Positions 1 through 26,200 of a stretch of DNA of 26,200 nucleotides are shown here, piece after piece. This DNA is from a virus. The position numbers and the translations under genes were made by a program. The notes beneath the pieces are model-generated. The model had not been told where the DNA came from and ran no database searches. It saw only the letters and a list, made by a program, of their open reading frames with translations. Location of the stretch: positions 1 to 26,200 of the IMG/VR virus record IMGVR_UViG_3300000116_000183, one strand, 5' to 3'. Each line of letters opens with the position of its first letter. Positions within the stretch are counted from its first letter, which is position 1.

Positions 1-2
1 GG

Positions 3-566
3 AAACTGTCACCCAAATCAAGAGAAGAAACAATCACAATCCAGAGAATTATTCATAAATTGAAGGAAGGTGCTGCCGTTCGTTACGCTTGGGGTGGGGC
101 AAACAAGTTCGTATTCTCCTTTCCAAACATATTTATTCCATATTTTTATCCAAACACAGCCATGATGTATAAATTCAAACCATGCGTAATTTCTTCTTTG
201 GATATCGATTTCAATGGCGGTAATGGTGGTGCTGCATTCTATGCAGGAACCAATGCACCAGAGTCAGTCACGATCCAAATGGGATTGATTGAACTAGAAT
301 TTTGGACTTCGGAAGATTATAAAAAAGATACTCGTGCTGATAGTGGCGATGATACAGGATCAACTACGTCGGGTGGAGTACCATCCGATAATCCATTCGG
401 TGGTTGGGGATGGTACGGTTTAGATGGTACACCGTCTCCTGATAGAGGCACACCTCTGACAGATGCAGTCGAAAATGCGCGGGCGCTTGAACGATCTGCA
501 CGCGGTGCAGCTGCTGCACAAAATGGCGGCGGTTCTCAAGGATTTCCGGGTGGCGAAGGGCAATAA
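3..566 (+). CDS. Baseplate tail-tube cap/initiator protein, gp48/gp54 family (5' partial)
   Basis: The frame is open from base 3, so the gene starts upstream of the window; the TTG at 60 is internal. The visible part has the beta-rich pattern of the C-terminal half of T4 gp48/gp54, with YKFKPCVISSLDIDF followed by a Gly-rich stretch, NAPESVTIQMGL and an ELEFWTSEDY segment. These proteins sit on the baseplate hub and start or cap tail-tube polymerisation. The last 60 or so residues are a Gly/Ser/Pro-rich tail that I do not know from T4. A gp53-like gene follows 38 bp downstream on the same strand, which supports a baseplate block. I cannot separate gp48 from gp54 on this fragment. Confidence 0.62.
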   Translation, partial: KLSPKSREETITIQRIIHKLKEGAAVRYAWGGANKFVFSFPNIFIPYFYPNTAMMYKFKPCVISSLDIDFNGGNGGAAFYAGTNAPESVTIQMGLIELEFWTSEDYKKDTRADSGDDTGSTTSGGVPSDNPFGGWGWYGLDGTPSPDRGTPLTDAVENARALERSARGAAAAQNGGGSQGFPGGEGQ

Positions 567-604
567 GCATTATTTGATCTGGTAAGAAGAAGGAAACGAC
601 AATA

Positions 605-1525
605 ATGGCAGCACCATATTTTCAAAATTTCCCTCCATTGGAGTACGGGAATACCGTATGCAGGGATATCACACGGCGCGCATTGCTCAATCTCAATTCA
701 GCTGGTGTAGGATTGCTATACTATCCATATGAGATCGAATCACATTTGCGTACCGATCATCTAGCAGAATATTACTATAATGAATCTCAGTACGAATGGG
801 CAGCACTTCTAGCAAATGAAATCGTCGATCCATACTATGGATGGTATAATGATGAAGAGACATTCCAACAATTGATCACCGAAAAATATGGTGATCTGGT
901 AACAGCACAGAAAACGATCAAATACTATATCAACAATTGGGCAGATGATAACAGTCAGATCAGTATTGGCTATCATGACAATGAGCTTGAAGAAGATCTG
1001 AAGAAATATTGGAAACCAGTATACCGTAGACCAACCGAAGTTGTTGGTTACATACGCCGAGAAGATAATATCGTACGCAACACGAACAAGATCCTAGAAT
1101 ACACAATCTCTGCTAATAACGATACGATTGCTGTGCTCAATAATGAACTGGTTGATATCAAAACATCTGGATCTGAAGATGTTGTTGCCAATGGTCAAAT
1201 TGTCACAAGTAATTCATCAATGATCCGTGTAATGAATGTTACAGGAAACACTTTCGCAAATACAACTGTAGTGAAAGATTTGGTCGGTATCACATCTGGT
1301 GCCAATGTATCAGTCAACGAAGTCGTGACAAAATTCGAAAATATCAGCAACACCGAGTTTGCATATTATTCGGCAGTCACGTTCTATGATTGGGAAGTCG
1401 AGAGACGAGAAGCAAATAAAAATATCAATCTGATTGGTGACGCAGATATCGACGGTGTTGCACAGGAATTTGAACGAATCATGAAAAACGATACCGATCC
1501 TGAAACAGGATTTAGCACTGGCTAG
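605..1525 (+). CDS. 53: Baseplate wedge subunit, gp53-like
   Basis: The product has 306 residues. The first 110 match the T4 gp53 pattern: a PLEYG segment, an RTDHLAEYYYN stretch, YEWAALLANEIVDPYYGW (the most diagnostic part) and QQLITEKYG. T4 gp53 is about 196 aa, so this homologue carries a longer C-terminal region with an Asn/Thr-rich segment (about 160-260) and an acidic tail. gp53 is a baseplate wedge protein of contractile-tailed phages. The start is preceded by AAGGAAACGACAATA. The gene end overlaps by 4 bp the end of the converging minus-strand ORF at 1522, so this point divides the + structural block from the - block. Confidence 0.82.
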   Translation: MAAPYFQNFPPLEYGNTVCRDITRRALLNLNSAGVGLLYYPYEIESHLRTDHLAEYYYNESQYEWAALLANEIVDPYYGWYNDEETFQQLITEKYGDLVTAQKTIKYYINNWADDNSQISIGYHDNELEEDLKKYWKPVYRRPTEVVGYIRREDNIVRNTNKILEYTISANNDTIAVLNNELVDIKTSGSEDVVANGQIVTSNSSMIRVMNVTGNTFANTTVVKDLVGITSGANVSVNEVVTKFENISNTEFAYYSAVTFYDWEVERREANKNINLIGDADIDGVAQEFERIMKNDTDPETGFSTG

Positions 1526-1707
1526 AGTCCCGTGTTTGGCATTTGGTATGATTCCGCATCTTTTATCGAACGAGCGCTTGTAGCTCCCATCAGAAGCGCT
1601 ATGGCGTCACGGAAATCCGTAATTGTTGCTTCTCTCGTAGAAGTGACAATTTTTCCATGTACATCTACATACGTGACTATGATTTCTAATTGATATTCTC
1701 TATCCAT
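1522..1707 (-). CDS. Small hypothetical protein
   Basis: About 61 aa, beginning MDREYQLEIIVTYVDVHG and containing a basic TSTREATITDFRDAIALLMG stretch that reads as a beta strand followed by a helix. An upstream GTG at 1737 is possible. I prefer the ATG at 1707 because it overlaps the stop of the HNH gene (ATGGATAG) and would be translated by coupling. It converges with gp53. No family recognised. Confidence 0.6.
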   Translation of the reverse strand: MDREYQLEIIVTYVDVHGKIVTSTREATITDFRDAIALLMGATSARSIKDAESYQMPNTGL

Positions 1708-2200
1708 GATTTGCAAATTCTCCATGTAACTGATCACGCAGCTGTATTGCTTTTGCTATGGCATCTTCTTTATTGACGAACAAACCACCAGAATGATACT
1801 TGTTATTTAACATGACTTGCACTTGCCATTTTCCAGCTGCTTTATGCCAAACGACACCTGTGTGACCAGATGTATTATTCTTGTACTTACCACTATTGGC
1901 ATTATTCTGTGAATGAGTAGCAACACGCAGATTGTCTATGTTGTTGTTCAGTTTGTCTCTATCTGCATGATCAATAGAATTATCTCTTGACGTATCAGTA
2001 ATATCCCATAGCTCATTGAACATTTGATAGATCAATCGATGTGCTCCGTATAGCTTACCTTTGATCTTGATATTTCGATAACCTTTATTGATAGAACCAG
2101 CAGGTTTACTGATATCACCACGTCCAGTACCAGTCTCTTTCCAATACAGATCGTTATCTCGGTATTCAAACAGATCGATTATTGTGTCATACATAGTCAT
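1700..2200 (-). CDS. HNH-AP2 homing endonuclease
   Basis: A 166-aa free-standing homing endonuclease. An N-terminal segment is followed by an HNH_3-type core (YGAHRLIYQMFN, then SIDHADRDKLNNNIDNLRV and THSQNNAN) and a C-terminal AP2-like DNA-binding domain (SGHTGVVWHKAAGKWQVQV, LFVNKEDAIAKA). Such genes spread by cutting related phage genomes beside their own insertion point. The open frame extends upstream to 2257, but the ATG at 2200 has AAGGAG nine bases before it. It lies downstream of the gp32 terminator and has its own strong promoter at 2260-2288, as expected of an autonomous invader between baseplate and replication genes. Confidence 0.85.
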   Translation of the reverse strand: MTMYDTIIDLFEYRDNDLYWKETGTGRGDISKPAGSINKGYRNIKIKGKLYGAHRLIYQMFNELWDITDTSRDNSIDHADRDKLNNNIDNLRVATHSQNNANSGKYKNNTSGHTGVVWHKAAGKWQVQVMLNNKYHSGGLFVNKEDAIAKAIQLRDQLHGEFANHG

Positions 2201-2259
2201 AGCTGATTGCTCCTTGTAAGCGTTAGTGTGGTTGGATATGGGCGTATCGCGAACCACAA

Positions 2260-2288
2260 ATTATATCATAAATCTATTTAGTTGACAA
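2260..2288 (-). promoter_or_regulatory. Sigma70-like promoter for the HNH-AP2 gene, with embedded late-like motif
   Basis: On the minus strand: -35 TTGTCA (2283-2288), a 17-bp spacer, TGA, then a perfect TATAAT -10 (2260-2265). The spacer contains ACTAAATA (2275-2282), the octamer that also lies upstream of other units in this window and resembles the T4 late promoter TATAAATA. Confidence 0.7.
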
Positions 2289-2318
2289 AAAAAGGGGATA
2301 GAATTTAATCCCATCCCC
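2287..2318 (-). terminator. Rho-independent terminator after gp32
   Basis: Minus strand: GGGGAT (2313-2318) pairs with ATCCCC (2294-2299), with partial extra pairing inside, followed directly by seven T residues (2287-2293). It starts 13 bases beyond the gp32 stop and closes that transcription unit. Confidence 0.85.
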
Positions 2319-2330
2319 TCAAATATTTCT

Positions 2331-3233
2331 CTATCCCAATTCGTCCATCAATTTATCCAAATCGAGATCATCGTCGTCCATCCCCGCTACAGGAATATCT
2401 GGTGCGGCCTTCCTTTCCACGGCATCCATTTTGGCATCTGCCGTTACCGGCTTGCTTCCAATCGAATCCATTTGCAAACCAAGTGTATCGTACAATTTTT
2501 TCTGCAAATCAGCATACGATTTGTAATTTTCCGGGTTTGTGAATTCAGTTACATCAATCCCCTGTTTCCATGATTCCTCAATTTCTTCGTCCGTACCCAT
2601 CGTAGATTGCATGTCAAAACGCGAAGAATCGTAGTTACGCATATTATTATCGCTCTGGATCAAGAGACGAAAATTAGCACCTTCCCACATACTGAATGGA
2701 TCTAATGCGTTAGTAGGATTATACCCGTCTGCGCCCTTGGCTCGGCCTTCGTCATCAAAAGGTGGATAAGACAGGTTGTTGATCTTTTCAAAGATCTTCA
2801 ACCCATATTTGAACATAAACACCTTTCCTTCGTTTTCTGGTGCCAAAGAATCTTTAATCACTTTGATGTTAGAATAGAAATGTGTCTTCCTTGATTGTGA
2901 ACGTACAAGTGCTCCTTCGCCTCTATCCCAAAACGGTTGATTGTAGTCCAGTACCGGATCTTTTTCACCAATCGTAGAACGACAGTTCTCAATGTACCAT
3001 CTACCGCTTGGTCCTTTGAATGTATGTGAGAACACTTTGACAAAATTCAGACCATTAGGATCTGGGATGAACCGCAGAAGAGCAGATCCATTTTTCATTT
3101 TATCAACGGTTGGTTCCCAAAAACGCTCATCACGATAAGACTTCTTAGACTTCTTACCACTAACCTCTTCAAGCTCACGTTGCAATGACTCAAGGGAATT
3201 AGAGCGATTGCGTTTCAGTTCATTGAAGTCCAT
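2331..3233 (-). CDS. 32: Single-stranded DNA-binding protein, gp32-like
   Basis: A 300-aa homologue of T4 gp32, which coats ssDNA at replication, recombination and repair forks. The basic N-terminus (NELKRNRSNSLESL) is the LAST-like region for cooperative binding. The OB-fold core is recognisable from GSALLRFIPDPNG, SHTFKGPSGRWYIENC, APENEGKVFMFKYGLKIFEKI and MWEGANFRLLI. The C-terminus is the acidic protein-interaction tail (GMDDDDLDLDKLMDELG). Of the four T4 zinc ligands, the His64 and Cys77 equivalents are present, but the CPVC pair is replaced by PVLDY, so zinc is probably not bound in the T4 manner. The start at 3233 has GAGGAA eight bases upstream; the frame extends to 3281 without another good ribosome site. 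Confidence 0.93.
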   Translation of the reverse strand: MDFNELKRNRSNSLESLQRELEEVSGKKSKKSYRDERFWEPTVDKMKNGSALLRFIPDPNGLNFVKVFSHTFKGPSGRWYIENCRSTIGEKDPVLDYNQPFWDRGEGALVRSQSRKTHFYSNIKVIKDSLAPENEGKVFMFKYGLKIFEKINNLSYPPFDDEGRAKGADGYNPTNALDPFSMWEGANFRLLIQSDNNMRNYDSSRFDMQSTMGTDEEIEESWKQGIDVTEFTNPENYKSYADLQKKLYDTLGLQMDSIGSKPVTADAKMDAVERKAAPDIPVAGMDDDDLDLDKLMDELG

Positions 3234-3297
3234 ATTTGTATTCCTCGTTGTTGCTGCGCATCCGCGCGTTTTAATGTACACACTCGTACAATATAAT

Positions 3298-3326
3298 CTT
3301 ATACAGCATTCTCAATGTCTTGTCAA
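3298..3326 (-). promoter_or_regulatory. Promoter for gp32
   Basis: Minus strand: TTGACA (3321-3326), a 17-bp spacer, TATAAG (3298-3303). It overlaps the end of the upstream membrane-protein gene by position only. The leader to the gp32 start is about 60 bases. Confidence 0.7.
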
Positions 3327-3327
3327 A

Positions 3328-3546
3328 TCACCTCCACATACCAGTTAATCTTAGAACAGCATGCATAGCCCATGCAATTGCCAACACAGTGATTGTGGCT
3401 GGCCACATGATACCAAACATGAATGCCGTCAATAGCGTACTACCGTCGAACGGTGTATTACTAAAATTGATCATCCATATCATCACAGCACAGCACACTA
3501 AGAAACTCATTGCGAAGTAAACAACCATCCCATTCTCGATAAACAT
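3328..3546 (-). CDS. Small two-helix membrane protein
   Basis: A 72-aa protein with two hydrophobic segments, about residues 7-27 (MVVYFAMSFLVCCAVMIWMI) and 38-62 (LLTAFMFGIMWPATITVLAI), and a short basic C-terminus ending LRLTGMWR. GTGAGG lies five bases before the ATG. It follows the 122-aa gene by 2 bases, so they are co-transcribed. No family recognised; an inner-membrane location is inferred from hydrophobicity. Confidence 0.65.
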   Translation of the reverse strand: MFIENGMVVYFAMSFLVCCAVMIWMINFSNTPFDGSTLLTAFMFGIMWPATITVLAIAWAMHAVLRLTGMWR

Positions 3547-3548
3547 AA

Positions 3549-3917
3549 TTACCTCACTGTTAATTTAATGGTGTCACCACCGCCTATAGAAATGTAGTTA
3601 CTGATTGTGTAACTTTTCGTCGAGCCGTCTTTACGAGTGATCTTTACCCATACCGTTTGAGCTTCGTCTGGTAATGTATACTCAATAGATCGATCGTCTG
3701 CCTTCTTTGGTTCTTCTACTGGTGCAGGCTCTTCTTTCTTTTTGAAGAACCCAAATATCAGTTCACGTAAGGATGGTTTGGATTCAACCACCACATCCTT
3801 ATGTTTCTCGATGTCGTCTATAACCTTGTCGATCTTATTCATTTCAGCTTGAATGCGTTTCTTACGCTTTTCAATTAAAGCAAATTCAGACCAAGGCCAT
3901 TCTTCTCTGTTACTCAT
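3549..3917 (-). CDS. Hypothetical protein with N-terminal coiled coil
   Basis: 122 aa. Residues 15-45 (IEKRKKRIQAEMNKIDKVID) look like a charged coiled coil. A Pro/Glu/Lys-rich linker (KKKEEPAPVEEPKKAD) follows, then a C-terminal beta-rich domain (VWVKITRKDGSTKSYTI). The ATG overlaps the stop of the 39-aa membrane peptide (TAATG). No family recognised. Confidence 0.68.
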   Translation of the reverse strand: MSNREEWPWSEFALIEKRKKRIQAEMNKIDKVIDDIEKHKDVVVESKPSLRELIFGFFKKKEEPAPVEEPKKADDRSIEYTLPDEAQTVWVKITRKDGSTKSYTISNYISIGGGDTIKLTVR

Positions 3918-4036
3918 TATTCACCATCTGTTGTTGGGAACCAATCAGGAAGTCCGCCGCCGTCACCAGCTCCAAAGAATACTAGCACTGCCAATACAGC
4001 AACTGCTACGCCAATGTAGATCAGTTTATTGTCCAT
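3917..4036 (-). CDS. 39-aa single-span membrane peptide
   Basis: The reading frame gives MDNKLIYIGVAVAVLAVLVF, then FGAGDGGGLPDWFPTTDGE. There is one N-terminal transmembrane helix (residues 4-22) and a short Gly/Asp-rich tail. GGAGAG lies five bases before the ATG. The stop shares a base with the next start (TAATG) and the gp33 gene ends 9 bp upstream, so it belongs to the gp33 operon. Confidence 0.65.
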   Translation of the reverse strand: MDNKLIYIGVAVAVLAVLVFFGAGDGGGLPDWFPTTDGE

Positions 4037-4045
4037 TAGTCTCTC

Positions 4046-4291
4046 CTATTCAAAGTTGAATTCCGTCGCAGTTTCTTTCTGTAGAAAGTTCAAGTCCACT
4101 GCCTCGCGACGAATCTTGTTTGTTATCTGTTGGTGTTCTTTAATTGCAGTGGCGAACTGTTCGATGTCGATTTTATTCTCTTCGCAGTACATGATGCAAG
4201 CGTCGATGTAGTCAATGTCATGCATATAAACTAGCTCTTCGATTTCGTTCCCAATCATGTCTAGCATGACCATGTTTTCGACATCAACCAT
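4046..4291 (-). CDS. 33: Late-transcription co-activator, gp33-like
   Basis: 81 aa, collinear with the conserved part of T4 gp33. IEELVYMHDIDYIDACIMYC aligns with the T4 EKMVEEFGMSYLEATTAFLEE region, ENKIDIEQFATAI with ENSIPETQFAKFI, and IRREAVDLNFLQ with IQSEAIDENLLR. In T4, gp33 links the gp45 sliding clamp to host RNA polymerase and, with gp55, drives late promoters. This copy is shorter at the N-terminus, and its C-terminus ends TEFNFE in place of the hydrophobic clamp-binding tail of T4. The start overlaps the end of the nuclease gene; GAGGG lies eight bases upstream. Confidence 0.8.
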   Translation of the reverse strand: MVDVENMVMLDMIGNEIEELVYMHDIDYIDACIMYCEENKIDIEQFATAIKEHQQITNKIRREAVDLNFLQKETATEFNFE

Positions 4292-4730
4292 CTATCAGTC
4301 CCTCATTGATTAGCTTCATTCTGTTTTCATGATGCGCCGTATTTAGAGTATCGCGCGACACATCACCATTGTATGCTACTGCGAGATGATTGTCAATGAG
4401 ATGGCGATTGAGATTGAATGCGGTTCCATGTCCGAATAGATCAGGATCATTGACCAGGAACTCACCAAGAATACGACCAAATTTTCCACGCTGTGACATC
4501 ACGGATACCATCTGACAACGTGTACCTACAGGCAGAAATTTTTCTACTACTGATTTGGTCAAGTTGCCGAATTTCTTTTCAACGATGTCTGATGTTCGTG
4601 ATTCTGGTGCATCAATACCGTACAGACGAATGTTCTGATCATTCAACGTCATGTTGAAACCAAGATCTATATCGACTTTGATAGTGTCGCCGTCAATGAC
4701 TTGTTTGATGACCACGTTATAAATGTACAT
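4284..4730 (-). CDS. Thermonuclease-like (SNase fold) protein
   Basis: 148 aa from the preferred ATG. It carries the staphylococcal nuclease signature: VIDGDTIKVDIDLGF (metal-binding Asp), NIRLYGIDAPES (Arg and Glu of the active site) and RGKFGRILGEF (second catalytic Arg). Such proteins hydrolyse DNA and RNA with calcium; phage versions may help degrade host DNA. The frame reaches 4778, but that start lies inside a late-promoter-like octamer, so MYIYNVV at 4730 is more sensible. It is first in the operon nuclease - gp33 - small membrane proteins. No signal peptide, so probably intracellular. Confidence 0.85.
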   Translation of the reverse strand: MYIYNVVIKQVIDGDTIKVDIDLGFNMTLNDQNIRLYGIDAPESRTSDIVEKKFGNLTKSVVEKFLPVGTRCQMVSVMSQRGKFGRILGEFLVNDPDLFGHGTAFNLNRHLIDNHLAVAYNGDVSRDTLNTAHHENRMKLINEGLIDG

Positions 4731-4765
4731 TAGAAAATGCCCCGCGTTGTTTGATTGTTGCGAGG

Positions 4766-4773
4766 TATTTAGT
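4766..4773 (-). promoter_or_regulatory. T4-late-like promoter motif
   Basis: ACTAAATA on the minus strand, 36 bases upstream of the nuclease ATG. The same octamer occurs at 2275-2282 and 7262-7269, and CCTAAATA at 12812-12819. T4 late promoters are TATAAATA, so this is a candidate gp33-dependent promoter for the nuclease-gp33 operon. Confidence 0.5.
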
Positions 4774-4795
4774 AGCACAGATTTCCAAAGTTTGG

Positions 4796-4954
4796 TTATG
4801 CGAAAATACTAATGCCAATTATTGCTACTATCAGCGCTAATAAAAATAAACTGATTGCAAGAAAGCTGTTAAGAAAATCAAATAATCCGTTCATGGGATT
4901 GTCATTTTTCATCGGTTCGTTTACTATCCATTTTGTTGTGAACAACAATTTCAT
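4796..4954 (-). CDS. 52-aa membrane protein
   Basis: Starts MKLLFTTKWIVNEPMKND and has one strongly hydrophobic C-terminal helix (FLAISLFLLALIVAIIGISI). A start at the internal MKNDNP is also possible. The ATG lies two bases after the stop of the basic 54-aa gene. No family recognised. Confidence 0.6.
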   Translation of the reverse strand: MKLLFTTKWIVNEPMKNDNPMNGLFDFLNSFLAISLFLLALIVAIIGISIFA

Positions 4955-4956
4955 AA

Positions 4957-5121
4957 TCAGTAATCGTTGTCAATATTTTTTTTGAGTGCGCGTCGAAATC
5001 TCTTATTGTAGGCTCGTTTGACTTTCTTCGCCACGCCTGCTCTAGCAAGATACTTATAGTATTTGCGAGCATTTGTTAGTGCATCATATTCATCGCCACC
5101 CTTAAGCGGTATGCGTTTCAT
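4957..5121 (-). CDS. 54-aa very basic protein
   Basis: The frame reads MKRIPLKGGDEYDALTNARK and continues with a Lys/Arg-rich helix (KKVKRAYNKRFRRALKKN). This suggests nucleic-acid or ribosome contact, which is inference from charge only. The start overlaps the upstream stop as ATGA and the next gene begins within 5 bases. Confidence 0.6.
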   Translation of the reverse strand: MKRIPLKGGDEYDALTNARKYYKYLARAGVAKKVKRAYNKRFRRALKKNIDNDY

Positions 5122-5363
5122 TTTCCTTGTCCTTGTCCTTTTCTTAAATCGCCATTACTGTAGCCTTTTTCCCAAAGAGCATCCATATGATCATCGCGCC
5201 AACCCATTTTCAACTCACAACCATAATGCTTCTGGAACCATGCGCCTATTCTTTTGTTATCTTCTTCGTCTCCTAGATAAGAACTCGTCACATTAGGATT
5301 ATTGACAAAGAACGTTTGAATTTCCATACACTTTTCACATTCAGCCCAATACCAAGTTTTCAT
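5118..5363 (-). CDS. Hypothetical protein with CxxC and Trp-rich N-terminus
   Basis: 81 aa starting MKTWYWAECEKCMEIQTFF, with a Cys-x-x-Cys pair at residues 9 and 12 that could bind a metal, and a Gly/Lys/Gln-rich C-terminus. An excellent ribosome site (GGAGG, six bases before ATG) lies just after the hairpin that ends the tmRNA gene. It may therefore be transcribed by read-through from the tmRNA promoter. No family recognised. Confidence 0.65.
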   Translation of the reverse strand: MKTWYWAECEKCMEIQTFFVNNPNVTSSYLGDEEDNKRIGAWFQKHYGCELKMGWRDDHMDALWEKGYSNGDLRKGQGQGK

Positions 5364-5383
5364 TTCAAACCTCCAAATTAGGT

Positions 5384-5417
5384 GGCAGTTTTATTCTGTT
5401 TCCAAGTCAAAACTGCC
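5384..5417 (-). other. Stem-loop at the 3' end of the tmRNA coding piece
   Basis: A perfect 9-bp inverted repeat: GGCAGTTTT (minus strand, 5409-5417) pairs with AAAACTGCC (5384-5392) across a 16-base loop. It starts 12 bases after the tag stop codon and lacks a T run. It could be a 3'-terminal helix of the coding piece or a processing/termination signal. Confidence 0.7.
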
Positions 5418-5646
5418 AAAAACTCATGACTAGGCAGCAAGTGCCATGTCGATACGCGAGTTATCGTTTGCGTTTACGAGTTTGATCCGATGACGGTGGT
5501 ATCATGCCGGTGATCTAAACTTTCCCTACACTACAGATCGATTCCCAGATCATCCCCCAGAAACACACTCTGTGAATGTGCTTTTGGAGATGGGTGGATT
5601 CGAACCACCGTGTCTGCCAGCTTTAAGATTGCTTCAAGCAACCACA
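5384..5646 (-). ncRNA. ssrA: Permuted (two-piece, alpha-type) tmRNA
   Basis: On the minus strand the acceptor piece comes first. It has a T arm (5593-5609, GGTGG-TTCGAAT-CCACC), the 3' acceptor strand CATCTCC (5586-5592) and discriminator A (5585); CCA is not encoded. After a 27-base spacer (5558-5584) the coding piece starts GGGGATG (5551-5557), which pairs with CATCTCC over 7 bp. The third pair is G-U, the alanine identity element. The following bases GATCTGGGAATCGAT match the tmRNA D-region pattern. The resume ORF (5430-5471) is preceded by TAAAC and reads GCAAACGATAAC..., encoding ANDNSRIDMALAA then TAG. P2-like pairing is available between UCUGU of the coding piece and GCAGA of the acceptor piece, and between UUUAGAU and AUCUUAAA. 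tmRNA with SmpB releases stalled ribosomes and tags the product for proteolysis. Exact mature ends are inferred. Confidence 0.93.
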
Positions 5647-5650
5647 ACTC

Positions 5651-5681
5651 TATTTATAGCACAGGATAATTCAAATGTCAA
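5651..5681 (-). promoter_or_regulatory. Strong tmRNA promoter overlapping a T4-late octamer
   Basis: Minus strand: TTGACA (5676-5681), a 17-bp spacer ending TGC, then TATAAA (5653-5658). The -10 is part of TATAAATA (5651-5658), identical to the T4 late promoter octamer, so the gene may be read both early by host sigma70 and late. Start of transcription is expected near 5646. Confidence 0.78.
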
Positions 5682-5709
5682 CGTTGATCGAAGCAAACTA
5701 TTCTACAAC

Positions 5710-6015
5710 CTAATAGTCATCGTAATCGTAATCATCTTCTGGTTCTTCGCCATACCAAGGATATTGATTCCACCTACGATATGCTTCCCACAAACTATCC
5801 AAAACATCAGGATCGCTGTTGCAACAATGTGCAATGTGACTATAAATCACATCAAAGGATGCATCCTCTTCTTTTGGAAATTCTCGATCGATTCGAACAT
5901 CCTCAATTATGGTTCCTGGGCGATCGTTAGTCACTACGGCTGTTTTCGTAAGCCATCTATGAAACGAATCATGCGCGGATGGCGACTCATTCTTTTCTGT
6001 AGTGGTGTTAGACAT
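5710..6015 (-). CDS. YozE SAM-like domain protein
   Basis: 101 aa. The central part matches the YozE_SAM_like (DUF1250) pattern: SFHRWLTKT, then IDREFPKEEDASFDVIYSHI and VLDSLWEAYRRW. The family is a small helical bundle of unknown molecular role in Firmicutes and phages. The C-terminus is very acidic (EEPEDDYDYDDY). AAGGGA lies nine bases before the ATG and a good promoter at 6052-6080 serves this gene. The recognition is by motif memory only. Confidence 0.62.
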   Translation of the reverse strand: MSNTTTEKNESPSAHDSFHRWLTKTAVVTNDRPGTIIEDVRIDREFPKEEDASFDVIYSHIAHCCNSDPDVLDSLWEAYRRWNQYPWYGEEPEDDYDYDDY

Positions 6016-6051
6016 AATGTGATTTCCCTTGTCTGTGTTTCCAATGATCTG

Positions 6052-6080
6052 AAATTAACACACCGAATCTGAGTTGTCAA
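6052..6080 (-). promoter_or_regulatory. Extended -10 promoter for the YozE-like gene
   Basis: Minus strand: TTGACA (6075-6080), a 17-bp spacer ending TGT, TAATTT (6052-6057). The -35 lies in the palindrome GTTGTCAAC, so the same bases could also feed the divergent HNH gene. Confidence 0.7.
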
Positions 6081-6116
6081 CTACATAACAAATCATGATC
6101 ATGGAGATTTGTTAAT

Positions 6117-6611
6117 ATGCAAAAATATCTGAACTGTTACACATGTAATGCTCCGTTCAAAATTTCTCAAGAAGATTTCAACACAAAAATGGTTCTTGGC
6201 AATTCATCCGTCGTTTTTCATTGTAACAAATGTATGAGGAAAAATAAATCTACACTATCACCATCGAAAACCAAAGAAACATTCACCGGTGATCCAGCAT
6301 TCCTAAAAATTCTGAATAGCTGCAAGCATCGAGGCAAAGATTTCGATTTAGATGGTGAGTATTTGGAAAATCTGTGGAATAAACAAAAATCAAGGTGTAC
6401 GTATACAAATATAATAATGACATTGCCGATCCCTGGAAAAAGGAAAACACCTCATACAGCATCGTTAGATCGAATTGATTCTTCCATTGGTTATATGAAA
6501 GGAAATGTTCAATTCGTTTGCTATTCGATCAACACGGCCAAAAACGATTTCACCGAAATTGAGTTTATTCAATTTGTTGAATCGATGAAAATCATGATAT
6601 CGCTTTCTTGA
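6117..6611 (+). CDS. HNH homing-endonuclease-like protein
   Basis: 164 aa. The N-terminal 45 residues hold two zinc-binding Cys pairs (CYTCNAPF and CNKCMRKN). The C-terminal half has the phage HNH-like block SRCTYTNI, then HTASLDRIDSSIGYMKGNVQ and VCYSINTAKNDFT. It is the only + gene within a long - block and lies between two unrelated minus-strand units, as expected of a free-standing mobile endonuclease. GGAGAT precedes the ATG by about ten bases. Its last 20 bases overlap the end of the converging hydrolase gene. Confidence 0.78.
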   Translation: MQKYLNCYTCNAPFKISQEDFNTKMVLGNSSVVFHCNKCMRKNKSTLSPSKTKETFTGDPAFLKILNSCKHRGKDFDLDGEYLENLWNKQKSRCTYTNIIMTLPIPGKRKTPHTASLDRIDSSIGYMKGNVQFVCYSINTAKNDFTEIEFIQFVESMKIMISLS

Positions 6612-7197
6612 TGATTTCAGCCACATGTTCGTGCTGTAAGATCTCGTGATGGTTGGCGTGGATTGTGTGTACGCGTGCGCTGTCTGGTGTCCAATCCTCT
6701 TGCGAAGAAACACTCACTACACCATCAGTCTTAACCTTTGGCGCAGCAAACGAATGTCCTTTACACGCAATGATACAATCGATATTCTTATCATCATAGT
6801 TCTGTTCTTTGACATCAGTGATGAATTTTGATTTTGGTAAGATGTAAGAGAAGATTGGTGCAGCAAGCATCAAGAAATAATGCATGAATGGATTGAATCC
6901 ACCGATGCCACTAAGTGGTGCTGCAATCGTCACAATGGACGCCACACGCTTGTTTCGTGCTAGGTGCATGGCAAGTATACCACCAAGAGAATGGCCGATG
7001 ACGACAGTCTCTTGCCCATTGTCGGTGAACTCTTTGCATTCTTTGATCGCACGTTTCACAATATCAACTGCTTTCTCTTCTTCACAATCATATTCAAAAT
7101 ATTGAATGTTGTGATCATCATCTAACTTATCGACGATGTAGTTGAAACACGTTCTGGTTGCCCATGCGCCGTGTATCAGAAGAATATTCTTAGCCAT
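6592..7197 (-). CDS. Alpha/beta-fold serine hydrolase
   Basis: 201 aa from MAKNILLIHGAW. The oxyanion HG motif follows the first strand (LLIHGAW), the nucleophile elbow is VVIGHSLGG, and a C-terminal acid (KTDGVVSVSSQ) and His (ANHHEILQHEHV) complete a plausible Ser-Asp-His triad. A hydrophobic insert (HYFLMLAAPIFSYILP) may form a lid. The substrate cannot be told; esterase, lipase-like or acyl-transfer activity are all possible. The frame extends to 7230, but the ATG at 7197 fits the family N-terminus and has GGAACA upstream. It converges with and overlaps the HNH gene. Confidence 0.78.
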   Translation of the reverse strand: MAKNILLIHGAWATRTCFNYIVDKLDDDHNIQYFEYDCEEEKAVDIVKRAIKECKEFTDNGQETVVIGHSLGGILAMHLARNKRVASIVTIAAPLSGIGGFNPFMHYFLMLAAPIFSYILPKSKFITDVKEQNYDDKNIDCIIACKGHSFAAPKVKTDGVVSVSSQEDWTPDSARVHTIHANHHEILQHEHVAEIIKKAIS

Positions 7198-7261
7198 GTT
7201 GTGTTCCAGTTCTAGTATAATTGTCGCCATAGCTCTATCCCATTGTGGTCAACCAATGAGA

Positions 7262-7269
7262 TATTTAGT
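7262..7269 (-). promoter_or_regulatory. T4-late-like motif upstream of the hydrolase
   Basis: ACTAAATA on the minus strand, 65 bases before the preferred hydrolase start and overlapping the stop of the 39-aa ORF. Same octamer as at 2275 and 4766. Confidence 0.45.
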
Positions 7270-7384
7270 CTATCCAGCCATCACCACGAAACAGATGCCA
7301 TGTGCGATGTTTGAATATCTGCCACAGTAACGGTATGAGATAGTCTGCCTCATAACACCCGTTTTCATTTTCATATGTCCACAT
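7265..7384 (-). CDS. 39-aa Trp-rich small protein after spoVR
   Basis: The frame reads MWTYENENGCYEADYLIPLL then WQIFKHRTWHLFRGDGWID. The ATG has AGGA seven bases upstream and sits 8 bases after the spoVR stop, so it is likely the last gene of the prkA operon. Four Trp and an amphipathic centre make a chance ORF less likely. No family recognised. Confidence 0.5.
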   Translation of the reverse strand: MWTYENENGCYEADYLIPLLWQIFKHRTWHLFRGDGWID

Positions 7385-7392
7385 CGTTTATC

Positions 7393-8910
7393 CTAACACC
7401 CAGCAACATCACCATAGAAATCATTCAACGATATTCTGTCTTTCTCGAACTCAACAGAATAACCCCATAGGAACTCCATATACGTCAACACAGCATCCTT
7501 GGTCTTCTCATCCAGCTTCTCTCCGTTTACCGGTGTGTGCTTCAATTCGAGCGTTCTAGAGCCATGAATGTTCGCATTCACCACTTCGATGTCAGGATGA
7601 TACTGAGACATCGAATACTGGTTAGACAATCCACTTCGGATATCATTGAAGTGACTGCGATTCTGAATGGCATTTACGTTATGCTTATCCGATCCTTGTT
7701 TGTCATCAACCTTAAACAACTGCCATTTGCTGACGATCTTCGGACTAAGAAACTGCATGACAAAACTCTCATCACGATAGTTCGCAACGGCATCGAGAAT
7801 GACTTCTTTCCAGTTTTCACCAGCGATGTGCGGAAACATCTCTTTGTCTTCTGCATCCGGTTTTTCACATATTCTACGAATGTCGGTGAACATGTCGAAA
7901 CCAAGCGCATATGGATTGTAACCACTGTAGTGCTTGTGATCATAGGGGAACTGAGTAAGAACACCAGCATGCGAACCAAGGAACTCTAGCATCGATCCTT
8001 CTGTGATCAATCCCTTTTCCCACATACGATACATGATGTAGTAATGAGTGAACGATGCAAATCCTTCGTTCATCAATTTAGTCTGACGTTGCGGATAGAA
8101 ATACTGTGCCATCTTACGCACAATACGTACGATTTCTCTTTCCCATGGTTCTAGTACAGGTGAATGTTTCTCGATGAAGTACAACAAATTCTCTTGTGGC
8201 TCAGAAGGAATTTTCTTCATGCGGCCTTCATCGATGTTGTTGTTGGCTTTCTTTGTTGTTGCTGATTCAGGTAGTGTTGACCATATTCTATCGACTTGTT
8301 GCTGCAAATATTCTGAACGCTCTTTCTGACGTAGCTTCTCATCATGCTTGTTCAGCTTATCTGGTCGCTGATAACGATCAACACCATACGATTGAATTGA
8401 GTGAGCTGCATCGAGTACGTCCTGTACTGGTCCTGGTCCATGCTCATCTTCCATCTTTGAAATGTAGTCTTTGGCAAAGATCAGATAATCAACGATTGAG
8501 TCGGCACTGGTCCACTGTTTGAACAGGTAGTTATTCTTGAAGAAATGATTATGACCGTAACAAGCGTGTGCGATCACCAACGATTGCATTGTCATACTAT
8601 TCTCTTCCATGAGATAAGAGATACATGGATCTGAGTTGATAACGATCTCGTACGCCAGGCCAGATAATCCTTTGCGATACGAATACTCATCTTGAAGATG
8701 GCGTTTGCCGAATGACCAATGATCATACATGATTGGTAAACCAACAGAAGAATAAGCATCCAGCATTTGATCAGAACCAATGATCTCAATTTGATTCTTG
8801 TAAATATCAAGTCCCAATTCTTTGAATGCAATTTCCGCGCATTCCGCATCAACCGCCTTGATAAGATCGAAATTCCAATCTGCGCCAGCAGCAAAAAGTG
8901 GTTTTGTCAT
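7393..8910 (-). CDS. spoVR: SpoVR/YcgB family protein
   Basis: 505 aa from MTKPLFAAGADWNF, close to E. coli YcgB (510 aa). Diagnostic SpoVR blocks: YKNQIEIIGSDQMLDAYSSV, SFGKRHLQDEYSYRKGLSG, AYEIVINSDPCISYLMEENS, MTMQSLVIAHACYGHNHFFK, FTHYYIMYRMWEKGLI and HYSGYNPYALGFDMF. The family was named for a B. subtilis sporulation mutant; in Gram-negative bacteria it is co-conserved with PrkA/YeaG and YeaH in a stationary-phase and nutrient-stress module of unknown biochemistry. The His-containing blocks may bind metal (inference). The start lies one base after the yeaH stop, with GGAGAG overlapping that stop, so translation is coupled. Confidence 0.95.
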   Translation of the reverse strand: MTKPLFAAGADWNFDLIKAVDAECAEIAFKELGLDIYKNQIEIIGSDQMLDAYSSVGLPIMYDHWSFGKRHLQDEYSYRKGLSGLAYEIVINSDPCISYLMEENSMTMQSLVIAHACYGHNHFFKNNYLFKQWTSADSIVDYLIFAKDYISKMEDEHGPGPVQDVLDAAHSIQSYGVDRYQRPDKLNKHDEKLRQKERSEYLQQQVDRIWSTLPESATTKKANNNIDEGRMKKIPSEPQENLLYFIEKHSPVLEPWEREIVRIVRKMAQYFYPQRQTKLMNEGFASFTHYYIMYRMWEKGLITEGSMLEFLGSHAGVLTQFPYDHKHYSGYNPYALGFDMFTDIRRICEKPDAEDKEMFPHIAGENWKEVILDAVANYRDESFVMQFLSPKIVSKWQLFKVDDKQGSDKHNVNAIQNRSHFNDIRSGLSNQYSMSQYHPDIEVVNANIHGSRTLELKHTPVNGEKLDEKTKDAVLTYMEFLWGYSVEFEKDRISLNDFYGDVAGC

Positions 8911-8911
8911 C

Positions 8912-10225
8912 TTACTCTCCAAAAATCTTTGCGTTATCAGCTCTCGTACGATGGAACAGATTGCTAAACACCTTCCATACAGAACTTTTGTCAGGAACAC
9001 GTTGCAGTGCTAGATTCTTATTGGTTTCGATGTGCTTCCTGAATGACTTCCATAACGAAGTCGTGTCCATCAAATGACCATTCTGTACCCATTGCTTCTT
9101 ATAGTCTGATAGTGTTTCGATATAGGCGTAGTATTGCACAATACCTAGCAGATCTTCGATATACTGCTCAGTCAATGTCTCATCAGCTGGATAATTATCA
9201 CCGTCTGATGCTTGTGCGATATAGATGTTCCAATCATCTGGCTTGTATCTCTCGTTGATGATTTTCTTTGTCAATGATAATGCTTCGGATACTACAGTGC
9301 CACCACTGATCTTCGAATGGAAAAATTCATCTTCCTCCACTTCCCTTGCTTCTGCATGGTGCGCAATGAAGACGACATGCACATTGTTATATTTGCGACG
9401 AAGAAACATATTCAGAAGTACAAAGAAACGCTTGGCAACATCCTTCTCATCCTCGCCCATTGAGAATGATACATCCATCACACAAAACATTACTGCCTGT
9501 GTGTGAGGCTTTGGAACTTTGACTTGGTTTTTGTATCGAACATCGAACGGATCAATCCATGGAATTGCCTTACGTTTTTTCTCAAGACGCTCAATCTCTG
9601 CGCGAATAGCAGGACGATCTTCTTCTGGTGTGCCACCAAAATACAGCAACGCTTTCAGATCTTGGATTTCTTCTAATGAAGGACGTCGAAGGCCAATCTT
9701 ACGACCAATGGCATTCTTCATAGAACGCACGATATCTAACTGTGAAGGATTACCTTCGTTCTTGTAGCCACTGTTGATTGTCTCGTACTGTGTGACATTC
9801 TTCAGTTGTTTTTTGATGAAATCTGGAAGTTCCATCTCTTCGAACACATAGTCACGAAACTCTTCATCAGTCAAAAGAAATTCGAAGCTATCTTCGCCTT
9901 CACCATCCGGTGAGCCTTCACCCTGCCCTGGTCCTTGGCCACCAGATCCTTGTTCTGGTTTCTTGATATGATCACCAGGGACAAATTCTTTGTTACCGGG
10001 CAGAACATATTCTTTGTCACCAGTCTTTCGATTGTTGCCGAATGTTGGTTCAGATGTTGGATTGACGCGAACTTTTTTGTTGTTCTTTGTCATATCAACA
10101 TCACCAGAATCTAATGTTCTCCGCACAGCTTCTTTGATCTGCTTCTTATGCAAATCCATAAATCGTTTTCTATTCTTCAATGCTTTATCGCGCGGATTGA
10201 GTCTTCGATCAACGATATGCGTCAT
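8912..10225 (-). CDS. yeaH: YeaH/DUF444 von Willebrand-type protein
   Basis: 437 aa against 427 for E. coli YeaH, and alike over the whole length. The N-terminus IVDRRLNPRDKALKNRKRF matches the family. A Gly/Gln/Pro-rich linker follows (residues 92-110), then DPFDVRYKNQV and AVMFCVMDVSFSM, the MIDAS motif (Asp251, Ser253, Ser255). HHAEAREVEEDEFFHSKISGG and AQASDGDN (Asp341) complete it. The protein is thought to act with the PrkA kinase and SpoVR; its partner is not known. The start immediately follows the stop of the inserted GIY-YIG gene (TGAATG), with GAGG eight bases upstream. Confidence 0.95.
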   Translation of the reverse strand: MTHIVDRRLNPRDKALKNRKRFMDLHKKQIKEAVRRTLDSGDVDMTKNNKKVRVNPTSEPTFGNNRKTGDKEYVLPGNKEFVPGDHIKKPEQGSGGQGPGQGEGSPDGEGEDSFEFLLTDEEFRDYVFEEMELPDFIKKQLKNVTQYETINSGYKNEGNPSQLDIVRSMKNAIGRKIGLRRPSLEEIQDLKALLYFGGTPEEDRPAIRAEIERLEKKRKAIPWIDPFDVRYKNQVKVPKPHTQAVMFCVMDVSFSMGEDEKDVAKRFFVLLNMFLRRKYNNVHVVFIAHHAEAREVEEDEFFHSKISGGTVVSEALSLTKKIINERYKPDDWNIYIAQASDGDNYPADETLTEQYIEDLLGIVQYYAYIETLSDYKKQWVQNGHLMDTTSLWKSFRKHIETNKNLALQRVPDKSSVWKVFSNLFHRTRADNAKIFGE

Positions 10226-10762
10226 TCATTTTTTCCTCTTAATACCGTACACAAAACCATCTGGAAGTGATTCTCCGTTACGTATTTTCATAGTGCGTTT
10301 GCCATTGGTAACCCAACGTGTGCCATACTGGCTATTTCTTTCACCGGTTTGACCAGACGATAGTTTCTTTATATAGGCATCCCAATCACCGCGTTCTTGA
10401 ATAAATTCCTTGTTGCCGCGTAGTAAATTATCCATGCCTTTTTTATGAACATTCTTACCAGTCTTATTGACATGTCCAAAGCCACCGTCGCCACCGGGAT
10501 TGATGTTATACGTGTCTTCTCTCAGACAAAATTTCTCAGTAACGATCTCTTTTTCTTTCGCAACCATCTCTTTGCGAGTATCGAAAATATGTAGAACGCA
10601 CTTCTTGAATTTATCCTTTCCATATTTCGTAATTGCCAGTCGAATTCTTTTACCACTTCCGAAGTAGTTGTCATATGGATCATCTGTCTCATGCATCCCC
10701 ACATAGAATTGCTTTGTAATTGTGTTCGTTGTTCTGTAGATCGTGTAGTATTTTTTAGCCAT
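10226..10762 (-). CDS. GIY-YIG homing endonuclease inserted in the prkA operon
   Basis: 178 aa from MAKKYYTIYRTTN. The GIY-YIG nuclease module is clear: YYTIYRTTN and FYVGMHET, DNYFGSGKRI, and a catalytic Glu region (EMVAKEKEIV). After PGGDGGFG comes a basic C-terminal DNA-binding part with GERNSQYGTRWVTNGKR, typical of Seg-like free-standing enzymes. The frame continues to 10834 but overlaps prkA; the ATG at 10762 fits the family. A strong hairpin (10769-10792) covers its ribosome site, which suggests low or timed translation. It separates prkA from yeaH, genes normally adjacent in bacteria. Confidence 0.88.
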   Translation of the reverse strand: MAKKYYTIYRTTNTITKQFYVGMHETDDPYDNYFGSGKRIRLAITKYGKDKFKKCVLHIFDTRKEMVAKEKEIVTEKFCLREDTYNINPGGDGGFGHVNKTGKNVHKKGMDNLLRGNKEFIQERGDWDAYIKKLSSGQTGERNSQYGTRWVTNGKRTMKIRNGESLPDGFVYGIKRKK

Positions 10763-10768
10763 GATCAG

Positions 10769-10792
10769 TGGCGGGAGATTTCTCCCCCGCCA
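10769..10792 (-). promoter_or_regulatory. Ribosome-site hairpin before the GIY-YIG gene
   Basis: TGGCGGGAGA (10769-10778) pairs with TCTCCCCCGCCA (10781-10792) with a two-base bulge and a very short loop. On the minus strand it contains the GGAGA that would serve the endonuclease start. No T run follows, so translational control or transcript protection is more likely than termination. It lies 8 bases past the prkA stop. Confidence 0.72.
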
Positions 10793-10799
10793 TCCCCAA

Positions 10800-12734
10800 T
10801 TAACCAGCTTTGCGAACGCGACAATACCAGTCAACTAGACGACGAATTTGTTTGGGTGTATATCCACGCACGGACATACGATTAACAAAATCATCATGCT
10901 TACGTTGCATCTCTTTTGACTTTTTATCGTCAAACGAAATGACAGGTAGCAGATCCTCGATCTGACTAAAGATACGCTTCTCAATCACTTCACGCAGAAG
11001 AGAATATGAGGTCCACTTAACATCTTCACCAGTACGAGCTTTTGCACGAAGACAGAAGTTTACAACCTCGTTTCGGAAATCCTTGGGATTTGATTTACCA
11101 GCAGCCTTTTCCATCTTCTCTAGTTCTTCGTTCAAGAGCGAACGATTCATCAGTAGTCCAGTGTCTGGATCTTTGAACTCCTGATCCTGCAACCATGCAT
11201 CTGCATACGACAGATACCGCATAAACAAGTTCTGACCATACTCATCATACGATTCCAAGTAGCACTTCTGAATTTCGTTACCAAGAAACTCTGCATACTT
11301 ACCAGCAAGATCTTCCTTAATGAAGGTGAGATATCTTGTTTCCACATCTTCTGGAAACTGTTCTTTCTTGATGGCTTGTTCCAACACAAACATCATGTGT
11401 ACAGGATCTGCCGCCACTTCATCAGAAGAGTAGTTGAACGTCTTACTCAGGATCTTATACGCAAATCGAGTTGATGTGCCATCCATGCCTTCCTCTTGGC
11501 CAGCAACATCACGATACTCTTGCATCGTCTTGGCCTTTGGATCAGACTCACGAATATTCTCACCATCATACACGCGCATTTTACTATAGAGTGTTGAGTT
11601 TTCATGTTCCTTAAGTCGAGTCAGGACAGAGAACTCAGACAACATACGCAATGTACGTGGTGCGCATGGTGCATCGATTAGGCCAGATGACTCGATCATT
11701 TTCTCATAGATCTTGACTTCTTCAGTACGACGCAAACAGTACGGAACTTTGATCACACAAATACGATCCAAGAACGCTTCATTGTTCTTGTTGTTCTTGA
11801 ATGATGTCCATTCCGATTGGTTAGAGTGAGCCAAGATGATACCAGAGAACGGCATAGCAGAGATTGCTTCTGTGCCTGTGTAATTGCCTTCCTGTGTTGC
11901 AGTGAGCAATGGATACAGAACCTTGATTGGTGCTTTGAACATCTCAACGAATTCAAGCATGCCTTGTGACGTACGATTGAGGCCACCAGAATAAGAATAA
12001 GCGTCTGCGTCGTGCTGACTAAAGTGTTCGAGTTGACGAATATCAACCTTACCAACCAACGAAGAAATGTCTTGATTGTTTTCGTCGCCCGGTTCAGTCT
12101 TCATGATGCCAATTTGTTCCAAACGTGATGGATTAATTTTGACAACACGAAATTGATTGATGTCGTACTTGAACTCTTTGAGACGCTTAATTGCCCATGG
12201 TGACATGATCTGACCAAAATATCGCATGTCGATATTGTGATCTTTGGAAAGATCCCTTTGATGCTCTTTGTTTTGAAACAGTCCTAGTGGAGATTCGTAC
12301 AGTGGTGAGATGTCGCCATCTGCTGTTGCCAAACAATAGATTGGCATTTTCTCCATCAGCTCTTTGAGTGTTTCTGCCAGTGAGGATTTACCACCACCAA
12401 CCGGACCAAGCAAATAGAGGATCTGTTTACGTTCTTCCAATCCTTGTGCGGCGTGTTTGAAATAACCAACGATCGATTCGATGGTGTCTTCCATGCCATG
12501 AAATTCTTTGAACGCTGGATACACGCGAAGTGTGCGATTGCTGAAAATACGTGACTGGCGAGGATCTTTGTTTGTGTCCACCAATTGGGGTTCACCAATA
12601 GCCTCAACCATACGCTCGGCTGCGGAAGCATAGGCCATCTTGTCAGTTTCACACAATTCAAAATATGCATCCAATGTCATGAACTGAGGTTCGCGGCCCT
12701 CGTAGTAACTGTGGAATTTTTGTGATAGTGGCAT
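10800..12734 (-). CDS. prkA: PrkA/YeaG serine protein kinase (AAA+ type)
   Basis: 644 aa from the ATG at 12734, the same length as E. coli YeaG. Family blocks run throughout: RVYPAFKEFHGMEDTIESIV, the Walker A GPVGGGKSS (residues 110-118), IYCLATADGDISPLYESPLG, EMFKAPIKVLYPLLTATQEG, ISAMPFSGIILAHSNQSEW and AFLDRICVIKVPYCLRRTEE. PrkA proteins have an AAA+ N-terminal part and a C-terminal region resembling cAMP-dependent kinases; in enterobacteria they act in starvation adaptation. The frame opens at 12743, but AGGAG is only one base from that ATG and ten from the one at 12734. It is first in the operon prkA - GIY-YIG - yeaH - spoVR, under the promoter at 12771-12799. Confidence 0.95.
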   Translation of the reverse strand: MPLSQKFHSYYEGREPQFMTLDAYFELCETDKMAYASAAERMVEAIGEPQLVDTNKDPRQSRIFSNRTLRVYPAFKEFHGMEDTIESIVGYFKHAAQGLEERKQILYLLGPVGGGKSSLAETLKELMEKMPIYCLATADGDISPLYESPLGLFQNKEHQRDLSKDHNIDMRYFGQIMSPWAIKRLKEFKYDINQFRVVKINPSRLEQIGIMKTEPGDENNQDISSLVGKVDIRQLEHFSQHDADAYSYSGGLNRTSQGMLEFVEMFKAPIKVLYPLLTATQEGNYTGTEAISAMPFSGIILAHSNQSEWTSFKNNKNNEAFLDRICVIKVPYCLRRTEEVKIYEKMIESSGLIDAPCAPRTLRMLSEFSVLTRLKEHENSTLYSKMRVYDGENIRESDPKAKTMQEYRDVAGQEEGMDGTSTRFAYKILSKTFNYSSDEVAADPVHMMFVLEQAIKKEQFPEDVETRYLTFIKEDLAGKYAEFLGNEIQKCYLESYDEYGQNLFMRYLSYADAWLQDQEFKDPDTGLLMNRSLLNEELEKMEKAAGKSNPKDFRNEVVNFCLRAKARTGEDVKWTSYSLLREVIEKRIFSQIEDLLPVISFDDKKSKEMQRKHDDFVNRMSVRGYTPKQIRRLVDWYCRVRKAG

Positions 12735-12770
12735 AGTGCGCATTCTCCTGTCATACTGTTAATATCGCTG

Positions 12771-12799
12771 AATCTAGCACAGCTCTGTTATATAGTCAA
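12771..12799 (-). promoter_or_regulatory. Promoter of the prkA operon
   Basis: Minus strand: TTGACT (12794-12799), a 17-bp spacer ending TGC, TAGATT (12771-12776). This matches the window's extended -10 pattern. It sits in the divergent gap between prkA and the + cell-wall hydrolase gene. Confidence 0.75.
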
Positions 12800-12811
12800 A
12801 TCGTCAGCGGC

Positions 12812-12819
12812 CCTAAATA
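12812..12819 (+). promoter_or_regulatory. T4-late-like motif upstream of the hydrolase
   Basis: CCTAAATA on the plus strand, 32 bases before the ATG of the cell-wall hydrolase. Its position fits a late gene, in contrast to the sigma70-like promoter facing the other way. Confidence 0.5.
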
Positions 12820-12850
12820 GCTCTATTAACTAATTTGAAGGGTGTCAGTC

Positions 12851-14179
12851 ATGTCATTTCCAAGAGATCTTGGTAGAGTATCAGCAAAATATGAATCGGG
12901 TGGCCGTGGTGTTGCGTTTGTTAGCAATGGATCTGCATGGGGTGATCCTGGTGGCGATAGCTATGGTGTCCATCAACTATCCGGTGCATATTCCATGGGC
13001 GCTTTTCTACGTTCTTCGTGGGGCAAACCTTACAAATCAAAATTTGGTTCACTCAAACCAGGAACAAAATGGTTCAACTCGAAATACAAACAAGTTGCCT
13101 ATGCAGATCCAGATGGATTTGGTTATGCACAGAAAGCATTCTATGCAACCACTCACTACATCCCTGTGCGCGACCATGCAGCCAAACTAGGCTTTGATGT
13201 CACAGACAGAGGCATACAAGAGGCTTTGTTCTCTATGAGTGTGCAACATGGTGGAGCAAAGAAAATCGTCTCTGCGGCCCATTCTGAAGGTTTACCAAGC
13301 CATCCATCTGACCAGATCAAGGCTCTGTATCGTGAGCGTGTGGATTATGTCAATGGATTGCGTTCTCTATCCTGCGAAATCAAACGATCATTGGTCAACA
13401 ATCGCTATAAAGACGAACTGCGTGATGTTCTCGAATTGGTCGGTGAATACGAAGCTGGTGAAGTCGAACACGTGAAACCGTCTGATACGCTACAGGAAGA
13501 TGTTGGTGATTCTGCGCAAGGCATGTTGCTTACGTTGTTCAAGCTTCTTATGAGTATCGTCAGTGCCATTTTTGGTGGTCTTAAACGAGCCAAAGATCGT
13601 GTCAATGAATCGATTGTCATTCCACAGGACATCGACGAAGCTGTAATTGATGAAGAAGTCAAAGCTGGTAAAGAATTACCTTGGATGGCTACTGCAAAAC
13701 GTTTGATGGGAACCAAAGAAATTTCCGGCAAACGATCCAATAGTGTCATCATGAATTGGGCAAAGCAGCTCGGTGGTTTTGTGAAAAATGTTTATACAAA
13801 CGATGATACGCCATGGTGTGGATTGTTCATTGCGCACATCTTCGATAACAATGGCATCAAAGTGAAGTTCAAAAATCCACTTGGTGCTCGTAATTGGCGC
13901 AATTTTGGTTTCGAGACTACGCCACGATATGGTGCTGTAATGGTATTCTGGCGCGGTAAGAAATCTGGATGGTCTGGTCATGTTGGAATGTACGTATCAG
14001 AAGATGCAAACTACTATCACATTCTCGGTGGCAATCAATCCAATATGGTCAATGTAACTAAGGTTGCAAAGAACAGACTGCTTGCGTCCAGATTTCCGAA
14101 TGGGTACGAAGGACGGGTAGGCGATTATCATGCAATCACAAAGAAGTTCGATGGTAAAGTATCAACGAATGAGGAATAA
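12851..14179 (+). CDS. Two-domain peptidoglycan hydrolase (glycosidase-like plus TIGR02594/NlpC-P60-like)
   Basis: 442 aa. The N-terminal half (to about 200) has AKYESGGRGVAFVSNG and GGDSYGVHQLSG, a pattern seen in phage lysozyme/transglycosylase-like domains with a candidate catalytic Glu in YESGG. Residues 225-245 form a hydrophobic helix (MLLTLFKLLMSIVSAIFGGL). The C-terminal half matches TIGR02594 proteins: PWMATAKRLMGTKEISG, NDDTPWCGLFIAHIF (Cys nucleophile), GARNWRNFGF, GAVMVFWRGKKSGWSGHVGM (His) and YHILGGNQSNMVNVTK. It could be the endolysin, membrane-tethered by the central helix, or a tail-associated lysin. The ATG at 12851, with AAGGG upstream, is preferred to the GTG at 12842. Confidence 0.83.
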   Translation: MSFPRDLGRVSAKYESGGRGVAFVSNGSAWGDPGGDSYGVHQLSGAYSMGAFLRSSWGKPYKSKFGSLKPGTKWFNSKYKQVAYADPDGFGYAQKAFYATTHYIPVRDHAAKLGFDVTDRGIQEALFSMSVQHGGAKKIVSAAHSEGLPSHPSDQIKALYRERVDYVNGLRSLSCEIKRSLVNNRYKDELRDVLELVGEYEAGEVEHVKPSDTLQEDVGDSAQGMLLTLFKLLMSIVSAIFGGLKRAKDRVNESIVIPQDIDEAVIDEEVKAGKELPWMATAKRLMGTKEISGKRSNSVIMNWAKQLGGFVKNVYTNDDTPWCGLFIAHIFDNNGIKVKFKNPLGARNWRNFGFETTPRYGAVMVFWRGKKSGWSGHVGMYVSEDANYYHILGGNQSNMVNVTKVAKNRLLASRFPNGYEGRVGDYHAITKKFDGKVSTNEE

Positions 14180-14181
14180 CG

Positions 14182-14203
14182 AAAAAGGAGAGACAAAATC
14201 TCC
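14182..14203. terminator. Bidirectional terminator between converging genes
   Basis: GGAGA (14187-14191) and TCTCC (14199-14203) form a 5-bp stem with a 7-base loop. On the minus strand it is followed by TTTTT (14182-14186), ending the unit whose last gene stops at 14213. On the plus strand, after the hydrolase stop, the following CCTTCATTCTT is weaker. Confidence 0.65.
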
Positions 14204-14212
14204 CCTTCATTC

Positions 14213-14380
14213 TTAGTAGTCCATGATGCTCGGTGGTTTGATACAAACATCATTTAGTTTTGTTACCCAACCACTTTCATCTGCACATTTTTGTGGTGCT
14301 AGTTCAAGTGGTGCAACATATGCGATCGTCACAAGAGTGCTGACGCATACGAAGATAACACACCCAAGAAAATAATTCAT
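14213..14380 (-). CDS. 55-aa secreted or membrane-anchored small protein
   Basis: MNYFLGCVIFVCVSTLVTIA forms an N-terminal membrane helix or signal anchor. The remainder has two Cys (QKCADESGW and NDVCIKPP) that could form a disulfide outside the cytoplasm. AGGA lies six bases before the ATG, and the gene starts 7 bases after the upstream stop. No family recognised. Confidence 0.6.
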   Translation of the reverse strand: MNYFLGCVIFVCVSTLVTIAYVAPLELAPQKCADESGWVTKLNDVCIKPPSIMDY

Positions 14381-14387
14381 GTCATTC

Positions 14388-14726
14388 CTACTTTACTAGA
14401 AAATCGGTTTTCTTCTCATCTTGGTACTTCCAACCAGCGAGAATACAAACGACGAAATTGTCTTCGATGCGTGTAACTTCTACGATCAAAATGGATTTGT
14501 TTTCCAATGATCGAAGAGCATCATAAGATGCGATGGGCACACCATCTTTATCTTTCTTGAATACGTTCTCCGATTGTGGCATAAATCCACCAGGAAGAAA
14601 CACTTTCTGCATGAATTCAGGCATTGCCATACAAGTAACGTTTTTCTTGACGATAACTGGTTCGGCTAATACCACGCCAATCATCGCAACTGTTGCTAGG
14701 ATGGCAATCAATAGACTCTTAATCAT
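14388..14726 (-). CDS. Small exported protein
   Basis: 112 aa from MIKSLLIAILATVAMIGVVL, a classical signal peptide with a likely cleavage after VLA. The mature part contains two Cys and a VPIASYDALRSLENKSILIV stretch. The open frame runs to 14867, but that region is better explained by the overlapping 50-aa gene; the ATG at 14726 has GAGG upstream and overlaps the previous stop as ATGA. Probably periplasmic; function unknown. Confidence 0.68.
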   Translation of the reverse strand: MIKSLLIAILATVAMIGVVLAEPVIVKKNVTCMAMPEFMQKVFLPGGFMPQSENVFKKDKDGVPIASYDALRSLENKSILIVEVTRIEDNFVVCILAGWKYQDEKKTDFLVK

Positions 14727-14875
14727 TTCACTAATCCTCTTGTTATGTGAACTTCTTCTTTCGGCACGTAATAATAACAGTCCGCCACGGCCACGACGAT
14801 AAACGCGCAGACAGTAAATATGGTGCTGTAGTTCAGTTTTTCTTTGCCATAAGAAATTTCTCTGCATTCGTTCAT
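14723..14875 (-). CDS. 50-aa membrane protein
   Basis: The frame reads MNECREISYGKEKLNYSTIF, then a hydrophobic helix (TVCAFIVVAVADCYYYV) and a charged tail. Both ends overlap neighbours as ATGA, giving a tightly coupled run of three small genes (14872, 14723, 14388). That coupling is the main evidence that it is real. Confidence 0.6.
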   Translation of the reverse strand: MNECREISYGKEKLNYSTIFTVCAFIVVAVADCYYYVPKEEVHITRGLVK

Positions 14876-15072
14876 TTGATTTTATTTCCTACTTTATCCA
14901 TAATGCAATATTCTTGCACATTGTCATAACTGCTTGATTCGATGATGGCGTTATTCACAGCTCGATATGATCTATAGACACGTTTCGCAACCTTAAGATC
15001 ATATGTTCGAAACACAATCGTGTGTGCTATACCACTAGCATTTGAATCTATTCTATTTACTGTGTATAGCAT
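14872..15072 (-). CDS. Small hypothetical protein
   Basis: 66 aa from MLYTVNRIDSNASGIAHTIV. The frame opens at 15141, but that ATG is buried in a stem-loop. The ATG at 15072 has GGAGA five bases upstream, so I prefer it; one at 15084 is also possible. A helical basic part (DLKVAKRVYRSYRAVNNAII) is visible. No family recognised. Confidence 0.55.
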   Translation of the reverse strand: MLYTVNRIDSNASGIAHTIVFRTYDLKVAKRVYRSYRAVNNAIIESSSYDNVQEYCIMDKVGNKIK

Positions 15073-15101
15073 TTCTGTCTCCATTGGTAAGTACTTGATA
15101 T

Positions 15102-15165
15102 GCGACTGCCCCACATCGGAATGAAAGGAAAGATTCTGCATGATCGCTCATGCAAGGACAGTCGC
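15102..15165 (-). repeat. Nested inverted repeats in a leader
   Basis: Outer arms GCGACTG (15102-15108) and CAGTCGC (15159-15165). An inner perfect 7-bp stem TGCATGA/TCATGCA (15137-15143 and 15148-15154) has a TCGC loop. The structure lies between two minus-strand genes and covers the first possible ATG of the downstream frame, so it may act on translation or partly terminate the upstream unit. Confidence 0.6.
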
Positions 15166-15176
15166 TTATAAAACAC

Positions 15177-15353
15177 TCATCTTGTTGCTGCTTTGACCAA
15201 CGACCAACCATTCATACTTGTTATGATCAATCGTTGCTGTAATTTAGAACTTAACACCAAACCTACCTCATTGTCAACTTTGAAATAGACAACCCACTTG
15301 GATCTGGTATCTAGTTCATTCTCAAGCACGTCTCCTATCTCAATATTTATCAT
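15177..15353 (-). CDS. 58-aa hypothetical protein
   Basis: The frame reads MINIEIGDVLENELDTRSKW and continues VVYFKVDNEVGLVLSSKLQQ, a short beta-barrel-like pattern. GGATGAG lies before the ATG, and the start overlaps the stop of the tiny ORF at 15350. No family recognised. Confidence 0.6.
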   Translation of the reverse strand: MINIEIGDVLENELDTRSKWVVYFKVDNEVGLVLSSKLQQRLIITSMNGWSLVKAATR

Positions 15354-15445
15354 TTGAACTCATCCATTAATTGTTCACGGGTGCCACAAAGGACACCCAT
15401 GGTCATGAGAAAAAGTTCACTGGCAGTATCAGGATCAACCGACAA
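15350..15445 (-). CDS. Possible 31-aa ORF or gene remnant
   Basis: From a TTG at 15445 the frame encodes SVDPDTASELFLMTMGVLCG and then TREQLMDEFK, which has protein-like helical character and ends in ATGA overlap with the next gene. It runs through the right arm of a terminator-like inverted repeat and has no clear ribosome site. A shorter start at 15403 or a decayed gene are equally possible. Confidence 0.3.
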   Translation of the reverse strand: MSVDPDTASELFLMTMGVLCGTREQLMDEFK

Positions 15446-15475
15446 TCATCAACGATGGTGGATACTGCCAGTGAA
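15411..15475 (-). terminator. 15-bp inverted repeat with T run
   Basis: TTCACTGGCAGTATC (15416-15430) and GATACTGCCAGTGAA (15461-15475) are perfect complements around a 30-base loop. On the minus strand the second arm is followed by CTTTTTCTC. It starts 6 bases after the stop of the 128-aa gene, so it probably ends that unit; the loop is unusually long. Confidence 0.65.
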
Positions 15476-15480
15476 TTATA

Positions 15481-15867
15481 TTAGGATGATTTTACCATCA
15501 CCAATTCACCATCTTCTTCAACTTCAACAGTGAACACTTCACCGCCAGTTTTGACTCGTTTGATACCTGCTAGGTTAATGCGACGGAATGCACCGTGCTC
15601 ACCATTAGCATCCACCTTCGTCATATCGTATGCAGTGATGACGTTATTGGCATTATCTGATGCCTTACGAACACCTGGTGCCAAACGATCAGCAGCCCAT
15701 TTCTTGGTGGCTGGTACGTTCAGACGATACGTTGAAGAAATCTCTTCACCCTTCTTTGAAACAACAACACCATTGACTTTTTTGTCGTTCTTACGTGTGG
15801 TCACGCAAGAGAAAATGGTGTTTTTCTTTGCAAGCTTCTTGAAGAATTCTTTAGCTGTCATAGTCAT
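15481..15867 (-). CDS. Hypothetical protein
   Basis: 128 aa, starting MTMTAKEFFKKLAKKNTIFS. A basic N-terminal helix is followed by a beta-rich body with many Val/Lys pairs (VNGVVVSKKGEEI, GGEVFTVEVEEDGELVMV). AAGG lies eight bases before the ATG, and it has its own promoter and terminator, so it is a single-gene unit and possibly well expressed. Charge distribution would suit nucleic-acid contact, but that is inference. No family recognised. Confidence 0.68.
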   Translation of the reverse strand: MTMTAKEFFKKLAKKNTIFSCVTTRKNDKKVNGVVVSKKGEEISSTYRLNVPATKKWAADRLAPGVRKASDNANNVITAYDMTKVDANGEHGAFRRINLAGIKRVKTGGEVFTVEVEEDGELVMVKSS

Positions 15868-15897
15868 TGTGTAACCTTTCTGATTTCCGATGATTGT

Positions 15898-15926
15898 AGT
15901 ATCTCACATCCTGTGATGGTAGTCAA
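15898..15926 (-). promoter_or_regulatory. Cassette-type promoter
   Basis: Minus strand: TTGACT (15921-15926), 17-bp spacer ending TGA, GATACT (15898-15903). The flanks AAAATAGTTC upstream and CAATCATCGGAAA downstream are shared with the other cassette copies. Confidence 0.75.
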
Positions 15927-15938
15927 GAACTATTTTCG

Positions 15939-16025
15939 TTAAAACGAACTTCCCACCAAAATAACTACGCACATAGTCAGTGCCACAACCATTGTCAGTA
16001 CTATAACCCATGTTGGAATGTGCAT
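15939..16025 (-). CDS. 28-aa membrane peptide
   Basis: The frame gives MHIPTWVIVLTMVVALTMCV then VILVGSSF, almost wholly a transmembrane helix. AAGGAA lies eight bases upstream, and the start overlaps the 56-aa gene stop (TAATG). Small, but the coupling and composition support it. Confidence 0.5.
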   Translation of the reverse strand: MHIPTWVIVLTMVVALTMCVVILVGSSF

Positions 16026-16195
16026 TATGTCTGTTCCTTAATCTCGATTGTCATGCCACTGGCAACTTCAAATATCAGTGATCGTTTACCGTACCTGATA
16101 TTTCTTGCGCCTGCGACTTCTGCAAACTTGTTGCCACCCAGTGATTCGAAGATCGTCTCTGCGATGGCTTTGTCAATTTCATTAACCGGTGTCAT
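16025..16195 (-). CDS. 56-aa hypothetical protein
   Basis: The frame reads MTPVNEIDKAIAETIFESLG and continues through AGARNIRYGKRSLIFEVASG. An N-terminal helix and C-terminal strands are suggested. It is the first gene after a full promoter-leader cassette, with GGAGAGACACA before the ATG. No family recognised. Confidence 0.65.
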   Translation of the reverse strand: MTPVNEIDKAIAETIFESLGGNKFAEVAGARNIRYGKRSLIFEVASGMTIEIKEQT

Positions 16196-16223
16196 TGTGT
16201 CTCTCCTTGTTTCCGATGATTAG

Positions 16224-16252
16224 ATAATCTCATATCCAACCACCGGAGTCAA
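16224..16252 (-). promoter_or_regulatory. Promoter-leader cassette copy
   Basis: TTGACT (16247-16252), 17 bp with TGA, GATTAT (16224-16229) on the minus strand, then the conserved leader CATCGGAAACAAGGAGA to the ATG at 16195. Confidence 0.82.
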
Positions 16253-16255
16253 GCA

Positions 16256-16489
16256 CTATTTTATCTTTTTCTTCTTCTGTATTTTTTCGAACGCTCTTTT
16301 TTGTTGTCTCGTCATCCTTAGACCAGTAGCCTTCATGTTTTCCAAATATAAATCATCGTGTCTAATTGGTCCCATCGTCATCGTTTTTTTAGGATCAGAT
16401 CTTGGGTGTCTACACAACATTATTATCTTTCCTTCTCTTTTCTTGGTTGCAATCTGCCGCTTCAAGTAGCGGATTTCTGTCATGCTCAT
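16256..16489 (-). CDS. Basic hypothetical protein
   Basis: 77 aa, starting MSMTEIRYLKRQIATKKREG and ending in a Lys run (FEKIQKKKKIK); strongly basic throughout. GAGG lies eight bases before the ATG at 16489; M3 is an alternative. The bases around its start are a 20-bp duplicate of the end of the leucine dehydrogenase gene, so it probably once followed that gene directly. No family recognised. Confidence 0.62.
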   Translation of the reverse strand: MSMTEIRYLKRQIATKKREGKIIMLCRHPRSDPKKTMTMGPIRHDDLYLENMKATGLRMTRQQKRAFEKIQKKKKIK

Positions 16490-16500
16490 CCTAGTAACCT
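16481..16500 (-). repeat. 20-bp direct repeat, copy 1
   Basis: Identical to 17016-17035. This copy carries the start of the 77-aa gene plus remnant codons for the dehydrogenase C-terminus (RLLG and stop). Confidence 0.85.
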
Positions 16501-16504
16501 CGCC

Positions 16505-16759
16505 CTACATGCTATTGTTTCTGTATAGTTCCATGATGGCATTTTTCGCATCCCATGTGAAACCATTACGATTCTTGATTTCGCCAGAAAACTGTAAAGC
16601 GAATTGACGGCCTTGCTCGTATGCCCACTGTGGACTGCGTGTGGTGTACCGATCATAATCTAAAGGCAAACCGCGACGAACTGAATTGAAACCAACCATG
16701 AAACCTTTGGCCGCGAAGATCGTGCGTGCCGTGGTCGTCCGTGTTGCTAGATTTCTCAT
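16505..16759 (-). CDS. Hypothetical protein
   Basis: 84 aa with a basic N-terminus (MRNLATRTTTARTIFAAKGF) and a GLPLDYDRYTTRSPQWAYEQ GRQFALQF segment resembling a short helical domain. It directly follows a promoter-leader cassette (GGAGACACACA before ATG) and sits inside the block flanked by the 20-bp repeats. No family recognised. Confidence 0.65.
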   Translation of the reverse strand: MRNLATRTTTARTIFAAKGFMVGFNSVRRGLPLDYDRYTTRSPQWAYEQGRQFALQFSGEIKNRNGFTWDAKNAIMELYRNNSM

Positions 16760-16787
16760 TGTGTGTCTCCTTGTTTCCGATGATTAG

Positions 16788-16816
16788 ATAATCTCATATC
16801 CAACCACCGGAGTCAA
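16788..16816 (-). promoter_or_regulatory. Promoter-leader cassette copy
   Basis: TTGACT (16811-16816), 17 bp with TGA, GATTAT (16788-16793) on the minus strand. From -35 to the ATG it is almost identical to the copy at 16224-16252. Confidence 0.82.
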
Positions 16817-16841
16817 GAACTATTTTATCTTTCCTTCTCAA

Positions 16842-16991
16842 TCAGCCGACCATTTCCATCACTTCTATATGCGAATCATACGTATCATCCCGCACCTTCT
16901 GTGCTTCACACAGTTTTCGATACGCTCCAATGATCTTGGTGCGTCCTCGTTGCCTTTGTGATACTATGAATACTGGTATCATGTCAGTCAT
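16842..16991 (-). CDS. 49-aa hypothetical protein
   Basis: From the ATG at 16991, with AAGGA about eight bases upstream: MTDMIPVFIVSQRQRGRTKI, then IGAYRKLCEAQKVRDDTYDS. An ATG nine bases earlier is too close to the ribosome site. It lies in the repeat-flanked block just downstream of the dehydrogenase gene. No family recognised. Confidence 0.55.
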   Translation of the reverse strand: MTDMIPVFIVSQRQRGRTKIIGAYRKLCEAQKVRDDTYDSHIEVMEMVG

Positions 16992-17015
16992 TAAGTCCAT
17001 CCTTAATTTGCTTTA

Positions 17016-17035
17016 CATGCTCATCCTAGTAACCT
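17016..17035 (-). repeat. 20-bp direct repeat, copy 2
   Basis: Identical to 16481-16500, 535 bp away. It contains the end of the leucine dehydrogenase gene; beyond its stop an ATG AGC ATG TAA remnant mirrors the start of the 77-aa gene. Confidence 0.85.
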
Positions 17036-18034
17036 TGCCATTGACATATCCATAGCCACAGAGTGTGTGTCCACATTGCCCTCATCTGCTAGTTTTAGGA
17101 TACTCAGTGTCCGATCCTTGATCGCATCTAGCTCAATCATATGATCATCACCCGTCACATCCTGGCACGCAGCAATAACACCACCCGCATTAACAATGAA
17201 ATCTGGTACATACAGAATACCCAATGATTTCAATGTCTTAGACACCGACGCAGGATACGTCAATTGATTGTTTGCAATACCACAGATTGCCTTACAATGC
17301 AACTGATCTGCAATTCTGGCGCTGATCACACCACCCAATGCACACGGCATAAGGACATCACAATCGGTGCGTAAGATGTCTTCACCAGAAGAATCTACAC
17401 TCGCAACACCTTCGAAGTCAAGTGCTTTCTTAACCACATCAGCATTGATATCGCTAACAGTAATGTTGCGCGCACCAGCTGCATGTAGTCTTTCGAGCAT
17501 GCCCCAGCCAGTCTGTCCTAATCCCTGGATGGCAAACGACATGTCCTTGATGTCCATGCCCATGAACTCAGAAAGCCCCTCCACGGCCTTGTATGCCCCT
17601 TTGGCGGTAGATCCTGAGATTGGTCGTTGAATACCACACACGTAAGGTGTTGCTTTCCCCACGATTTTCATATCTTCGATGGTAGTACCAACGTCGATCG
17701 CAGTGTAGTATTGCCCACCAAGTTCATTGATGTGATATCCAAATGCTTCGAACAGTTCTTTGCGATCTTTACCGTCCCAACGATTGGCAATAATCACCGA
17801 TTTACCGCCGCCCAATGGCAGATTGGCACATGAGTTTTTGTGCGTCATACCGGCAGACAGTCGCAGAACATCATCCATTGCTCGATTAGGATGATCGTAT
17901 TTTGTGAACCGACAACCACCCAAAGCAGGACCAAGACGGGTATCATGGATAGCAATGAAGCCTTGTAGTCGACCACCCAAGTCATTGAAGATAAAGCATT
18001 TTTCGTGATTGTCATAATACTCGTGCGTGAACAT
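17021..18034 (-). CDS. Leucine dehydrogenase-like (Glu/Leu/Phe/Val dehydrogenase)
   Basis: 337 aa. The family oxidatively deaminates branched-chain amino acids to 2-oxo acids with NAD+, reversibly. Visible: GPALGGCRFTKY, MTHKNSCANLPLGGGKSVII with both active-site Lys (about 66 and 78), TAIDVGTTIEDM with the catalytic Asp, the Rossmann turn QGLGQTGWG, LMPCALGGVI, CGIANNQL and PDFIVNAGGVI. Spacing of the two Lys and the Asp agrees with Bacillus LeuDH. All motifs look intact, so it should be active; leucine versus other amino acids is inference. The ATG at 18034 has AAGGG nine bases upstream and shares a base with the previous stop (TGATG). Confidence 0.9.
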   Translation of the reverse strand: MFTHEYYDNHEKCFIFNDLGGRLQGFIAIHDTRLGPALGGCRFTKYDHPNRAMDDVLRLSAGMTHKNSCANLPLGGGKSVIIANRWDGKDRKELFEAFGYHINELGGQYYTAIDVGTTIEDMKIVGKATPYVCGIQRPISGSTAKGAYKAVEGLSEFMGMDIKDMSFAIQGLGQTGWGMLERLHAAGARNITVSDINADVVKKALDFEGVASVDSSGEDILRTDCDVLMPCALGGVISARIADQLHCKAICGIANNQLTYPASVSKTLKSLGILYVPDFIVNAGGVIAACQDVTGDDHMIELDAIKDRTLSILKLADEGNVDTHSVAMDMSMARLLG

Positions 18035-18153
18035 CACATAATTCCCTTCTCGATTAGTGTTTCAATGATCCATACTGAGAATATGAAAAATCCCAGTAGA
18101 GTTGCGCATGCAGCTAGATAAGCTGCAATGCATTCTACTAATGGTTGTTTCAC
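18034..18153 (-). CDS. 39-aa membrane peptide
   Basis: From a GTG at 18153 overlapping the upstream stop (GTGA): (M)KQPLVECIAAYLAACATLLG, then FFIFSVWIIETLIEKGIM. One transmembrane helix. It bridges the secreted-protein gene and the dehydrogenase gene, overlapping both, which is the main support. Confidence 0.55.
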   Translation of the reverse strand: MKQPLVECIAAYLAACATLLGFFIFSVWIIETLIEKGIM

Positions 18154-18761
18154 CGCTTCATGTCTTTCATAAACTTGTTAGCACATTGGCGTTGATATTC
18201 ACCACTTACGTCAGTACCAGCCATATTCAGTTTCAACCACATATGTTTCCCGGTATTTTTGTGTGTGTAAATTTTGAGATACATTGTGCTTGCTCGACGA
18301 AATAGTGTTGTAACAACAGAGTATGGGATTGTCAATGAAAATGTTTCACCAGTACCACCATCGCGATTCCAGATATCTTCAAAATCTTTCCATACACCAT
18401 TAATCTTGTATCGTGTCACGACGCGAATGGCGCTACCTGCATTTTTCGAAACTTCTGGCCATTTGATTGAATAGTTGACATCAACTCCCTTTTTATTCTT
18501 ATCCAGCAGATCACTTACTATCGCATTGACAGAAAACATCGCTTGTCCATCGGCAGTAGGAAATGAAGTGAAAATCCCGCACGCAGCAGTAAATTCACCA
18601 TCAATGACAAATGCGTGTCCTGTTGTTTTCCACTCACCACTTGTTCTTGTTGCGAAAAATTGTTTGTGTTCAGTAACACCGGCCTTGGCATTCATTGTGC
18701 CGTATGTCATTGTTATTGCTGCCAAAATAACAATCACTGCGATTGTCTTGAAGACGTTCAT
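18150..18761 (-). CDS. Exported protein of unknown function
   Basis: 203 aa. N-terminal signal peptide MNVFKTIAVIVILAAITMTY with a likely cleavage after NAKA. The mature part is beta-rich with two Cys and a SVNAIVSDLLDKNKKGVDVN segment; it contains WNRDGGTGETFSLTIPYSVV. It resembles periplasmic stress or invasion-type small exported proteins only in general composition; no family claimed. AAGGAAATTATACA precedes the ATG. It is co-transcribed with the 39-aa peptide and the dehydrogenase. Confidence 0.72.
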   Translation of the reverse strand: MNVFKTIAVIVILAAITMTYGTMNAKAGVTEHKQFFATRTSGEWKTTGHAFVIDGEFTAACGIFTSFPTADGQAMFSVNAIVSDLLDKNKKGVDVNYSIKWPEVSKNAGSAIRVVTRYKINGVWKDFEDIWNRDGGTGETFSLTIPYSVVTTLFRRASTMYLKIYTHKNTGKHMWLKLNMAGTDVSGEYQRQCANKFMKDMKR

Positions 18762-18776
18762 TGTATAATTTCCTTC

Positions 18777-19064
18777 TTAGTTGTTGTGGACGTAATTGTA
18801 CGCTTTTACTAAGTCTCGTTCTAGCATATTAGGATCTGTGTAGATCCCAATCAATTCACCATTATGGTGTAGTGTATCATCGTCAGTTCCCAAGAATTCA
18901 TGAGCATATTCGGATGATATTTGAATTGTGCCTATGTCAATCACCTTATAGTAGTGCTCTACCTTCGATCCTGGTGGTGCCACAGTCTTATCAATTACCA
19001 ATGTACCACACATGATCGCTTCCAGCAACCATTCGTTCACAAATTCTCTTTCACCTTTATTCAT
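18777..19064 (-). CDS. Hypothetical protein
   Basis: 95 aa from MNKGEREFVNEWLLEAIMCG. It contains HYYKVIDIGTIQISSEYAHE and an acidic LGTDDDTLHHNGEL segment. The ATG shares a base with the upstream stop (TGATG), and GGAGGG lies nine bases before it. No family recognised. Confidence 0.66.
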   Translation of the reverse strand: MNKGEREFVNEWLLEAIMCGTLVIDKTVAPPGSKVEHYYKVIDIGTIQISSEYAHEFLGTDDDTLHHNGELIGIYTDPNMLERDLVKAYNYVHNN

Positions 19065-19393
19065 CACTCACCCTCCACCATAATTTTAGCCCGAAGATGT
19101 CTTTCCAAATTATAAAAATCATAAGTCATTCCAATGACATAAGATCCATCGTAGTGTGTTTGTGTGGGATCTCCCAGGCTATCTGTAAGATAATTCATTT
19201 GTTCTTCAGTCATTCGCTCGATTATAGCTGGTCCTTCGGAACAAAAGTGTGCTTTTGATGATCCTGGTTTTTCATCGAACATCAACAAACCAGTTGGTGC
19301 GTGTTTCATTTGTTTCGAGAATCGTTCTTTCACAAGTGGTGTCGCGTATGAACGCAATCTGTCTTGGTATCTGCTTTCCTTGGTGCTCTTCAT
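19064..19393 (-). CDS. Hypothetical protein downstream of speD
   Basis: 109 aa from MKSTKESRYQDRLRSYATPL. The frame opens at 19579, but the ATG at 19393 overlaps the speD stop as ATGA and has GAGGAA upstream. A C-terminal segment THYDGSYVIGMTYDFYNLER reads like a compact alpha/beta end. Its strict coupling to speD suggests shared regulation; no family recognised. Confidence 0.68.
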   Translation of the reverse strand: MKSTKESRYQDRLRSYATPLVKERFSKQMKHAPTGLLMFDEKPGSSKAHFCSEGPAIIERMTEEQMNYLTDSLGDPTQTHYDGSYVIGMTYDFYNLERHLRAKIMVEGE

Positions 19394-19851
19394 CGATCTT
19401 TCCTCAATGTTGATACCGCATTTGGATACGTGTATCCTCTGCCATACTTTGATTGTACACGATGTCTTGGTGCAAAACCGGCTTGTTCGAATACATCGAT
19501 CAACAAATCTAATGCTTTGAATGCATCGCAGTCGCCACACATATATATGTCGATCGTAGCCATACCATATTCCGGCCATGTGTGTACTGAGGCATGGCTT
19601 TCTGATAGCACAAACATTCCTGTGTAACCACCACCATCGAATGGTGATATATGCTTGTGGAGAATAGTTGCACCTACTTCTTCGATTACTACTTGCAGGC
19701 TACCCATGATGATGTCTGGATCGGTAAGTGGTGGCGCATGGTTATCCCAATATACATCAACAAACGCATGCTTACCAACATAATATGGCTGTTCAGCGTT
19801 GGTTACGGGTTTGTCCAAGTTCTTGTTTTTCTTAGCTTTTTGCTTTGCCAT
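19390..19851 (-). CDS. speD: S-adenosylmethionine decarboxylase proenzyme, class I prokaryotic
   Basis: 153 aa. AdoMet decarboxylase supplies decarboxylated AdoMet for spermidine synthesis. The self-cleavage motif SESHASVHTWPEYG is intact: cleavage before Ser85 forms the pyruvoyl cofactor. His90 and Cys105 fall at the spacings known for the T. maritima enzyme (Ser63, His68, Cys83). A Lys-rich N-terminal extension of about 25 residues is extra. No spermidine synthase is seen in the window, so the product probably feeds host enzymes. speD is known from some T4-like cyanophages. AGGAAA lies eight bases before the ATG, and a large hairpin lies just upstream. Confidence 0.94.
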   Translation of the reverse strand: MAKQKAKKNKNLDKPVTNAEQPYYVGKHAFVDVYWDNHAPPLTDPDIIMGSLQVVIEEVGATILHKHISPFDGGGYTGMFVLSESHASVHTWPEYGMATIDIYMCGDCDAFKALDLLIDVFEQAGFAPRHRVQSKYGRGYTYPNAVSTLRKDR

Positions 19852-19877
19852 GTTATGTTTCCTATTGTAACTAGGTT

Positions 19878-19926
19878 GGTTACACGTTGGTTACCGATCA
19901 ACAGCAAATGTAACCAACGTGTAACC
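19878..19926 (-). repeat. 17-bp perfect inverted repeat upstream of speD
   Basis: GGTTACACGTTGGTTAC (19878-19894) and GTAACCAACGTGTAACC (19910-19926) with a 15-base loop. No T run follows on the minus strand. GTTGGTTAC is repeated within the arm and again at 19798-19806 inside the speD start region. It separates the ATPase gene from speD and may be a processing, protein-binding or attenuating element. Confidence 0.8.
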
Positions 19927-19940
19927 ACTACATTTATTTA

Positions 19941-21077
19941 TTAGTATGGCACCTCGCTGTCGATGCCGCTTACGTCCATTGTCGAAGGATCGATCTTGTC
20001 ATAAAGATCTTTGAACGCTGCGCGGCTATCTTCATCGAATCGTGAGATGCAGAGATCGATTGCCTTGGCACGATCACTGAAGATCGAGAATGTGTGGACA
20101 ATGTGACAGAGGCGACGTGTGGTGATGACATCTTCGATACCATCATCTTCATATGTCTTGCGAATTGCATCTGCCCATACGATCAACATATGAGCGAATT
20201 GATCATCAATTTTACCATACAGCTCCATGTGCTTCATGATAATTTTCTTCTCAATTGCAGCATTTGGATATGGCTGGTTGAAAGTGATCACAAATCGTTC
20301 CAACAAAGCTTCATCCAAGATCCGTGCAGAGATGAACTTACCATCATCTGAACCGCGACCAAGTGTGTTACCAGTTGCGATAACAGTGAAGCCGGGTGCT
20401 GGTTTAACCAGTTCGCCTGTTTTCTTGATCAGGATAGGCTTGCCTTCAAGTACACCCTGTAGGCACATAAGAGGCCGCTCAGGACGATCAATCTCATCGA
20501 TGAGTAGAACTGCACCACGCTTCATTGCGCGGACCACCGGGCCTTCTGCGAAGACTGTCTCGCCATTCACAAGACGAAATCCACCGATCAGCGCATCTTC
20601 GTCTGTATCTTCTGAGATTTGAACACGGAGCATTTCGCGTCCGAGTTTGGCGCATGCCTGATCAACCATGAATGTCTTACCATTACCAGACAGACCAGCG
20701 ATCCAGATTGGGTAGAATTTGCCAGATCCAATGATGGTTTCAACATCGCGTGCATGGCCCCAACGAACATACTGATCGCTTTTTTCAGGTACAAAGATTT
20801 CTTCTCCGATTGGCTGTGCAACAGATGCAGCAGCAGGAGCAACATAATCGTCGTCATTATTTACGATGGCGAGTGCAGAGATACTATAATATCCCTTGTG
20901 GATCTTCGTCATTTTGTCTTGAATTTCTTTGACTTTATTTTGTGCTACGTTGTCCTGGTGGATACCGAGGACATAACCCATGACACGTTTGATGTCTAGT
21001 GTGTACACATCACCGATTGGAAATTCTTTGGCAAGTATTTCGATGACGCTTGCTTCTGTGTTAGTCAAGGTGGTCAT
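19941..21077 (-). CDS. CobS/MoxR-like AAA+ ATPase
   Basis: 378 aa from MTTLTNTEASV. The N-terminal part is followed by an AAA+ domain of the CobS/MoxR group: Walker A GLSGNGKTF, GPVVRAMKRGAVLLIDEIDR (Walker B), LQGVLEGKPILIKK, VIATGNTLGRGS (sensor 1) and DEALLERFVITF. CobS works with CobT in cobalt insertion; phage homologues pair with VWA proteins as generic remodelling machines. The ATG at 21077 has AAGGAA nine bases upstream; the frame opens at 21137 inside the promoter leader. Just upstream lies the HExxH/VWA gene, its likely partner. Confidence 0.88.
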   Translation of the reverse strand: MTTLTNTEASVIEILAKEFPIGDVYTLDIKRVMGYVLGIHQDNVAQNKVKEIQDKMTKIHKGYYSISALAIVNNDDDYVAPAAASVAQPIGEEIFVPEKSDQYVRWGHARDVETIIGSGKFYPIWIAGLSGNGKTFMVDQACAKLGREMLRVQISEDTDEDALIGGFRLVNGETVFAEGPVVRAMKRGAVLLIDEIDRPERPLMCLQGVLEGKPILIKKTGELVKPAPGFTVIATGNTLGRGSDDGKFISARILDEALLERFVITFNQPYPNAAIEKKIIMKHMELYGKIDDQFAHMLIVWADAIRKTYEDDGIEDVITTRRLCHIVHTFSIFSDRAKAIDLCISRFDEDSRAAFKDLYDKIDPSTMDVSGIDSEVPY

Positions 21078-21120
21078 TTTCAAGTTCCTTAGAAGTGTTT
21101 GCTGTTGTTTCCGATGATTA

Positions 21121-21149
21121 GTTATCGCATTTCCCAAAGGAGAAGTCCA
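21121..21149 (-). promoter_or_regulatory. Cassette-type promoter for the ATPase gene
   Basis: Minus strand: TGGACT (21144-21149), 17-bp spacer ending TGC, GATAAC (21121-21126), then TAATCATCGGAAACAA as in other cassettes. The -35 is immediately preceded by a palindrome. Confidence 0.65.
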
Positions 21150-21165
21150 ATCACAAAAATGTGAT
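21150..21165. promoter_or_regulatory. Palindrome abutting a -35 box (operator candidate)
   Basis: ATCACA-AAAA-TGTGAT. It touches the -35 box of the ATPase promoter. The site at 25211-25226 has the same arms, the same 4-base centre length and the same position relative to its -35. Confidence 0.6.
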
Positions 21166-21179
21166 CAGACTACTTCCTA

Positions 21180-23180
21180 TTATGAGATTGCTTCTGCAAA
21201 CTCTTTGACAATGATGCGCGTGTTCTTCTTTGACGAACCTTGACGCTTGAACGCACCAGCGATCTTACGGTTACTTGCACCTTCTTCGATATTAAGCTCA
21301 TCAGTTTCATTCTTCAATGCAGCAGACCTATATGGAATGAGTATTTCAGTGTCATATCCATTATCAGTGTTGTGTGTCGTGATAGGCTTCGCAGAAGGCT
21401 TAAGATCTCGCGAATAACACATGCCACGATCAGCAATGAAAAATGAAATGATGTGATCAGCAGCACCAGTTTTGCGATACCAATCGTAGACATCAGACAT
21501 TGCTTTTTTGACCATAACATACGCATGTTTATCACTTTCCATAGTCATGCATGTTTTCTTATCCAACCACACACGACTTGTTTTATGATATTCAGTTCGA
21601 CGCATACTCTGATGCATACTAATCGTTTGTGGACTACCATCTGCCAGTACAACCAAGTTCATCACATCTAGGTTGTTGATTTCCTTGATCTTTTTGACGA
21701 TTGGCTGCAATGCAATCAAGCTTTCCAACATCGGCGTACCACCCATCATTCCGCGTCGATTGATAAGATTTGCAACAGCTCGTACAAATGTGTCATTTTT
21801 CATTGTGCTATTCAAGACTTCATTGACAGTGATTTGAGAACAATCCATCTGAAAATCTTCCATCATTGGGTATTCATTCACGCTGTAGTAACTTGTGAAA
21901 GTATACACCGCGAATGGAATGTTCGCTTTACGACAGAACATGGCCAATGTCACCGCTTGTTTGCGCACTTTTTCGATAACTTTATCCATCGATCCAGAAT
22001 TATCAATCAACATGCACATGCCGTGTGATTTTCCGTTTGGAATTTTCATACCACGTAGGAAGATCTCATCATTGTAACGATATTCATGCAGCTTGTTGGT
22101 ATCCAACTGACCAGTTTGCGTTGGCTTGGCTTTCCGATACTGATCAGCTTTCTTGCGGATCTCGAACTCTTTGACCATGCTGTTGACGATAGATTTGTTT
22201 TCACTCATGAACGATTTGGCTTTGTCAATAGCGTATACACCAATTTCACTGTCTTCGTATTCATTGATAATGTATGCACGCTGTTCTTTTGTCATTGCTT
22301 TACATGCTGGTCCTACATTTCCACTATTGTCTGTGACAAGTTTATCAATAACATTCTTGTCCATTGCTCTCTGACTTTCAGAAGTAAGATCGCCTGCATT
22401 AGCAACATCTGTTGCGCGTTCTTCACCAGCACCACGGCTTTCTTCGTCTGTGAACTCTTCGTCAGACGGACCATTGCCAGTCACTGTAGAATATTCTTCT
22501 TCAAAGCCATCAGTTTCTTCTTCTGTGTCACCTTTCTTGGTGTCACCAGATGTTTCTTCACCGGCATCACTCGATTTAGACTCTGTGCCTTTGTCAGGTG
22601 ACTGATCTTTATTGTCTGTGGATTTTTCTTTCTTATCTTTGATGTATGCTTCGATCAGCTTGCAGACTTCGATAACATCACCGAATGTCACTGTCTTATA
22701 GCACATGTCGAACAATGCCTTCTCTTCAACAGAGAACTCAACTTCCACATGATTGCGGCATTTTGCTTTGATGTTAATCCGATCAAGGAACCCCTTACCA
22801 GACATAGGGAATACTGTTTCTCCTTTGAACTCAAAGAAGTCTAGCTCCATCAAGCGAACATAGCCGCGAATGAAGTCACGTTTCAGACCAGGGAATCGTT
22901 TTTGGATGAGGCGTTCGATGCGAACATCTTCAACAACATTGATAAGATCCTTCGACATACCAGCGTCTAATGCTGCCAACCAACCTTCAAGTGGTGTGTG
23001 GAGTGCGTGTGATACTTCATGACCAACAAACAAATCGGTTGTCTTAGCATCATTCCAGATTGGAAGACGCAATTGACGTGTTTTGAGGTGAAATGAAGCA
23101 GTTTTATATGGGCCATGCACAACATCGATGTTCTCGGTTGCGAGCAGTTTGGCGAAAATTGATTTGGATTCGATAAGCAT
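21180..23180 (-). CDS. HExxH metallopeptidase-like and VWA protein (CobT-like)
   Basis: 666 aa. The N-terminal part has GHEVSHALHT (His54-Glu55...His58), a zinc-protease HExxH motif, and NVVEDVRIERL with Glu84 as a possible third ligand. Residues 180-260 are acidic, Ser/Asp/Glu-rich and probably disordered, like the CobT linker. The C-terminal VWA domain carries the MIDAS motif DNSGSM (Asp393, Ser395, Ser397), then MMGGTP and VVLADGSPQTI. VWA proteins of this type act as adaptors for MoxR/CobS ATPases. The target is unknown; cobalt chelation is unlikely without CobN. It has a promoter-leader cassette of its own and precedes the ATPase gene. Confidence 0.88.
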   Translation of the reverse strand: MLIESKSIFAKLLATENIDVVHGPYKTASFHLKTRQLRLPIWNDAKTTDLFVGHEVSHALHTPLEGWLAALDAGMSKDLINVVEDVRIERLIQKRFPGLKRDFIRGYVRLMELDFFEFKGETVFPMSGKGFLDRINIKAKCRNHVEVEFSVEEKALFDMCYKTVTFGDVIEVCKLIEAYIKDKKEKSTDNKDQSPDKGTESKSSDAGEETSGDTKKGDTEEETDGFEEEYSTVTGNGPSDEEFTDEESRGAGEERATDVANAGDLTSESQRAMDKNVIDKLVTDNSGNVGPACKAMTKEQRAYIINEYEDSEIGVYAIDKAKSFMSENKSIVNSMVKEFEIRKKADQYRKAKPTQTGQLDTNKLHEYRYNDEIFLRGMKIPNGKSHGMCMLIDNSGSMDKVIEKVRKQAVTLAMFCRKANIPFAVYTFTSYYSVNEYPMMEDFQMDCSQITVNEVLNSTMKNDTFVRAVANLINRRGMMGGTPMLESLIALQPIVKKIKEINNLDVMNLVVLADGSPQTISMHQSMRRTEYHKTSRVWLDKKTCMTMESDKHAYVMVKKAMSDVYDWYRKTGAADHIISFFIADRGMCYSRDLKPSAKPITTHNTDNGYDTEILIPYRSAALKNETDELNIEEGASNRKIAGAFKRQGSSKKNTRIIVKEFAEAIS

Positions 23181-23207
23181 TGTGTGTCTCCTTGTTCCGA
23201 TGAGTAG

Positions 23208-23236
23208 ATATTCTCATATCCAACCACCGGAGTCAA
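23208..23236 (-). promoter_or_regulatory. Promoter-leader cassette copy
   Basis: TTGACT (23231-23236), 17 bp with TGA, GAATAT (23208-23213) on the minus strand, then a CATCGGAACAAGGAGACAC leader to the ATG at 23180. Confidence 0.82.
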
Positions 23237-23248
23237 GAACTATTTTCA

Positions 23249-24082
23249 CTATGCAACCAATGAGTAGTCCCAATCATCGTATCGTACTCTCACATCAGAC
23301 ACTTTGATGCGGTTGATTGCTGTTTGTGGAAGATCGTTGCGAACTTCATGTTCTTTGACAAAGAACGTACATGCTACAGCACCATCTTCTGTGCTAACAG
23401 GGCATTTGCCGAATGTTGTCAATGTGTTACCAGATTCATCCTTAAGGATTGTCAGGCACCATGGACGCCAATGTGAGCCACCAGAAACAATTTTCACTAC
23501 TTCTAATGTCGCACTGGCACGCTTTCCTTCTTTGCCAACGAAAGTCATGGTTGATTCGCGACGAATGCGATCTTCCATGCGAACGATTGACTCGTCTGCT
23601 GCCTGGATCTGGCGCTCTGAAAGAGAACCATTGACCAAGCCCTTGGTGATGATATCCTTTAGGAATGGGTTGTCATGGCGTTTTGTCCATGCCGCACGCG
23701 CAAGTACCTCGTTATCACGAAATAGCTTTGTACGCTCAATTTTGGCCTGTACGCGATTCGTGATTGTCGCATACGCAAGGTTTGCAACACGTGCTGCAAC
23801 TTTTGCGCGGATCTCAGCGATCTTCTTCGCGTCACGTGCCGCCTTGTCATCGTTCAGCTTTGCCAATTTCTCGGTAGTGAAAACACGCACAGTTTTCATA
23901 CCTTTGTTACCAGCACCGTGACAATCGAAGCATACTGAACCTGTATAAATCCATCTAGAAGATCTACCTGCACCGCCGCAGCGTGTGCATTTATGGACGA
24001 CAGAAGTGTGAGCACCACCATTTTTAACAGCAGTTGTTGGTGTGGTGCAGGTAGTTCCATCTCTGTGAAAAAGCGTTGTCAT
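23249..24082 (-). CDS. DnaJ-type zinc-finger protein
   Basis: 277 aa. Residues 32-39 (CTRCGGAG) and 51-58 (CFDCHGAG) are two CxxCxGxG motifs as in the DnaJ zinc centre; no J-domain is present. A long Lys/Ala-rich helical part follows (KLAKLNDDKAARDAKKIAEI), then a C-terminal region with WRPWCLTILKDESGN and a KCPVSTEDGAVACTFFVKEH block. Phages often carry such stand-alone zinc proteins; a role in binding nucleic acid or unfolded protein is inference. Expressed from a promoter-leader cassette with GGAGACACACA before the ATG. Confidence 0.75.
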   Translation of the reverse strand: MTTLFHRDGTTCTTPTTAVKNGGAHTSVVHKCTRCGGAGRSSRWIYTGSVCFDCHGAGNKGMKTVRVFTTEKLAKLNDDKAARDAKKIAEIRAKVAARVANLAYATITNRVQAKIERTKLFRDNEVLARAAWTKRHDNPFLKDIITKGLVNGSLSERQIQAADESIVRMEDRIRRESTMTFVGKEGKRASATLEVVKIVSGGSHWRPWCLTILKDESGNTLTTFGKCPVSTEDGAVACTFFVKEHEVRNDLPQTAINRIKVSDVRVRYDDWDYSLVA

Positions 24083-24091
24083 TGTGTGTCT

Positions 24092-24138
24092 CCTTGTTCC
24101 GATGAGTAGATATTCTCATACCGGAACAAGGAAGTCAA
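24092..24138 (-). promoter_or_regulatory. Cassette promoter with a flanking inverted repeat
   Basis: TTGACT (24133-24138), 17 bp with TGA, GAATAT (24110-24115) on the minus strand. Unlike other copies, 10-bp perfect arms CCTTGTTCCG (24092-24101) and CGGAACAAGG (24122-24131) flank the -10, forming an operator-like or leader-hairpin feature. Confidence 0.78.
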
Positions 24139-24146
24139 GAACTATT

Positions 24147-24692
24147 TTAGATGGCACCAGTGTCTTTTTTCGGATCTGGAAAAGTCCATGGTGTTGGTGG
24201 CACAAGATCATAGTCAATAGCCACGGAAGAACCCCTGATCACGGCATATCGAATGGTGTTGCGTCTTTCATTGCCGGATACTACCACACGTTGGCCATTA
24301 ACCACTGCCTGCAACGAACATAGATGTATTGGATCGTTTGATGCGCTTTTATAATAGACTTTTGGGATAAGAATGATCGTTGATGCGTTTACCCATCCTG
24401 CGATATAATCCATCGATTTTTTGTCTGTTGTTTCCTTACTGACATTGTACTGATCAACCCAAGGTTTGAGGATCATACCTTTAACAGACAATAGCATTTC
24501 TTCTTTGATCTGTTTATTCCAGCACGGTGTGCCTTCTGCATTAAGGACTGATGTTCCGTTAGGTTTGATGTTTGGTACATCAGCAGCTCTAGCACCAGAT
24601 GTAAACCACAGCAATAAATTCAGAGAGACTATCACCAAAAGCACGATTGCCATTATGTAACCACCGATGGGTGTTTTGTTGTGGGTGTTCAT
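24147..24692 (-). CDS. Signal-anchored or exported hypothetical protein
   Basis: 181 aa. A hydrophobic segment (IMAIVLLVIVSLNLLLWF, residues 13-30) ends at SGARAADVP, a plausible signal-peptidase site. The mature region has two Cys and YIAGWVNASTIILIPKVYYK. It starts with ATGA overlap with the metalloprotease-like gene upstream, and its stop lies only nine bases from the -35 box of the next promoter. No family recognised. Confidence 0.7.
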   Translation of the reverse strand: MNTHNKTPIGGYIMAIVLLVIVSLNLLLWFTSGARAADVPNIKPNGTSVLNAEGTPCWNKQIKEEMLLSVKGMILKPWVDQYNVSKETTDKKSMDYIAGWVNASTIILIPKVYYKSASNDPIHLCSLQAVVNGQRVVVSGNERRNTIRYAVIRGSSVAIDYDLVPPTPWTFPDPKKDTGAI

Positions 24693-25156
24693 TTCGTCAT
24701 TGCCTTTCTAGAGTACCGATGAACCAAACCAAACGATCTGCCGTAGGCTTCGATCTCACAAGGATGGTCCCAATAATCATCTGAATTAGATGGGTTAAGT
24801 TTCTGCAAAGATTTAGTCAACGTCTTTCCGGTAGTAGGACACAATTCTTTTCTAATGAATTGTTTGACATGAACGAATTCATGAGCAAACGTCATCATCT
24901 GTTCGTGTGTTGCCATTGATGGACGTATCCAGATTAGGTACGACCAATCGTCTTCATGCATAGTATAGCCTTTGTGTCCAACACTATCAGCATCCAGAAC
25001 AAACGACAAGTTCAATTTGAGTTTTTTTGTTTCTTCTGGTGATAGCAAACATTCAGCAAAGAAGGTAGCCATGCTGCAATATTCTTCGATGCTCACTTTG
25101 TGATTGCCCGCATTTTTGCTATGGGCCTCTGGTATCGAGTCGAAGAATATTCGCAT
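24689..25156 (-). CDS. Small HExxH metalloprotein
   Basis: 155 aa. FAHEFVHVKQF (His92-Glu93...His96) is a zinc metallopeptidase motif. WDHPCEIEAYGR (Glu134 or Glu136) could give the third ligand, as in SprT-like and ImmA-like small proteases. No signal peptide, so it would act in the cytoplasm. It begins the unit with the exported protein, downstream of a promoter that abuts the shared palindrome at 25211. Proteolytic activity is inferred from motif only. Confidence 0.75.
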   Translation of the reverse strand: MRIFFDSIPEAHSKNAGNHKVSIEEYCSMATFFAECLLSPEETKKLKLNLSFVLDADSVGHKGYTMHEDDWSYLIWIRPSMATHEQMMTFAHEFVHVKQFIRKELCPTTGKTLTKSLQKLNPSNSDDYWDHPCEIEAYGRSFGLVHRYSRKAMTK

Positions 25157-25180
25157 GTCATGACTTCCTTCTTGCTAATT

Positions 25181-25210
25181 AACATATCATGACAAATTTG
25201 TTTGTGTCAA
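25181..25210 (-). promoter_or_regulatory. Promoter for the HExxH gene
   Basis: Minus strand: TTGACA (25205-25210), 18-bp spacer ending TGA, TATGTT (25181-25186). A 17-bp alternative gives ATATGT. Confidence 0.6.
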
Positions 25211-25226
25211 ATCACAGAATTGTGAT
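25211..25226. promoter_or_regulatory. Palindrome abutting a -35 box (operator candidate)
   Basis: ATCACA-GAAT-TGTGAT, directly against the -35 at 25205-25210. On the minus strand both this and the 21150 site read CTGATCACA-N4-TGTGATT. Confidence 0.6.
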
Positions 25227-25238
25227 CAGTGTACGTAT

Positions 25239-25910
25239 TTACCCATGTTGTGCGATTACTTTATCAGATTGCGATTTGATGAACTTACGAACATTCGTAC
25301 GAGCTTCTTCACTGATTTGTTTGACAATGGGAAAGCATCCTGGTCGAGGTTTCTCATACACATTGAGGATCATGATACCATCGATCTTTCGACCAACTTC
25401 TCGCTCATACATGTCAGCATAGATCATGGTTTGCACGAAATAATCTTTCATCCATTTGGTTTGCTTTTGCTTTTCAGAAGTTTTGTAGTCACCAATCACA
25501 GTCAAACCATTTTTCAGAGTACAGACTAAATCAGCTGTACCTGCACACCCAAGATCTTTGTTGTGCATCATGATCTCAACAGAATGGATCGTATCGACGT
25601 ACTGTTCCATGATCTTGTACAGAGCAGGCATCAGATGATCATAGAACATCACCTTCGGAGGTTTCATGCCATTGAGACACCATTCCTCAACAGCTTCGTG
25701 GACGGCTGTGCCACGTGCTAGTGCGCGTGTAGTGATCCATTCGTGGTCGGGTGTGTATTTTCTCCAACGTGCCAGCCCTGCTTCTTTGTCTGGTGTGGAC
25801 AACAAACTGGTCACAGATGGCAAAGGATCTTTGCCGTCTTTGGTATAAAATCGCACAGGACCATCTATGCGCTTGATGTCTGCCTCGTATTTGTCGAGAT
25901 CAATCTTCAT
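25239..25910 (-). CDS. PD-(D/E)XK nuclease, RecB/Cas4-like
   Basis: 223 aa from MKIDLDKYEADI. The order of motifs fits the RecB-type nuclease fold: RGTAVHEAVEEW (His71), GCAGTADLVC (Asp127), VIGDYKTSEK (Asp141, Lys143) and VQTMIYADMYE (Gln160 and Tyr164). Such phage enzymes are exonucleases in recombination or host-DNA degradation. The ATG at 25910 has GGAA eight bases upstream and overlaps the preceding 62-aa gene; the frame opens at 25943 without a better site. Confidence 0.87.
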   Translation of the reverse strand: MKIDLDKYEADIKRIDGPVRFYTKDGKDPLPSVTSLLSTPDKEAGLARWRKYTPDHEWITTRALARGTAVHEAVEEWCLNGMKPPKVMFYDHLMPALYKIMEQYVDTIHSVEIMMHNKDLGCAGTADLVCTLKNGLTVIGDYKTSEKQKQTKWMKDYFVQTMIYADMYEREVGRKIDGIMILNVYEKPRPGCFPIVKQISEEARTNVRKFIKSQSDKVIAQHG

Positions 25911-26088
25911 AATACGTTTCCAATTCATCATTGATTGGGTCAAATGCAGATTGCCTGTTTTCGTGAGGCCACAGAGAATATTCTAAATCCATTCTCATCA
26001 TAATTTTTTGTTCTTCATTTTCGGGTAGACATTTGTTGATGTCAATCAGCACACTACCCATTGTCATCATCCACGCGGTATAATCCAT
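25900..26088 (-). CDS. 62-aa hypothetical protein
   Basis: MDYTAWMMTMGSVLIDINKC starts an acidic, Met-rich small protein ending FDPINDELETYYED. AAGGATGAGACT precedes the ATG. It overlaps the nuclease start by 11 bases and lies directly behind the promoter at 26119, so it is first in that operon. No family recognised. Confidence 0.65.
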   Translation of the reverse strand: MDYTAWMMTMGSVLIDINKCLPENEEQKIMMRMDLEYSLWPHENRQSAFDPINDELETYYED

Positions 26089-26101
26089 AGTCTCATCCTT
26101 T

Positions 26102-26140
26102 TCTGGTGAATGTGAAGCATGTTACTACACAATCACCAGA
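26102..26140. promoter_or_regulatory. Operator-like inverted repeat over a promoter
   Basis: TCTGGTGAATGTG (26102-26114) and CACAATCACCAGA (26128-26140) match at 12 of 13 positions as inverted arms around 13 bases that include the -10 box. Confidence 0.6.
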
Positions 26141-26147
26141 TTGTCAA
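26119..26147 (-). promoter_or_regulatory. Promoter of the nuclease operon
   Basis: Minus strand: TTGACA (26142-26147), 17-bp spacer, TAACAT (26119-26124). Confidence 0.65.
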
Positions 26148-26149
26148 AC

Positions 26150-26200
26150 TTAGTATCCCAGCGATTCGCATGCCATTAGATATTGGCGAGCTTTGCCAGA
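26150..26200 (-). CDS. C-terminal end of a CDS (partial)
   Basis: Minus-strand frame entering from beyond the window ends SGKARQYLMACESLGY then TAA. Only 16 residues are visible, too few to identify it. Confidence 0.5.
   Translation of the reverse strand, partial: SGKARQYLMACESLGY

Follow-up and report, generated by a model that had tools for sequence, protein, structure and literature searches.

The window analysed here (the whole stretch of DNA under study, a 26.2-kb IMG/VR virus record of linear topology class that is probably a fragment) carries what is almost certainly the proteobacterial prkA-yeaH-spoVR operon in an intact, phage-borne version. The operon has been inherited as a unit in a T4-like lineage, and its only interruption here is a homing-endonuclease gene. 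As the best overall explanation of the operon we propose, with confidence that is evenly balanced, that its products form a machine of an AAA+ protein, a MIDAS protein and a pseudo-peptidase, which would serve the infection. The features concerned are as follows.

3-1525, plus strand: tail-tube-cap and baseplate-wedge gp53 genes, T4-like myovirus
2331-3281, minus strand: gp32-like SSB, T4-like myovirus
6592-7230, minus strand: alpha/beta hydrolase (PF12697, 4.9e-10), immediately downstream of spoVR
7393-8910, minus strand: spoVR/ycgB, 505 aa (PF04293, about 3e-159, and PF24755)
8912-10225, minus strand: yeaH (DUF444), VWA-domain protein, 437 aa (PF04285, 3.6e-142)
10226-10762, minus strand: GIY-YIG (SegE-like) free-standing homing endonuclease, about 178 aa (phrog_314, 1.8e-34)
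10800-12734, minus strand: prkA/yeaG, AAA+ ATPase with a PrkA C-terminal kinase-like domain, 644 aa, ATG at 12734
12771-12799, minus strand: candidate sigma70-like promoter TTGACT-N17-TAGATT (TGnTAGATT form) before prkA
12842-14179, plus strand: VgrG3-like/CHAP baseplate lysozyme-like protein, T4-like myovirus
19941-23180: AAA+/CobT-like pair, the second one of the same phage

The three genes lie on the minus strand in the order prkA, yeaH, spoVR, which was also found at 105 of 110 bacterial loci. They are not contiguous, as the GIY-YIG gene (its PF19835 match, 3.4e-4, is under the gathering score) sits between prkA and yeaH, with its TGA stop directly abutting the yeaH ATG. The spoVR gene starts 1 nt past the yeaH stop, and a Shine-Dalgarno sequence, AGGAG, is located just 5' of the prkA ATG. 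The earlier note placed the trio in bacterial order under one sigma70-like promoter. The order was borne out and a box of that form exists, but the promoter-like sites in the prkA region were not above chance (17 versus 23.8 +/- 5.0 in shuffles). In addition, no box common to the prkA upstream stretches of other phages was seen by eye in the stretches inspected, and none of nine loci examined for it has the T4 late box TATAAATA ahead of prkA.

The gene products are of full length and apparently functional, in agreement with the lengths of 644, 437 and 505 aa and the intact Walker A, MIDAS and SpoVR blocks that had been claimed for them. All three exceeded the NCBIfam equivalog cut-offs: PrkA scored 1122.5 bits against PRK15455 (cut-off 576), YeaH 502.1 bits (cut-off 396) and SpoVR 731.8 bits (cut-off 679). 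The key residues were also retained, namely (i) K116 and S117 of the PrkA Walker A motif, GxxGxGKS, which are invariant in 33 aligned sequences, (ii) D251, S253, S255, T310 and D341 of the YeaH MIDAS (DxSxS, T, D), which are invariant in 43 sequences, and (iii) all of the invariant family residues of SpoVR.

In Pfam (E <= 0.001), PrkA matched AAA_PrkA (PF08298, 5.3e-166) and the PrkA C-terminal domain (PF06798, 4.6e-66) only, with no match to the MoxR-type families AAA_3 and AAA_5. The protein is 64% identical to E. coli YeaG and 68% identical to its best bacterial relative, from Azospirillum. A PDB sequence search identified a solved relative of PrkA (9xip) and none of YeaH or SpoVR. The predicted model of YeaH has a VWA fold (Z 16.9), and its Foldseek matches include the MIDAS of Rea1/MDN1 and NorQD, with Rpn10 appearing on realignment; Rea1/MDN1 and NorQD are relevant because the MIDAS protein in those systems partners an AAA+ machine. 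PrkA would thus be an ATP-driven AAA+ remodeller, and YeaH its MIDAS adaptor or substrate-recognition subunit. The same architecture, the NorQD match and the second AAA+/CobT-like pair in this phage are also compatible with an activation chaperone of the MoxR/VWA type, as in NorQ-NorD and CbbQ-CbbO, in which PrkA-YeaH metallates or remodels a metalloenzyme, the client being SpoVR or a phage enzyme. Nevertheless, PrkA matches the AAA_PrkA model and not the MoxR AAA_3 model, and no client gene common to the trio neighbourhoods was found among the adjoining genes, so that we regard such a chaperone as unlikely.

Alternatively, PrkA may be a Ser/Thr protein kinase that phosphorylates host targets, as the earlier note suggested, with YeaH and SpoVR as its regulators or substrates. 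The match to the PrkA C-terminal domain is in favour of a kinase, as is K427, which is the equivalent of YeaG K426 and is invariant across all 33 aligned PrkAs; YeaG K426 has been mutated as 'catalytically defective' (PMC10954441). The literature on PrkA activity (Ser/Thr kinase, ATPase) is in conflict (PMC10954441, PMC13001217). The B. anthracis protein was grouped with YME1-like AAA+ proteins and was, on its own, without protease or kinase activity, the latter being undetectable in the purified protein (PMC13001217). This result renders phosphorylation of host targets doubtful, and a kinase leaves the strict linkage to VWA and SpoVR proteins unexplained; we therefore consider this alternative rather improbable.

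The AlphaFold2 model of SpoVR (pLDDT 84.6) retrieved nothing significant with Foldseek (best E 0.85). When the Foldseek candidates were realigned to it with VIA-align, the top 50 were mostly zincins, with M1, M32, M3, M2, M61 and other families ranked highest, a kind of score that helical models can attain by chance. The model gave Z 12.5 against 3o0y (202 residues at 3.9 A) and Z 10.7 against M1 aminopeptidase. The sequence motifs provide a hint that is independent of the fold comparison. H115, H120 and E282 are invariant in 41 sequences. The two histidines belong to the motif H115-A-x-x-G-H120; in diverged members (those of the Thermus phages, LR756511, L199 and L021), it is shortened to H-x-x-G-H, with exactly the HExxH spacing. 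E282 sits in [NH]EGxA (N-E282-G in the window), which resembles the NEGFA of M1, the source of the third zinc ligand. SpoVR is thus likely a metal-binding, gluzincin-like protein that lacks the standard catalytic residue, with H115, H120 and E282 as its putative ligands.

We did not class SpoVR as an active metallopeptidase, because the catalytic Glu of HExxH is missing: none of the 205 readable SpoVR motifs contains HE, and Ala or Val occupies the position in nearly all of them. No peptidase family matched SpoVR in Pfam at E <= 10. HHalign gave probabilities below 1% for SpoVR versus M1 or M32, a comparison that is uninformative since the positive control, M1 versus M32, failed as well. If SpoVR uses another general base, the trio could be an active AAA+ metalloprotease, in which SpoVR cleaves the proteins fed by PrkA for degradation of host proteins or recycling of amino acids. 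The zincin-like fold of the model would suit a protease, and so would several more invariant polar residues (H64, E88, E154, H170, E259 and H289) and the limited protease activity of B. subtilis PrkA (Zhang 2022, as cited in PMC13001217). However, a catalytic position that is never Glu argues against it, and we find an active protease hard to favour. In the proposed AAA+/MIDAS/pseudo-peptidase machine, SpoVR would instead be a metal-binding effector of gluzincin fold minus the catalytic Glu, i.e., a pseudo-peptidase or a redirected metalloenzyme. Whether PrkA, YeaH and SpoVR have this AAA+/MIDAS/zincin-like arrangement is, in our judgement, an even question, and from gene linkage alone we infer that the three may form a direct complex. 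No description of SpoVR as a metallopeptidase was found in a limited literature search, which is no proof of novelty; SpoVR by itself has been listed among the viral auxiliary genes of an oxygen-minimum-zone virome (PMC8940887).

That a phage carries the whole set, as first proposed from the window, is confirmed by the tail-tube-cap, gp53, gp32-like SSB and baseplate lysozyme-like genes around it and by a second contig (L002), which matches the window in its lysozyme-prkA-endonuclease-yeaH arrangement (PrkA 100% and endonuclease 93% identical). The G+C content is about 41% across the whole contig, trio included. Contamination and misassembly were ruled out by the myovirus genes on the flanks, the second contig and a phage-only clade in three trees.

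The implied rarity of a phage-borne set turned out to be wrong. Single-sequence scans detected viral loci for PrkA (22), SpoVR (15) and YeaH (11), and a profile scan of IMG/VR yielded 261 viral stretches that code for relatives of PrkA; the best 80 of these were followed up. Among the 77 newly added phage loci drawn from those best 80 of 261, 67 bear PrkA-YeaH-SpoVR in that order; the other 10 are without YeaH or SpoVR in the stretch at hand, mostly owing to the stretch end. With the loci of the earlier scans added and overlap removed, all three genes occur on about 90 of the contigs examined, a count that includes near-identical copies and maybe some host DNA. The T4 major capsid gene gp23 was found on 6 of the 34 trio contigs tested and the T4 portal gene on 9 of 40; among the positives are contigs of 158, 176, 202, 323, 342 and 578 kb. 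Many large phages have the trio, which was already in GenBank with phiYS40, so the set in the window belongs to an existing, little-noticed class. A limited search found no publication that describes the trio as a phage module, although this does not prove novelty.

In the trees of the three proteins (81-86 proteins each), the window falls in a single clade of 14 rows, all from phages, with SH-aLRT supports of 97 for PrkA, 100 for SpoVR and 100 for YeaH. For PrkA and YeaH its sister is L006, whose 176-kb contig also bears gp23 and portal genes; for SpoVR the neighbours are L006 and L026. Unrelated donors for the three genes, raised earlier as a possible outcome of such phylogenies, were ruled out since the phage clade is identical in all three trees, which indicates that the three genes have been passed on together for a long time. 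The phages split into several lineages with at least three to four label changes in the trees; because the trees came from 'quick' searches and contain several long branches, the deep branching between the phage lineages is unsure, whereas the window's own clade is firm.

The substitution rates give the picture expected of a gene set in use. In the one phage pair with dS unsaturated for all three genes (L024-L025), dN/dS was 0.011 for PrkA, 0.067 for YeaH and 0.044 for SpoVR, i.e., strongly purifying, and PrkA of the window differs from that of L002 by zero replacement changes at dS 0.04. Full length, invariant residues and the low dN/dS of the related pair rule out gene decay, and inactivating changes, which would have spoken against the earlier reading, were not seen. 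It is scarcely credible that the trio of the window is host DNA or a recent capture that does nothing for the phage. Such cases do occur elsewhere: L007, which nests within Acetobacteraceae in all three trees, is probably host DNA or recently captured, and yeaGH of Enterobacter phage LAU1, at a contig edge and grouping tightly with E. coli, looks like host DNA. For the window, the deep phage-only clade, the purifying selection in a related pair, the uniform G+C and the flanking gp53 and gp32 genes all contradict it.

Inteins and homing endonucleases typically occupy conserved sites of genes that the host cannot lose. Both invade the operon repeatedly in phages and not in the sampled bacteria. 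Several phage trio proteins owe their larger size to inteins bordered by C...HN. These are located right behind the Walker A lysine in PrkA (L015 and L017) and at four sites in SpoVR: after Y53 (L046 and L023), at H-A-C (L015), after Q276 (L036) and inside NEG (L132). The Pfam intein-splicing model matched L015 PrkA and L036 SpoVR above the cut-off and three others weakly; the L015 SpoVR insert, for which Pfam support is absent, was called from its borders alone. The operons of the window, L005, L025 and L041 have GIY-YIG or HNH endonuclease genes between their members, and GIY-YIG-like ORFs of a similar kind are present in L003 and L044. In the sampled bacteria, no enlarged trio protein was seen, and of 214 gaps only 1 reached 300 bases. 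As such elements favour conserved, indispensable genes, the repeated invasion fits a module that is important to phages.

It is attractive to speculate that the trio is a split AAA+ 'pseudo-FtsH', in which PrkA unfolds or remodels substrates, the MIDAS of YeaH presents them and metal-bound SpoVR, a gluzincin minus the catalytic Glu, holds or processes the polypeptide, and that it constitutes a widespread, conserved infection module of large phages whose conserved sites are repeatedly hit by selfish elements. We put this forward tentatively. In FtsH and FtsHi, an AAA+ motor is joined to a zincin peptidase that may be active or inactivated, and FtsHi pseudo-proteases do exist (PMC8197885); the proposed likeness lies in PrkA plus a possibly dead SpoVR. 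In contrast to FtsH/FtsHi, the trio consists of separate polypeptides, is gluzincin-like rather than M41 and includes a MIDAS protein.

The purpose of the proposed machine may be guessed from the bacterial homologues. In R. etli, no gene is induced more strongly by (p)ppGpp than prkA, the first gene of this three-gene operon (PMC3188799). E. coli YeaG and YeaH jointly act as a metabolic brake: their mutants survive nitrogen starvation more poorly and regrow quicker, and overexpression results in a longer lag (PMC10954441). By analogy, the phage trio would keep the host slowed down and adapted to stress during infection. The phage would make the machine while infecting, most likely so as to bring about or maintain the quiescent, stress-adapted protein state that results from the bacterial operon, which would let infection proceed in slow or starved cells. 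We regard this purpose as possible, if somewhat short of probable. 'Prolonging metabolic activity', the role suggested in the earlier note, runs against the E. coli evidence for a brake and is the less likely direction.

The bacterial operon (three genes in R. etli; yeaGH plus ycgB in E. coli) comprises the same three orthologues, in full length and in the same order. The window differs in being phage-borne, in its phage-only clade and in the homing endonuclease between prkA and yeaH; unlike in the window, spoVR (ycgB) of E. coli is unlinked to yeaGH. Stress-responsive transcription (RpoS, RpoN/NtrC, ppGpp) is a feature of the bacterial operon; for the trio of the window, the promoter scan gave nothing above chance. 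Among phages, the Thermus phages phiYS40, MN1 and Lalka8 likewise have PrkA-like, VWA and SpoVR-like genes close together, but in the order VWA-SpoVR-PrkA, with only about 25% identity and a divergent HxxGH SpoVR motif. In three uncultured 600-kb phages (LR745206, LR756504 and LR756502), PrkA is 57-60%, YeaH 38-40% and SpoVR 46-50% identical to the window proteins; the trio is linked in LR745206 and, with insertions and an intein-like insert in SpoVR, in LR756504, while SpoVR is unlinked in LR756502. For Ralstonia jumbo phage RsoM2USA, the published ORF table contains SpoVR (ORF28) and PrkA (ORF30) (PMC8504454), and ORF29 may be YeaH, judging purely from its position.

PrkA, YeaH and SpoVR are widely conserved in bacteria, and the literature on their joint biochemistry conflicts (kinase, protease or neither). 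The phage trio offers deep, independent sequence diversity for this issue: natural intein sites mark conserved segments of the proteins, and divergent phage SpoVRs reveal a hidden HExxH-like motif. A zincin-like SpoVR, if true, gives an uncharacterised family a concrete metal-site hypothesis that is testable in E. coli K-12, and we consider this hypothesis, together with the wide spread of the set among phages, the most useful new element. Its occurrence in T4-like and jumbo phages suggests that phages commonly manipulate the starvation programme of the host, a strategy that has been overlooked.

None of the three proteins matched a family in the PADLOC anti-phage defence profiles (0 families). 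The window phage also encodes a two-piece tmRNA, an S-adenosylmethionine decarboxylase and an amino-acid dehydrogenase-like gene, which are compatible with a slow-growth lifestyle of the phage without proving one. Finally, hydrolases resembling that of the window are found near the trio in L025, L038 and L039 and between prkA and yeaH in L043; the alpha/beta hydrolase downstream of spoVR is thus a possible associate of the trio.

Besides the PrkA-YeaH-SpoVR trio, the window carries the following features:

1700-2257 (-) and 6117-6611 (+), further HNH and endonuclease VII-like genes
5339-5674 (-), permuted two-piece tmRNA of alphaproteobacterial type (Rfam RF04321, 97 bits)
17021-18037 (-), Leu/Glu/Trp-dehydrogenase-like gene (nearest NCBIfam model, ScyB tryptophan dehydrogenase, under cut-off; no PHROG match)
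19390-19851 (-), S-adenosylmethionine decarboxylase (exceeds its own NCBIfam cut-off)
19941-23180 (-), AAA+/CobT-like gene pair (phrog_249 and phrog_459)

As the last of these is a second AAA+/CobT-like pair, the phage possesses two AAA+/VWA-type systems. The decarboxylase was also found close to the trio in six other viral contigs (L024, L025, L210, L214, L215 and L217), and similar two-piece tmRNAs, the tag of which is ANDNSRIDMALAA in the window, accompany the trio in L006, L030 and L041. Such tmRNAs are already known from phages, chiefly aquatic ones (PMC9004378).

Homing-type nucleases are abundant in this phage region, and another phage (L015; 4488-7658 and 8970-11378) bears both a PrkA intein at Walker A and an intein-like SpoVR insert.

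Four trio phages encode tRNAs with a CUA anticodon, all called as Pyl by ARAGORN:

L009, 3967-4042
L027, 9829-9903
L028, 3715-3789
L041, 19727-19801

These are possible amber-suppressor tRNAs, and such candidates suggest stop-codon recoding in some trio phages.

The yeaGH (prkA-yeaH) genes of Enterobacter phage LAU1 (L130), located at the extreme edge of the record (positions 1-3308), cluster with those of E. coli, and look like host DNA within the deposited phage genome.
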